Positions 1 to 64,000 of a stretch of DNA of 64,000 bases are shown piece after piece; the first letter of the stretch is position 1; each line of letters begins with the position of its first letter. Made by a program: the position numbers and the translations under genes. Origin of the DNA: Helicostylum pulchrum (taxonomy: Eukaryota; Mucoromycota; Mucoromycetes; Mucorales; Mucoraceae); assembly GCA_025677825.1 (NCBI GenBank), contig JAIXMO010000002.1:868001-932000 (forward strand). Direction: 5' to 3'. The notes below the pieces were generated by a model that was not told the DNA's origin, made no database searches, and saw only the letters and a list, made by a program, of their open reading frames with translations.

Positions 1-1903
1 CAGCAGCTGTAGCTGGTTCTTCCGGTACAGGTTCAGGCGTTTCTACCTCTTCAAGTGCCGCCTCAGCTTCTGCTTCTTCTATCACTGGATCAGGACATAC
101 TACAGCTTCGGGATGCGCAACAGGACCTAAATGGTTTATGGCTGATGGCCTATACCTTTCAGAACTATAGGTCAAATGCTCTATCCAGGACTCCATATCG
201 GCAGCCGATTTTGCTCTTAATGTCCACGACCAACGATCGACGCAGCCTAACCTAGGCTTTGTAGTTCTCCATTCCTTTGGCAGTATAGTAGGACAACCTT
301 GATTTTTCAATAAATTACGAGAAGCTGAATGAGGTTGTAACTGAAAGATCAAGTTATGATGTAAATTGGTAGAAAGAGAAGATACTTTATAGTGTGGTAC
401 AAAGATACTGGCGTCTGGTTTCGATGGATAATCTTTACCATTTCGGTACTCGTGTAAAAACCCAGCAGGAGTCAAAACATAGATGTGCTCGTGCCAATGG
501 TGCAATACTATGGATTTGCGTTCCATACGTGCGGCAAAGATAGGTTGCAGTAGAGCATGTGAGTGGTTCGGGTACTGCAGATGATCTGGGTTACGAAATG
601 CAGCGGTCTCGGATACTAAATGATCAGTATTTTGTTGACAGAAATTGAGCCAGTCGCTATCCATTTTAATGTTGTTAAATGTGTCCATAATCGACTCAAG
701 GCCTCGATCTGTACCCATTGTAGAGGTCTCACGCATACTGTAAATGTGCTGACATAAGCGTCTAAATTCTTCTACTAGTTGTTCTTCTGAGATTAGTGTT
801 TCTCGTTGAAGTCGTAATACTGTTTCGTGAATTTTGTTTTCTTGACGATATACTTTTACCATTTGTTTTACAACCCCTTACGAAAAAGAAAAATAATAAT
901 TTAAAAATTGAATACTAGAAAAAATAAGTATATATTTACCTGCATTCATTAACCATGGATCTTTTTTGTTTGAACCGTGGTACGGATGCTCATCGAAAAA
1001 CACCAACTGCCTATCCAACTGTTTTAATCGGTCCGCAGCTTCTCTCTTTAGATTCGTAAGTGTAGCAAGTGACAGTCGATCGTCCGAGCGAATTGATTTG
1101 ATCATCCATTTTAACTCACGCTTTATGTTTGCCAAAGTAGGGATAGCCTCGTTCCTTAAAAATGTAGCGAATTCTGCATGATCCTTTGTCGTATTAGCGT
1201 GATAGTCCTGCCATGCGTCACATACACCTCTCACACCTCCTTGAAATGCAAAATGGATCTGCAATGATCGCTCATCCTTATAAAATCTCCTCTTTTTACG
1301 TCTGTAAAATCTTTTGGTGCCTCGCATCTTATGATTGTATCGTTTATTGGAAGGTGATGGGAAAATCATGACGCCCTCCAGTTTCCTGTAGTTCTTAGCA
1401 ACGCGTGTTTCAACGCTGGCTAGTACCTCGAAATGGTGAAGGAGTCGCTTGGCCAGCGTGTACCATGCCTCTAATCGTTCTACTAGTAGCTGTACTGGTC
1501 GAATACCTTGCGTGGGTAGGCCCGGTAATGCATCGTCGAATAAAAAAGTTTCGAAGGCGGACGGATAGGCTTTTCGAATTCCTCTCTTGCGCGGTTTTAA
1601 CAAGACGCGGAATTTGTTGCGTTTATTATCCACTGCGAATTGAGGTGGAGGTGATAGCATCGTCGTGGAATTAGATGTTGGTGCAGGTGAAGGAAGAGGT
1701 GAACTTATGGAAGGTAAATTAAACATGGATATGGACGGGAATAATAGTTTTACAGAGGAAGGTGATCCCATTGTAGAAGGTGAAGATAACGGTATTGTTT
1801 CGTTACATTTATTAGAAGGGCCAAGAATTTTTAAAGGTAGGACAACGTTTTGATTTCTAGAACCTCGAAGCCAATGCCTTCGCGAAAGTAAAGTAGTGGA
1901 CAT
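1..1903 (-). CDS. Slm1-like F-BAR and PH domain protein, 3' end cut by the window
   Basis: Two exons are visible, 1903-940 and 876-1, joined by a GT-AG intron (939-877, phase 1); about 613 residues are seen and the stop lies outside the window. Residues about 1-120 are Ser/Pro-rich. Residues about 130-420 are helical and basic, as in the F-BAR-like domain of fungal Slm1/Slm2 proteins, with segments such as RVAKNYRKLEGVMIFP and CDAWQDYHANTTKDHAEF. Residues about 430-555 read as a PH domain, from SIVLHHWHEHIYVLTPAGF to a terminal helix WSWTLRAKSAADMESWIEHL. The visible C-terminus is Glu/Pro/Ala-rich. Known Slm proteins bind PtdIns(4,5)P2 at eisosome-associated plasma-membrane sites and act with TORC2 in stress and sphingolipid signalling; that role is inferred here. 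The ATG at 1903 is the first in frame. A paralogous family member (Rgc/Ask10 type) is the alternative. Confidence 0.85.
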
Positions 1904-3124
1904 TTTTTGGTTTGAAAGGGGGAAAAATAAAAAAAAAGAATAAAAGGAGAGTTTAAAGAGAATAGTTATAGTAGTGTTATGGGATATATAAGACCTTTTT
2001 TAATATATATAACGAATCCTTAAAAGTCATTAGCATAATTTAAAATTTACGTTACTGAATTGTCGTCATAAACAGAAATTGAGAAGGCTAGTGACTTCTG
2101 TTTTTAACGAAACATCATACCAATTCAATAGAGTTACAGGAGCATTAAAAATACTTTTATAGAAATAATCAAATCAGGAACTTTTTTTTTTGTTTACATT
2201 ATGTGCAGAAAGTGCATAAATTTTACGTTTAATATTTACCATTTCAAGACGTTACAAAAACCCACTAAAAATGGTAACTGTTTCACAAGATTTAACAAAA
2301 ATTTGAAATATTTGTTAGCTAACAAGGTCTCTATTATGCAAATGTACAGGCTAATTATAAGAAATATAAAAAAAAAAACTTTCAATTTTTAGTAAGGAAC
2401 TCGTGTTCATTTTTTTTTAAACTATTTCAAAAAGGAACCGTGAGTATCTCTGTGCGATTTTGATTTTATCAACTTTTCGGCGTACGATCTACAGGGATAA
2501 AAAAAAACTTGTCATGGTCCCCACAGAACTAAACAATGTAATGCAGTGCTACACAAAAAAAATGCACAATTTGTCCCTGTTCTACATCTTACTTTGGAGA
2601 TAAGATATGTATACAGCTTCGTATCATATTTTACACTGTAGTGTAACAAGTCAAGAGAGAAGAAAAAAAAAACGGACTGACTTACCGACAAATAAGAAAT
2701 ATACGCTGTGTACTTCCATACCTTCCATTGTTATTCAATACGTCAATTCATCGGTACTGACCGTGTATATATATTTTTAAAATAAAAGCTTTTGGAAAAA
2801 GAGAAAGAAAGAGAAAAAAAAACAGGTAGGATAATTAAAAAAAAGATCTTGTATATCATTAAACCGAAAATCCCTTTGTTTTTCTTACTAAATTTTTTTG
2901 GATCTATGGATACTTTGTTTGTCTTTTTCCCTTAACGAAACCGAAAAAAGGATCCCATTATATGACTCATGGCCAACGGGTTGGTACGTTATATTGAATC
3001 TCAGTTTCCGTTGTTGTTTTCTTTTTTCTTTTTTTTAAATGCACTTTTTTTTTTTCTAAATTTTTTTCTTCTTTTTTATCGTTAAAACTTTATTTTATTT
3101 TTCAAGTCAGTAAATCAAAATATT
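1904..3124. promoter_or_regulatory. Divergent intergenic region between the Slm1-like and ENA genes
   Basis: About 1.2 kb separates two divergently transcribed genes, so it should hold both promoters. It is very AT-rich. The 100 bases before the ATG at 3125 are strongly pyrimidine-rich (T runs with scattered C), a frequent feature just upstream of starts in this window. No convincing ORF, RNA gene or repeat was recognised. Confidence 0.5.
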
Positions 3125-6100
3125 ATGTCGACTGGTGCGTTAACACATCAACGGCCTAATGATTGGCACACCAAATCGATCGAAACAGTTGTCGAAGAAC
3201 TAAACACTTCATTAACCCAAGGTCTTTCGGAATCAGAAGTAAAAGCTCGACAATCGATATATGGATTAAACGAACTGAACGCTGATGGAGGAGCTACATG
3301 GTTTAAAATTTTACTTCGTCAATTCCAAGACGTTATGCATTTGATTTTTGTTATTCTTGGTGTTGTTTGTTATGTCATGAAAGATTATATTACAGGTTCC
3401 CTTTTAATTGTTGTTGCTATTCTCAACCTTTACCTTTCTTTTCAACAAGAATATGCTGCAGAACAAACTTTAGCTGCTTTAAGAAGTTTATCTTCTCCAA
3501 GAGCTGATGTAATTCGCGATGGCGTTGAAACTTCGGTAGATAGTAAAGAACTTGTACCAGGAGATCTGTTACTTATTAAAGAAGGCGATTCTGCTGCAGC
3601 TGACGCTCGTATCACCTACATTTCCAATCTAGAAGCTGATGAAGCTTTACTTACCGGCGAATCTATCCCCGTCCAAAAAAAATTAGTCGTTTTAGACAAA
3701 GAAGGTAACTAAAAATAGACTCTTTTTTTGAATAAAGCTAATTTTTTTTTTTGGCTAGATGAACCCCTTGGTGATCGTATCAATATGATCTACAGCTCTA
3801 CCATTATCTCTAAAGGTAGAGGTCAAGCTATTGTGACAGGTACCGGTATGCAAACTGAAATTGGTAAAGTTGCTTCCAAATTGAGTGAAGGCGATAATGG
3901 TGATCGTACTCGTCTTCAAAAGAGTATGAGTAAAATGTACTTGGTTCTTTTAATTACAGCTATTGTATCGGCTATTATTGTTTTAGCTTCCGTCAAGTTT
4001 AAGCCTGATTATGATACTGGCATGTACGCTATTACTGTTGCACTTTCCGTGTTACCAGCCGGTCTTACAACTGTCATGACCGTCACTCTCGTCTTGGGTG
4101 GCAAAGAAATGGCTAAGCAGCGCGCAGTTGTCCGTAAATTGAAATGTCTGGAGACGTTGGGTAGTGTCACCACTATTTTCTCAGATAAAACAGGTACACT
4201 GACCATGGCCAAAATGGTTGTCGTTTGGTTTTGGACTCCCAAGGAAGGATACTTTTATGTCACCCCTAACGGTCTTGCGCCTGAAGGTGAAATCTATCGT
4301 ACTTTTGATGATTTCAGTGATACTCCTTTAGCTTCTGAAAAGACAGAACGAGTTGAAAAATTACAAGGTTCTCTCTCTATTGAAACTGATCGCTTAGTTG
4401 AATGCGCTGCTCTTTGTAACATGTCTAGTATTAACAGACGTCAAATCACTATTGACGACGGTACCGATAATAAAAAGAATAACGCCGTTGCAACTCATGA
4501 AGAGCTCACTCGTCAAAAATCAAGAACGTCAGATGCTGCTGCTATTGAACTTGGCCTTGCACCCGAAGTAGATGAAACCGAGTCAGATGATTGGGTTGCT
4601 AGCGGCGCACCTACAGAAGTAGCTCTTCAAGTATTTGCTCACAAGTTTGGTAGAGGCAAGCCTCAATTAACTTCTGAAATCGGTTGGGAGTTAATTGAAG
4701 AATATCAATTTGATTCCACTATTAAACGTATGTCTACTGTTTGGTATAACCGTCCACTGGAACAAACCGTTGTGTTTACAAAAGGTGCTGCAGAGCGCAT
4801 TATCCCCTTATGTCGTAATTTACCTACTCAAGAATCTCGAGATGAAGTCATGGATCAAGTCAATAAACTCGCTTCCAAGGGTTTACGTGTAATGGCTATG
4901 GCTTATCGTGACATTAAGGGAATGGACATTAACTCGGTTATTAATTCTAGTAATGGTCGTGAAGTGGTTGAATGTGATTTGACTTTCACTGGTATCACTG
5001 GTATTTATGATCCTCCTCGCCCTGAATCTCGTCAAGCTGTAAAGGAAGCTCATCGTGCAGGCATTTCTGTACATATGCTCACGGGTGATCATGAAATTAC
5101 TGCTACTGCTATTGCTAAAGAATTAAATATTTTAAACGAAGAGACCATGTCACCTGAAGCACTTCGTGATCTTGTCATGACCGGGCCTCGATTTGATGCA
5201 CTTACTGACGACGAAATTGATGCTTTACCTCATCTTCCATTTGTCGTTGCCCGTTGTTCACCCGAAACAAAGGTCAAGATGATTCTTGCGGCTAGACGTC
5301 GTGATAACATCTCTGCTATGACCGGCGATGGTGTCAATGATTCTCCCTCATTACGTATTGCCGATGTAGGTATTGCTATGGGTAAAAACGGCAGTGACGT
5401 TGCTAAACAAGCATCTGATATTATCTTGACGGATGATAACTTTGCTACTATTATTCGTGCTATTGCTGAAGGCCGTCGTATTTATCAAAACATGCAACGT
5501 TTCTTACTTTATTTCTGGATTGCTCTTGCTGGACTTTGGGTAGTCCTTTTAATCTGTTTAGCTATTCGTGATCCTGCAGACCGTAGTGTAGCTCCTATTT
5601 CTACTATTCAAATGTTATTCTTGTATATTGCTTTTACTCCTCCCGCTGGTGTCTTGTCCATTTTACCCGCTTCTAAAACTGTCATGACTGAACCTCCTCG
5701 TCCTCCTACCGAAAGTATCTTTAATCGTGAGATTTTATTAGATCTTTTCTTTTATACTTTAATAAGTGCTGTCACTACGTTGGTCGCCTTTGTTCTTCCT
5801 CTTTATACATTTGGCCATCACGGTGTTGAAGGTGAGTCATGTGATACCACTTTTGACGAAGTAGCTTGTGAATCTCTCTACCGTGCTAGAGGTTCAACTT
5901 TGGTTACTTTGACCTTTGTTGCCTTGGTAATCATGGTTCATTGTAGATCATATAGAGATGTTGAATGGGGGCTTAAAGGACTCAAGGAGACACTTGCTAG
6001 TAAGGCTGTTACCTTTACATTTATTTTTGATATTATTTGCTTTGTTATCTTCTTTTACGTTCCCAATGTTGCAGTGGATGGTTTTAATATGATGCCTATT

Positions 6101-6235
6101 ACCTGGGAATGGGGACTTTCTTTCGCACTTAGTATCGTTACAATTGGTTATGGTGAATTTTACAAGCACATGAAGAGGAAGTATTTGAAGCCAGTTGAAG
6201 CTCATGCTTTAAGCGAGTTTATTAAAATAGATTGA
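3125..6235 (+). CDS. ENA-type P-type ATPase (Na+/K+ efflux, P-type IID)
   Basis: Two exons, 3125-3704 and 3759-6235, are joined by a 54-nt GT-AG intron (phase 1), giving 1018 residues, normal for ENA pumps. The order is right for a P-type ATPase: cation-ATPase N-terminus, first membrane pair, actuator domain with TGES near residue 178, phosphorylation motif DKTGTLT near 336, nucleotide-binding domain, hinge TGDGVND near 714, then six C-terminal membrane helices. The intron joins VVLDKE to DEPLGDRINMIYSSTII, a conserved region of IID pumps, which supports the junction. In fungi these plasma- or endomembrane pumps expel Na+ (and K+) at high salt or alkaline pH. Ca2+-ATPases share the core motifs, but overall similarity, notably the segment ITWEWGLSFALSIVTIGYGE, points to the ENA group. 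Assignment comes from recalled family features, not a search. Confidence 0.93.
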
Positions 6236-6643
6236 TATCGTTTCCCTTTATTTATTAAATCTTGCCCACTTTTTTTTTGGTCAAAATACCCTACTCCAAA
6301 AATAATTACTTTTTACTTTTTTTGTATGACTTTTTTTTTCAAAACTTCAAAATGGACATTTTTTGGATGATTGTTTTTTCAAAGCTTCGAAGTAAGAGTT
6401 TTTATTTAATTTTGTTTCTTTAACCATTAATTTCTCACTACTATAATCATCATAAGGTTGTAGTTGGAAAATCGGAATGTGACAGCTACAGTTATCTCTG
6501 AGATATTATAAAATCGCGGCATATTACATACCAACATCAGCTACAAGAAGAAAATGACTTTTTTTTTTTGATATCCAACAATAGGCATAGTTATAAGAAA
6601 AAAAGAAATATCTAGAAAAATACCTTTTTATTTTTATTGCTAT
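6236..6643. other. Convergent 3' intergenic region
   Basis: This short AT-rich spacer lies between the convergent ends of the ENA gene and the unknown membrane-protein gene. It contains T-rich stretches and AATAAA-like words suitable for 3'-end formation on both strands. No gene is seen. Confidence 0.4.
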
Positions 6644-8003
6644 TTACATTACAGGAATGAACCTCCGTATTATTCTAAATGTATCGTATTCACGACGGAA
6701 ATCTGTAACAGTAGTAATGAAATCTTGTTCCATTGCATTAATAGAAATTTGATAAGTCCTCCGCACATTTTCAAACGAACTTGAGAACTCGACATACGTA
6801 TCCCACGTAAGTATTAAATCAGTCATAATATTAGATCCTGCGCATAAGGATTTGTTAACACTTGCATAGGTAGCTGGTTGTAATCCGTTTTCTCTCCTTT
6901 GCAACCTTTGGTTTAATCGTGCAATCGATAAACTGACATCCCATCGAAAACAGTCTACAATATCAATTGTTTTAAGTATAGTATACGCAACTTCGAATTC
7001 CTCAAACGACCTTTGATAATTAATATACTGATCTGTCATCTCCGTGCAAGCCATTTGTACTTCTTCAATGATTTTTTTTTTGCTTTTAGGTGACACACCG
7101 CCCAGCAATATGTGCTAATTAAATAAATCCACATACACATGTGCTGTCAAATTTCTAAATGCTCGGTGGATCAAATCCATTTCGATTCTTAGCTCATTTA
7201 CCTGTAACAAGGACAGTCGGGGTAAGTCGATAAAAAAAATGCCCAAAATCTTCTCTATTTTGTCTATTAAATCCAAGGAACATCCATCTAAGATCTCTTT
7301 CTTCGCCAGTATATGCAACATGTGTGTCCTCTGTGGAAGTATCAATGCTCAAGAGTTCGTTCAAATCATATCTTGCAATGATTTCATCCGCATAATCTGA
7401 AGTTGTTAAGTGACGCAACATAAAACCACAAACAAATAAGTTTCTTGACGAACAAAGTGCACGAAGAATTGACATAGGGGCCTCCTCAAACTCATTTGGA
7501 CCATCAGCCACTATCTTTATACCAAAATACGTCGATATAATTAACGTAATTGATCTTGCTACTATTACAGCATTTTGTTCATCTAAGTGATAACACATGT
7601 ATCTTAACAACTCCTTTAATCTAGTTTCTCTATCAACCGAAAACAATTCCACCAGGATATTTTGTGAAAGTCTTTTTACGGTTTGTTGTTGAAATAATAA
7701 ACTTGCTCTATTTCCTAGAAGGCAAACCAATGGACGAAATCTGTTACGGCGGACCCACATTTGAAGTCTGTCAAGGTATGTTTCAAATATTCTAGCGTCT
7801 CCTTCTCGATGGAAAAAAAACCTGTCGGTGATTTGTACATGATCGTATTCTATCATATCAGGTAGCCCAGTCTCTCCAAGTATTTCAGGAACAGGTAAAG
7901 GCCCATTTCTGCGACAGTTTGCTCTTATAATAAACGGACAAGAAGCGTATAAACAAATCCAAAAGATCCAAAGCACAGAAATCAAAAATAGGGTGAAAAT
8001 CAT
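6644..8003 (-). CDS. Unknown membrane-anchored protein, probable homopolymer frameshift
   Basis: The family is not recognised. The first frame starts at ATG 8003 with a strongly hydrophobic segment, MIFTLFLISVLWIFWICLYA, that looks like a signal anchor. A mainly helical region follows to about residue 250. The open frame then ends soon after a run of eight A on the + strand (7232-7239). Removing one base of this run would carry translation into the next frame, which reaches a good donor at 7201, an 87-nt intron (7201-7115) and a final exon 7114-6644 in matching phase. The joined product would be about 423 residues. The last exon is helical with regularly spaced aromatic residues and no recognised motif. 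Either the assembly has one extra base or the gene is broken; the sequence alone cannot decide. An extra intron was considered but no good donor fits. Confidence 0.55.
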
Positions 8004-9301
8004 TGATAACTATAAAGAAAAAAAGGGAAAATCTTAATGCTCGAGAACAAAGGACATTCTTTTTATACTTGACGATAAACTATGAGGGCCAATTTATTAT
8101 TATTATTCATCTATCGCACAAAGAAAAAAAAGAACGCAAACGCCTTTTTGGTTACTTTCATCTAAAATATGCTTCATTGTACTCTTATTAAAGTGCATAT
8201 TTAAATATAATCTGTAGTACGATACCCCTATCTTTTCTTTTCTTTTTTTCCTATAATAAATGTCCAATTTTTTTATAGTTATTAATATTCCCTATTGTCT
8301 TTTTCTTTCATCCTTCGCCAACCGATAAATATAATCAGTACTGAAGCGCCACGAAGAAACTATTCATAAGTATAAATATCATCAGTACAAGAAGAAAAGC
8401 CATACAATATATTATTTATATACGTACAAAATATAAAAAGACCAGCAGCTAAAGTATATGTATCATTTACCGTGTATAGTTATAAGAGAAAATGCTTCGA
8501 GAAAGAAAAAAGAAAAAAAGGGGACACCATTTTGGTTTATTTATATTTAATTGTGATTCATTATTGTGATCAGTTACGTATTGTATAAAAAAAAAGTCCT
8601 TCAAAAAGAGCCATTTTCAAATGGAAAACAGTATTTTGAATATGCTCAAACGTTTCGGTAGAGCTTGTAATGTCATTGTTGGAACTGGAGTAACCTAGAG
8701 AGTAGAACCTGAATACAACAACAACGATGGGTTACACTTACTGGTAAAAGCATTTTATGTGAGGTACAGTAATGGCTCTATTTAGGGGTAACCTGATTTA
8801 AGGTTAGGATCAATTTAAGGGTGGATTTCTTCCACATTTCGGGCACTCTTAAATAAAGCCGCTACTGTATAGCGGAAGCTTAACTCATAGAAGCGGGCGT
8901 ACATAAAAAATAAAGCTTTCAAAATAATGTTTACACCCATTTTGAAACATTGCGCTTAATTCCCTGAAGATCAAATTCTAAGTAATTATAGAAATTTAAC
9001 ACAGCTTTCTTTGGGTAGATAACTACGTTATATATTACCACAACTACTGAGAAAAAAAAAGCCATGCGATAGCATGTGAAGTGTCGGTTTAACGGCAAAG
9101 GACTCGAAACCAACATACAGTACTACAATCCGAAATATGAATAAAATCCGAGGTATATTTCGGCAGTACAGCTTACCGAAGCGTTACACGATAAACTGTG
9201 TCTGTTTAGTCATGAGCAAAAAAAAATGAATGGAATGTTAAATTAGGTTTATTGAGGTAAAGTGTAAAAGAGTGCTAAGTAGAGTGATTAAATGAATGAG
9301 A
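8004..9301. other. Intergenic region without recognised genes
   Basis: About 1.3 kb upstream of the unknown membrane-protein gene. It is AT-rich with short A/T runs. A small hairpin, CCGCTA-ctgta-TAGCGG, lies near 8851-8867. Reading frames here are short, lack family resemblance and show no convincing splice structure. Confidence 0.4.
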
Positions 9302-9547
9302 TTAAGCAATAAGTTTGAAAAGAACTGGAGTATATTGGTACATTGTAATAACGGAAAGAGAAACAATGCTTAAAACGATGGTGTCTACATGTAAAAAAGA
9401 TGATGAGAAAGAGCGAAACAAATATATAAAGAAAAAAAACTTACTGAACAAAGCCTTCTCCCAAGGTTCCAACATATAAAGAGCGGTTTGAAGCTCATAT
9501 TGATAAAGTTTGGTTGATAAGAAGCTAGACTTATGCTTTGACTCCAT
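9302..9547 (-). CDS. Serine palmitoyltransferase small subunit (ssSPT/SPTSSA-like)
   Basis: A two-exon mini-gene encodes 61 residues. Exon 1 is 9547-9445 and exon 2 is 9384-9302, joined by a 60-nt GT-AG intron (phase 1). Exon 1 contains YQYELQTALYMLEPWEKALF, closely matching the conserved core of animal SPTSSA (tyrosine pair, then TALYMLEPWE). Exon 2 supplies the continuation NTIVLSIVSLSVITMYQYTP, a single hydrophobic span, and a short C-terminus. Such subunits sit in the ER membrane and stimulate serine palmitoyltransferase, the first step of sphingolipid synthesis, and can tune its acyl-CoA preference. Unspliced translation runs through the intron into a poly-Phe stretch, which hides the gene. 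The match is strong for so short a protein; enzyme activation is inferred from the family. Confidence 0.88.
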   Translation of the reverse strand: MESKHKSSFLSTKLYQYELQTALYMLEPWEKALFSKFFFFIYLFRSFSSSFLHVDTIVLSIVSLSVITMYQYTPVLFKLIA

Positions 9548-10424
9548 TTTTTTTAGCGGTGTGTGTAAGAAGATATACGAAGAGAGAGGGTGGACAAGAA
9601 TACTTTTTTTTTTTTTTTCGTCTTTCCGAATGCGAGGTTTACCCGAAAGCAGTCCAAAGTTCCCCTTTTAATTTGTCCATCCTTCGAACGAATACTTGTA
9701 AGCGACTTTGATCTTGATTAATACAAAAAAGTTCTTTTATTAACTAGTACTTTAAAAGCATACATGCAAAACTATTTGAGTCCCCAAAATATAACAGTTT
9801 TCCTACAATAACCTATGATTTTATTTCCGTAATATCCCAGGACAACAATAGACCTTTTGATTCATGATTAATGCACCTATTTATACGCCGATACAATTTT
9901 GTATCAATCGAAAGGATCAACGTCTCTTTGGAAACAATATTTTAACATTTAACTTACATATTATTTTGGTTTGTTTATTGTTTTTCTTTCTTTTATGCTC
10001 GTGCAAACGGGTACGGTTCTTCTTAGAGCGACTGCCTTCCATAAGGGTATATGTGTGAAAAGTCATACCCAATACTTTTTCTTTTCGTTCAAGAAATAGT
10101 GTCCTTGTTGTAAGGCTTGCAATAGAAATCACATATAGCTTGTTTTCTGGTAATACTTAATGACTATAAATCAGAAATGCAAAATGAAGAGGATAAACTA
10201 AGGTTATGAGGCCAGAGTGGCAAACGAAAAATCTCATTTAATAAACAAGTCAGCAAATGATTATTTGAACGGAAGGTACTATTAACAGTTAGCTTATATG
10301 GTGTTACTGATTATGTTTTTATTAGATTATAATGAACTGGTTTTTATTTTTTATAAACTAGCCCCTGTACACACTATCAATTTCTAAATATGTATTGATA
10401 GTTTTTTTTTAAAAAATTTGTTAA
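9548..10424. other. Intergenic region with a short motif shared with 62 kb
   Basis: No gene is recognised. It begins with the upstream region of the SPT small-subunit gene, including a T-run of about 17 near 9605-9620. At 10001-10020 it carries GTGCAAACGGGTACGGTTCT, which recurs with two differences at 62016-62035. Confidence 0.4.
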
Positions 10425-12323
10425 CTATGCTTCCTGTTCTTCTAACTCAGTAGTTGAAATAGAGAAGCCTTCTCTATAAACACGCTTAATACACATCCTT
10501 CCAGTTTCTGGGTCCAAATACATTTCTTTATCAATTGGTTTTGCGCCGACTTCTTCGCTTTCAAACATATTGGGAGACTTGCTAACAATTTGAGGTACGA
10601 GGATACCTGAAAAAGCTAATTTAGTCCATGTATGCTCAGTGTAGCCAATCAAGTAAACACCAATCATCCACATTATAACAAACAAAATTAACCAAAGGAT
10701 AGCCAAGGGTGTTATTCTTCCAGCAGTATAAGGAACCAAGAGATGACCAAGCGTAGGAATTAATTCAGGGTCACGACATAAAGGATTGGCAAATAAAGAG
10801 TCCACCAATTTACTGTTTTTACCAGTACTATCGATACGATTTACTATATCCATTGCTAACCCGCCAGAGGTAGTAGTTCCGTAGAGTCCATCGCCTGATT
10901 GTACGGCCGCCACCAAGGCATTAGCAACTACTGTACTATCTGCAGTGTAGGATACCCCTTCGTCGCAGATCACGCTATCTCCGCGTGATTGACATGTATA
11001 GTTGGTGGCAATGGCAGTTACATAAACACCTGCATTATACTCGCTTTTACTTGAAGAATACATGATGACAGTTTCAAGGTTCTCGGGGGTCCTGTACCGA
11101 AATATATTTAGCTGGATGGGAATTTCATTACTCTGCAACTGCCCCATTGTGTAAGGTAAAGCCGTCTTGTTGGAGATGTCACTGCTGTTTCTAATAATAG
11201 CAAGGATACTACTTTGGTTGAATCCTCCGGGTGGTATGGCAGATAATGGAATTACCAGTTTATTTAAGTTGGTGTCAATAAAGTTATTACTCATCTCGTT
11301 GCTGCTGTTGATAGTATCGTTGCTCGTGGTAGAATCGGAGTTACCAGCGTCAATGTTGTTGTTACTTGGTACAGGAATCAAGGGTAATATTGTGGCGGTA
11401 GATTGATCATTTACTAAAGTTGTTTCAGTGGCTGCTGTCGTTGTTGTTTGTTGCTGTAGCACAGTAGTAGCAGTAGTGGATGATTCAGTTTCATGTTGTA
11501 CAGTAGTAGATTCAGTGGATGTGGTTGTTGAAGGATCGTGATAATGATGATAATGATGTCTCCTTAAAATGCTTGTACCACTAGGAAGCGGAAGAAAGGT
11601 AACATTTTGAATAGGAGCAAGCGTTGTTTTGATTGTCGATATTGTAAACGATCTCATTGGTTGAGATGCATTCAGGGTGTCGAGGAGAGAAGTTGCATCA
11701 GAGAGAGTATTTGAGATAAGCCCAGAAGCAAAAGCAGATGAGGCCACAAGGTAATCAGCTTGAGTGATGTGTGAGCACTGTGCTGTATTTAAAGAAGTTT
11801 CTCCACCTACTCTATAATAAACACTTAAAGAGGATTGAAGCTCTCCTTGTAAGGCACTTCCTAATAAAGAACAAACTGTAACAAGCATAGCGACTAAAAA
11901 GTATCGAAAACCAGATCGATTTTTGATACATGACCACATAGCAGCGTATCCACCTGTAGAACCAAATGCTATAATCGAATCAGGGTGTATACCATATCTA
12001 AGCGTTCTAAATAAACCGATCACAATTGATCTAGTAGCAAATGCACCTGCCAATGTCAAGCAAATGTTATCGAGAAAACTAGCGGGGTATGTCCGGTAAG
12101 CAGGTAACAAATCATAACCTGGAAGTGGAACTAACCACCATAATTTAGCTAATATAAAGCAAATGATGGCTAAAGTCCATACGGCATGTAGCCTCCAATG
12201 AAAATGATAGACATTAAAGTGGGTAGATTTGGCTGTAGTCATATATAAATTATCTCCTTTACGAATTGTACGGTAATTACTCTGGCTACTGTAATACTTG
12301 AATAAGCGTTCTGTTTCTGACAT
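10425..12323 (-). CDS. Large unknown integral membrane protein with Ser/Thr-rich luminal region
   Basis: A single open frame of 632 residues runs from ATG 12323. An upstream in-frame extension exists but has no ATG, so 12323 is preferred. The protein is not recognised. An N-terminal cytoplasmic-looking segment of about 50 residues is followed by three or four hydrophobic spans (for example AVWTLAIICFILAKLWWL and YFLVAMLVTVCSLLGSAL). A long hydrophilic region from about 165 to 555 follows, with a very Ser/Thr/Asn-rich stretch around 255-340 typical of O-glycosylated surface domains. A last membrane span, ITPLAILWLILFVIMWMIGV, precedes a 75-residue tail ending in an acidic ELEEQEA. The layout suggests a cell-surface or secretory-pathway protein. 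No catalytic motif is seen, so no function is proposed. Confidence 0.75.
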   Translation of the reverse strand: MSETERLFKYYSSQSNYRTIRKGDNLYMTTAKSTHFNVYHFHWRLHAVWTLAIICFILAKLWWLVPLPGYDLLPAYRTYPASFLDNICLTLAGAFATRSIVIGLFRTLRYGIHPDSIIAFGSTGGYAAMWSCIKNRSGFRYFLVAMLVTVCSLLGSALQGELQSSLSVYYRVGGETSLNTAQCSHITQADYLVASSAFASGLISNTLSDATSLLDTLNASQPMRSFTISTIKTTLAPIQNVTFLPLPSGTSILRRHHYHHYHDPSTTTSTESTTVQHETESSTTATTVLQQQTTTTAATETTLVNDQSTATILPLIPVPSNNNIDAGNSDSTTSNDTINSSNEMSNNFIDTNLNKLVIPLSAIPPGGFNQSSILAIIRNSSDISNKTALPYTMGQLQSNEIPIQLNIFRYRTPENLETVIMYSSSKSEYNAGVYVTAIATNYTCQSRGDSVICDEGVSYTADSTVVANALVAAVQSGDGLYGTTTSGGLAMDIVNRIDSTGKNSKLVDSLFANPLCRDPELIPTLGHLLVPYTAGRITPLAILWLILFVIMWMIGVYLIGYTEHTWTKLAFSGILVPQIVSKSPNMFESEEVGAKPIDKEMYLDPETGRMCIKRVYREGFSISTTELEEQEA

Positions 12324-13883
12324 AATAATAATAAAAAATAAGTTTACCTTGGACAAAAAAGCGAAAAAAAAAGGAACTACCTAAGTGATTATATAAATAT
12401 GCGTAAATGCGCTACAGGAGTAAAAAAGGGAAAATCAGCAGGGAGTAAGTACGTTATTTATATAAAAGTATAAATGATCAATCTGCGGACCTACTTTTTT
12501 TTTCTTTCCTTTTTCATACAGCATCCTTTTTCAGCCCTATTTTTTCTCTTTTATGTACGTGTAACCATCGCTTTATGTTACCATTGAGTAAAATACTACT
12601 GTTAAAATGATGAAACTTTTTTTTTTGAAGTAACAATGTGACTCAATTTACTATATACGGTACATTTTTAATCTCTTTCTTTACTGATTTTCAAATGTAA
12701 AACTTTAAAAAGAGTTTGATACATGAATACAACAATCGTAGAAGAGTGAATGGCTGCATCTTGACAACACTGAATCAAGTCTAAAAGATATAAAACTCAA
12801 TATGGTCTAGCTTTACACATTTTCAAAGCATTAATTCATTTAGTTTTGTGTCCGCAAGGTTTTCCTTACTAGTCCGAAGCTGTGGGTAAGGTCTGACAAA
12901 CTATTTTAAGGCTAACTGGATTTTAGAAGTCTATTCATACAGTAAAAGCGACGCCCAAGGGCTTTTTTTTAAAAAAGAACGGGGGAAAAAGAGAAACAAT
13001 TCCAAAGGGCGGCTTCCTACATCTAAATAGTAGACAGCTTTTCTTTCGTCAATGGTTGAAAACACTTATAGCTCCTTAACACTTTTTCAAATACATTTAC
13101 TGAGTGCTGTATTAAATAAAAGTTTGCTCGAAAAACAGAATTATAGGCTTCAGCTATTCTTGTAACTAAACCCTTCTTGCCCCTGAAACTGACTGTGTTT
13201 GATTTTTTTTAAAAACTAAAATGCTAATTACTGATCTCGAATCGGTTTTTATTGGGGTCAGTGTTTTATTTACAAGTACAAACATTATTTCAAGTGCATT
13301 ATTGTACAAATATGTAGCTGGTATGCCACTTACAGATGATTGTGGGTTATAGGCTAAAGAGAGGCTTATGTATCAATTGAGTGGCAGTTAGTAATCATAT
13401 AACTCCACTACGTATGCGCCCTTCCTTCTTTTTAGGATGTATCAATTCATTGGTCTTGACCTCACCCGTCGTTCAACTTCTTTATTGTGAAGACAAGCTG
13501 TTGATATTGAACCGATCAACGTACTGCATGTGAATACAAGATCTACAGTGAACCGATATTAAATTCTTTGTGATATAATAACAAAATATATCCCCAGCAC
13601 GCTCTAGCATTTCTAATATCTTTTTTTTCTTTTTCTTTACGTGCTTTTAAAATTTATTATTATCATTAAAATATGGAAAGCACAGAAATACAACGACAGC
13701 AGCAGCAGTAGGCGAGGCCATGTAAAGAAGTTATAATTTCACTCAGTTGTCCTTTGGCTGAGAGTGCAAGCTTCAAGACATCATTGTAATATTTCCGCGA
13801 CTGCTAAGTACAAGAGACAGAGGCAGCTTTTCCATTTACAACATCAAATTATATATCATCTTTTTCAGGCTATTATTCTGATA
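12324..13883. other. Intergenic region without recognised genes
   Basis: About 1.56 kb of AT-rich sequence between the large membrane-protein gene and the ATR-like fragment. It contains A/T homopolymers, a short CAG run near 13695 and no frame with family resemblance. The part nearest 12323 should hold the promoter of the membrane-protein gene. Confidence 0.4.
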
Positions 13884-14255
13884 TTAAGCTTGAAGACCAA
13901 ATTCATTTTTTTTTTTTGCAACTTGAAGAGACGCTAGGAAAATACGATCTGTAATTAATCGACAGATAAACGCACGATTCTCATTCTTAAAGACATCATC
14001 AATGGTTTTTACATCCAACAGATTAGGATCCACCGCACCAATCTTGCCGAAGCAGACACCAACCAATCGCGAGATCTCCTTGTTGGAGGCATATTTTCGA
14101 GCCAAGTACAGTAATTTTGAAACCAAAAGACCTGATTTAATAGCGGGACTGCCACAAAGTATCACATTCAACTTTTTCTGTTCGGAAAGAATTTGGATGT
14201 CGTCGGGACTATCCAGCTTTCGAATGATGGTTATGATTTCACTTTGTAATGTCAT
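13884..14255 (-). pseudogene. Orphan fragment of an ATR/Mec1-family kinase (region before the FAT domain)
   Basis: An ATG-initiated frame of 123 residues resembles one internal piece of ATR/Mec1/UVSB-type PI3K-like kinases. The clearest part is RLVGVCFGKIGAVDPNLLDV, matching the family pattern in which a Leu-Gly-(x)-Ile/Leu-Gly-Ala-Ile/Val-Asp-Pro block follows the UME domain. ATR proteins are about 2,300-2,700 residues with a C-terminal kinase; none of that is present. The frame stops just after this block, next to a run of A codons (AKKKN). No further ATR-like sequence was seen on either side. It is therefore best read as a gene fragment left by duplication and decay. It could be expressed as a small protein, since the frame is intact with an ATG, but nothing shows that. 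Confidence is limited because the match was recalled, not searched. Confidence 0.55.
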
Positions 14256-15489
14256 TTTTACCGTAAATAATTATAATAGAAAATGAAGATATATTATTGC
14301 TGGAGTCGGGGTTAGAGCATTCACAGCGGTAAATGTGCATTATACCAATCCGTAAGATGTAAGTAATAGTGTTTTGTGTATCAACGGTATAAAACAAAAC
14401 AAACATTTTAATAACTATTGTTTGTATGTTTGTTTGTTTTTTTGCGTTTTAAGATTTTCGCAGTGGGGATATCTTTTCTTTTTCTGTATTATTATTGTTG
14501 CGAAATGTTAAACGCCAGCAACGGGACAAAAGTGCACAATTAGATCTATAGTGTGTGTATGGCCACAATGGCTACCAAAAATATTTAGGAATACATTTCC
14601 ATGTTCCTACTATATTGCGGCAAATGATAAAGCAGATTACATCTGCGAAAGCGTGGTGGATCAACTGAGTATGCATAGTGTAACATAAACAATAAACCTT
14701 TTTCAAAAAAAAAAAAAACTCTGTGCATATCCAATCAAGTCTTAAGCGGTTTTGCATTAATTGAGCATCCGTTGCATTACATATCTACAAGAGTAAAATA
14801 TGTGTATGCTTACTACACACCTATGCATAATATGTAAAACAGCATAAATTATCTCTGGAGAATAGAAAATAATAATCTTGAAGCATGTGTTTCAAAACAA
14901 AGGAATAAACGGACTTTTTTTTAGTACACTTCCATAAGAGAGAATATGTCCATTTAGTAAACACCTTCGGTCCTAGATTGTAATCATATTCATGCGTATT
15001 TTTTTTAAAAAAAAGTGGAATTAACTTTTTGGCTCTGTGCTACACATGCGTGTAAAAGTTAATGCGAAATACCTCATGTTATGCATTTGGAAGCAAATCG
15101 AATAGAAGTAAAGTCTGTTTATACTTAAGATCTTTTTTTTTGAACAAAAAAAAAAAACTATAAAAAAAAGGCGAGATAAAAAGTAAAGTCTCACTAAAAA
15201 AAAAAAAGATTCCACGCCAACTGCTCCCAAGTAAAACGTCAAGAGTTCCTGTAGTAGTGGTAATAGCTTTCATTTCTAACCGCGCTTGTTAAAAGCATAT
15301 ATTTTTTTGGGGTTAGGATTTGTGCTTCCATCTTTCTCGTGGTCTGACCTGCTAACCAAATTTAAAGGACACGTATAAAATAAACTTTCTTATTTACTAG
15401 ACGCCAGACATATATCCTTTACTGAAATTGATACAAGTTTTTGCTGTATATGTTATTTATTAATAGGTCTATAAGTGTCTAAAAGATTA
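14256..15489. other. Intergenic region without recognised genes
   Basis: About 1.2 kb, AT-rich with many homopolymers. It holds the 3' flank of the Atg15-like gene at its right end. Frames around 15021-15273 on the minus strand are created by A/T runs and are not supported as genes. Confidence 0.4.
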
Positions 15490-17076
15490 TCATGCGCCAA
15501 ATACAGCCTGATATTTAAGTTTAGCTGAGTCTGGATCATCTCGCTCATCCCTAAAGGTCCATAACCCGCAATCATCACAATCAGTTTCTACTTTACACTC
15601 TGGTAATGGAAAAGCATCTGGTCGTTTCAAAATACTTTCAATAATCGTGCCTATTCTATGGTATCCAATATTAACTTTCCAACCATTATCTTTAACCGTA
15701 TCCCATACACAAACCTAAAATACATATAAAAAAAGTTCAATATAACGTAGCTTATGTATGTATATATATTTGAAAAGTAACTTACTTTTCCTGTATGACA
15801 TCTTGTTTCCATTGCAAATCCAGCATAAAAGCAACCACTTAAGGGTCCCTAAATAAAATGGTTAATATAATTATTTTTTTTAAAAGAAAAAAAAAGGTAC
15901 GACTTACAGTACAAACACCGATAAAGATAGGATCAGCAGTGTGTCCAAAATGCCATATAGGTTGATCAGGTAAACCAGGCGCTTGCGGTAAATGCAATCT
16001 CTGTGCAGCTAAGCGATCTCCAGGACTTTCAAAGCTTACAGCAGGGACACCAAAAGTTTGACCTACCAAAGTAGCTACAGCCCCACCTAACGAATGACCT
16101 GTAAGCCAAACAGTGGCATTAGGGTATTGTGTAATTACATCGATATAAATATTCTATACTCCTTTCATCTATCAGTACACGGGAATCCAAAAAAAAAAAA
16201 TTTAGGGGCTCAACTTACTGCAGCATAATCATAATAAAGTTCAGAATCGATCAAACTTTTATCTAAACACTTATTATCACACTGGTACTGGTTATTCTTA
16301 TCGTTACAACTACATACGGCCGTCCAACCCCGACCTACTTTCCCACAACAACAAGAAAATAATAAATTATCCTACAATACGTATAAAAAGTTATTTTTTT
16401 TTTCTTTCTTTTTCTTTCTTTCTTCTGTAGTTATTGCAGGACTTACATTTAATTTATCCTTTTCTCCAGTTGGTTCACCACTAAATACACCGGCTGTTGT
16501 ACCTTTAAAGCCAATAATCAGTAATGAATTATCTGTATTACCAAATACATGACCTCTTAATCCATCATTTTCCCAGCCAAATGTTGAATTCTGTATACCC
16601 AAAAAAGAAAAAAATAGTTAAAAAAAAATAGGACTGAACTACTTTTTTTTCTTTTTTTTTTTTTAGAAAAAACGGTAACTTACAACCCTCCATTGTGTAC
16701 CCAAATCATACCATGTGCCTTCTTTCCCTAATTCCATATATGCATTATAACTCATTTCGGCTAATGATAAAACGGTGGCATGGTCAGTGACATCAGGCAA
16801 CATGTAAGGTTCTGGTCTTAGCTGAGCGGTTTGTTTTGAAGTCCAACGTAATAATTTATTTGATTTGGCTAGCTGGATTAATTGTTGTCTGTTACTAGGA
16901 CGATATGTGAGTCCCGGTAGGGATTTTAATGTGTACGGTGCGCTTTGTTGTGGTAGTTGTAACTTGTATAGCGGACCAATGGTATCATGATGATACATGG
17001 ATTTAATCGAAACTGTATCAAATTCTGCGGCATAAATTGCTGTTATGTATAGTAAAATCAAGATGTTTTTCAACAT
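15490..17076 (-). CDS. ATG15: Atg15-like vacuolar phospholipase/lipase (class 3 lipase)
   Basis: Six exons (17076-16684, 16590-16447, 16371-16219, 16153-15908, 15848-15786, 15714-15490) give 407 residues; all five introns are GT-AG and phase 0. The N-terminus, [16 protein letters not shown], is a signal anchor, as in Atg15. Exon 3 carries the family's Cys-rich block ([20 protein letters not shown]). Exon 4 carries the lipase nucleophile motif GHSLGG and the conserved [20 protein letters not shown] and [11 protein letters not shown] segments, supplying the Ser and probably the Asp; the His of the triad is likely in exon 5 or 6. Exon 5 has [11 protein letters not shown] and exon 6 the terminal [10 protein letters not shown]. 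Atg15 is delivered through the multivesicular-body route to the vacuole, where it breaks down membranes of autophagic bodies. That role is inferred from family identity. Confidence 0.92.
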
Positions 17077-17473
17077 GATTTTTTCGAAAAAAAATAAAAT
17101 AAAGAAAAAAAAAAGAGTAGTAAAAAGAGAGTTGTAGATTTTTATTTTACCCAGGTTTTACTGTATTACCTAATGCACTCCGACCAAAAGAGATTTAACT
17201 TTAGCCAATGAAGCCGAAATCACCTTCAAGTGAAACAAGGAATAATAAAGGCTCATATTCGTTATTTTCTCCAAAATCATCAACAAGCTCGTCAAGGTTA
17301 ATACCAAGAAGCTAAGAAAACATCGACAGCCTCGTCAGTACCAACAATCTCATCAACAAAGAGCCTAAATAGCGTAAAATAACGTAACTTCAATATTAGA
17401 CTTATCAGAGGAGGAGAAGGAGGAGTATAGTATAAGGGAGGGTTATATAAAACGGGAGGTTTATTGCGTTCTG
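17077..17473. other. Upstream region of the Atg15-like gene; no supported gene
   Basis: The sequence nearest 17076 should hold the Atg15-like promoter. A short plus-strand frame from ATG 17208 encodes a Ser/Lys/Pro-rich 35-residue peptide that stops; it could be a broken N-terminus but has no recognised relatives. Confidence 0.3.
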
Positions 17474-17842
17474 GTGATCCAATCACACCTTGTAAACAGT
17501 CAGCGGCCAGGTCGGAACAAGTCTTTAAAATGCGAGTCTCTAGCTTTTTTGCAAGTTTTTCTACATTATCGCATTTATATGCCGGTTATGATCAAGCGTT
17601 TCTCCTTGGTGAGTAATGAATCTGAGTTAATGAACATTCCGGTCATTGTTGAGGCTCTTGGCTTTGTCAAGGTACGTTATAGACTGACAAAACACTATAT
17701 AAAACTTGTATTAACATTGTTTTGACTCTTTTAGGATAAATTTGTTGGCTTTGAAGCCAAGTATAAAGGAAGAAATAGGGCAATGAATGAAGATATTAAG
17801 AAGTGGATGAAACCATCCTTTAACACAGAAGTACGAAAGTAA
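17474..17842 (+). CDS. Possible small two-exon gene or gene remnant, unknown
   Basis: An open stretch 17474-17671 is joined by a plausible GT-AG intron (17672-17734, phase 0) to 17735-17842, which ends in TAA followed by AAATAAAA. The frame before 17579 has no ATG; from ATG 17579 the product is 66 residues. The C-terminal part is hydrophilic and natural-looking (DKFVGFEAKYKGRNRAMNED). The first stretch also reads well in a second frame (AGYDQAFLL), suggesting indels. No family is recognised. A decayed transposon or lineage-specific gene is as likely as a working gene. Confidence 0.3.
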
Positions 17843-17948
17843 ATAAAAACAGTTCATTAGTTATACCACTTTTTTTTATTAATGAGAATATGTTACGTGT
17901 TTGTTAAGCCTTCAAATTCATAATTGTTGCGAAATCAGCTTGATATTC

Positions 17949-18522
17949 TTATTTAGAGGCTGTTCTTAGCTCAAAGTAAGGTGTGGTCATGTACCGTACA
18001 GTATCTGGAGTCCGTGATAAAAACCGAGCGGACGGGACCACCTTCACGTGGTTGATCCTGTTAGTATCAAAGTGCTTTCTTTGTACACTTTTGGCTAATA
18101 ACAAACTGTTAATTTTACCCCCCTTGAAACAGTTAATACAATCCTTGAACAGCAATTTTTTATTATTTACTAATTCACATTCAGTCAAACTGTTAATCAA
18201 TCCTTAACAAGTTTATTATATTGGATTGTTTATCGAACAAAACGCCCTCTTTGACTTTCCATTCTTTGTTACAAACTGTCAACCTACAGTCGTTTCGCTT
18301 TGTTTTTATTGAATCTACCATCAAAAAAGCGCTCGGGCGTAACATTCTGCACCATGAATGGGTACGCAACCAGTTCTGATGTCTGCAGGACCGTTTGATT
18401 ATTAAGACTTTTTGTAAAAAAAAGTTGAGACGATTCGAATATACGAGTTTACAAATGCGTACCATATTCAGAGGATAAGGATAAGGAACGTATCGGGTCG
18501 GTGGGCGAACCAGGCATAACAT
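17949..18522 (-). pseudogene. Two overlapping minus-strand frames, possible broken gene
   Basis: Frame 18522-18193 contains a natural-looking stretch, DCRLTVCNKEWKVKEGVLF. It is followed in a different frame by 18200-17949, with FKDCINCFKGGKINSLLLAK and a basic C-terminus. The two frames overlap by a few bases, so a single indel would join them. No family is recognised. The block lies in accessory DNA next to repeats. It is reported as a possible decayed gene only. Confidence 0.25.
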
Positions 18523-19263
18523 TACGCGAACAACAGCAGGAATAATGCTTAGACCACAATACTAACGTAACACTATAAGTTACGCTTTCGAAAGATATTA
18601 TAGTGTACATCGTATGAGATTGGTACATTTTAATTATTGTGAATAGGTGTTGATTTTATTTTACCTGTAACAATCTTACATTTGCACAAAAAAAAAATTG
18701 AAAATATAACGCAAGTACGATTTGGCAGATACGACAATACGACAAGTTTGAGGAAATCGCCATGATTTAGCATAATTCCAAGATTTATGTTGACTATAGT
18801 TGGCTTCTTGGTAGCTTTGGCTTTTTAATTTTGATTTTAAGCCATGTGAAGTGTACGGTGGAAAAAAGAATGCAACACCAGGAATATTTTTGAGGCTCAG
18901 TTTATCGTCATCAATTCATACAGTGCTCACGGTACCAATTTGCGGGTTTACAAACTCTCAATTTGCGTGTTTGTCATTGGTCAATTGTTGTCTTCGCGTC
19001 GGATTCCGAAGTGGTGCAAGCTCTCCACGCTTTATTTTCAGATTATATATAATGATATTCCCTTTTTCCCCAGATCTTTCAAGCTAGCTATAATATAGTT
19101 TTCAATTTTTTTTGCTAAACTATAATGTACTAGAAAAGTCTTCTATACCAGGGCTGGGTGTGTACCACTTCTTCTTCCTTCGCTTCAGCAACTGTAGTAT
19201 TTGCGGTTTTTTTATTCTCAATTTACGGGCTGACAAGATCTTTATTTTTTAGTATAACGAAAT

Positions 19264-19650
19264 ACTAGTAGGATTCCAAATACAAAACGGACCCAAGACA
19301 AGACCTACCATGTGTTTTGTATTGACAGAAGAGTAGCAGCCAGTCACGGAAAACATTTATATCTACAAAACCACTCACCCACCAGAATAGGTCTTAGTAT
19401 CACTTAATACTAGTAGGGATTTAAAGAAGACGAAACCAGGGAGAAACCAATACCTACCATTTGTTTTTGTATTGAGAAGAGTAGTAGAGCCAGCCATGGA
19501 CAACAGTTATAAATCTGCAAAACGGACAGAGTAGGTCCGTGCGTCACAAACGACTTGAAACAAAATGAAGCAGTAACAGAAAGCAGAAGAGGGACCAATA
19601 GCTACCAATGTTTTTTTTTTGTACTGAGAAGAATAAGCAGAGTTTGAACA
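19264..19650. repeat. Degenerate tandem repeat, period about 148 bp, about 2.6 copies
   Basis: Landmarks recur at a nearly constant spacing. CTACCA followed by a T/G-rich run and TATTGA or TACTGA occurs near 19305, 19455 and 19602. ACTAGTAGG occurs near 19265 and 19410. Each CTACCA block is followed by (a)GAAGAGTAG or GAAGAATAAG, and copies one and two share a CAGCCA-like word further on. Copies are clearly diverged. The coincidence of several ordered landmarks at 145-150 bp is the evidence; no alignment was run. Confidence 0.6.
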
Positions 19651-20180
19651 TTATTTTAGTATATTTTGTGAGTAAAGTTTTACGTGTAGTAGAAAAAGAT
19701 TTTTTTTTGCAGAGGGTAATATATGATTTAGTATCTATTTCCGTAAATGTTCATGTAAACAAAAGATTATTATCTTTTGTTTATAAAATAAAAAGATATA
19801 TACATCTATTACTAGTAAAAATTGGTATGGTTAAATTGCTATAGATATGGATTATATTTTCGAAAGGTAAAGCTAATTTATTTCATGCATTTTTCCTTAC
19901 AAAAAAACGAAAAAACATTATTTGATATCTGTGTGAGAAAAAAACATGTTATCTATATAATCGAAATGAGATGGTTTTTTTTTTTGTAAACAAATGTTAG
20001 TTATTTTAAAAACCTGTTTGCTTGAGTAGATATGAAGTAATTAAGATGTATTTTTTTTTTTTTTGCATGATTTGTTTACTTTTCCCTTGTCAAAAGACTT
20101 TTTTTTTCTAAATAAGACAGTTCCCGTAAAAGCATGAGATTATCTATCGCCATCACTATATGAAAACTATCTCCGTTGTT

Positions 20181-20188
20181 TATAAAAC
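20181..20188 (+). promoter_or_regulatory. TATA box of the 20263 gene
   Basis: TATAAAAC lies 82 bases before the ATG at 20263, in a non-repetitive segment with locally higher GC than its surroundings. Position and sequence fit a fungal TATA element. This is inference from sequence only. Confidence 0.45.
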
Positions 20189-20262
20189 CGGTTCCGCGAG
20201 CAGACTAAACAGATACTTTTTTTATTTCTATAATTTTTTTCCGCTCTTCCTTCGCGATCAAT

Positions 20263-22507
20263 ATGGCTAAATCCAAATCAGCAGCTAAAGTTAACAAGAA
20301 GCCAGTTGTGGTTAACATAAATCCAGAGTTCACGTTAAGTCATGATGATTGTCTTAGAAGAAAGATAATTTCTGTTTTAAGTGATCTCAAAGTGAAAGAC
20401 TGGACCAATCTTGTTTTATTGGTGGATAATGCTATTAATCATGAAACTTTGCAAGTATCTGTTGAATCTGTTATGCGTCATATTCTCAGTTTTTTTTCAG
20501 AGGTAACGAGGTCCTTTTCTGAAAATGTTGCACTTTCAAAATATAGTGAATCATGCAAAGAGTATTGGTCTTTTCCCAACAATAAAGCAGAACTTGGAAG
20601 ACTCATACGTATTAGCCTGCATTTAAAACGTGAAAAATCAAAGGAGATAAATAATACCACCTATAATCTAAGAAACAAAACCTCTCAACAAAATACCTTA
20701 GCAAAAGCTGTGAAGGACTACCAATCTGCTAAATTTGCAGCAAGCACGCTACTAGGAAGTTTAGGGATTCAAGAACTATCAGCATCATCAGAAGCATCCG
20801 CATCAACGCCAATATCATCAACACCAATATCATCAACACCAATATCATCAACACCAATATCATCATCATCAATATCATCATCATCAATATCATCATCATC
20901 AATATCATCATCATCAATATCATCATCATCAATATTATCACCATCATTAATATCACCAGCATTTTTACCTGTACCTGGACCATCGATATCACAAACACTT
21001 CCACTTGTACTTGAACCATCAAACGTAGACAACATTTTTACTTGTGAGAATGAATCCGAATCGATCGGTCGTAGAATAAAAGAAGAAGCTGTTAAACTAC
21101 ATGATGATTATATAAAAGGTTATGATATGAGTGCCGAATCTAAATTTGTTATGGACATGGGCCTTAGTTCGACTTTGGATCTAACCAACAAACTTGACAA
21201 CTATCAGTCGTATCTCTTCTCGGAAAAAGAATTCGAATGCTTATATGAGTACTTTTATTCCAAGTATAAATCTCGTAAGGAATTATCTACACCTGTACTG
21301 GTTTCAGAAAAATGGAATATGATAGTGGATTTAGCTACTAAGAAAGGACCATTTATTACTTTAAAGTACATATCAAAAATACAAAGTCTGGATTCAACCA
21401 GTGAAACTCTTTATGCATACCTTGAAATCTTTAAACATGTGTAAGTGATGATTAGATTTCATTATTTGTCTAAAAACAAAATACTCATTATTTTTTATAG
21501 AGTAAACATCTTTTACGAAGACTCTGGCATTATCGATAGTATTATTAATGGACGATTAGCAGTATCAGAACAAGATGTTTATGATATTTGGTTCCCAATT
21601 ATCAAGAAGCTTGTCCTCATCAGAAAAATCACAAGGATGAAGAAAGGAGAAACAACAAGTTCATTTACGTCTAAAAGAAAGCAATTTCGATATTCTGATC
21701 AAGTAAGAGTTAAAGGCTTTAAAATTGATGTAAGGCTATTGTTAGATTATGAAAGGAAAGAGATCGATCTTTGTTCCGGAGAAGTAGCAATCGATGCTAA
21801 TGACGCTGACAAAGTTACTCACGATATAAGTAAATGTATCCGAGAAGCTAAAGAAATACTTGATCATCATGTTGAAGCCGGTATGGGTGAAAATGCTATT
21901 GGTTGGACTATTCAATTCGCTGGACTGGAAGCTCGTTTGATGTTGGTCCACCTTTTCAAAGAAGGATTATATGTTGCTATATCTCAAAAAGAGATGACAT
22001 TTCCTCAAAGCTTGGGAGAGCTAAAGGATTTTACTGATACGTTGAATAGCCTCGAGTACTTGGTGGTAAGAAAATAATTTAAGATATTTTTGATGGATAA
22101 ATATAGATTTCAACATTAACTTCTTGTTTCATTGACAGGCCTGTAATGAATCCGAAGCTGTAGAACTTGTTGGACTCTTTAATCAAGTAACGAGAGTACA
22201 CTCCGTCTCGCTCAACAGCGATAATGGCTCAAGCAATAACAAATATAGAATAGATCTTTTGACAAGACCTACTTATTATGCGCCACCTTCGGGTAAAAGA
22301 ACCGAGTCAGTTATTCCTCCAGGCCTATACACCACTCCAAGACTCCGTTTATTCACTGAAAAAATCATTATCGGGGAAAAAAGTCCCGAAGTGCCTGAGC
22401 TCAACAGAAGAGGACCTGAAGATTTGTTCGGCTGGTGTGAATTAACGAACGGCAATTGGTATAACTCTGTGACCGGTGTTACATATGAGGCCTCCCCTTA
22501 TCAATAA
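20263..22507 (+). CDS. Unknown protein of an apparently lineage-specific, multi-copy family
   Basis: Three exons (20263-21440, 21501-22065, 22139-22507) with GT-AG introns of 60 and 73 nt give 703 residues. The family is not recognised and no catalytic motif is evident. Residues 1-175 are basic and helical. Residues 180-245 are a low-complexity Ser/Ile/Thr/Pro stretch encoded by a 15-bp tandem repeat. Residues 270-420 are helical (KLHDDYIKGYDMSAESKFV, MGLSSTLDL). Residues 430-580 form a mixed domain with SGEVAIDANDADKVTHDI and GWTIQFAGLEARLMLVHLFK. The C-terminal exon is Pro-rich and ends in WYNSVTGVTYEASPYQ. A decayed relative lies at 54048-54767, aligning over residues about 270-450. A TATA box precedes the gene, and all junctions keep frame, so it is probably functional. 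The mixed domain could be nuclease-like but key residues were not identified. Confidence 0.75.
20809..20943 (+). repeat. In-frame 15-bp tandem repeat, nine units
   Basis: Nine 15-bp units inside exon 1 of the 20263 gene. The first group is CCAATATCATCAACA-like and the later group TCAATATCATCATCA-like, encoding PISST and then SISSS pentapeptides. Units differ at few positions, indicating recent expansion. The period is a multiple of three, so copy changes keep the frame. Confidence 0.9.
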
Positions 22508-22882
22508 TGGCTGTTGTGTTATTGTACAAAAATAAATTTCCATTAGGATCAAATACATCTTTGTTATACATAAAAAAACAGTGTATCAATTATATTAGTT
22601 ATTAACGATAGGCAAAATGTGCTGCGAAAAATTTATTATCATTATTATCACATGACTTGTTTCTGTTCTCAAAATATATAAGATGCGCCAAAAAAAAGTC
22701 TATTAAGATCGGAATACAGGAAGGTTAAAGAAATCCAGGACATGTGTATAGAAAAATCTACCTTTTTCGATTTTCATTTTTTAGGATATACGATTACCCA
22801 ACTTGAGTTCATTATGACGTTTCAAATGTGTAAACCCGAGCACATTTTTTTTTATATTTTGTTTTTTCGTGTATTTTTATAA
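22508..22882. other. Spacer between two co-oriented genes
   Basis: 375 bases between the unknown family gene and glyoxalase II. AATAAA-like words follow the first stop; the right half is T-rich and should hold the glyoxalase II promoter. No gene is seen. Confidence 0.4.
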
Positions 22883-23905
22883 ATGATACTTTCTCGATTG
22901 AATCAAACTCGCTCATTCTTTAAAAACATGATTGTAAGACCTGTTAAATGCCTCCAAGATAAGTAAGTTAAAAAAGGCAGCAGTCAAGTTGGAATAAAAG
23001 AAAAAAGTACACGCCAAAAAAGAAACTAACTCTCTCTCTTTTTTTTTACGTAGTTATTCTTATCTTATTTTTTGTGAAAAGACAAAGCAAGGCAAGTAAA
23101 CTACAAGAGTAAATATCAAAAACCCTCAGTATTTTAATTCTTTACTATAGCCGCTGCTGTCGACCCAGTTGAGCCCGAACACGTCTTTAAAGCAATGGAA
23201 TCTTACCCAGACTACAAATTATCAATGTAACCTATATTCAAAACAAGCCAATTTTTTTTTTAAAAAATTACTAATTAATAATTTTTTTTTAGGATTCTCA
23301 CTACACATCATCACTGGGATCATGCTGGCGGTAACCCAAAGCTCTTAAACGAATTACCCACCGGGATAACTTGTTATGGCGGCTCAAGCCAAGTAGACGG
23401 CGTTACCAATATTTTAAAAGGTGGTGAGACCATTCAATTAGGCGACTTGACCATCAAGGCGCTATCTACTACAGGTCATACCATGGACCATATCTGTTAC
23501 TATATCGATAAACAAGACGACCGTGCTGTCTTTACAGGCGATTGTTTATTTTCTTCAGGTTGTGGTAGATTCTTTGAAGGAACTCCAAAGGATATGTGGT
23601 CTGCATTCTCTAAACTACTTGAATTACCAAACGATACCAAAGTCTATTTCGGTCATGAATACACTATTAGTAACTTGAAGTTTGCGCAACACATTGAGCC
23701 TGACAACAAGGATATCCAAGCTAAATTGGAATGGGCTAAACAAGTTGAAATCACCACACCTTCTACCATTGAAAACGAAAAATTAACTAACCCATTTTTA
23801 CGTGTTGATTTACCTCAAGTTGCGAAATTAATTGATTCTAATCCTAATGCATCAGTTATTGATATTTTAGGTAAACTTCGTAAAATGAAGGACAATTTTA
23901 AATAG
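22883..23905 (+). CDS. Hydroxyacylglutathione hydrolase (glyoxalase II)
   Basis: Four exons (22883-22962, 23054-23091, 23151-23226, 23293-23905) give 268 residues. Introns 1 and 3 are GT-AG. Intron 2 (23092-23150) starts with GCAAGT after AG, a GC-AG intron; only this donor yields the family sequence TKQAAAVDPVEPE. The metallo-beta-lactamase signature THHHWDHAGGN opens exon 4. Further metal-ligand segments are STTGHTMDHICYY, FTGDCLFSSGCGRFFEGT and FGHEYTISN. The enzyme hydrolyses S-lactoylglutathione to lactate and glutathione, the second step of methylglyoxal removal. The first ATG (22883) adds 15 residues rich in Arg, Ser and Phe before a second ATG (22928), which begins the usual cytosolic form, MIVRPVKCLQDN. 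Mitochondrial targeting from the first start is possible. Confidence 0.93.
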
Positions 23906-23944
23906 ATAAATAAAAAAAGCAATATATATATATTTTATTTATAA

Positions 23945-26900
23945 TTAAGAATTATTATGTGTGGTATTTTTACTATTAGTTTTGACATTGGTATTCTTGG
24001 TGGTATTTTTAGTTGTAGGTACAGGGGTTACTTTTGTTGTTGATGTAGGAGGTGGTGTTGGTGGTGGCTTGACTCTAGTAGTAACTGGGGGGTTATTAGT
24101 AGTGGTTTCACTCTTTTCTTTTCTTCGTGCCATACGTCTTCTGGTATAATCGTTGGTATTAGCAGTGCTAGAGCTCATACTTCCACCAACATCCACGACC
24201 TTTGTCATCTTGACCTCCAATTGATTTCCATTATGATCCACCGCAATAAACTTATCACCGTCCTTGTACCCTGCCGTATTCGTACTTGCCGAACGACTAG
24301 GAGACCCAGTGGGTTGATTTGAATTACTTGATCTGCTGCTGTTTGTCGTAGTAGAAGATCTATTTTGAGGCGATACACTACGTTGCTGCTGTCGCTGTTG
24401 CTGTCTACCAAAATCTCTACGAGTTTCGATAAAACCTTCTTGAATCGTAGGTGATTTAGGCTCGTCTTCTTCAGGGATCATTTTGGTACGATTATTTCGA
24501 CGTCTTCTAGGTATAAAATCACCTTCCAATAAAGCATGATCACGTAAGAACTGAGATAACTCTGTCCAACCACCACCGACACGTACCATGACCATCTTAC
24601 TCTTCAGTACACGACAATAAGCCAATTTAGGGTTCAAATTACCGAACCAATAGCGACCTACTTCACCTGGAACCATCTTGACTTTAACACGGTAAGGAGT
24701 TTCGTTGACAATACGACCGATTTCAATATCCAAGTCATTATGAGGATCTGCAACATAAGAGTTTAAAGGAGGTTTAGGAACCGTGACCCGAGCAGCCTTT
24801 GGCTTGACATGTGTTGCTGATTTAGAAGGCTGATGCTGTAAAGGAGGTGCCAAGTATCTACCTGTGCTTCGATTGGTATTTAAACGATTGACACTGCCTT
24901 TACTGCTATTGGATGAGCTACTGGCGGTAGGAGATAACCGTTGTCTTGTTAACGAAGAATCAGCCCGATCTCTTAAAATAGAAGACGCCTTACGGGTAGG
25001 TAAAGAAGATTTACGAATACGAGCATGCTGATCATGAGGATCAACAGAGGTATCAATGGTTCGACTTAATTCGATCTTGCGAGTCTTGAACTGTTTCTTA
25101 ATCAAAGCCCATTTCCGTTCCATTTCTTTCAAATGAGTTGATACCAATTGACCTTCAGCGTCTTGTTTATCAATCACGACGGAAGCTTGTTGCTTAGCAT
25201 TAGTCATATTTTGAACAATCTTCTTTTCATAGTAATTAAATCGTGCATCCAGTTCAATTAGTTTAGCATGAAGATCTGTACGACTAAAGCTGCTGCCAAT
25301 CAACGTAGCATGATGCGGTGCAGATTTACTTAATGCTTCCTCTAAAGAGCTTTGAAGAATTTCAATATCATCAGCAAGCGTCAAATACTTTCCAATATCC
25401 ATAGCTTTATCAAGTTCGGCGTATTTAGTAGTAAACAATTGAAACAAACTATCCACTGATTCTTGCACTTCTTCGTGTTGACGAATAAACATACTATCGA
25501 TATCTTGTACTTCGGAAATCATCGTATCCAATTGTTTCATTTCGCTTTCAATTTGTGGTTTAATATCGGATTCCATTGTTTGCAAATTGCATTGAATATT
25601 CTCTACTTCAAATTGACGAAGCATAGTCAAAAGAGGCTGATTTTCTTTTACAATCTCAGGCTTCTTTTCTTCACTAGAGGACTTTCCTTCGACTTCCACT
25701 TCAATTGCAGTCTTTTCATCATCGCTAGAGGCTTGAGTATCAGAGGCTTGAGTATCTCCAACATCACTACTAGAAGTTTGAGTATCACCAATATCACTGC
25801 TGATAGAAATATCAGTAGTATGTACGCTACACGTATCATCAGAATCAAACAACTTGAACCCATTGACATACTCTCTAGTTTCACCAACCATACCCATAAT
25901 ATTCTTAATCTTTCTAGCAATAGCCGTACCGCGCGTTATCGTTTGTACCGTAGCTTCAACGTCCTTAAACTCGTCTAGAGCAGCAGCCCATTTTGCATCT
26001 ATCTCTTCCGAACTCTTCTTTACGGCTTCAACCAACTTGCTCACAACCTGATGACCACTTTGTTGAACCGACAACAAACTCTTGGAAAGTTCCTTAAACG
26101 AATCAATCACATTTTCAAATTCAACCAACTTTTGTTCTAAACTGGATAACTCAAGCGATGCTTCAGATTCATCCAAATGATCGCCCAAGACTTGAACAGT
26201 AGCTGTGTGACAGTTTTCAACCCAAGTAGAAATATTTTCAGCACTTTTGGCGTGTCCCAAGACACGACGCAACATATCGTTAGTGGATTGTTCAGTTTCA
26301 AGTGTCTTGTTAAGCGAGTTGATACTAACGCCAATAGCAGATTGAATAGAACCAGCGCGATCATCAGTACCGATATACTTTGATTGCAAAGTACTTAGCA
26401 CCTCTTGTAAAGCAGTAGCCTGAGTCAAAATCTTCTTTTGTTGAGCTTCAGTATCTGACAAGGAACTAGAAAGGGATCTAAACAATTGCTCCAAATACTT
26501 GCTTGAATTTTCCTCTACGACCAAAGTATCCAAATTTTGATTGACATCCTTGGTAACAAGTTCCACTGCATCCTGTACCTCTTGCAATTGCTTTTGACAA
26601 GCTACAAAATCAACATGCTGTTGTGCATCGTTCTTCTTTTCACTTAATAAACCAGTAGCACGTTTCAAATCATCTTGCAATTCATCATAGCGAGTTTGAA
26701 AGCAAGCCAAGTTACCATCATCGGTTAAACCAATTGCTGTATCCCAACAAGCAAAAAGGCGAGACTCCAATAACTTTAACAACGAAGCATCTTGCTCCAA
26801 AAAGCCAGGCATCACTTCCTCCATTTCCATGTTCTCCAATCTTGTAAAGATACCAGACAAGGACTCGGATTGCATTTCATTCAGTTTAGCATGAAGATCA

Positions 26901-29900
26901 AACCATTGAGAAACACTATCAGCATGTTGTTTATCATTTGTTACATCTTGCTTCAATTGTTTCCAACGTTGCTCCAAATCTTGTTGACGCGAATCGACCT
27001 GAGATAGCCCAGAAACCTTATTGAGTTGCAAGAATCGATAGAAAGAGCGCTGTTCATCATACGTTTCATGGTGCTTTTCAAACACTTCACAAAGAGTTTG
27101 ATACGATTCCGTCACTTGATCTACTGTAGCTTGATCATCTTGTACAGATTTACCATAGATGATACGACGACAAGCAGTATCCAACGCATCACGCGTCATT
27201 GCCATACACGCATCTACTTCATCAGCACCACTAAAGTAATTCTTCTTGAGTCGATCATGATTGGCATCCACGGTCTTTTCAGCCACCAAAGCTTTAAAGG
27301 TCTCGAACTCTTCCAACACAAGAGTATATCTATCCGACATCTCTTGAACCAAATCACTAGAAACATCACCTTCTTGTTTCGCCTTTTCTTCGGTCAATCG
27401 AGACTTGATTTGTTCAATAAATGTACTAGAGAGCATTTCAATATCGTTTTGCCATTGATTAGAAACATCTTCAGTCACATCTTCCAAATCCAATGCGGTA
27501 ACAGCACTTGTAAAAGACTGGCATTTTTTCTGGAAAGATTCAACGCAGACAACGTACTCTCGATGACGCAACAAACTTGACAAACGAGTTTTAGTACCGT
27601 CGATCTTTTGAACCAAGTCCTTCCAAGAAGCATTGATATTGAGTTGAGTAGCTTGAATACGAGCCAAGATGTCTTCATCATCACCCTGTTGTTGAATCAT
27701 GATGACACACTGGTTAGCCGATTCCTTTAGAGCCTGTACAGAACTTGCGTATGTCGTAGCAGCAGATTGCACAGCGCCAATAGCGTTCACAGCAACACGT
27801 AACTCTTGTACGTCTTGAGAAGAACCAGGTTCAAGATTACTCAATTGCAAAGATTTAGCTTCCATCCATTCCTTGACAGCGTTTGCTTCAGACATGTAAG
27901 TTTCTTCGGCTGCTTTACAGTGAGATAACCTTTCTTTGGATTTCAAGATGGATTCTAAAGAGCTGCCAAGTTCATCAAGACGAGATCTACGATCGTTCAA
28001 CATATCAGTCATCACGGTATTATGAGCTTCATCTTCTTCACGGCACTGAGCATCATGATCACGATAATGACGTACAGGATACGCCATGCTTGACTCCAAC
28101 TGAGATACACGTGAATTATAATCTTGTAAATCCTCTTGCTCTTGACCATATACTTTATCAGAGGCCAAGAACCCCGACTTGATAGATTCAGCCAAAGTTT
28201 CTAATTGGGATACTTTGGTTAAGCGGTGAACGATCATATCACGTTGTTCCAACACCTGGTCAACAAAATTGACATGTTCTTGTACACGATGCATAGTAGC
28301 TTCAAGACCAGCCTTTCTCTTATAGATCAATTCAGATTGTAACAATACTGGGTTCTTTGTTTGTAAGTTTGAAAGGTTCTCTAATAAACCAGACAATGCA
28401 GTGACTTGAGCATCAACAGAGGGGCCAGACTTTATATCCAAATCCAAAGAGGAAGGAGCCCAACGGGCTGAGGTTCGAATAAACGATTCGATTTCCAAAG
28501 TCTTTTCATTACAAGCCTTAAGTTCTTGATCTACTTGGGCCTCCCAATCATGACGCTGCTTCAACAGTTGAATTTCAGAGACTTGAGTAGCAACTAAATC
28601 CAGCACCTTGGCAAACAATTTATCAAGATCGTCTTGCTTTGCTTCTAACAACGTAGTATAAACCATATCACAAGACTTGTACGAAGTCATCATGTCATCA
28701 AAAGCAGTTTTCAAGGGACCGACGTTTTCTTGCAACTGATTTAAGCATGTATCGGAAACTTGAATACGCGAGATCAAAGTATCCAAGTCACCTTGCGCGG
28801 ACGAAATCCATAAATTCTTTTCGTTCATCCATTCGCGTACTTGATCTTGAATACGATTGACCTGAGACCATTGGCTGTTCCAAACCGACTCCCAGTCCAT
28901 ACGATGATGACATGCATTAGCTTGGTTTTTGAAAGACGCCACACGATTATTTAACTCTTGCCAAGAAGACTCTAACGCGATCATGGTAGCCTGGGTGACA
29001 GCAGGGTCAATCACAGATTTCACTTGGTCGTCGCTTTCAACAGCACACTTGAGTTCATCCAAATCACGTAACAAGGGTTGAAACTTTTCCGTCTTGAGTT
29101 GCGTCACATGGCCTTCAAAAGATTTTGATTTATCCAAGTACGTCCGCACATGCACCACTTGTTGTTGTGCATTTGTTGTTGACTCTACGATTCCGGTGCT
29201 TAAATCAAACGAGTAAACAGTATCAATGTCTTTTGTTAACTGTTTGACATCCTCATCAAAAGCATCCGAGTCTTTACACCAAGTTTCCAGCTTCATACGG
29301 TACACGATGGATACATCTAAGTGCTGTAATAAATCCGACATTCGCTTCACCAAGTCTTGTAACTCGGTGTAGTTTTTAAAGATAATAGTGGCTACTTCGG
29401 TACTGATTTCATCATCGTTGGTGGAGGGACGCGTAGCACGTGCGTCCTCGGGGCATTGTGGGTAGGGTAATTGAGACCCGCATTGCATCCACACTTGAAT
29501 CACGTCTTGACTGAATTCTTTCACGCTCGATACAAAGTGTTCACGACGTGCATCCATATCGATCAGCTTCATGACGGTATCGTTTGCTTCTTGAATATCG
29601 GAAATCAATTGACGCCCGGTATCGCCCAAGGTAGATACTTGCGCAGAGAAACGGGTAAGTGCAGTATGTTGTTGCAATACGTCTTTACTAAACTCGATTA
29701 AATCACATAAGTTATGGTAGCTTTGATCCAAAGTATCCTGACGACGTTGTACATGCTCTGGTGTAATGTTATCCTGTGCTTGATTGGTATCAATATCTAA
29801 TTTATTATTTTAGATTAGTTTTTTTTTATATATATAATCAAACAAACAAATAAATAAAAACTTACTGGCACTGCTTAAAATAATAAGAAATCCATTTGCT

Positions 29901-32614
29901 AGTTCCGTAAAGGTTTGATCGACCGGTTTTAATTGATCATGATAAAACTCTTGTACTTTTGTTTGCATCAAATCAAACTCCAATTGAATACTTTGACGAT
30001 CCAAATCCAGTTCCATATCCGATCTCCATTGAGCTTTACGCGAGATAAACTCCCAGACGGAAAAAGTCATGTTTGAAATCCACAGTGTTGTCTTGGCATG
30101 TTGAGTTTCCCAAGAGATACGTTTTCCAAGTATATCCAGGCACAGGCTGTGAACCTGTAAAGCGTCATTCAATACTACCAGTTGATCTTCCAGCCCGACC
30201 ATATCTTCATTTAACGTACCGACCAAAGCCGCCGTATTTACATTCGTAGGTGGTTGAGCAGAAGCAGTTTGTAATCCTTGAATATTATCCGACAGCTTTT
30301 TGATATCGTTTTCTTTGATCCCCTTCATTTTGGCCACTTGTCCATCGCGCTCTTTATTTAACCGCGCAAGATCTGTTTCATCAAGAGCACATTTACCCAC
30401 AAACACATCTACCTTGGATTTTTTAATCGACCGCATTCTTTCATCTACCCAGCTTTGTAAACGGACAATTTCATCTTGCAGTTGTTTAGCTCGTTTTTGA
30501 AGTTGCAAAGCACGGCGATAAGAACCAAGGCTGTGATCTAAAGCTTCACCGAATAAAACAAGCGCGGATTTTCTGGCACCAATCACCATACGGATCACTT
30601 CGTTTGCATCATCGTTGCCTTGTTCGTCGGTAGGATGTGAAGCTTCAGGGTAAGGTACACGCGAAGCAACACTAGTAACAAGTCGAACCGCGTTTTCTTG
30701 AAACAAAGATACCTTTTCACTGAAATCCGTATTACCACCAGTAGTAGACTGAGCACCGTGCTGCTCAGCAGCTAAAGTAATATCCTGACGTAAACTATCA
30801 CCCTCATATTTCAGTTTATCAGCACGATCCAAAAAGTCCGTTACCACCAGGTACTGTTCGACGACTTGACGAGCAAACGAGATACGGTTTGTTAATTCTT
30901 CAAAGGCTTCTTCAATGGCTACTTGCCTAGACTCTAAATGAGAAGGTAACTCAATATTACACGCATCATCTAAATCTTGATACATATTGACAGTAGCTGT
31001 AAATTGACCTTGATCAAATACCGAGGATTGTTTTTCAAAATCAATCAAACTATTAATGATTTCGTTTTTCTCCAGCAACTTCTTTTCTTCGGAATCATCA
31101 TCATCTACAGTAGTAGTAGGAGGTCTCCAACGAGCCTTTTGTTGGACGAACAAACGAACGTTTTCACCTGTAGTACGTACCCAGGTAACAGACATATCGT
31201 ATTCTTTTTCCCAGTACATGCGTAAAGTTAACATTTGAAGTTCATACGAATGCCTACGTAACAGATGCATTAAACGATCTAAAGTCATTAAAGTAGTAAA
31301 GGTGATTTCGATAGTAGTTGTATCTGCCGGTGAAAGATCTTTATTACCACCAGTTAAGGCCTTGACATGAGCTCTTAACCGTGTCATATCTTCCTTATCA
31401 AACACTTCGACTTGTCGTTCCAACCCTTGCTGTTCCATATTCAACTGATCGATTGATAAAACTTCGTAATCCAGCTCGACTTCCTCCAAGGCGTTCATAT
31501 TGGGCTTAGCCTCTAGTAAATGAATCCTTTGCTCGATCCAAGAGCGAATTCTTTCAGCCTCAACAAACCAAACACGTACATCATCTACCCACGAGCAAAT
31601 CAAGTCGTACTTGTCACGCAAGAAAGAGTACTCTTGTAAACAAACAGTATCAGAACCAAACAACTCCTTAAATTTATAGCCTAAATGACCAATGGCTGTA
31701 CCGGCTGCCTTTGATCTGGACTCTAAATCTTGAATACCGACGTCTGTGGTTGTAGTCTTTAACATCTTTGCTTGGATGAACTCAAGTTCGTTACGAATAG
31801 ACGCGGCGGAACTGGTGAACTGGATTGTGGTACGCAACATATCACCCTTATGCAACTGCAAATGAAGTGCAGCATGTGTTGCATCAATAGCAGAGATACG
31901 CACTGCAAGATTTGGGTGTGATTTTAAACAAGTAGGTAAACTATCTATACATTGCTTTAAATGACTTAGGTCTCGAGACTCCAAGGTACGTAAAGCGACC
32001 AAGATTTCGTCCAGTGTCATACAGGGTATATCCTCCAAGGGCCTGTTCTTGATGGCTAAGTCAGTAGTTGTAGTCGTCAATAAGAGTTCGTCTACGGTGT
32101 TGGTGATGTGTGGAGATGGTGACCTTGTAGAGGTCGAGAGACCTTCCCGTATTGATAAATCGACCAATTGGTGAAATAATCTATTTAATGATACCATGAC
32201 TAGATTTAATTGTTTATCGACCATTTGATCAGGTAAGTCGGTGCTGCCGATATGTAAATCACGTAAAGTATCTTCGGTCGGTAATTGTTGATTTTCTACA
32301 ATAGCCGCTTCAATATCCTTCAAGTAACCTATCCAGGTTGTAGCTGGTAACACTTTAAGGTGTTGTTCAAATATATTGTAACTTGTCGTCAAGTGTTGTG
32401 ATGTTGAAGGACTTTCAAGTTGGTCAATGAGGTCGGGTAAAGCGTCTGGGAAAAAGTGATGTGCTAAGCATAGTAAGGCTTTCGGCCGCCATGTGTCTTC
32501 TTCTTCTTCTATCGATACATTGCTCATGGCTGGAATTAAGAGAAGTTCAGTGTAAAGTAACAACTCTTTTTGCAACCATGCCAGCACAGTTGAGGATATT
32601 GAGCAACTTGACAT
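23945..32614 (-). CDS. Giant CH-like / spectrin-like / GAS2 (GAR) domain protein, spectraplakin-like layout
   Basis: Two exons, 32614-29866 and 29796-23945, with a 69-nt GT-AG intron (phase 1), give 2866 residues. Residues about 5-110 resemble one calponin-homology domain (VLAWLQKELLLYTELLLI, then WRPKALLCLAHHFFPDALPD). Residues about 120-2500 are almost wholly helical with spectrin-repeat-like helices that start with Trp, for example LQSWVDERM, IRSWIEQRIHLLEAKP and REWMNEKNLW. An acidic Ser/Thr-rich insert lies near 2240-2305. A basic Ser-rich linker near 2515 holds SSLPTRK, resembling the SxIP/SxLP plus-end-binding motif. Residues about 2600-2680 are a GAS2-related domain (IGRIVNETPYRVKVKMVPGE, GRYWFGN, MVRVGGGWTELSQFLRDH). 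The tail is basic and Ser/Thr/Pro-rich. GAR domains bind microtubules and CH domains often bind actin, so a cytoskeletal crosslinker is inferred. Actin binding by a single divergent CH is uncertain. Confidence 0.88.
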
Positions 32615-33974
32615 GATTTTTTTTTATCTTCTTATATTCGTATTATAATCTTTGTCAAGAAGAAAGGAAAAAAAAAAGAAAAGATATATATATACAAGAA
32701 AAAAAAAAAGGAAAAAAAAAAAAGAGATAAAAGAGGGGGCGAAAAAGGAGAATGAAACGAGGGGTGTTATGGTGTAAACAACAAAAAGCAAGTTACTGGT
32801 CGAAATCTTATTTCTATTCGCCTCACGAAAAAGAGGGTTTTTTTTATATGTATAGAATATAAATGGAATATAATTGTTGTCAATTTTCCTTTTACATGAG
32901 AAGGCGTCAAGGTAAAATTCCCAAATATATTGACACTGCGCATCAAACCTAAAAAAGGCAGGGCCTTTACAGCTTATCTTGCAACCGATTTAGAAGGGGA
33001 GAAGCTCGCTTTTTTTTCTTTAAAACACCAGAGTTATACGCCAAAAAAAAACCCCCCACCACCACCATCACCACTGCCGCTGCCGCCAAATTACTCCTCT
33101 TTGTCGCAAAATCGAGAATCGATCACTATGCTTGTTTCTTTCATCACGCTCTAAACGTGTCTATTGTAATCTAACGTTTAACCATCAATCGCAAAAATAA
33201 GACCTAATAAAGAACGCCACATCAATTAACCTTTTTTTAATGAACCTAATATATAATGACAAACAACAACGAACTGTTAAAGAGAAAAATCTTTACGTTA
33301 GTTTTTCTTAAAAGAGAAAAAGAGGACTCTCTCTCTAACTAAGAACCATTTCTCTCTTTATATTCTTGTTAGATGAAAATAACCTTTTACTATCAGCAAT
33401 AACCTGAGGTTTAAAAAAGAGTGCCTTTCCTTTTTTATCAATGCGATTATTATCAAAAAGACAAAGGTATACTTGTTAGTTGTGATAGAAAAGCTGCAAT
33501 ATATCTTTTAAGTAAATATAACTGCATATCGCGTTCAATCTAGCCATTTTAGATGTATACGAGACTTGTTAATCGATAGCTAAAAAGTTAAAATTAATTT
33601 TGCTGTCATTATGTAGTTCCTACGAAACACCTAAAAATTACAAAAATTGTGATTTAACGTCCCCTCTTTAATAAACCTACTAACATATCGGCTGTAGCCT
33701 GTACCTCTCTATCTAACGATTGGCATCGATTTAATTCTTTACACGTGGAGTTTGTCTATATTTTATAATTAAAAAATGGCTACTTATGCACATTGCACAC
33801 ACAAAGCAAGCTAATTAAAACGATGCTTTTTTTTTCATTACGTCCCTTTTACTCCATCAATTACAATTTAAACTAACTTTATAAGACACGTCAAATACAA
33901 AATATTCTTTAAAAAAAAAGATTTTTCTTTATTAGAAAAAAAAAAATTGTCAATTAATCTTTAAAAAGGTTAAT
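32615..33974. other. Intergenic region between the giant gene and uS17
   Basis: About 1.36 kb. The left end should hold the giant gene's promoter, with poly-purine A/G runs (the complement of T/C runs). A CCACCACCACC-type stretch near 33050-33090 is low complexity. No supported gene is seen. Confidence 0.4.
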
Positions 33975-34816
33975 TTAGAACTTGCTGAAGGACTTGGAAG
34001 CACCCTTAGCCTTGGAGACCTTGAGGACGTTGAAACGAACGGTCTTGGAAAGAGGACGACATTGACCAATGGTAACAAGGTCACCACTATTAAGAGGAAA
34101 AAAGTTAGTTAAAACTGGATTTCAAAGGCTTGGTGGAGCCGCTACCTCACCAACTACCTCATCCGTCAAAATAATATAATCTCTTTTTTTTTGCTTTTAC
34201 AAGAGATCATTGTATTTTAGAAAGAAAAAAAAAAGAAAAGAAAAAAGCAGAAAAAAATAGCTTTTTTTTTTCCCAAGTAGAAATAAAATCTTTTTTTTTT
34301 CCTTTTTTTTTTTTTTTTTGCACTCCCATCAAGAAAAACAAAAAGAAAAAGATATTTTTTTTTGAACGAACAAAAAGTAGCGATAGGGTATAAAAAAAAA
34401 GACTGGTACTTACGCTTCAATAGCAGCAGACTCGAAAGCGGGAGAAACATGAGCAGAGATGTTCTTGTGACGCTTTTCGTAACGGTTGTACTTGGGAATG
34501 TAATGAAGATAATCACGACGAACGACGAGAGTACGCTTCATCTTGGTGGAGGTGACAATACCAGTAAGGATACGACCTTGGATGTTAACCTCACCGACGA
34601 AAGGACACTTCTTATCGATATAAGTACCGGTCTTGGCTTCCTTGGGGGTCTTGAAACCGTAACCGACTTCCTTGAACCAACGTTGGTTACGCTTCTTGGC
34701 GTCCTTGGAGTTTTGGAAAATACCAGCTTGCTTTTGGAAAGCCTTCTCGGTCTATTATAATTTTTGTTAGTGCATGTCTTTCAACATATTACGTATATAC
34801 ATACTTGGTGTTCCAT
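33975..34816 (-). CDS. RPS11: 40S ribosomal protein uS17 (S11)
   Basis: Three exons (34816-34805, 34751-34414, 34086-33975) give 153 residues. Exon 1 encodes only MEHQ. Exon 2 begins [13 protein letters not shown] and holds the uS17 core [20 protein letters not shown]; exon 3 ends [20 protein letters not shown] and a Lys/Ser-rich tail. Intron 2 is about 330 nt, long for this window, and A/T-run-rich; intron 1 is 53 nt. The protein binds 18S rRNA in the small subunit. Codon use is strongly biased (AAG, GTC, GGT, CGT), as expected for a highly expressed gene and unlike most neighbours. Identification is secure. Confidence 0.96.
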
Positions 34817-35059
34817 TTTTAATAAAGAATATTTAGAGGAGGAGCAAAATCAACTTCCAAACTTAAATCCTGGTATTTATTTCTTTTTTCAAAAATAAAA
34901 ATTTTTATTACCTGCAGTCACAAAACCCTTTTTATTGGATACACTTATTTCAAGCCACCTACACATACACCACACATATACACATATAGTGAAAAATATT
35001 ACAGGTCAAAAATACAGGTCAAAATTACACTTAAAAAAAAAAAAAACTTTATTTCTCCC

Positions 35060-35980
35060 CTAATTAACGCGGTTCGATTTATGTTGAATTGAACTTAATA
35101 ATTGTACTCTAAATTTAGGTGGAACTAAATCACTTATTCTATGTAACGTTTCCACCATATCTATCGCTTTATCAAATCCACGCAAGTCACATAAGGTAGT
35201 GACAAGGATACTGACGATAGCATAATCTGCAGGAACGTCATTCTGGTTCATTTCATCTAGATACGCCATTAGCCTTGGTATATCCTTCCGCCTTGACGCA
35301 TCCTTTATTAAGATGCCATAGGTCACCACTGTCGGTTTTGTATTTTTATAAACTTCTTGCAACATTGCCTGTGCACTTTCCAAACGCCCTTGTCTTAGCA
35401 GTGTTTTAATCAATGTATTGTACATGACGATATTGGTGCCTGTGTAAAACTGATTGATTTCTTTACAGAGATGGGTAATGGTACGCATATCTACGGGTCT
35501 TGTATTATTGACAATCAAATTAATCAACATGGTATACATGTAAATCATGGCTCGTGCGCTTCGTTTCGATGGTGGGTTTTGGCGATAGTATGAAATAAGG
35601 GTATCATGAACAGCATACATGCCTACTAAATTATTCGACTTATATAATGCTCGTGTTAATTGATAAAGTGCTTCTCGGCTCGGAAATCCTTCTTCTTCTA
35701 ATAGTTTTAAATATATAGCCAGGGCTTCATTCGATCTTCCAAGTAAAGAAAGTTTGTAAATCGCTATGGAAGGTTCTGCAGGTCGTGCATTCACATGTGT
35801 ATTGCTGTATTTTTTCACTGTTGTTAATTCCGCTAAATGACTGTGATAACGTTGTTGTTGTTGGTGAAATACATTTTGAAACTTGCCACATCCCACACAC
35901 GCTGTAATACTCTTTCGTTGCACGCTTAGTGTAGGTATTATACTAGATATAAATATGTTGAGAACGCGAGCATACCGCAT
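35060..35980 (-). CDS. Pentatricopeptide-repeat protein, probably mitochondrial
   Basis: A single exon of 306 residues from ATG 35980. A longer in-frame start at 36067 would add a hydrophobic, poly-Lys leader and is less likely. Residues about 1-55 lack acidic residues and are rich in Arg, Ser and Gln, fitting a mitochondrial presequence. From about residue 70 the chain shows helix-turn-helix repeats of PPR type, for example NIVMYNTLIKTLLRQGRLES and TVVTYGILIKDASRRKDI. PPR proteins bind organellar RNA and act in its processing, stability or translation. The RNA target cannot be read from the sequence. Three or four clear repeats and several weak ones are visible. Confidence 0.85.
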   Translation of the reverse strand: MRYARVLNIFISSIIPTLSVQRKSITACVGCGKFQNVFHQQQQRYHSHLAELTTVKKYSNTHVNARPAEPSIAIYKLSLLGRSNEALAIYLKLLEEEGFPSREALYQLTRALYKSNNLVGMYAVHDTLISYYRQNPPSKRSARAMIYMYTMLINLIVNNTRPVDMRTITHLCKEINQFYTGTNIVMYNTLIKTLLRQGRLESAQAMLQEVYKNTKPTVVTYGILIKDASRRKDIPRLMAYLDEMNQNDVPADYAIVSILVTTLCDLRGFDKAIDMVETLHRISDLVPPKFRVQLLSSIQHKSNRVN

Positions 35981-36170
35981 GCCATCTATTTTTTTTTTTT
36001 TGGTGTTTAAAAAAAAAAGAAGAAAGAAAATTATACACACTACACACACACACAAAAGGGGATCCATGCTTTTTGTTGTCAGGCAGGAAATAAAAAAAAA
36101 AAGAAAAAAGAAAGTAACCCAAATAAGGAAACTGAGATAATTTATATGTGACGTGAAAATTTTAATTATT

Positions 36171-36485
36171 TTATATCATACAACTGGAAACTTCACAGGT
36201 ACCGATTAGCCTTTCATCTCTTGTTCTGTAACTAACTAACCAATTACCATTAGGTAGCCTTTGGTACAAGTTTGAGTAAACGTTGGGATGATGTGATGCG
36301 ATTGAGATTGTATCACTATCGTCAGGTAAGAACAATGTACTTGAAAGACTAGTGCTATCAGTATCATTATAAATAGAAGGACAAATGATGGTATCTTGAT
36401 CATCTTGTTGTGGTTGCTTTTCCTTCTTCTTTTTTGATAGTAAAGAACTACTGATAATACTTTTTAAATGTTTAATATGTACCAT
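36171..36485 (-). CDS. Small unknown protein, 104 residues
   Basis: ATG 36485 opens an uninterrupted frame. The N-terminal 25 residues are basic (HIKHLKSIISSSLLSKKKKE). The middle is Ser/Thr/Asp-rich. The C-terminus, YQRLPNGNWLVSYRTRDERL, looks like a short folded motif. No family is recognised. It sits between the PPR gene and MKT1, all on the minus strand. Composition and natural-looking C-terminal sequence argue for a real gene, but its length makes this uncertain. Confidence 0.5.
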   Translation of the reverse strand: MVHIKHLKSIISSSLLSKKKKEKQPQQDDQDTIICPSIYNDTDSTSLSSTLFLPDDSDTISIASHHPNVYSNLYQRLPNGNWLVSYRTRDERLIGTCEVSSCMI

Positions 36486-36732
36486 TATTTTAACTGCTTG
36501 AAAGAAAAAAAGGGAAAAAGAAAAGACAAAAAAAAAAAAAAAAAAAAAAAAGATATTTATATCAAAGGTAAGTAACTTGGATGCAACCTTACAAAATTGT
36601 ACATTTGAATTTCGGCAAGTAGTAGCAGTATATATTTTAATTACACCTAATGATAAAAAAAAAAGATCCTCGGTTTATTATTATTACAAAAAAACGTACG
36701 CTTTTTTCTGGTTTTTTTTTTTTTTTTTTTAC

Positions 36733-39365
36733 TTAAAACTTGTTTTGGTTAAGCCATTGATTAGCGTCAGCAAACATACCAAAAGTACTAGCAGTAACAG
36801 ATTGAGACTTTTCAAGTGATTCAACTGCTTTGAATAACTGTAGCCAGAACTCAAAACCCTTTTGCAAATCAGATTTTACACTTATGCAAGTTGGGAAAGC
36901 CTTTTCCGTACTAGACAATGCTTCTACAGGAGATTGACCTTCTACAATTCTTTCCAAGTAATGTTTACATACAAGGCCTAAAGCTACATTTGGATCAGCC
37001 AAGTAAGGAAGACTAAGGCAAGGGAATTAATTAAAAAAAAAAAAAAGTAAACAAATAAACAAATCCTTTCTGTTACCTGTCAGCAATTTGATAATAGTCA
37101 TTACGTTCCTTCTTTACCAAGTTATTCAAAAATAATGATAAAGTCAACATTTCACACAGGTTTCGATAACTGCGATTTAAAGCCTTGACAAAACTGTTAA
37201 AGACAAGTAAATCCCTATTTAAAGGACCAGACCAAGGAGAACTCTTCAAGTTCATAGGTAGTAATGATAATGCACGAGAAAGTAATATGATATTTTTCTT
37301 TTGGAATTCTATAGAAAAAAGTAAATAAATCAGTACATACACACACATATAAAATTCTTTTGTTTACCATCACCAAGAGGTTGAGAATAAGTTTTACTGT
37401 ATTCCTTATTTGTTAATACTTCAAATCGAATTAATTCAAGTGCGGTTAATAAAGATTCCGGTTGTTGTGTAATTGCCGATGATGATTTTAATGCTGTAGA
37501 GAGAGCTTGTCCCCAAGGAGTATAAATATGCTTTGAACAACTCAAGAAATCTCTAATCTCTAACGTCTTCCACAACACGTTTGCTACAATTTGATTCTTT
37601 TCGACCAAGACATGTTGCTCTTGTGAGATCGTTTTACTGGCTTTACTTTCACTTTCGACCGATTGGATACAAAATTTGATATCAATGTCGTTTACTTTTT
37701 GTGTGTGTAATTCTTGTTCGATGAATTCTTTGGGTACGTTCCATGAACTTGTTTTTTCATATATGGTGTTCAAGGATGTGCAATCGGTTCGGTTCTCTGT
37801 GGTGGGTTGATGACGCATGATTTGCTCTTCGTTGGGTTCAAACCAAAAGTAACTACTGACTTTACGCGTCTTATAAAATGGATGGAGTGGTTGGGTTAAT
37901 AAACTTAATGTCTGTGTGCGAATATTAAGTAACTGAGTCAAGAAATTATGGTACTCAATTGATTCTCCATTATCTAAAGGTGCACTCTCAATTAATACGC
38001 CAGATACCAAACTATTGACAGACTATAAACAACATGTTATTAACATTATCAACTACAACAACAACAACAAAAAACCCTTTTTTTTTTTTACCTGAGGTCC
38101 AATTAACCCACGCATCAAATAATAATAAACTTCGTCTGGTAAACGATATCCAATAAACTCATGAATATCATTAGGTGCATTTTCAACATTCATTGGCTTG
38201 ACTTCTCCTTCCTCGTTAATAACTAAATGGTATTTTACTGCACAACGTGTACGACAAAACGTATCAATATAATTAGTCTTTGCAACCACAATATTATCCG
38301 AATAAGCTTGAACCGCATTAAATCCTGTCTTGTGTTGTTTAATTAAATCGTGCACACCTTCAGAAAAAAATTATAAGTTTACTCCCTCTTTTTTTTTTTT
38401 ATTTCATTATGTGCTTACCGTTAAATGTGAAACTGACTTGTGAAGTATTAAGTGGAGGAAAAGTAGGGCAGTATTCAAACCCGGCTAATATACAGATATC
38501 TAAAAACTGTTCGTCGGATACATGCAAGTCTTGAAGCACAGTTCTTTTACTAACCCAATGATAATTTCCTTTTTCTAAATCAATTGTTGTAATCATCTTG
38601 TCAATATCCCACATTAGTAACTCCGAACCACCACAAACTGCATTCACAAGTTGTCTAGGATGATTATACATAAAAGCAAGCTATTTTGTTTAAAAAAGGG
38701 CGGAGGGAATGATTCAGTAACACACAACCAAGAAAAAAATATTTTTTTTTTACCTGTGCCCAGGCAGAATAGGGTGCGCGAATAAACTCAACATTATTCT
38801 TATTCAAGATATGAATAACCGTGTTAAGTAATTCAGCAGAGTTAATACCAGAACTGCTTGCCCAATTACTTAAAGCCAAGTCAACTTTCCCTCTATCGTA
38901 AAAGTCCCACCCAGCAGCGCGATGACTAGGACGAGAATCTTCTGTTGAAAACGGTTTGTCTTTACGAATAATAGATAATCCAGAAAACACAAAGATGGGT
39001 TGAATTCCAACAGACCTATAAACGCGAAATATGTGTAAGGAGGAGGTTCATCATTTAACAATAAAAAAAAAGGCTTTACTTGTATCCTTTCAATTCTCTT
39101 TCAATAGTTTCTACTAGTCGAAGTGGTAATCCTCCCATGGCAGTTACTGCATTTTCTTTAGCAACTACTTTACGTAACCAATAATTTCCATCGATTCCTA
39201 ATCTAGTTTCTTTTAATTGAGAAACTGCAGATGTTTGAATCAAGCGACGCTCCGCCGTAAATACTTTTTTTTAAAAAAAACCAAAAAGTTTTAGTCTTTT
39301 AATACATGAAAAAGTTCCAAAATAAAACAGAACGTTAGTTTACTATCAAAGTGACGAATAGGCAT
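36733..39365 (-). CDS. MKT1: Mkt1-like post-transcriptional regulator (XPG-like fold)
   Basis: Eight exons (39365-39344, 39263-39080, 39015-38754, 38680-38419, 38357-38092, 38022-37368, 37308-37077, 37012-36733) give 720 residues; every intron is GT-AG with consistent phase. Exon 1 encodes MPIRHFD. Exons 2-4 form the XPG N/I-like part: RLGIDGNYWLRKVV, GIQPIFVFSGLSI, VEFIRAPYSAWAQLA and FLDICILAGFEYCPTFPPL. Exon 5 has the Mkt1 segment DIHEFIGYRLPDEVYYYLMR. Exons 6-8 carry the C-terminal domain, with NLLTQP-like TLSLLTQPLHPFY and SSPWSGPLNRDLL. Yeast Mkt1 acts with Pbp1 on polysome-associated mRNAs; that function is inferred. XPG catalytic acidic residues are not fully evident, as usual in this family. 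Confidence 0.92.
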
Positions 39366-39501
39366 TTTTTTGGTTTTTTTTGCTGCTTTCTTGATAGATG
39401 TTTTTCGTATTTCCTACTTGTTTTTTTAAAAAAAAAATTAGCGTAAAGACAAGAGAGAGAAGAGCAGCAGAACAAGCCGGACATTAAAATACAGGTTTAT
39501 T

Positions 39502-39585
39502 TTATTTTAAATTTACAGTGGTACAAGCAGCAGATAAGTTTTGATTGTTAAAGAGTCTTTGACGTCTTTGACGTCTTTGAACCAT
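39502..39585 (-). CDS. Candidate 27-residue microprotein with TATA box
   Basis: ATG 39585 opens a frame for a basic peptide starting MVQRRQRRQRLFNNQ and ending at a TAA followed by AATAAA. TTTATAAAAG (on the minus strand, about 39617-39626) lies about 35 bases upstream, a good core-promoter distance. The start includes a 9-bp direct repeat (GTCTTTGAC on the plus strand, three times). No family is recognised. It may be a real short transcript or chance. Confidence 0.25.
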   Translation of the reverse strand: MVQRRQRRQRLFNNQNLSAACTTVNLK

Positions 39586-42500
39586 AGTGTAGTAACAAAA
39601 AGAATTGAAAATTGGTCTTTTATAAAGCATTCTATTTTTTATCTTTTTGTTCGGATGTACGCATACAAATCTTGACTTGGCTAATTTCAAACGAGCATCT
39701 TCTCACCCAATAACTCATGCGAAAAGCTTCGGATTAGGGCACATCAGTATCAGAGTTCAGATAACTTCTAAGCGTGATTTTTTTTTTTTTCTCTTGCTCA
39801 AATAAAATTTTCAGCAGGTTTATGGACTAACGGTATATAGACATTCTATCTTGTGGTTTTCCAGATACTACTACATGATTGGAGCTCGGTTGCTCTTAAA
39901 ATTGAAAGAAAAAAGACCTGTTTGGTGTATTTTGTACGTCGAACAAGTCGTATATTCATTGAGGTCTGGAGTATATAGCCTTCAACAACTTGTTTTGGCC
40001 CTGTACGTGCGCTTTTTCTAAATAAGTATTATACAACTGTTTAACTAGACGGTATCAAGATATTGTTGGTACTTGCATTGGGCTCTAAACAGAGTTTTTA
40101 AATTGCTCTTGGTAAAAAGAGAAAGTCTGAATTGATTCTTCCCTAAAGATATATGAGTTTCCACATTTCTTTTGTTAGGTTTATTTCCAACAGTCAAAAA
40201 AAAAGGGGGGGGGGGGGCTCTCGGTTTTGTGAAATAGGATTACATTCGTATTTAAAATAGTCGTAATAACGATGTTAAAAGGAGAAGGGATGGAACAGGT
40301 TATCAAGAATTCCGCTCTACTGTACTTTCTTGCTTTGTGATAAGGATGTATGTGGGTTTTTGTTTCGTCTTTAACACAGTATTTTGTTTTTTGATTGCTT
40401 TATCAGCTTAGTTTTTCTTTGAAATACTTTTTCGTACCTTTTGTTTTCCTTCTTCTTCGAATTTCCTTTATCATAAAGATGACTTCTTTCGCGGATTTAT
40501 TGGTATATATTACACCATGAACTCATTGCCGGTTTTCTACTCCCAGTTTTCGTTTAATATGTCCCAACTCTCCCGTCACCCGAGTACAGACTATTAATTA
40601 TTATCTGGAAAGTGCTAGAAACAAAAAGGCAGAATAATTCATATAAGGTAATAGTTAAGCTCCTTTAAAAAGATGCAGGTAATGGGTTAGAATACTTTAT
40701 TTCTAGCACTAAAAAAAGTATCAAAGAGGGTGTAAGCTAATTATAGCTTTAAAAAAAAAGTTCCTTAGCATATGAGTCATTACAACAAAACTCGGAACTC
40801 AGTTTTTTTTTTAAAAAAAAAAGAGCTTGTCAACTTGTGATAAATAACGCATTAGTGTGGGGAGAATAATATACTTTATTTTTTTTCAACCGTGGCAGAT
40901 ACCAAGTTGTACTCCTTAGTCAGCAAGTCGTTGTCAATATGTTTATAATTAACCTTATAGTCATTATTGTAGTCTCGAGACAGAGAAAAAAAAAATTAGG
41001 ATAGAATCACTGACAGCACAAAAAAAGACGTCCCCTTTTGCTGTAAACTCTTTTTTAATACACTTTGTAGTTTATATTGGGTTAAATGATTTTTTTTTTC
41101 TGTTATCAAGTTACCTGGTATGTAGGCACTTGATACATAAATTAATTGAAAGAAAACTTTTCTATTAAGCCCTTAAAAAAAAAGTTTAAAAAGTCAAAGA
41201 AGGCTCGACTTATTCTACCGTCCAGCATATGCATACATAAAATGATTATAATCAAGTAGAACATGTAAATCACCTGTACGGAACGTGTTTATCTCATCAT
41301 AGAAGTTGTATTTATTGAAACATTTTTCGACAGCTGATGCAAAGTATACTTTTTATGCGAACTTCTTTTCCGTTACATTAGTCAACGTTTTTTTTTTTTT
41401 TTAAAAAACGAGAAGAATGTTTTTTTTTTTAAAAACCAATTGAATTTTTGACAAATAACAAAAATGGAATTTTTTTTTCTAAAAAAAAACCTTCTTTTGT
41501 TTATTACTGCTACTATAACATTGTAAGGGGATATTAGTGTAACATGTGTGGGTAAAGAAACTGATCAGAAATCGCATGCAAGTTTTTAATGGTCCAAAAA
41601 AGCATCGGGATACTCCAAATACAATAATATGCATATTTTAAAAAAGTAAAATTACCAACTAATAACGCCAAGAAGATAATAACTACAATAAAAGACTTTT
41701 TTGTTTTGTTTTCAATGTAGTACTGACGATAAAAGGACACACTAGCACCGGTCTTTACTTTATTTCGGTTAAATCTCTACACCCAAAAACAAATAAATTA
41801 AACGTTCAAGGTATACGCTGCCAACTTTAAGATGATACAATAAGCGATCCGATCTACGCGTAAAAAAATCCTCCCAACGTTTTCCTTTACGTTACCATAT
41901 ATATACTTTCCGTATTAGATTAATCCTTTATCTTTTTCCCACATTTGACGTGAAGTTACCAATAGATGAAAGCACTCTTATCAAGAGGCGACAATAAAGG
42001 TTTTTTTTTTTTTTAAGCCATCAAACATATAAATATTTATATAGTCCTTATGACGCAAGAAAAAACAAGTTTCTCGCACACAAAAACTAAATTGTAAATA
42101 GTCTCTCTTTTTGATAAATTATAATAGACCAAATTGGTCGAGAACGTTTTGCAAAAACGAGGGGGTTGCGTATATATCATAAAAACAACCGGAAAGGAAG
42201 GCAAATACAAAATTTATTCTTTTCCACATATCAAATGCATTATTCGAAAAATGCCAGAAATGTACTTGGTTTTTTAAAAGAAAATACTCGAGGTAAATAA
42301 ACAAGAAATACTATATCTGACCATTTGACCGGAATAAGGACTTCAATGCAAACAAAATATATACAACAGATGTTCAATCTATGATGTGATTCTTGTACAA
42401 TTTTTTTTTTTTTTTTAGATGCGATGGACCTTGATAAAACAACACTATTTCTATTCAATTAACAAAACATCAATGGTTTACCGTCGATATAAAAAAAGTA

Positions 42501-42732
42501 TCTCTTTTTTTTGCACGACACAGTAAAATATGTAATATGGTCGGTACTTTAAGAACACACAATACACACAACACACTCTCTCTTCTCTGTGACTATTTCA
42601 CCCTTCCTTTCGTTAGCTTTTTTTTTTTCCCCTGAATAAAATATATAAATTAACTTTTTTATTTTTTTTAATTTTTTCTTTTTTCCCCCTTCCTTCAAAT
42701 TTTTTTTTTTTTTTAAACATAAATCGAAATTA
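39586..42732. other. Gene-poor intergenic region of about 3.1 kb
   Basis: No supported coding frame on either strand. It is rich in A/T homopolymers, including several of the form T8-A8 that make short hairpins, and contains a run of 13 G (40205-40217). The right end, dense in C/T runs, should be the promoter of the MFS gene at 42733. Repeats linking it to other parts of the window were not seen. Confidence 0.4.
40205..40217 (+). repeat. Homopolymer of 13 G
   Basis: A run of 13 G immediately follows A9. Long G runs are rare in such AT-rich DNA, where nearly all long homopolymers are A or T. It could form an intermolecular quadruplex or be a mutable microsatellite. Confidence 0.9.
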
Positions 42733-44534
42733 ATGGCAGGAAACTCAAATATAAAACATACCAGTGCATGGAGTAGAGCACGTCGTTCCAAGCTTGGTAT
42801 TGCCTCTGTAGTAGCACTTACTTTATTTACGTAAGTTTTTATTTGTCACAAATATTTATCAAAAAAGTTCTAACCTGTGTAAAAAAAAAAAATGACAGAG
42901 ATATGTTGGTTTATGGTGTTGTAATTCCTTGTCTTCCTATGCTTGTGATTGAAAGATTAAAAGGAAATTCTGCAATGGTTGGATTTTTATTTGGATGTTA
43001 CGGTATGTTTTTTTTAAAAAAAAGGTTAAATTATTTATTGACGTTGTGAGTGTAGCCTTTGGTTTACTTGTCGCAACTCCTGTGTTTGCAATCTTATCCG
43101 ATCGTTATCAAAATCGAAGATACCCAATGATTGGTGGCATGTTGGGTCTTGTTGTTTCTACTTTAGCATTTGCCGTAGCCGATACCTACCCATTATTAGT
43201 ATTAGCTAGAGTAGCTCAAGGTGTAGCTGGTGGTGCATCATGGTAACAAGAGAAAATTTTTTCGCTTCTTTTTTGTTACCCAAATCTGATCTTTAAAAAA
43301 AAAAAAAAAATTAGGACAATTGGTTTAGGTTTATTAGCAGATGTTTTCCCTACAAAGAGTTTAGGTGTGGTAATGGGTACAGTACTTACAGCCCACACAG
43401 TTGGATTTGCCATTGGACCTGCGGTTGGAGGATTTCTATATGAATACGGTGGGTTCTCAGCTCCCTTCATCTTTTGTGCTGGATTTGCCGTCATTAACTT
43501 TCTCGCTATTGTTTGGTTGGCGGAGCCCCAACATGATCATATTGAAGACACGTCCGACCATGTTTCACGAGCTCAAGAGAATATCGATGATGAGTCCACA
43601 CCATTGGTTCAAAAGACAGGTGGCAGTAAAAAGAAGGTTCAGCTCACCATGATCGATCTGTTAAAGAACTGGAGAATCATGTCTTCAATTCTGGTCGTTA
43701 TGGTCAGCGCCTCTGTATTCTCTGGTGTTGAACCTGCATTACCTATTCATTTACAAGATACTTTTAACGCATCTGCATCAACTGTTGGCTGTAAGTTACC
43801 GAAAAAAAAAAAAAAAAAAAAAAGTATATTCATCGGGCGACTAATTTGTTTTTTGGGGTTTTATTAGTGGTTTTCGTAGCAATGGTAATTCCTGCTTTCC
43901 TCGCTCCTGTCATTGGTCATATTTCTGATAAGGTATACATTTTTTTTTTCCGGGTACTTTTACGTTGTACCTGTTATTTAATTTTTTATTTTTTTTTGGT
44001 GGCAATTAGGTTGGTAGACAAGCTATCACAGCAAGTGGTTTGATTTTGATGGCTATCGTTGCTCCATTAGTTGCTCTCAATTACTCTTCCATTTACTACA
44101 TCATTCCTCCTCTCATGGTATTCGGATTTTCTAGTCCTGTCACACTCACTCCTATCCTTCCAGAAATGGGTGAAACCGTGAACGAAATGGTACGTTACCA
44201 AAAAATTATATCTTTTATGATTTTGTTACTAATTACTGCTATAAAAAAAAAATAGGGTGGTGCAGCATATGCACAAGGTAATACATAAAATTAAGTTCTT
44301 TTTTTTGCATATTCTAACCTTTTTTTTTAAAAAAAAATAGTGTACGCTTTGTACAACATGGCATATTCCATTGGTATGTTTGTAGGTCCTGTGGTTGCTG
44401 GTTTGATCATGACTGCATATGGTTTCGAGACCTTGATGCTTGTCTTTAGCGTGGCACTCATTGCATGTAGTCCTATTATGATTGATTGGGTAGCTGTCTA
44501 CAGAAAGACAGTTTCTTGCTTCCGTCGCAATTAA
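42733..44534 (+). CDS. MFS transporter, DHA1/vesicular-amine-transporter-like
   Basis: Eight exons (42733-42830, 42899-43002, 43056-43242, 43315-43790, 43868-43932, 44010-44189, 44256-44277, 44341-44534) give 441 residues with GT-AG introns throughout. Exon 7 is only 22 nt. The first helix has LFTDMLVYGVVIPCLP, typical of this branch; motif A is DRYQNRRYPMIGG after helix 2; motif C-like sequences are GFAIGPAVGG and YNMAYSIGMFVGPVVAGL. A central loop of about 60 hydrophilic residues splits two six-helix halves. Proton-driven antiport of amines or drugs is the family activity; the substrate is unknown. Phase matching across all seven junctions makes the model strong. Confidence 0.9.
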
Positions 44535-45722
44535 AAAAAGAATACTTTTTTTTTTGAATAGAATCATAATAAAAGCAAATAATTGTACATATAATAACAG
44601 AAAAAGCCTTTATACGAAAAAATGGTGGGAATGAGTATATTGAAAAATTAGGCTCGAATGAAATACTATATTTCTTTGTTCCGGTATAACGGAATGGGCT
44701 TTTTCGATGCACAAATGGCGTTTTAGTTTTTAATCAACGAATAGTTTAGCATAGCTATACTTACTACAAATGTTTCAACCACACGTAAAGAGGGTTGGCG
44801 CTATGTCAATAGAAAGACCCTCCTTCAGGCAAGCAACGTTACTTAAACAGTGACCGCTCTGAAGAAAAAGCGAACAATAGGAGCGCGATTATACGACTTT
44901 TTTTTTTTCCCTCAGATCACTTGAAGGAATTCAATAAAATTCGACTTATTGATTGGTGCCTGAAACCACTAAACCTTTCACTCTTTTTGCTTGAATACAA
45001 AAAGCCTTAGCTTAGAACTAAGTGTAAACAGAAACTACTAATGCGCTCTTTTCTCTCACGATTCTATAACAATTCGTGTTAACAAAAAACTTAATGTAGA
45101 AAAATCGTACCAGTCATTTGAACAGATAACGAGAACAAAAAAAAAAAAAAAGTGCTTCAAACCCGATCCGACCGATTTATTAAAAAAAAACAGATTAATA
45201 ATTAGCACTTTTGAACAAGTACAAAAATCACGAATAAAAAAAAAAGGTATTTACAGAAAAAACTATCTATTTAGATCATTACACTAAAAGGTTTATCTGT
45301 TATAAATAGTGCAAAAAAAACTTACTAAACAGTTTGTATAATACATCACGATTACAATTCGCGCGTCTTATACCACCTTGAGGCACTAAAAAAGAATCAT
45401 TTTTTTTTTCCCCCCGTGGGAGTACAATTCATATTAGTCTTTTTTTTGTTTTTGTTTTAGCCCAGTGTATACGCTCGCCTGACGGGTGTATTATTTATCG
45501 ACTGACATTTATTAATAAAACGTGTCTTACATATTTTGTAAAGGAGGTTCTAGACAGACCGACAAAAAAAAAAGTATGCGAAACTATCTTTTTGCAAAAA
45601 GATATCTTTACAAAGAGGGTAATAGTACAAATAACTATGCCTGCAGCAAGTATTTAAGATGCGGTCAAGAAATGACATGTGAATTCTCTATAATAATGTT
45701 TGGTCCGTAGTTTTTCTTTCTA

Positions 45723-45769
<47 letters not shown>

Positions 45770-46653
45770 GAAAAAACTGAAAAAAAATATGTTGTTTGTT
45801 TTCTAAAGTAGTATTCATTTATGTAGTCTTTTTAATATAATTTAAACTGACACATGTAACCCGATCTTATGGCGCGCTTGTAAAATAACAATAATAAGAA
45901 GTTTGCGGTATGCATAAGTGCGTGAAAGGAGTTTATTTCCTTAAAAAAAAAAGCTTCTCAATAGTAAAAACCACTCTCCATAAATGGCCATTTACCTTTT
46001 ATGGCTGATAGCTCTTTTTTAATGGTATGGCGAAAAAACTAGAGATCCACTAAACTAAATTCAGGTTGTTGCAGAAAAAGAAAAGTTCGGTATTTAATTT
46101 TAATATTTTGGGATACCAGCGACAAAAAAAAAATGGATATGTCTCAAAAGATTTAGATTTGCTGTAATCCCCACATGGTTCAAACACCAACAAAGATTAA
46201 CAGTGTACATGGAAAAAAAAAACGATTCCGAAGATTAAAAATGGTTCCCGAGCCAAAAAAAATAAGAGTATATTATGATACGTCATTAAAGGGATTTTTT
46301 TTTATTTATGTAAAATGCCAAAGATGAGCTGATGGCCCGACTTTCGTTATTCTAGTGCAATAAATAGGAAATGAAATATTTGAACCTTTTTTAAGATCTG
46401 AACCTTCTGTGTTTACATCATGGTGTGTCTTACTCTAATCTATTTCCATCACACGTATAAACAACAAACTGAGAACAGCAAGGTTGAGAAACCCATTTCA
46501 GCTCGTTTTATTTTTTTGGTCTTACATCCAATCTGTTTGATTGGTTCAAAACTGACACATACCATTTTATTCCAACATTATACTTCCATTAACCACTTAA
46601 AAAATAGAGTTTTGTATTCTCTTTTTTTTTATATATAGAAGAAGAAAAAAAAA
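44535..46653. other. Gene-poor intergenic region of about 2.1 kb
   Basis: No supported gene. Frames such as 45522-45710 and 46420-46638 have no family resemblance or splice context. It holds a run of 44 A (45724-45767). The right end is the promoter of the Sec2-like gene. Confidence 0.4.
45724..45767 (+). repeat. Homopolymer of 44 A
   Basis: An unbroken run of 44 A, followed by CTG-A6 repeats. It is by far the longest homopolymer in the window. It could be a microsatellite, a collapsed or expanded assembly feature, or the tail of an inserted cDNA; no gene-like sequence was recognised before it. Confidence 0.9.
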
Positions 46654-48608
46654 ATGTCTTCTAGCAGTAGCAATGAGCCTGATGAACAACAACACAGACA
46701 GACAGGTGAAAAACCTGTAACAACAAAAGATATTGCCAATTTGTATTCTCATTTACAAACCATGATTGATAATGTTCCTAAAACTTCACGTACTGAACCA
46801 GATGGAACAAGTGGTAGTAGTGCTGCTTCAACCGATCATTGGCATTCTTCGTTTCCTATTACACCTACAGTTTCTTCGAATTTGTTACTAAGCAGTAAAA
46901 GTTTACCTTTACCCCCATCACGCACCATGTCGGCACCAAAGGAACCTGATTGTCCTTGTCATCATATACTTGTATCAAAGGATTCAAAACACTGTGCGCT
47001 CTGTGACGACATTGTACCTATTCTTTCTGAGCTTCAACAAGAGAGGCAACAAAAGCGAGAAGAGATGAAAGAGTATAAGAATTCACTTTCACTGGAACGA
47101 GAACACGCTAAAGGATTTGAACAAGAGTTGGCAAAGGTGAAACAGCAGACCAAGGAGCTGACCACCAAATTGGAGACGACGACAAATCAATATCATTCGT
47201 TACAAAAGGATATTTCAGTTTTAAATCAAAAATATAAAAATGAACAAGTAGAAACAGAGAAAGCGAAACAGGCTAAAAAGGAATTGGAAAATGAATTGGA
47301 AGAACTTTCTCAAAAGTTATTTGAAGAAGCCAATGGTATGGTTGCGAATGAAAAGCGAGAAAAGCATCAAATCCAAGTTCAATATAAACACTTGCAGCAA
47401 GAATTAAAGAACTGTAAGGAACAGTTGGAAGCAGATGAAGCACAATTAAGAGAGTTGAAATTAAAGATGGGAGATATGGAGGATCAGCGTAAAAAAGAGA
47501 ATAGAATAAGTGCACTTTCTGGTCTATATAGTAATCATAATAATAGTAGTAGTAGCTGTCAAGATCAACACCAATTATCAGTACAAGAAGAAAACGATGA
47601 AGCTGAACGAAGAGCTTCTCGTGATTTAGCTAGTCTATTTACACAAGAAGAATACCCAGAACAACAAATTGATCCAATTGTATTAAATGAATTTGACGAA
47701 TTTGTTAAAATGGAGAACACTGTACCTATTAGAAAATTACACACGATTCCATACATGAAGAACAGTTTAATCGAAGATGTGGAACCATGTCTTAGATTTG
47801 GACCCAGCTCCAGATTGTCTGCCAGAAAATTAGTGGAAGCAATTGTTCTTAATACATGTTTTATTGAAGAATCTCCGTTTGGATTCTCGCAGGAACAAGC
47901 AAAGAGACCATTTGATGTGCCATTAAAGATATCCGCTGCTAAAAATATGATTTGGGAAAGGCTATCAAGTACCCCTACAGCACCATTTGCTGGATGTCAA
48001 GCATGTGGTCGTAATAATAATAACAATAATAATGACCTTCCATATAGGTTCCGTATCTCCGTGCTTGATGACTGGGCCTGTATTGATCGATATTGCAGAG
48101 ATAGGTTGGTTGCTGTGTGTGAATTTTATTTATTTATTCGAAACATCCGTCAAGGTTATTATAATGGTCGAACTATACCCGCTTTATATCATGAATCGAC
48201 TAGATTAAAACTTCAAATGTTCTATGCAAGGTAAGGTTACTTTTTTTTGCAAAAGAAGAAGAAAAAAAGAAAAAAAAAGAATCTTTTTTTTTTAATAGTG
48301 GGTGGTACACTAAACTCTATTTTATTTGTTATAGAATGGGGACCTTGTCGCAAACATTACAAAATATTGGGGTAAAAGGAGATGTAGTTGGTCAAGCGTC
48401 AGCACCAAATATGATTATTCCACCTCCATCGCCACCAATTATTGTTACAACAGATGCTTCAGAACAAAATGAACAAGACCAAGATGATAAATGTAGTGTG
48501 TCTTCAAATGAAGATGATGAGTATTTTCAGGATGATGTAATTGAGAAGCCACGTAGAACATCAACACATCCCGGTAACTCGGTTTGGGTTGCGCATTCGT
48601 TTTTATAA
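46654..48608 (+). CDS. Sec2/Rabin-like Rab guanine-nucleotide exchange factor
   Basis: Exons 46654-48230 and 48335-48608 joined by a 104-nt GT-AG intron (phase 2) give 616 residues. Residues about 125-285 form a long coiled coil whose core, ELENELEELSQKLFEEANGM, is the Sec2 exchange domain that contacts the Sec4/Rab8 GTPase. Before it lies a Cys/His cluster, CPCHHILVSKDSKHCALC, near residues 99-117, possibly metal-binding. Residues about 345-520 are a C-terminal folded region seen in Sec2/Rabin8 relatives (FDEFVKMENTVPIRKLHT, WACIDRYCRDRLVAVCEFY). The tail is Pro- and acid-rich. Sec2 proteins activate the secretory Rab on vesicles bound for the growing tip. That role is inferred. Confidence 0.88.
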
Positions 48609-49096
48609 TAAATATCTCTTCTTTTTTTTTAAAGAAACCGGTCTAACTAGATTAAGAACATCTTTTTCGTCAAAACTGTTGTTACCTAATTTAGTCTCTT
48701 GCCATTTTAGTATAAAGACTAGAAAAAACCTTGGTTTTTTATCAATGTGTAAAAATCAGAAAAAAAAATTCTTTTCTTTTTTTCCAAAACCTCCTTTCTT
48801 TTTTCCGTTTTTCTTTTTCTTTTCTTTTTTCTTTCTTTTATATATTAAGCTTTTTTTCTTATTTTTATTATTTTAGACTTTTTTTTTTATTTTGTTTTTT
48901 TACATATATCACTTCAAAAATAAAAAAGCATAAAATACAAAGGGAGAAATAAAGGAAAAAAAAACCAAGAAAATACCACTTGCGAGAAAAATATATATAT
49001 ATACATATATATATAAAAGGCACTTTACTGCAACTCCAACTTTTTACGCCATTGCAACATCTCAAAAAGAAAAAAAAAAGGACGAAAAAATAAAAA
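48609..49096. other. Promoter-containing spacer before the velvet gene
   Basis: 488 bases dominated by long T/C-rich runs, then an AT dinucleotide stretch merging into a TATA element at 49012. No coding frame is supported; the apparent Phe-rich frames follow from the T/C runs. Confidence 0.45.
49012..49020 (+). promoter_or_regulatory. TATA box of the velvet gene
   Basis: TATAAAAGG closes an AT-dinucleotide stretch 85 bases before the ATG at 49097. The full match to the TATA consensus and its distance support a core promoter. Sequence-based inference only. Confidence 0.5.
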
Positions 49097-50312
49097 ATGT
49101 CTTCATATATTCCACCACCTTTAAAATTATCAAGATCAAGTCAATTCGATGTACAGTACACGATAAGTATGTTTAATCCCCTTTTTCTTTTTTATCTTTT
49201 TTTTTTATATGGGCAAAGTAAAATAAGCATTTTCGCTAACTTAGTACTCTCGATTAAACACAGAGGTAGTACAAAACCCTATTCGAGCAAGATGCTGTGG
49301 ATTCGGTCAGAAAGATCGTAGACCTATTGATCCACCTCCGATCTTGGAATTATTGGCCGAAGATCGCAGTGGTAACAAAATTGATCTAAGGTAGGAGTGT
49401 GTGTGCTAACCCAAAAAAAAAAAAAAAAAAAAAATATAACTAACAAAACCCCCTCTTTTTTTTATATGTGTAGACCTGAAGATTCCATTTTATTTCTTGC
49501 ACAATGTGAATTATATAATGCAGATAAAACAGAAAACAGAACACTAGTGCATACACCTTGGTCTTCGATGGCACCGTCATTTTTAAATTCAAGTGAAAAA
49601 CAAAAATTATCTGGAAAACCAGAATATGTTCGAAATTTAATAGGTTCAACCGTATCAAATGCATATCACCTACACAATCAACGAAATCAAGCTGGAACTT
49701 ATTTTATATTTCATGACTTGTCCGTTAGAACAGAGGGTATTTTTACGCTGAAATTCATTTTCGTTAATTTGGCGGCAGGGTAAAAAAAAAATTTTTTTTG
49801 TTCTGTTGTGCAAAAATGTTTTCACCCAGTAAAATGCTTAACCTTATTTTTTTTTTGCTTTAGGGAGCCACTCACTATGACAACTCATATCCAGCAAGAG
49901 GTTTTTTCATCTCCTTTTTCTGTGTATCCCGCTAAAAAGGTAACAGACTCTGGATTTATTCACTTTATATACAGTATTAACTTTTTTTTTTTTTTTTTCT
50001 TAATAGTTTCCTGGTTTAACTGGTAAGCAAAAAAGCTCTATTTAAATCGCTCCCGACAAAAAAAAAAAAGAGACTAAAGTATACTTTTATTTAGAATCGA
50101 CTATGCTTTCTAGATGCTTTTCGAAACAAGGGATTAAAATTCCAATACGTAACGAAACTAACTATAAACGACTCACACATACCCTTTACAACCCAGAGGA
50201 AAAGGATAATAACAAAAACAACCCTATCGAAGATGAGCAAGAAAAAGTACAACCAATACCTCGTATGAATTATACTCGCTTACCTATATCTGATTTTCTT
50301 TCCCCAGAATAA
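49097..50312 (+). CDS. Velvet-domain regulator (VosA/VelB-like)
   Basis: Six exons (49097-49166, 49264-49390, 49474-49779, 49864-49939, 50007-50022, 50095-50312) give 270 residues with GT-AG introns and matching phases. Exon 5 is a 16-nt microexon. The velvet domain spans about residues 15-210: [30 protein letters not shown], then [15 protein letters not shown] and [20 protein letters not shown], where the last phrase needs the microexon. The C-terminus is short, hydrophilic and Asn/Glu-rich. Velvet proteins are fungal DNA-binding regulators with a fold like NF-kappaB, working as homo- or heterodimers in sporulation, light response and secondary metabolism. Which member this is (VosA, VelB or VelC) cannot be settled here. 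Confidence 0.93.
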
Positions 50313-50417
50313 TATTTGTAAATATATACATTATATTTTTTTTTTTCTTATGAAAACAAAAACCCTGTTTATTGTTTTGTTATGTTACAATATATATTCT
50401 ATTTATTTTATTTTTAT

Positions 50418-52439
50418 TTATTTGCGACGAATAATCTTTAAAGGATCCTTACGTTTCTACATATAACAAAAAAAAATTAATTAGATGATTAGATTTTTTT
50501 TTTTTTTCTTTTTATTTTTTCTTTTTATTTTTTCTTTTTTTTTACCTTGTTTCCACCCTTTTTAAATGGTCCTCTTTTACGCTTTTGGCTCTTGAATGGA
50601 ACATCAATAGGTTCGGAATTAGCCATAGCAGTAGGAAGAGCAATACGAGGCATTAAATAAGAAGGAATATGCTTCAAATGTTCTTGTACACGAGCAGGTT
50701 GAAGTGCCGTATCATGACGTAAAAACTCGAGATCTTTAGGTTTGTCTTCAAAATGTGCCTTCAACTTCTCCGAGTTCAAAATTTCGCGTTTAATTTCTTT
50801 AATACGGGCTTCTTTAATAGCCACCTTGTTGACGGCTTTTAATGCATCTTCCACACGGTATTTAAATCCGGCTACGTTCTTCTTTTCAAAGCTGTAAGGT
50901 TTTAATTCCGTGTTCTTGGATTCTTGTTGTTTTACAACTCGCTTATACACCTTTTCATCTGTATACCCCTTTCCTCTAGACACTTCCTTTCTCTCTTCAA
51001 CTAAATCTTTGGTAACTACAAATGATAAACTCATACCGCGTTGACCACCACGTGCAGTACGTCCGATACGATGTGTATATGCCTTGGCGGAAGTAGGGAA
51101 ATCAAAGTTGATAACTGCTGCTACTCCTTGGAAATCAATACCACGAGATACACCGTATTCTTTATCTCTTTGTACCTTATTTTCCTTTTTCTTACTCTTT
51201 TGAACTATATATTTATTTTTTTACATGTGAGCTTCCTTGTGCCGTTGTTATATATATAACATCTTCTTTACCTTTCTCCTCTTCCTCCTCCTTTTCTTCT
51301 ACTTCTTCCTTCTCTTCTTCTTCATCACTGCTATCTTCCTCATCCTCACTATCTTGCTCGCCCTTTAACTCAGACTCATCAGTAGCGATCAAATAATCAT
51401 AGATACCACGGTTAAACTCCTCTACAATATGATATCTAGAATTCAAGGGTAATTCGGAATTCAATACACAAGACTTGATCGAGAACTGTTCCAAAAACAA
51501 CTTCAACTTGTAACAACGGTCAATATCATTGACAAACAACAAAATTTTACCCTTGATCAATTTAAGCTTGATGATAACAAATGCAAACAAGAATTTCTCG
51601 AATTCGGTACATTTAACAACGTACTGTGTAAGTGAGTCTGTCTCTTCTTTAGTGTCTTCCAATGCTAAAACGGCAGGCTTTCTTAATACAAGTGCTGTCA
51701 ATTGTTCAATTTCTTTGGTGAAGGTGGCAGACATTAAAAACGATTGGTAGATTTTGGGCAAGTAAGTTAAAATCTTGCGTAAATCGTCTTCGTAGCCAAA
51801 GGATAACACAAGATCGGCTTCATCAATAACAAGGTTTTGGAGCGTTTCTGAGACTTGCATGTTGTTGGATTCTAAGTGGATCAATGCTTTACTAGGTGTT
51901 GCAACTACAATATCAGGTTTCTCTGCAAGCAAAGGACTTTTTTTTTTTTTTAAAGTTAGTGTATATATCCTTTTCCCCCTTTTTGTATATCATACTTACA
52001 TTTGAAGTTGAGCAGACATTTGTCCAGCCAAGTTGACAACTTTAACAACTTGGTTAGCATAAACCAAAAGTTTATTGATATGGTTTGTTACTTGTTCAGC
52101 TAATTCTCTTGTAGGAACCAAGATCAAGGCTTTAATAGAAGGTTCAGCATCCAACTTTTTTTAAAAAAAAGAGATCAGTTATCAAACTAAAACATACAAC
52201 TAACTTTTTTTTTATTTTTTTACCTCTTTACCGGCCAAGATCTTTTGAACGATTGGCATGGCATAAGCAGCAGTTTTACCACTACCGGTACGAGCACGCG
52301 CAAGAATATCCTTACCTGCAAGAGCAAGAGGAATACCTTGGGCTTGAACAGGTGTAGGTCGAGTGAAATCTAATTGAGCAATGGCTCTAGCTAATCGAGG
52401 ATCAAAATCGAAGGCTGCAAAGGTTTGATCTTTTGACAT
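50418..52439 (-). CDS. DBP9: DEAD-box RNA helicase Dbp9/DDX56
   Basis: Five exons (52439-52224, 52154-52000, 51936-51272, 51204-50546, 50456-50418) give 577 residues. Motifs in order: Q motif [11 protein letters not shown], Walker A ARTGSGKT (about 46-54), [12 protein letters not shown] within [16 protein letters not shown] (about 161-164), SATF, and [10 protein letters not shown] (about 390). Dbp9-specific features are the acidic Glu/Asp insert near 300-340, and C-terminal [20 protein letters not shown] and [19 protein letters not shown]. Intron 3 removes a stop-containing stretch inside the acidic insert. The last exon adds 12 codons ([12 protein letters not shown]), resembling the usual Dbp9 end; without it translation would stop in a poly-Lys run. 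The enzyme works in 60S ribosome assembly in the nucleolus, inferred from the family. Confidence 0.93.
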
Positions 52440-53127
52440 GGTTTTTTATTTTTATGTGTAGCTAAAGGGAAAAAAAAAAAAAAAAAAAAAAAAAAGACAA
52501 GTTTTTCCCTTTGAAGAAGAAAAAAAAAAGAGGGTTAAGGGAGTCACAAAGTAAAAGTCACGCTCGAAAACCAGAAAATTATGCTTGAAGCAATTTGGGC
52601 TAAACGGTCACTCTACAAAGTACTATTCAAGATTACAAAACGAATAAGTAAATGTGGACATTGCAGCACTATTTTATATACATTATTTATACCTGTCAAA
52701 CTATTCGATAATAGTACATTCCTTTTTTTTTGTTCTCATTGAAAACGAACACCAACTGTCATAAGAGACATGTTCTTCGTTGCTAGTTACTTTTCACTAT
52801 ATTTTGTTTATGTTTTGCTACTTCGATTTTCAAAGGTTAAAAAGTCTTGCAATGTTCTTTCCTTTGAGAATTAGTGGTAAGATACCAACACTTTTTTAGT
52901 TGTGCTTAAAACGTGTACTTCATTATCATTGCTCCCCTAACTATGTAGCTGCATTAAAAAAAAATCAGGTCGGGTAAACCCAATTTTCCAGCATAATCGA
53001 TAACCTTATGTAATACAATTACGCATAATACACAAAAACAGTTTTTTTTTTTTTTTTTTTTTACAAGGTAATGTTTGATTTTTTAATTAAAAAAAAAGGG
53101 AAGGGTAAATAAAAAAGAGAGAAAAAT
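52440..53127. other. Spacer between Dbp9 and uS19
   Basis: 688 bases with A/T runs, including A run of about 24 near 52470-52495. The left end should hold the Dbp9 promoter, the right end the uS19 3' flank. No gene is seen. Confidence 0.4.
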
Positions 53128-53951
53128 TTACTTGAGAGGAACAAACTTGGAAGAATGAGTGGCACCAATACCGGGACGACCATGCTTAACAGGCTTGTAA
53201 GAGATGGAGAATTCAGCGAGGTAGTGACCGGTCATCTCGGGCTTGATTTCAATTTGGTTGAAAACCTTACCGTTATAGACACCAATGACGGAACCAATCA
53301 TCTCGGGGACGATGATCATGTTACGGAGATGGGTCTTGACACACTCAGGCTTCTCACCAGCAGCGGCAGCCTTCTTGGCAGCACGGAGCTTCTTGATGAG
53401 ACCCATAGGCTTACGCTTAAGACCACGTTGGAATCTTCTACGAGCACGACAGTGGACGAGCTCCATGAACTACAATTGAAAAAAAATTCCATGTTTTTTT
53501 GTCAGCACAAAAAAGATATTCCTCCCCCCTTTAGAAATGTATTTTACCTGTTCAGAGGACAAGTCCAAGAGTTGGTCGAGGTCAATACCACGGTAGGTAA
53601 ACTTACGGAAAGTTCTCTTTCTGGGAGTAGTTTGCTCGTCAGCCTGTTTTGTATTTAAGAAAGTGTAAGTAAAACTGAGACTATGATAAAAATGTTGTTT
53701 GAATGAATGAGAAATAGAGGCGTTGTAGTTGTATTTCGTATATATTCAAGCGTATCGTCCTCTAATTGTCTGCAATATTAAAAAAAAAAAAAAAAAAAAG
53801 GTAGGGGCGACATGTGTGTACTTTTTTTTTTTGGTCGATGATAATTTTTTTTTTCATGCACGTTCTTTTGTTTGATTTTTTCAACTGTGTATCTCTTCTA
53901 TTTCTCTATTCATCAAACGGATGGATTTCTTATTTGACGTATACATACCAT
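53128..53951 (-). CDS. RPS15: 40S ribosomal protein uS19 (S15)
   Basis: Exon 3 (53469-53128) and exon 2 (53643-53548) are certain: [20 protein letters not shown], then [33 protein letters not shown] and a terminal SSKFVPLK. No ATG precedes exon 2 within about 160 bases. The best start is ATG at 53951-53949, directly followed by donor GTATGT, making exon 1 a lone start codon and intron 1 about 305 nt (53948-53644, phase 0). The bases before it are C/T-rich, like ribosomal-protein leaders. The product would be 146 residues starting [12 protein letters not shown]. The protein sits in the small-subunit head. The coding exons are secure; the first exon is inferred and needs transcript evidence. 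Confidence 0.9.
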
Positions 53952-54047
53952 ACTTGAAAGATGCAAAAAAGGAAGGATTACTAGAAATCTGTGCTGGTTG
54001 ACACAGATACACTTTGGATGATTTTCGTCCGGCTCGAAAAAGGCCGC

Positions 54048-54767
54048 TCAAAAGATATTGTAACTCCACCTTTTAAACCACAGCAGACTTTTTAGAGCCT
54101 CTCCAACATTATTATCATTTATGAACAGACATTTCTTGAACAGAGGCAACCAAGTACTGGTAACATAATCATTTTCACTAAGAGTTTTAGCTACAACAGG
54201 TTAAAAAAAATATGACTGTTCTTCAAATACTTCAAGTACAAAGTCAACAGCATTTAATTGTCGTTTTAATGCTTCATTGTGCTTAATTACATTCTTGATA
54301 TAAACTCTGGCTTCGTTGTTCTTGTTTGCTTTGATCCTATTTTCTACGATAACAAGTGTTTCATCAAGTTTTGGTTGTAAAGAGTCAGGGTGTATTTGGT
54401 TTTTGTTGTAATATCTATAGCAAAGTCGATTCCACGTTTCTTCACCAAGTACAGATATTTGACCTTCAGGAGAACAGTGGATTAAATCTAGTATTGATGA
54501 TAAACCGGAACTCATTCTCTTCAACTCATCGGATGTCATTTTTTCGCCTTTCTTGTATTTGTCGTATAGCCTGATACTGTCGTTTTTCAACTGTTCTGAT
54601 ACTGACGGCTTTTCATTCACATGGTTGTTGTTGTTGTTGTTGTTATTCAGAATCGTCTCTGGGATAATATTACTGGAATTACTGGTGCAAGATTCCTCAG
54701 AAACAAGAAGATCATCGATTTGTCTTTTGACACCAGCTTGAGTGATTATATAAAATAATTTATGCAC
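54048..54767 (-). pseudogene. Decayed paralogue of the unknown 20263 gene
   Basis: The frame 54767-54201 shares a clear pattern with residues about 270-400 of the 20263 protein. Compare RLYDKYKKGEKMTSDELKRM and SSGLSSILDL here with KLHDDYIKGYDMSAESKFV and MGLSSTLDL there. There is no ATG at its beginning. It ends in TAA in a T-run, but the same frame continues after the stop with KTLSENDYVTSTWLPLFKK, matching LAVSEQDVYDIWFPIIKK of the intact gene. So it has an in-frame nonsense codon and a missing N-terminus. It also contains an Asn run coded by AAC/AAT repeats. The later half of the domain is not recognisable. It abuts the uS19 leader, on the same strand. Confidence 0.7.
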
Positions 54768-55359
54768 AATTTTCCTTCAATCTGTACTATGGAAGTCCAG
54801 TAAAGACAAGAAAGGTATTCTATTAGTTCAGGTTATGATATCCCCCTAGGGTTTACTACCTTTAAAGTACAATATTTCTACCAATATGAGCATGACTAGT
54901 ACACAGATGATCACATCTATCCACTAAAAACCCAGAAAGAAAACAATACTTGTTATGGTTTTGAGCAGTTACAATCTTCTAGGATATAACCTTGCGGGAG
55001 AGAATCGTTCGAGAAAGTATTCTTCTATCTGCATTACATGTACGTATCTGTGGTGGTACATACTATCTGTATGCTACACAAGTACTTGTATATGATGAAA
55101 GACCACGTATTAGCTCTATTATGTTTATTGTTGTGGAATTGGCGTCTTGTCCTACTATTGTATCCTCTGAGTTGATTACAAGGCTAAAGGATTAAATAAA
55201 GTTATTAAACTGTAAAAAGCCCTTATTTTTTTGTTTTACTTCGAAAAGTTTATTCAAATGTCGAAAGGCTTAAAACAACGAAACGAATTATTTAACGTTT
55301 AACTAAAACAGCAAAAATTAAATCCAGAAGTACGTCCTGCAACTGCAGACGAATACTAA
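54768..55359. other. Accessory intergenic region
   Basis: No supported gene. A plus-strand frame, 54992-55195, has a natural-looking C-terminal half (YDERPRISSIMFIVVELASC) but no family or splice context; it may be a remnant of a decayed gene. Confidence 0.3.
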
Positions 55360-55882
55360 CAGTGCAGAAAAAAATCTGTGTTCTTAGTGTTTTTTCGGGT
55401 GTTTTTTTTGCAATCACTCGTCGAAAGTGACATAAAGTTACTTTTAAGTGTTATTTGTAACCACCGACGAGAAAGTGTTTTAAAGTGTTGAAAGAGTAAA
55501 GAGGTTATTTAAAGTTATTTAAAATGCTGAATATTTTTTTTTATAGTTCGCACGAAAGTTAAGCAGTTGCAGCTAATTATGTTAATGAAAAGGTAAAGGA
55601 GGGTTATTCAAAATTACCTTCTAGCTTAAGCACATCTTTGGCCATATCATATAATGTTTTCTATCATCAATAATAGACTTGATTGTACTAACAGGGCTTT
55701 GGATTGACTCCATATCCAAAATTATATATGTTTGATTCCTTCGGATTCTTTGTAGAGGAACATCATAAATTGGCTTTTTTTTTTCTAACATTTATTATAA
55801 AACAAAATGAAGTGGTTTTAAAGTGGTTTAAAGTGATAATTTCGAAGTGGTTTTACGTGGCTTTTAGTCACTTTTTGCACTG
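55360..55882. mobile_element. Candidate 523-bp MITE-like element with CAGTGCA ends
   Basis: The left end reads CAGTGCAGAAAA and the right end TTTTTGCACTG, an inverted match of about 11 bases with one difference. TAA flanks both ends (before 55360 and after 55882), a possible 3-bp target duplication. The interior is unusual: many copies of AAAGTG or AGTGTT, in some places as GTGGTTTTAAAGTGGTTTAAAGTG-type series near both ends, like subterminal repeats of CACTA-related elements. No transposase is present, so it would be non-autonomous. The short terminal match makes this tentative. Confidence 0.4.
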
Positions 55883-56923
55883 TAAAAAAGTACCATTTTT
55901 TTCAGTGTTTTTTTTGGTCTTCTTTTCCGTGGTTTTCACACCACGGAATGAAAGTCCTGACGTCCACGTAGACTATTCTATCCCTTCAAAGAAGGGATCT
56001 TATAAGAAAGCTAGAGATAAAGAAGTCAATACTGAAAATACCACTTTTATTTATAAAAAATGTCTCTCAACCCGCAAAATATACACTTTCAAGTTCGGTC
56101 CAACCAGTAACATTGATAGCAACATTTTCACTGTTTTCTTATTTTTCTTCATCATCAGATCCATATTGTACATATTCTTTGAATAAATCTAAATAATCAT
56201 TGCTGTCAGTTAGAAAATAATAAGCGAAGAAGAAGAAGAAAAAAACGAAAAAGACTTGCAGAAAAAAAAAAGATAAAATAAGTGATAAAATAGCACCCAC
56301 TTTTACTCATGTGATATATTTACTCATTATTATGTCATATTATACCATTATTTGTTTCATGTACTCGTGTTTATTGGTTAATCATTTTTATAGGTACTTG
56401 CTGCTCCAAACTCGATTCGCGAGTAAAGACTAAGTTGAGATGTGTCGTACTTTTTTTTTCTGTGCGTGATATGGAATATTATAGTCCCTCTTTTGGTACG
56501 GATACGCTTCAATCTTATTGCTAATAGAATAACCTTGGAATTTTGACAGAGAGATATGTCTTTAATCTTTTACGGCCGTTCGTGCCGAGTATCTTTTTTT
56601 TTGCAGCAGTGTTATGTAAAAGTTTTATTTTAAGCTAAAAAATAAACTGAAAAAAAGAAAAGAGTAGATTATTTATTGTTAAATTGTTGTTATTGCTGTT
56701 GTTCATTATCATGTTGATTGCAGTGAGTCCCTTTATTGTTCAAGTGCTTGATTTGAACCATAAAAAAAAAGTTGAAACCCAATTTAGCAATTCGGGGTTC
56801 TGACGTATAAAGAAGGTCTTCTTTTTTTGTCTTTTTTTTTTTTCCTTGCTTTCTTTCCTTTCTCTTCTTTTATAAAGATATATACACCCACACACACACA
56901 CACACACACACACAACACAAAAT
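55883..56923. other. Intergenic region before the Ssh4-like gene
   Basis: No supported gene. A hairpin-forming CCGTGGT...ACCACGG lies near 55930-55950. A (CA)n stretch of about 13 repeats at 56887-56914 precedes the ATG at 56924 and is probably in its leader. Confidence 0.4.
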
Positions 56924-58000
56924 ATGCAGTCAGCGTATACTTGGATATTCACTACAGGAATTATTGTATTCTTTGTAGTTATTATCGTTCTATTATTCTT
57001 TACTCGTTCACCTATTGAATTACCATTATCTTTTAATGGAGATTTAGAAGATATTCCTTCAGATTCCGAAGAAGAAATAAATAGCTTATCGGAAGATGCC
57101 CGGCTTAGTTATGAACGAGCTAATGGTAAACGTTATATAACATTAACAAAAAAGTATATAGACATGCATGCTAACTAAAGTTATATAGTCTGGCAAGAAC
57201 ACCATCCACCCAACAGTATTCCCACGGATATCACACCACCTCAATTTGTATCTATTCAAGAAAAAGGAGTATCTGCGTTTGAGTTTGAAGGAGAACCAGA
57301 AGCCAATTGTTATGTAGCAGGAAGAACAGAGATTCAATTTTTAGAAGGAGAGAATTGTGTACAGACAAATTTACCTTTACCTCGAAATCAAGAAGTATAT
57401 TATTGGGAAGCAAAATTATATGATATGCCTGAATCAACTATTGTATCGGTCGGTGTTGCAACAAAACCATTTCCTAGTTGGAGACTACCGGGTAAAAAAA
57501 AAAGTGCTTATATATATGCGATTTAATGTATAGTACTGATTTATTTGTTATATATTATAGGTTGGAATCGTTACTCGATTGGATACTTTTCAAATAACGG
57601 TACTAAATGCTTTAGTTCGCCATTTAATAGTAAACCTTATGGGCTACCTTATAAACATGGTGATGTAATTGGTATGGGATACAGACATCGCACAGGATCT
57701 GTATTTTTTACTAAAAATGGAAGAAAAATGGAAGAAGCCTATGCTGGATTAAGATGGAACTTATTTCCTACAATTGGAGCTAATGGACCTTGTCAAGTTC
57801 ATGTGAATTTAGGACAAATGGGTTTTGTGTTTGTGGAAGCTAATGTAAAGAAATGGGGTTTAGCACCTTCGCAAGGTACATTATCACCACCACCTGCATA
57901 TGGAACTGAACGAGATACCGTATTATTAGCAATGGGTACATCTACTGTTATTGATATGCCTCCTCGACCACCATCATACATTGAAAATTTATTAGATTAA
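56924..58000 (+). CDS. Ssh4/Ear1-like SPRY-domain ubiquitin-ligase adaptor
   Basis: Exons 56924-57125, 57189-57491 and 57561-58000 give 314 residues; introns are 63 and 69 nt, phase 1. The N-terminus has one membrane span, WIFTTGIIVFFVVIIVLLFF, followed by an acidic stretch DLEDIPSDSEEEINSL. The SPRY domain follows from about residue 85 to 265, with GVSAFEFEGEPEANCYVAGR, YYWEAKLYDMPE and GDVIGMGYRHRTGSVFFTKN. Two PY motifs, PPAY and PPSY, lie in the last 50 residues. Yeast Ssh4 and Ear1 share exactly this layout: they are endosomal or vacuolar membrane adaptors that bring the HECT ligase Rsp5, through PY motifs, to cargo. The role is inferred from the layout, which is distinctive. Confidence 0.9.
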
Positions 58001-58087
58001 AAGCATACTACTACCACTATTTTTTTTTTTGTATATATACACACTTTTTTTTTCTTTCTTTTTTTTATTAGTAGTAATGGTATTTTT

Positions 58088-58991
58088 TTACTTTTCAAAG
58101 AAATCATCCTCTACGTCTTCCTTCTTCGTATCTTCCATAACAATATCAGCTCCTTCGTCGATTGGTTCTTCTGGTTTAAGATCTCCTCTTTTAATCAACT
58201 TTTGTTTATATATTTCGCGATATTTCTTATTCAATAATTTTAAATCTTTATCACCATTTAATAACGATTCTTTGATTTCCTTTAATAATCCTTCTCTTCT
58301 CGCTTTGCTCTTTATGTCATCCTCTTTTTCTTCAGCGAAAAGGGAAACGTAAGGGACAGTTTTAGGATAATGCTACAACACATAAAACGTTACTAAACAA
58401 AATAAAATAAAACATCAAAAAAAAACATATCATACTTACAAGGACATATAATAACTTGATCTCTTGTTCGTCCAACTTATCTTGAAGGCGGGCTTTTTTT
58501 GTTTCATCACTTTCTCCGTCTAATGCTGCTTTTGCTTGCTTTACTTTTCTTTCAAGCTTTTTACGTTCTTTTTTAAAATAAAAATTACACGTTAAATTTA
58601 ACTTTATACATTTACAAAAAAAAAAAGCAAAGAGAGACTTACCAAAATGCTTTACCATATGATACTTTGTAGCATGACTACGTTCAGCTTCATCAATAAC
58701 TTTCTCACCTAATTCTAATTCTAATGCACGTAAACGTCTTTTTGATTCTGTAATGACTTGAGCAGAGACATTCTTTCCCTACATAGAAAGTTAGTTTTAT
58801 TTTATTTTTTTTTAAAAAAAAAAGTGTTGATTCATTATCTATATATTTTTTACCTTGGCTAAAGTACGCTTTACATCTCTAATTCTCTTTTTAATCTTAC
58901 TAGCACTAAGAGGTATATCTTCAGTTTGGTTTCTTGTTCTCACAAATGTAGACTTTGGTTTCCCGTATTGTTGTTGTGGTTGTGTTTTCAT
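58088..58991 (-). CDS. EFG1: rRNA-processing protein Efg1-like
   Basis: Four exons (58991-58854, 58778-58643, 58567-58440, 58372-58088) give 228 residues; introns are GT-AG of 75, 75 and 67 nt. The protein is basic and helical: PLSASKIKKRIRDVKRTLAK, RRLRALELELGEKVIDEAER, HATKYHMVKHFERKKLERKV and then FAEEKEDDIKSKARREGLLK. The tail is acidic (EPIDEGADIVMEDTKKED). This order of segments is that of the Efg1 nucleolar family, required for early cleavage of pre-rRNA and 40S maturation. It is unrelated to the Candida transcription factor of the same symbol. The gene converges with the Ssh4-like gene, only 87 bases apart. Confidence 0.9.
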
Positions 58992-59559
58992 TTTTCTGTT
59001 GTATAACTTGTTATTTTTTTCTAAAACAAGAAAGAAAAAAAAATCGAAAAAGTCGTAAAAGTAAAGCAAAAAACCTGACATTTAAAAAAGATGTACAGTC
59101 ACTTTTCTAAATGTGTGGCTTACTCTCTTTTTATATCCCTTATTTATGCACCACATCCAAACAAAAAAGGCAGGTGGTATATTTGATTCAAACAACTTGG
59201 AGGGAATCTGAAAGTAGAATAGACGAGAGTATGTACCGGGTTAACAAAAGAAAATAGAAATACATGTTGTTGATAGAGACATCATCCGCGAAGGAACATA
59301 TACAAATCATGATATTTGTACTTTTCCTTTTTCCAGTCATCAAGTTTTGAAACAAGTTGAAACGATATTTTTGATGTAACAACATTTACGTAAAAAATGA
59401 TTAAATAGATCATAAATATTTTATTCTACAGAATAGTTAATCACTTTCTTTCTCTTTCTCATTTTTTATCAACTATGTATACCAGTAAGTATTTTATAAT
59501 GTTCATCTTTTAAACCAGCTTATATCTTATATTCTTTTATACTCTGCTTTTCTTTAGCG
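58992..59559. other. Intergenic region after the Efg1-like gene start
   Basis: The left end should hold the Efg1-like promoter. An ATG at 59475, preceded by a C/T-rich leader and followed by GTAAGT, looks like the first exon of a plus-strand gene, but no convincing second exon fits it. Confidence 0.3.
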
Positions 59560-59866
59560 CTTTTGTTTTCTTTATACCCTTACAAACGGATATGCTTTAA
59601 AGAAACCACCTTACTTAAGAGCACTTCCTGCTCAAATGTATACTTCAAACCGACTGCGATACCGTACAAATATATGGGCTAAAGAAGCAATCGACAGCAT
59701 AGAATCTACAAGCCAGAGCGAAGGCGTCAAAATTGCTTGCAGAAATGTCACAAATTTACTTGTATCAAGGTTGTTAAACAACTACGTATCTAACAACCGT
59801 GTACAAGTCGAAGTCACTTTAATCATCGAAGATATACGGCCATACATTTATAATTGTATACTATGA
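59560..59866 (+). pseudogene. Possible exon or remnant of an unknown plus-strand gene
   Basis: After an acceptor-like TTTCTTTAG a frame is open to TGA at 59866, including KKPPYLRALPAQ, MYTSNRLRYRTNIWAKEAID and VSNNRVQVEVTLIIEDIRPY. Composition is protein-like, but the frame does not join cleanly to the ATG at 59475, and no family is recognised. It may be a broken gene copy. Confidence 0.3.
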
Positions 59867-60159
59867 AAACGAAACATCGTATTGTACAGGTGTTATTGTT
59901 GGTATAAACAAACGGTGTTTAAGTGACGCTGACGAGACTACTTCTATCGCTTCATCACCAAAGTTGATAGAAAGATGTCAAATGTAATATTAAAAAATAT
60001 TTGTCGAGAAACTACTTTTAGGGTATACTAAAGAGTTTTATTATAGTGTTAAACTACCAAAAGAAATCAGTTATAAAAGATAATAAAGAAAATAACCACC
60101 TTGCTATCTATAAACACTAATTCATGTATTTAGGATCCTCTACTCCTTGGATCAGTTAA
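59867..60159. other. Spacer between gene remnants
   Basis: AT-rich sequence with no supported feature. Confidence 0.3.
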
Positions 60160-60351
60160 AAAAGGAGAGTTCAAACAAAAAATATATCCATATTGGCAGA
60201 AATATTACTTGGTTTACGCAGCTTATCAGAGCCTAAAGATATAACAGAGCTGAATTTCAAAGATACTTTTCTAAACGAGTATCAAAAGGGAAGCAATTCG
60301 GTTTGTTTTGGGCTCTCCCGAAATATCTTTAATTCACAGACCACCAGGTAA
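60160..60351 (+). pseudogene. Coding-like fragment, possible exon of a decayed gene
   Basis: An open frame without ATG reads ILAEILLGLRSLSEPKDITE and LNFKDTFLNEYQKGSNSV, clearly protein-like, and ends at a donor-like AG-GTAATA. The possible downstream exon after an AAATAG acceptor stops almost at once. No family is recognised. It is most likely one exon of a decayed gene. Confidence 0.35.
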
Positions 60352-60544
60352 TAAATATCCGCAAATCACATCTTAATAATTTTATACTAAATAACTTTTA
60401 TTATAAAAATAGGTCCAACTAAAGGATTGTTAGCTAAAATAAAATAAAGAGAACAGTTATAGTAGAATTACCGCTAAAGGTTGGCACCAATGATTCAAAG
60501 TAATAAAACAAGATAATAATAATAATAAAAGGCTTGAGAAAAAA

Positions 60545-60887
60545 CTAAGCTATGAAGAAGCAGGTCATTTTATACTTTAGAATATTTGAGAGTGAAATAA
60601 AAAGAGGTAAAAAAAATATTGATGATACGATGCTTGGTAAAGTATTCTTAGAGGTGAAGATTGCGTCGGACGTCAAGATGTGAACGCTGGATGTAATTTC
60701 ATCCGGAAGGTCTTGAATAGACGAGCCAAGGAACAAACGATATGACCCAATAGATACTGTCTTCGATTGCAAGTGTGTTTTTTTTAGGTGCAGTACATGT
60801 GTTCCAGTGAATTTTGTAAGCAAAAGCAAAGGCGCTTTGTAAGAAATTGGAGACATATAAGATAATATCAGGAGATAGCTTGGTCAT
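60545..60887 (-). pseudogene. Possible broken F-box-like gene
   Basis: ATG 60887 begins MTKLSPDIILYVSNFLQ, which resembles the first helix of an F-box (Leu-Pro/Ser-x-x-Ile/Leu-Leu). The frame degenerates after about 35 residues, while an overlapping frame ending at 60545 continues with IQDLPDEITSSVHILTSDAI. A frameshift could join them. The F-box match is short and weak. Confidence 0.25.
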
Positions 60888-61584
60888 AATTGGATAAGAA
60901 AGGATGAATTAAAAAATGTTTTTTTTTTGCAAGTGCATAGGAAAACATTATATACTATACTGCAAGTAATGTTCTTTGTTTCGGCCCTCATTTTATTGTT
61001 ATCAAAAACAAAAAATCGGTTTCATGCATATTTTACTCCATGAAATGAAAAGCCTATTTTTATACAGTTTACCTTCCCTTTCAATTTTGCCAAGTCTTTT
61101 TTTTTTTTTTTTTCACAGTGAACATGTTAAAGCCCCATCCACCCAACAACTTTTTACGAAATATAAACAAACTAGGTAAATTGGGTAAACAAATAAACTC
61201 ATAATTAAAGATTAGTAAGTTAAAACGACGCCCCATCCCACACACCTTTTTTTTTTTTCTTTTTTTTTTTACGTAACTCACAAATATAAACAAAGCTGTC
61301 AAAACAACTTTGTACACTTTTGTAAAATTGCCAAGTCCAAATTTGGTAGTAGAAATTAAGCCTTTGCAGTCCTTTAAAAAAACACATTTGAACTATATTT
61401 TTTTTTGTAGGGGAAAAGGATTAAATAAAATAAAATTTTAAAAACTAAAAGGAGGGAGGGAGTGTGGGCGTGTGGTTGTGTGGTTTTTTTTTTTTTTTTT
61501 TCTTGAAAAAAAGCTATACCACAACTTCATTGCTTATCATTCTCGGTCACCTATATAAAGGGAGGTTACAAATGTCAAAAGTGT

Positions 61585-61603
61585 GAAGTTTCTCGAAACA
61601 TTC
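61585..61603. promoter_or_regulatory. Heat-shock-element-like array
   Basis: GAAGTTTCTCGAAACATTC contains GAAnnTTCnnGAA, three perfect alternating units of the heat-shock element, plus a fourth TTC with one extra base of spacing. A second site, TTCTAGAA, lies at 61659-61666. A TATA-like CTATATAAAG is at 61551-61560. In the minus direction the order is HSE, HSE array, TATA. Confidence 0.4.
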
Positions 61604-62015
61604 CCTCCTGTGTTGGACGTGGGAGGGGGGTGGGTAGAGGACACCCGCACGGCTATACTTCTAGAAAACGGAGGGGTAGGTGTTGGTCTATTTTTTGTGT
61701 TTTTTTAAGATGCTTTTTTTTTTTGGACTGCCATTCATAAAGGTATGTGAGAAGTAAATAGGGCATGTATGACGTTTTATTTTGCCACATGAATTAAATA
61801 AATGCAGATATTTTAGTGCATGAAAACAAGTATAAATATTTAGCTGTATGTGAAAAAAAAAGTAGCATTGTATAATTTATGATAAAATAGACTTTTTTTT
61901 TTTTTTTCCTTTCTCTTCCTTTTCTTCGTCTTTTAAAAATGATTTCATATATTAGAAAATACGTATTCTATAATATGTGCACATCTTTCAGAAGAAGTTT
62001 TCCTGTGATATGCTG

Positions 62016-62035
62016 GTGCAAACGGATACGGTTCG
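62016..62035 (+). repeat. Second copy of the 20-bp motif found at 10001
   Basis: GTGCAAACGGATACGGTTCG differs from the 10001-10020 copy at two positions. Both are preceded by TGCT plus one base. A longer shared element was not detected by eye. Confidence 0.5.
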
Positions 62036-62759
62036 CTTAAAACTGGAGTAACCGCAGCAAATAAAAGGTAAATGCACGGCACTTTTTTTTTTTTTTAATA
62101 AACCTTGTAAATTAACCGTGTATCAAAACAAACGTTGAATTGAAGAAACCGCGGCAGTAAGTTTCTTTTTTTAAACAAAAAATAGAATCAATTTACTTAG
62201 TTTTTACTTATAGCAATTGGAGGAAGAGAGAGATTACTGTAAGTATAATGAGATATGAAACAAATTTATTATTCCCTTTTTTATCCCTTTTTGTCATAAT
62301 CCGATATTCAATAAGTATGACCTTGTATCTTATACTTCTTCATTTATTAGCTCCTTTATTCCCCTACCGTCGGTATCGTGTAGTAGCTTGGAGGAAGACG
62401 AACTCGGCCTTTGGGTTCAGGAATTGGTTCTGGAAACGCGTGCCGTTCATTTTTTCTGAGGGATAATCGGCACAAGAACAGGTACGTGATAAGTAATACG
62501 TGTCACTTTTTTTTTCTCTTCTAAACGTGTAAATAGAACGTATGCCAAGGCTGACTTCTTTTGGCCCATTTCCAACCTAGAGCCACATGATTGGTTGGTT
62601 TGATAGGGCTGGGATACGCATGAAACTTGCTGTCATTCCCTATTTTTACGAATGGAATTTTTTCCTCCCTCCTTTACCTATGATACAGGTACAGAAGTGT
62701 TTGCCAAATCGCCAACACCCCTCAAAATAATATCCGGACCGTCTCAAGACTTTCATTGC

Positions 62760-62800
62760 TACTAAAGTCGTTATTAATTGAATTAATAACGACTTTAGTA
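62760..62800. repeat. Perfect inverted repeat, 20-bp arms, 1-nt centre
   Basis: The arm TACTAAAGTCGTTATTAATT (62760-62779) is followed by one G and its exact reverse complement (62781-62800). Chance occurrence of perfect 20-bp arms is very unlikely. The right arm is read through by the coding frame of the adjoining pseudogene. Confidence 0.95.
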
Positions 62801-63422
62801 CCATCAAATTTGAAGGTATGACCAAGTTACAATTTCCTATAATTCAAGTAATGGGTTTTGAGGCGATCATTTATGTTCTTAGTTTTTCCTCTCCAGGTCT
62901 ATATACTGTGCAAAAGGCACACAAAATGAATTTTCCAGTATCTCTAAAGGACCTTCTTATAGGAGGTATACCAAGGACTCCTCTTGATTGAAGTAAGTTA
63001 GTTTAACACTTGAAATTTATGTAAAAAAAAAGTTTGACATATTTATATATTTCATTTAGAAACTTTCATGTGCACTTGTACAACAAACACAAGTTCCTAA
63101 AAGAAAGAGTAGAAAAATATAGTGAAGCAGACTTTATTATAAAATTCTGGAGCTACATCTTCAAGTCTTTTTTCGAGGAAACTGCGCTTACGACTTTCTG
63201 GTAAACATCTATTAAATTTCACCAAAGTTTACAGTGATGAATAACCAATACAATTTATATAACTATAGGGTTTATACGATCACGGATGTCTATAAAGAAG
63301 AAGATCTAAAGAAGAAGCTAGACTTTAGAATCGGAATTTTTTCTCCCTCTTTCTCTTTCACTTATGATACTGGCACAGGAGAATTTGCTAAACCGTTCAC
63401 TCCGCATCTCACTAGGTGTTGA
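62782..63422 (+). pseudogene. Three-exon remnant of an unknown gene, 5' truncated
   Basis: Exon-like blocks are 62782-62991, 63060-63200 and 63269-63422. The first reads FEGMTKLQFPIIQVMGFEAI and LYTVQKAHKMNFPVSLKDLL, then hits TGA just before a GTAAGT donor; a one-base loss there would explain the stop, since the next block enters in the phase that this would require. The second reads NFHVHLYNKHKFLKERVEKY and the third VYTITDVYKEEDLKKKLDFR. The junction between blocks two and three is a clean GT-AG with matching phase. The 5' part is missing: the frame begins exactly at the centre of the 62760 palindrome. The family is not recognised. Confidence 0.55.
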
Positions 63423-63824
63423 CCAGTTGGACAAACAACACAAAACACCATCAAAATACTACTCCGATGGACTTATGTCCGGTAATTAATGTGGCTTCCT
63501 ATACTTCAAGCCGCTACAGTATATTTCACCTAGAAATTGTCAAAGAAGGCTTTTTTAAATAAAATAAAAATTATTGCATGATTTAATAGTTTGACACGAA
63601 GGTGTCATGCCAAAAAGGAAAAAAAAAAAAGAAAAAATACGCGTTCCTTCCACAGTCACGATAAAGAAGAAAGGGGATCAATCTATCTTTTTTTTTTTTT
63701 ACTACTTGCTACACATACATACGAAAAAAAAAGGGAATATCTCTTCTTCTTTTTTTTGGCTTGTTTTTTTTCTCTCGTTTTAGTTTGCGTATATATACAT
63801 TCAGAGTATTTTTCTATAAAATAC
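63423..63824. other. Promoter region of the last ORF
   Basis: AT-rich, ending in C/T-rich sequence and a TATATATAC box near 63790, 35 bases before the ATG at 63825. No other gene is seen. Confidence 0.4.
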
Positions 63825-63965
63825 ATGTCAAGGTCCTACTGGGATACCCCACTTTTACCATTCATTAACATGGATAATGTACATTTAAAAAGAAGTCGAT
63901 CAAACGATGCTCTTGACAGAAGTTTTAAGCGATCGAAACCTTATTCTACAGATTCACCAAAGTAA
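63825..63965 (+). CDS. Small unknown ORF, 46 residues, may continue past the window
   Basis: ATG 63825 follows a TATA-like box and a C/T-rich stretch. The frame, MSRSYWDTPLLPFINMDNV then a basic Ser/Arg/Lys-rich part with SFKRSKPYS, ends in TAA at 63965. CCAAA-GTAAAAAA at its end could instead be a splice donor, in which case the gene continues to the right of the window. No family is recognised. Confidence 0.45.
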   Translation: MSRSYWDTPLLPFINMDNVHLKRSRSNDALDRSFKRSKPYSTDSPK

Positions 63966-64000
63966 AAAACAAAAAACAAAAAAGCAGCAGCAGCAGCCAA

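Follow-up and report, generated by a model that had tools for sequence, protein, structure and literature searches.

The window, the whole 64,000-nucleotide stretch of Helicostylum pulchrum DNA analysed here, encodes a giant spectraplakin-like protein of Mucorales that is probably a tether of the cytoskeleton, predicted from its sequence and structure models to bind microtubules at one end and to be anchored to the cortex or to actin at the other. Furthermore, profile comparisons point to an apparent common ancestry between the end of its rod and Kar9, a yeast protein by which microtubules are steered along actin cables, and we propose a common origin for Kar9 and the fungal spectraplakin-like proteins.

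Gene structure and the spectrin-like rod

The gene occupies positions 32614-23945 on the minus strand and has a single 69-bp intron, removal of which gives one frame of 2866 codons (Table 1). The 2866-residue product equals HPULCUR_003840 of Helicostylum pulchrum in length and differs from it at 14 positions. From N to C terminus, it comprises a CH domain, a spectrin-like rod, a basic linker with an SxLP motif, a GAS2 domain, and a tail. The order of CH domain, spectrin rod, and GAS2 domain had been claimed in a first-pass annotation of this DNA and was confirmed by a Pfam match to GAS2, AlphaFold models, and structure and profile comparisons. The CH fold, spectrin-type helices, and GAS2 domain on which that claim depended were all recovered.

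Table 1 Features of the gene, with positions in the window and residues of the product.
Feature	Positions	Strand	Residues	Basis
Exon 1	29866..32614	-	1-915 and first base of codon 916	Open frame, GT donor after 29866
Intron, 69 bp, GTAAGT...TTAG	29797..29865	-		Sequence
Exon 2, including stop codon	23945..29796	-		Open frame
CH domain, single, CH2-type	32285..32605	-	about 4-110	AlphaFold model, structure and profile matches
Spectrin-like rod	25046..32017	-	about 200-2500	AlphaFold models (1-915, 1986-2866), structure matches, PDB profile search
First rod block	30815..31807	-	about 270-600	Two conservation peaks outside GAS2
Predicted super-repeat unit 1, about 380 residues	30140..31279	-	446-825	HHalign self-comparison without shuffle control
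Predicted super-repeat unit 2, spans intron	28922..30178	-	about 813-1208	HHalign 99.4-100% by slice against unit 1
Predicted super-repeat unit 3	27482..28612	-	about 1312-1688	HHalign 97.9-99.6% by slice against unit 1
Apparently Kar9-homologous rod end and linker start	24911..26401	-	about 2049-2545	HHalign to Kar9-GAS2 proteins
SxLP motif S-S-L-P, inside RIRKSSLPTRKAS	24998..25009	-	2513-2516	Family motif count
GAS2/GAR domain	24536..24733	-	about 2606-2670	Pfam PF02187, E 1.3e-12
Tail motif GYKDGDKFIAVDHNGNQLEVKMTKV, after GAS2	24197..24271	-	2759-2783	Family consensus

A rod of more than 2,000 residues resembling spectrin repeats had likewise been claimed, and it is supported by the AlphaFold models and by structure and profile matches, although Pfam scores it weakly. 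The model of residues 1-915 consists of helices only, and residues 2236-2302 are modelled as disordered. As unrelated helical chains reach E 4.3e-6 in the PDB profile search, only far stronger spectrin rows were counted. By extrapolation from the models, the rod would contain roughly 20 three-helix repeats, and the HHalign self-comparison indicates that it is partly assembled from three super-repeats of ~380 residues. One spectrin repeat is ~5 nm long, so with about 20 of them the rod would reach a length of the order of 100 nm and act as a spacer.

Conservation along the rod is uneven. Mean column entropy over 30 sequences is 0.79 at residues 421-480 and 0.83 at 541-600, compared with 0.68-0.73 in the GAS2 domain; most of the middle rod lies at 2.0-2.65. 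At 1.5-1.9, the columns between and beside the two peaks match the start of the CH region in conservation (1.57 over its first 60 residues), so the first rod block stands out at its peaks only. W342, W349, E352, L413, H416, V417, L420, and T421 are invariant across 35 rows.

The microtubule end

The microtubule end of the protein is well supported by its sequence. The GAS2-related domain of the first-pass annotation was upheld by the Pfam match and by phmmer matches to GAS2 and MACF1 chains, and it scored 53.7 bits in a search of the own genome. Mutations of GAS2 at R242, R252, G255, and W257 are reported to reduce microtubule binding (PMC12084551), and R2645, R2655, G2658, and W2660 are the counterparts of these residues in the alignment; a fifth GAS2 residue, K266, has D2669 as its counterpart, with R2668 adjacent. 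The C-x-C pair of animal GAS2, also present in animal spectraplakins, faces non-cysteine residues in the window protein and was found in 7 of 121 fungal GAS2 domains. In the animal GAR fold, zinc is bound by cysteines, the C-x-C among them, so a GAS2 domain without the pair may be stabilised otherwise. AlphaFold confidence is 62-78 over residues 2626-2675 and below 40 immediately before. A GAS2 domain of this kind would hold the microtubule lattice.

An SxLP-like motif had been reported as well, and it is present, but in the basic linker before the GAS2 domain. S/TxLP occurs in the linker of 15 of the 16 sampled proteins of the window group, against 3.6 expected from shuffling, and in none of 19 from group B. 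SxIP is not enriched in the window group (3/19 vs 2.1 expected), and all 20 sampled Kar9-type proteins carry it (5.6 expected). Motifs of both types in GAS2-like proteins are described as binding EB proteins (PMC4058111), and the same genome has two EB1-domain matches. The SxLP motif and basic linker may recruit EB1-type proteins, by which the protein would meet growing microtubule ends. Beyond the GAS2 domain, a loose version of the tail motif fits 70 of 111 tails.

The CH domain and the opposite end

Support for an actin end, drawn from sequence and models, is weak. The N-terminal CH domain itself is supported by AlphaFold models and profile comparisons. It had no match in a plain Pfam scan, the sole PDB phmmer match with exon 1 was a beta-spectrin CH at E 0.55, and Foldseek with the 915-residue AlphaFold model returned no match at E up to 0.001. 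Plain Pfam and phmmer taken alone would have led to rejection of the CH domain; the profiles and the model of residues 1-915 settle it, and the CH-like N terminus proposed in the first pass thus holds as a CH fold. Among the matches listed in the structure comparison were CH2 domains of actinin, spectrin, utrophin, and MACF1 and the lone CH domains of EHBP1 and smoothelin, with EHBP1 the best single match. The PDB profile search returned the same kinds of match, plus MICAL and NEDD9-interacting CH domains; since its alignment mixed groups, tandem-CH proteins included, this match is no independent evidence for the window group.

A CH model of the group matched 33 of its 34 proteins. In contrast, the CH1 model, which recovered each held-out CH1 at E < 1e-42, detected CH1 in none of 41 related proteins (34 of the window group and 7 Absidia-type; best E 0.03). 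Nor did the upstream stretch 32615-40000 yield a hidden CH1 exon (best E 1.8), and that possibility was rejected.

These results bear on whether the protein is a true actin-microtubule crosslinker, its N-terminal CH binding F-actin directly and its GAS2 end microtubules. We regard this as unlikely. Although the CH is kept across the group, its best match EHBP1 is described as an actin-binding protein and endosome adaptor (PMC7442826), and the lone CH3 of GAS2 binds F-actin (PMC12084551), the window CH is CH2-type, not CH1 and apparently not CH3, CH1 was detected neither in the related proteins nor upstream, and the binding of utrophin CH2 alone to F-actin is reported to be ~1000-fold weaker than that of CH1 alone or of the two together (PMC7240100). 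A lone CH2 may bind no actin. Of the crosslinking suggested in the first-pass annotation, the microtubule end therefore stands with the GAS2 domain, whereas the actin end, a diverged CH2 only, is weak.

It is quite unlikely, too, that both ends sit on microtubules and bundle or space them without actin. EB-type lone CH domains do bind microtubules (PMC7240100, PMC12084551), the window CH might bind tubulin as EB1 does, and a strong GAS2 domain without a detected CH1 suits such a scaffold; nevertheless, the window CH falls among the CH2 domains of actin-binding proteins both by sequence and by structure, and no EB-type CH was among the 50 structure matches listed. A spectrin-like cortical scaffold is possible but somewhat doubtful: the CH2 and first rod block would bind membrane or endocytic partners, and the microtubule end would only park microtubules at the cortex. 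The strongest conservation outside GAS2, at 421-480 and 541-600, and the likeness of the CH to that of the endosome adaptor EHBP1 (PMC7442826) would fit; on the other hand, the Pfam scan contained no membrane-binding domain.

In the tether that we favour, the opposite end would be placed at the cortex or on actin through the first rod block, through partners, or through pairing with a tandem-CH paralog, and not chiefly through the weak CH2. The CH1-less group is a natural experiment in which the rod and microtubule end are kept and the main actin-binding half is missing, which makes the conserved first rod block a candidate cortical or actin attachment.

Kar9, a proposed relative, and similar proteins

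In HHalign, the Kar9 domain of the Kar9-type relatives aligned over its whole length with the final ~500 residues of the rod, and the rod end matched Mucoromycota Kar9-GAS2 proteins at 99.6% (E 8e-23, 388 columns), with 10 column shuffles reaching at most 0.2%. No direct Pfam KAR9 (PF08580) match was found in the window protein at E up to 1. The Kar9 structure 7ag9 was among the structure matches, but structure by itself does not discriminate the Kar9 link. In a PDB phmmer search with C121, a Mucoromycota Kar9-type protein that matches PF08580 at E 2.5e-17, 7ag9 was missing from the rows up to E 1. That the match reflects only the common three-helix spectrin fold, with no descent, is nonetheless very improbable, given that 14 slices of the same fold outside the rod end reach at most 42.3%, compared with 90.9-98.8% for the four end slices and the 99.6% of the whole end. 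Further, the best place for the Kar9 profile is the end adjoining GAS2 in groups B, A, and Umbelopsis as well (73.1, 91.8, and 92.7%, gapped), and in both families, Kar9-type and rod proteins, a Ser-rich linker and then a GAS2 domain follow.

The two other GAS2 genes of the same genome are Kar9 homologs, and KAR9 and GAS2 domains occur together in 88 of 116 retrieved Mucoromycota relatives. Kar9 (PF08580; 7ag9) shares with the window protein the rod-end domain, apparently homologous by profile, and a Ser-rich linker with an EB-type motif; unlike the window protein, the retrieved Kar9 proteins (474-1185 residues) have no reported CH domain and no long rod. We lean towards counting Kar9 among the relatives of the fungal spectraplakin-like proteins, in a form shortened by loss of the CH domains and the long rod; it would have retained the rod end, the linker that binds EB proteins, and, in Mucoromycota, the GAS2 domain. 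On this view, one family of microtubule-to-actin guides would take in fungal Kar9 and the giant rods, its parallels with animal spectraplakins would rest on descent as well as function, and the window gene would be a CH1-less branch of it. Among +TIP families 'of diverse phylogenetic origins', Kar9 has been described as functionally homologous to MACF, and its N domain as self-associating and binding Myo2 (PMC9859758); the rod end may likewise give self-association. Common descent of the rod end and Kar9 would make spindle guidance by yeast Kar9 comparable, by ancestry, with guidance by animal spectraplakins.

The window protein shares with animal spectraplakins (MACF1, dystonin, Shot) the order of CH domain, spectrin rod, and GAS2 domain, which the first-pass annotation took as their hallmark. 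The order, rod, and GAS2 domain stand. The animal proteins have a tandem CH1-CH2, whereas the window protein has a single diverged CH2 and lacks the C-x-C pair. Pfam detected no SH3 of the plakin domain in it at E up to 1, no plectin repeat, and no EF-hand before GAS2 (E up to 1, nor in relatives), a stretch that is modelled as disordered. The SxLP motif of animal spectraplakins follows the GAS2 domain, unlike that of the window protein. The window protein may work like a spectraplakin, yet it fails some of the features that define that family. GAS2 and GAS2-like proteins (GAS2, G2L1-3) likewise have one CH and one GAS2 domain and an S/TxLP or SxIP motif. However, GAS2 is described with a CH3-type domain and a short hinge linker to the GAR (PMC12084551), in place of the CH2 and the rod of >2000 residues. 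Alpha-actinin and beta-spectrin have the CH2 and spectrin repeats in common with the window protein and are not known to carry a GAS2 domain.

Fungal proteins with CH, spectrin repeats, and GAS2, as in the window protein by description, were published in 2022 by Paradzik et al. and proposed as intermediates toward spectraplakins (PMC9145010); this kind of protein is therefore already on record. Sections of PMC9145010 consulted here describe no CH2-only form or Kar9 relation, and its main text has no matches for 'mucor' or 'rhizopus'. The Kar9 link was also absent from the first-pass annotation.

Relatives were surveyed as the best 120 of 223 proteins, with scoring confined to candidates sharing most words. 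The organisms recognised among them were, we presume, all Mucoromycota in the wide sense, bar a mis-filed Paenibacillus MAG. An unrooted FastTree of the C-terminal part (125 rows, the RVGGGW-motif proteins out of 141 plus 4 own), used for grouping only, joins the long branches own_c106, own_c95, and P0139, and the seven Absidia-type proteins, included with the window group for the CH1 scan, lie outside its 55-row side. In Mucorales, tandem-CH rods coexist with CH1-less rods and Kar9-GAS2 proteins, and if the proposed origin is true, this group would be the place to test common descent. The order shared with animal spectraplakins may be ancient or convergent, as the first-pass annotation suggested. 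The complete form, with tandem CH1-CH2, rod, and GAS2, is represented by the paralog C106 of the same genome and by P0136 of Jimgerdemannia. The tandem actin-binding domain of the paralogs has its best PDB matches in alpha-actinin and beta-spectrin, ahead of MACF1.

Architecture and nearest relatives

The rod gene of the window encodes a giant protein (hereafter the window protein) composed of a CH2-type domain, a spectrin-like rod, an SxLP-bearing linker, a GAS2 domain and a tail. Among the matches listed, its nearest named protein was P0026 (HPULCUR_003840, Helicostylum pulchrum), which is equal in length, differs at 14 positions and is labelled in the database as a hypothetical, GAR-domain-containing protein. 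Two other database entries carry doubtful labels. P0002, with 90% identity to the first 500 residues of the window protein, is sourced to a Paenibacillus MAG and is probably a contig of fungal origin misassigned to a bacterial bin, and P0034 (Mucor velutinosus, 2803 residues, rod-GAS2 layout) bears the name glutamine synthetase, probably an annotation error.

PMC9145010 describes intermediate CH/SR/GAS2 forms from Fungi and places the origin, by its argument, at the opisthokont base; the window protein belongs to this fungal kind as a variant. The first-pass annotation had likened its layout to that of animal spectraplakins. We searched the window protein for tandem CH, plakin/SH3 and EF-hand features and found none of them, and it is therefore not classed as a spectraplakin. 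Nevertheless, the missing features do not lower the prediction that its microtubule end works in a spectraplakin-like manner.

Features in the window and on two further contigs of the same genome
Feature	Position	Strand	Remark
Rod gene	32614-23945	minus	one intron; product 2866 residues
Sole intron of rod gene	29865-29797	minus	69 bp
Tail motif after GAS2	24197-24271	minus	loose pattern fits 70/111 tails
Hydroxyacylglutathione hydrolase, last exon	23447-23905	plus	HAGH_C, E 7.3e-26
Sec2p/Rabin8-type Rab exchange factor	46654-48234	plus	Sec2p, E 1.5e-23
BAR_4 domain protein	881-1903	minus	
P-type cation ATPase	3728-6235	plus	
PPR protein	35063-36067	minus	
DEAD-box helicase fragment	51216-51932	minus	
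Broken rod gene	G000:C153:1-2500		query part overlaps that of C95
Broken rod gene	G000:C95:1-8600		query part overlaps that of C153

The predicted microtubule end

The GAS2 domain recognized in the first-pass annotation was confirmed by a Pfam match at residues 2606-2670 (E 1.3e-12), and the solved GAS2 and MACF1 domains could be aligned with it. In PMC12084551, mutation of each of five GAS2 residues reduced microtubule binding; counted on the alignment, four of these five are identical in the window protein, while GAS2 K266 faces D2669, with R2668 adjoining. The C-x-C pair of GAS2 is absent, and C-x-C was present in 7 of the 121 fungal GAS2 domains examined. The tail motif behind the domain is predicted, with low model confidence, to form a beta hairpin. 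Since dimerisation of animal GAS2 requires its C-terminal region (PMC12084551), this motif may be a counterpart of the animal dimerisation region.

The linker ahead of GAS2 is basic and rich in Ser, and it carries S-S-L-P at 2513-2516. S/TxLP was found in the linkers of 15 of 16 sampled proteins of the window group, to which the window protein belongs (3.6 expected from shuffling), and in all seven Absidia-type proteins (1.7 expected). Of the 51 window-side rows, 44 had the extended form RKxS[LI]PTRK. None of the 19 proteins of group B, another set of fungal relatives, carried S/TxLP, and SxIP was not enriched in the window group (3/19 observed versus 2.1 expected). EB proteins are bound by S/TxLP and SxIP motifs of GAS2-like proteins, as reported in PMC4058111, and the genome of the window has two EB1-domain matches.

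Conservation and proposed mode of action

Conservation was expressed as mean column entropy, in bits, over 30 unweighted sequences. The GAS2 domain reached 0.68-0.73 bits and residues 2401-2580 reached 1.45-1.63. In the first rod block (residues about 270-600), entropy fell to 0.79 at 421-480 and 0.83 at 541-600, with 1.2-1.9 in the remainder of 241-660. The CH region gave 1.57 in its first half and 2.34 in its second, and the middle rod lay mostly at 2.0-2.65. By this measure the protein is strongly constrained at a second end, where the constraint falls on the first-rod-block peaks and not on the CH domain, though the first 60 residues are conserved no worse than the flanks of that block.

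Beyond the architecture, relatives and motifs established for the window protein, we infer a probable mode of action. The GAS2 domain would bind microtubules, SxLP would allow the protein to meet microtubule plus ends, the rod would act as a spacer, and the Kar9-like end of the rod (its last ~500 residues, profile-homologous to the Kar9 domain) could self-associate. The opposite end would be held at the cortex or on actin by partners together with the first rod block. The lone CH2 might itself bind F-actin directly, but this is less likely, because the affinity of the single utrophin CH2 for F-actin was about 1000-fold below that of CH1 (PMC7240100).

Paralogs and neighbouring genes

A search of the genome assembly (32.2 Mb, 168 contigs) located six GAS2 places. 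By our own gene model, the gene on contig C106 encodes 3079 residues with CH1 (Pfam 1.5e-12), CH2 (9.2e-18), rod and GAS2, and its predicted product thus has the complete tandem-CH/rod/GAS2 layout. Its tandem CH scored highest against alpha-actinin (129 bits), followed by beta-spectrin (116), dystrophin (106), plectin (99) and MACF1 (92.5); for P0136, a related protein from Jimgerdemannia, the order was beta-spectrin (147), actinin (135), dystrophin (118) and MACF1 (108.5). In the group of the C88 gene, CH1 is degenerate (HHalign 91.4% to CH1, 0.4% to CH2) and is followed by a CH2 (HHalign 99.2%). Three sets separated in a FastTree of 125 C-terminal regions: 55 rows on the side of the window protein, the group of C88, and the tandem-CH proteins. 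Stepwise loss of CH1 is the simplest reading of these groups from their sequences, with the tree too rough to prove its direction.

Contig ends truncate two further rod genes, one on C95 with rod and GAS2 and one on C153 with CH and rod. Since their matches overlap on the query, these are probably separate genes and not two pieces of one. The Kar9-type genes on G000:C121 and G000:C168 each adjoin an ORF that we take to be pyruvate-carboxylase-like, a pattern that would fit duplication of a larger segment. In the window itself, the hydroxyacylglutathione hydrolase and rod genes are convergent, with 3' ends about 40 bp apart, and the Sec2p/Rabin8-type gene lies about 14 kb away from the rod gene.
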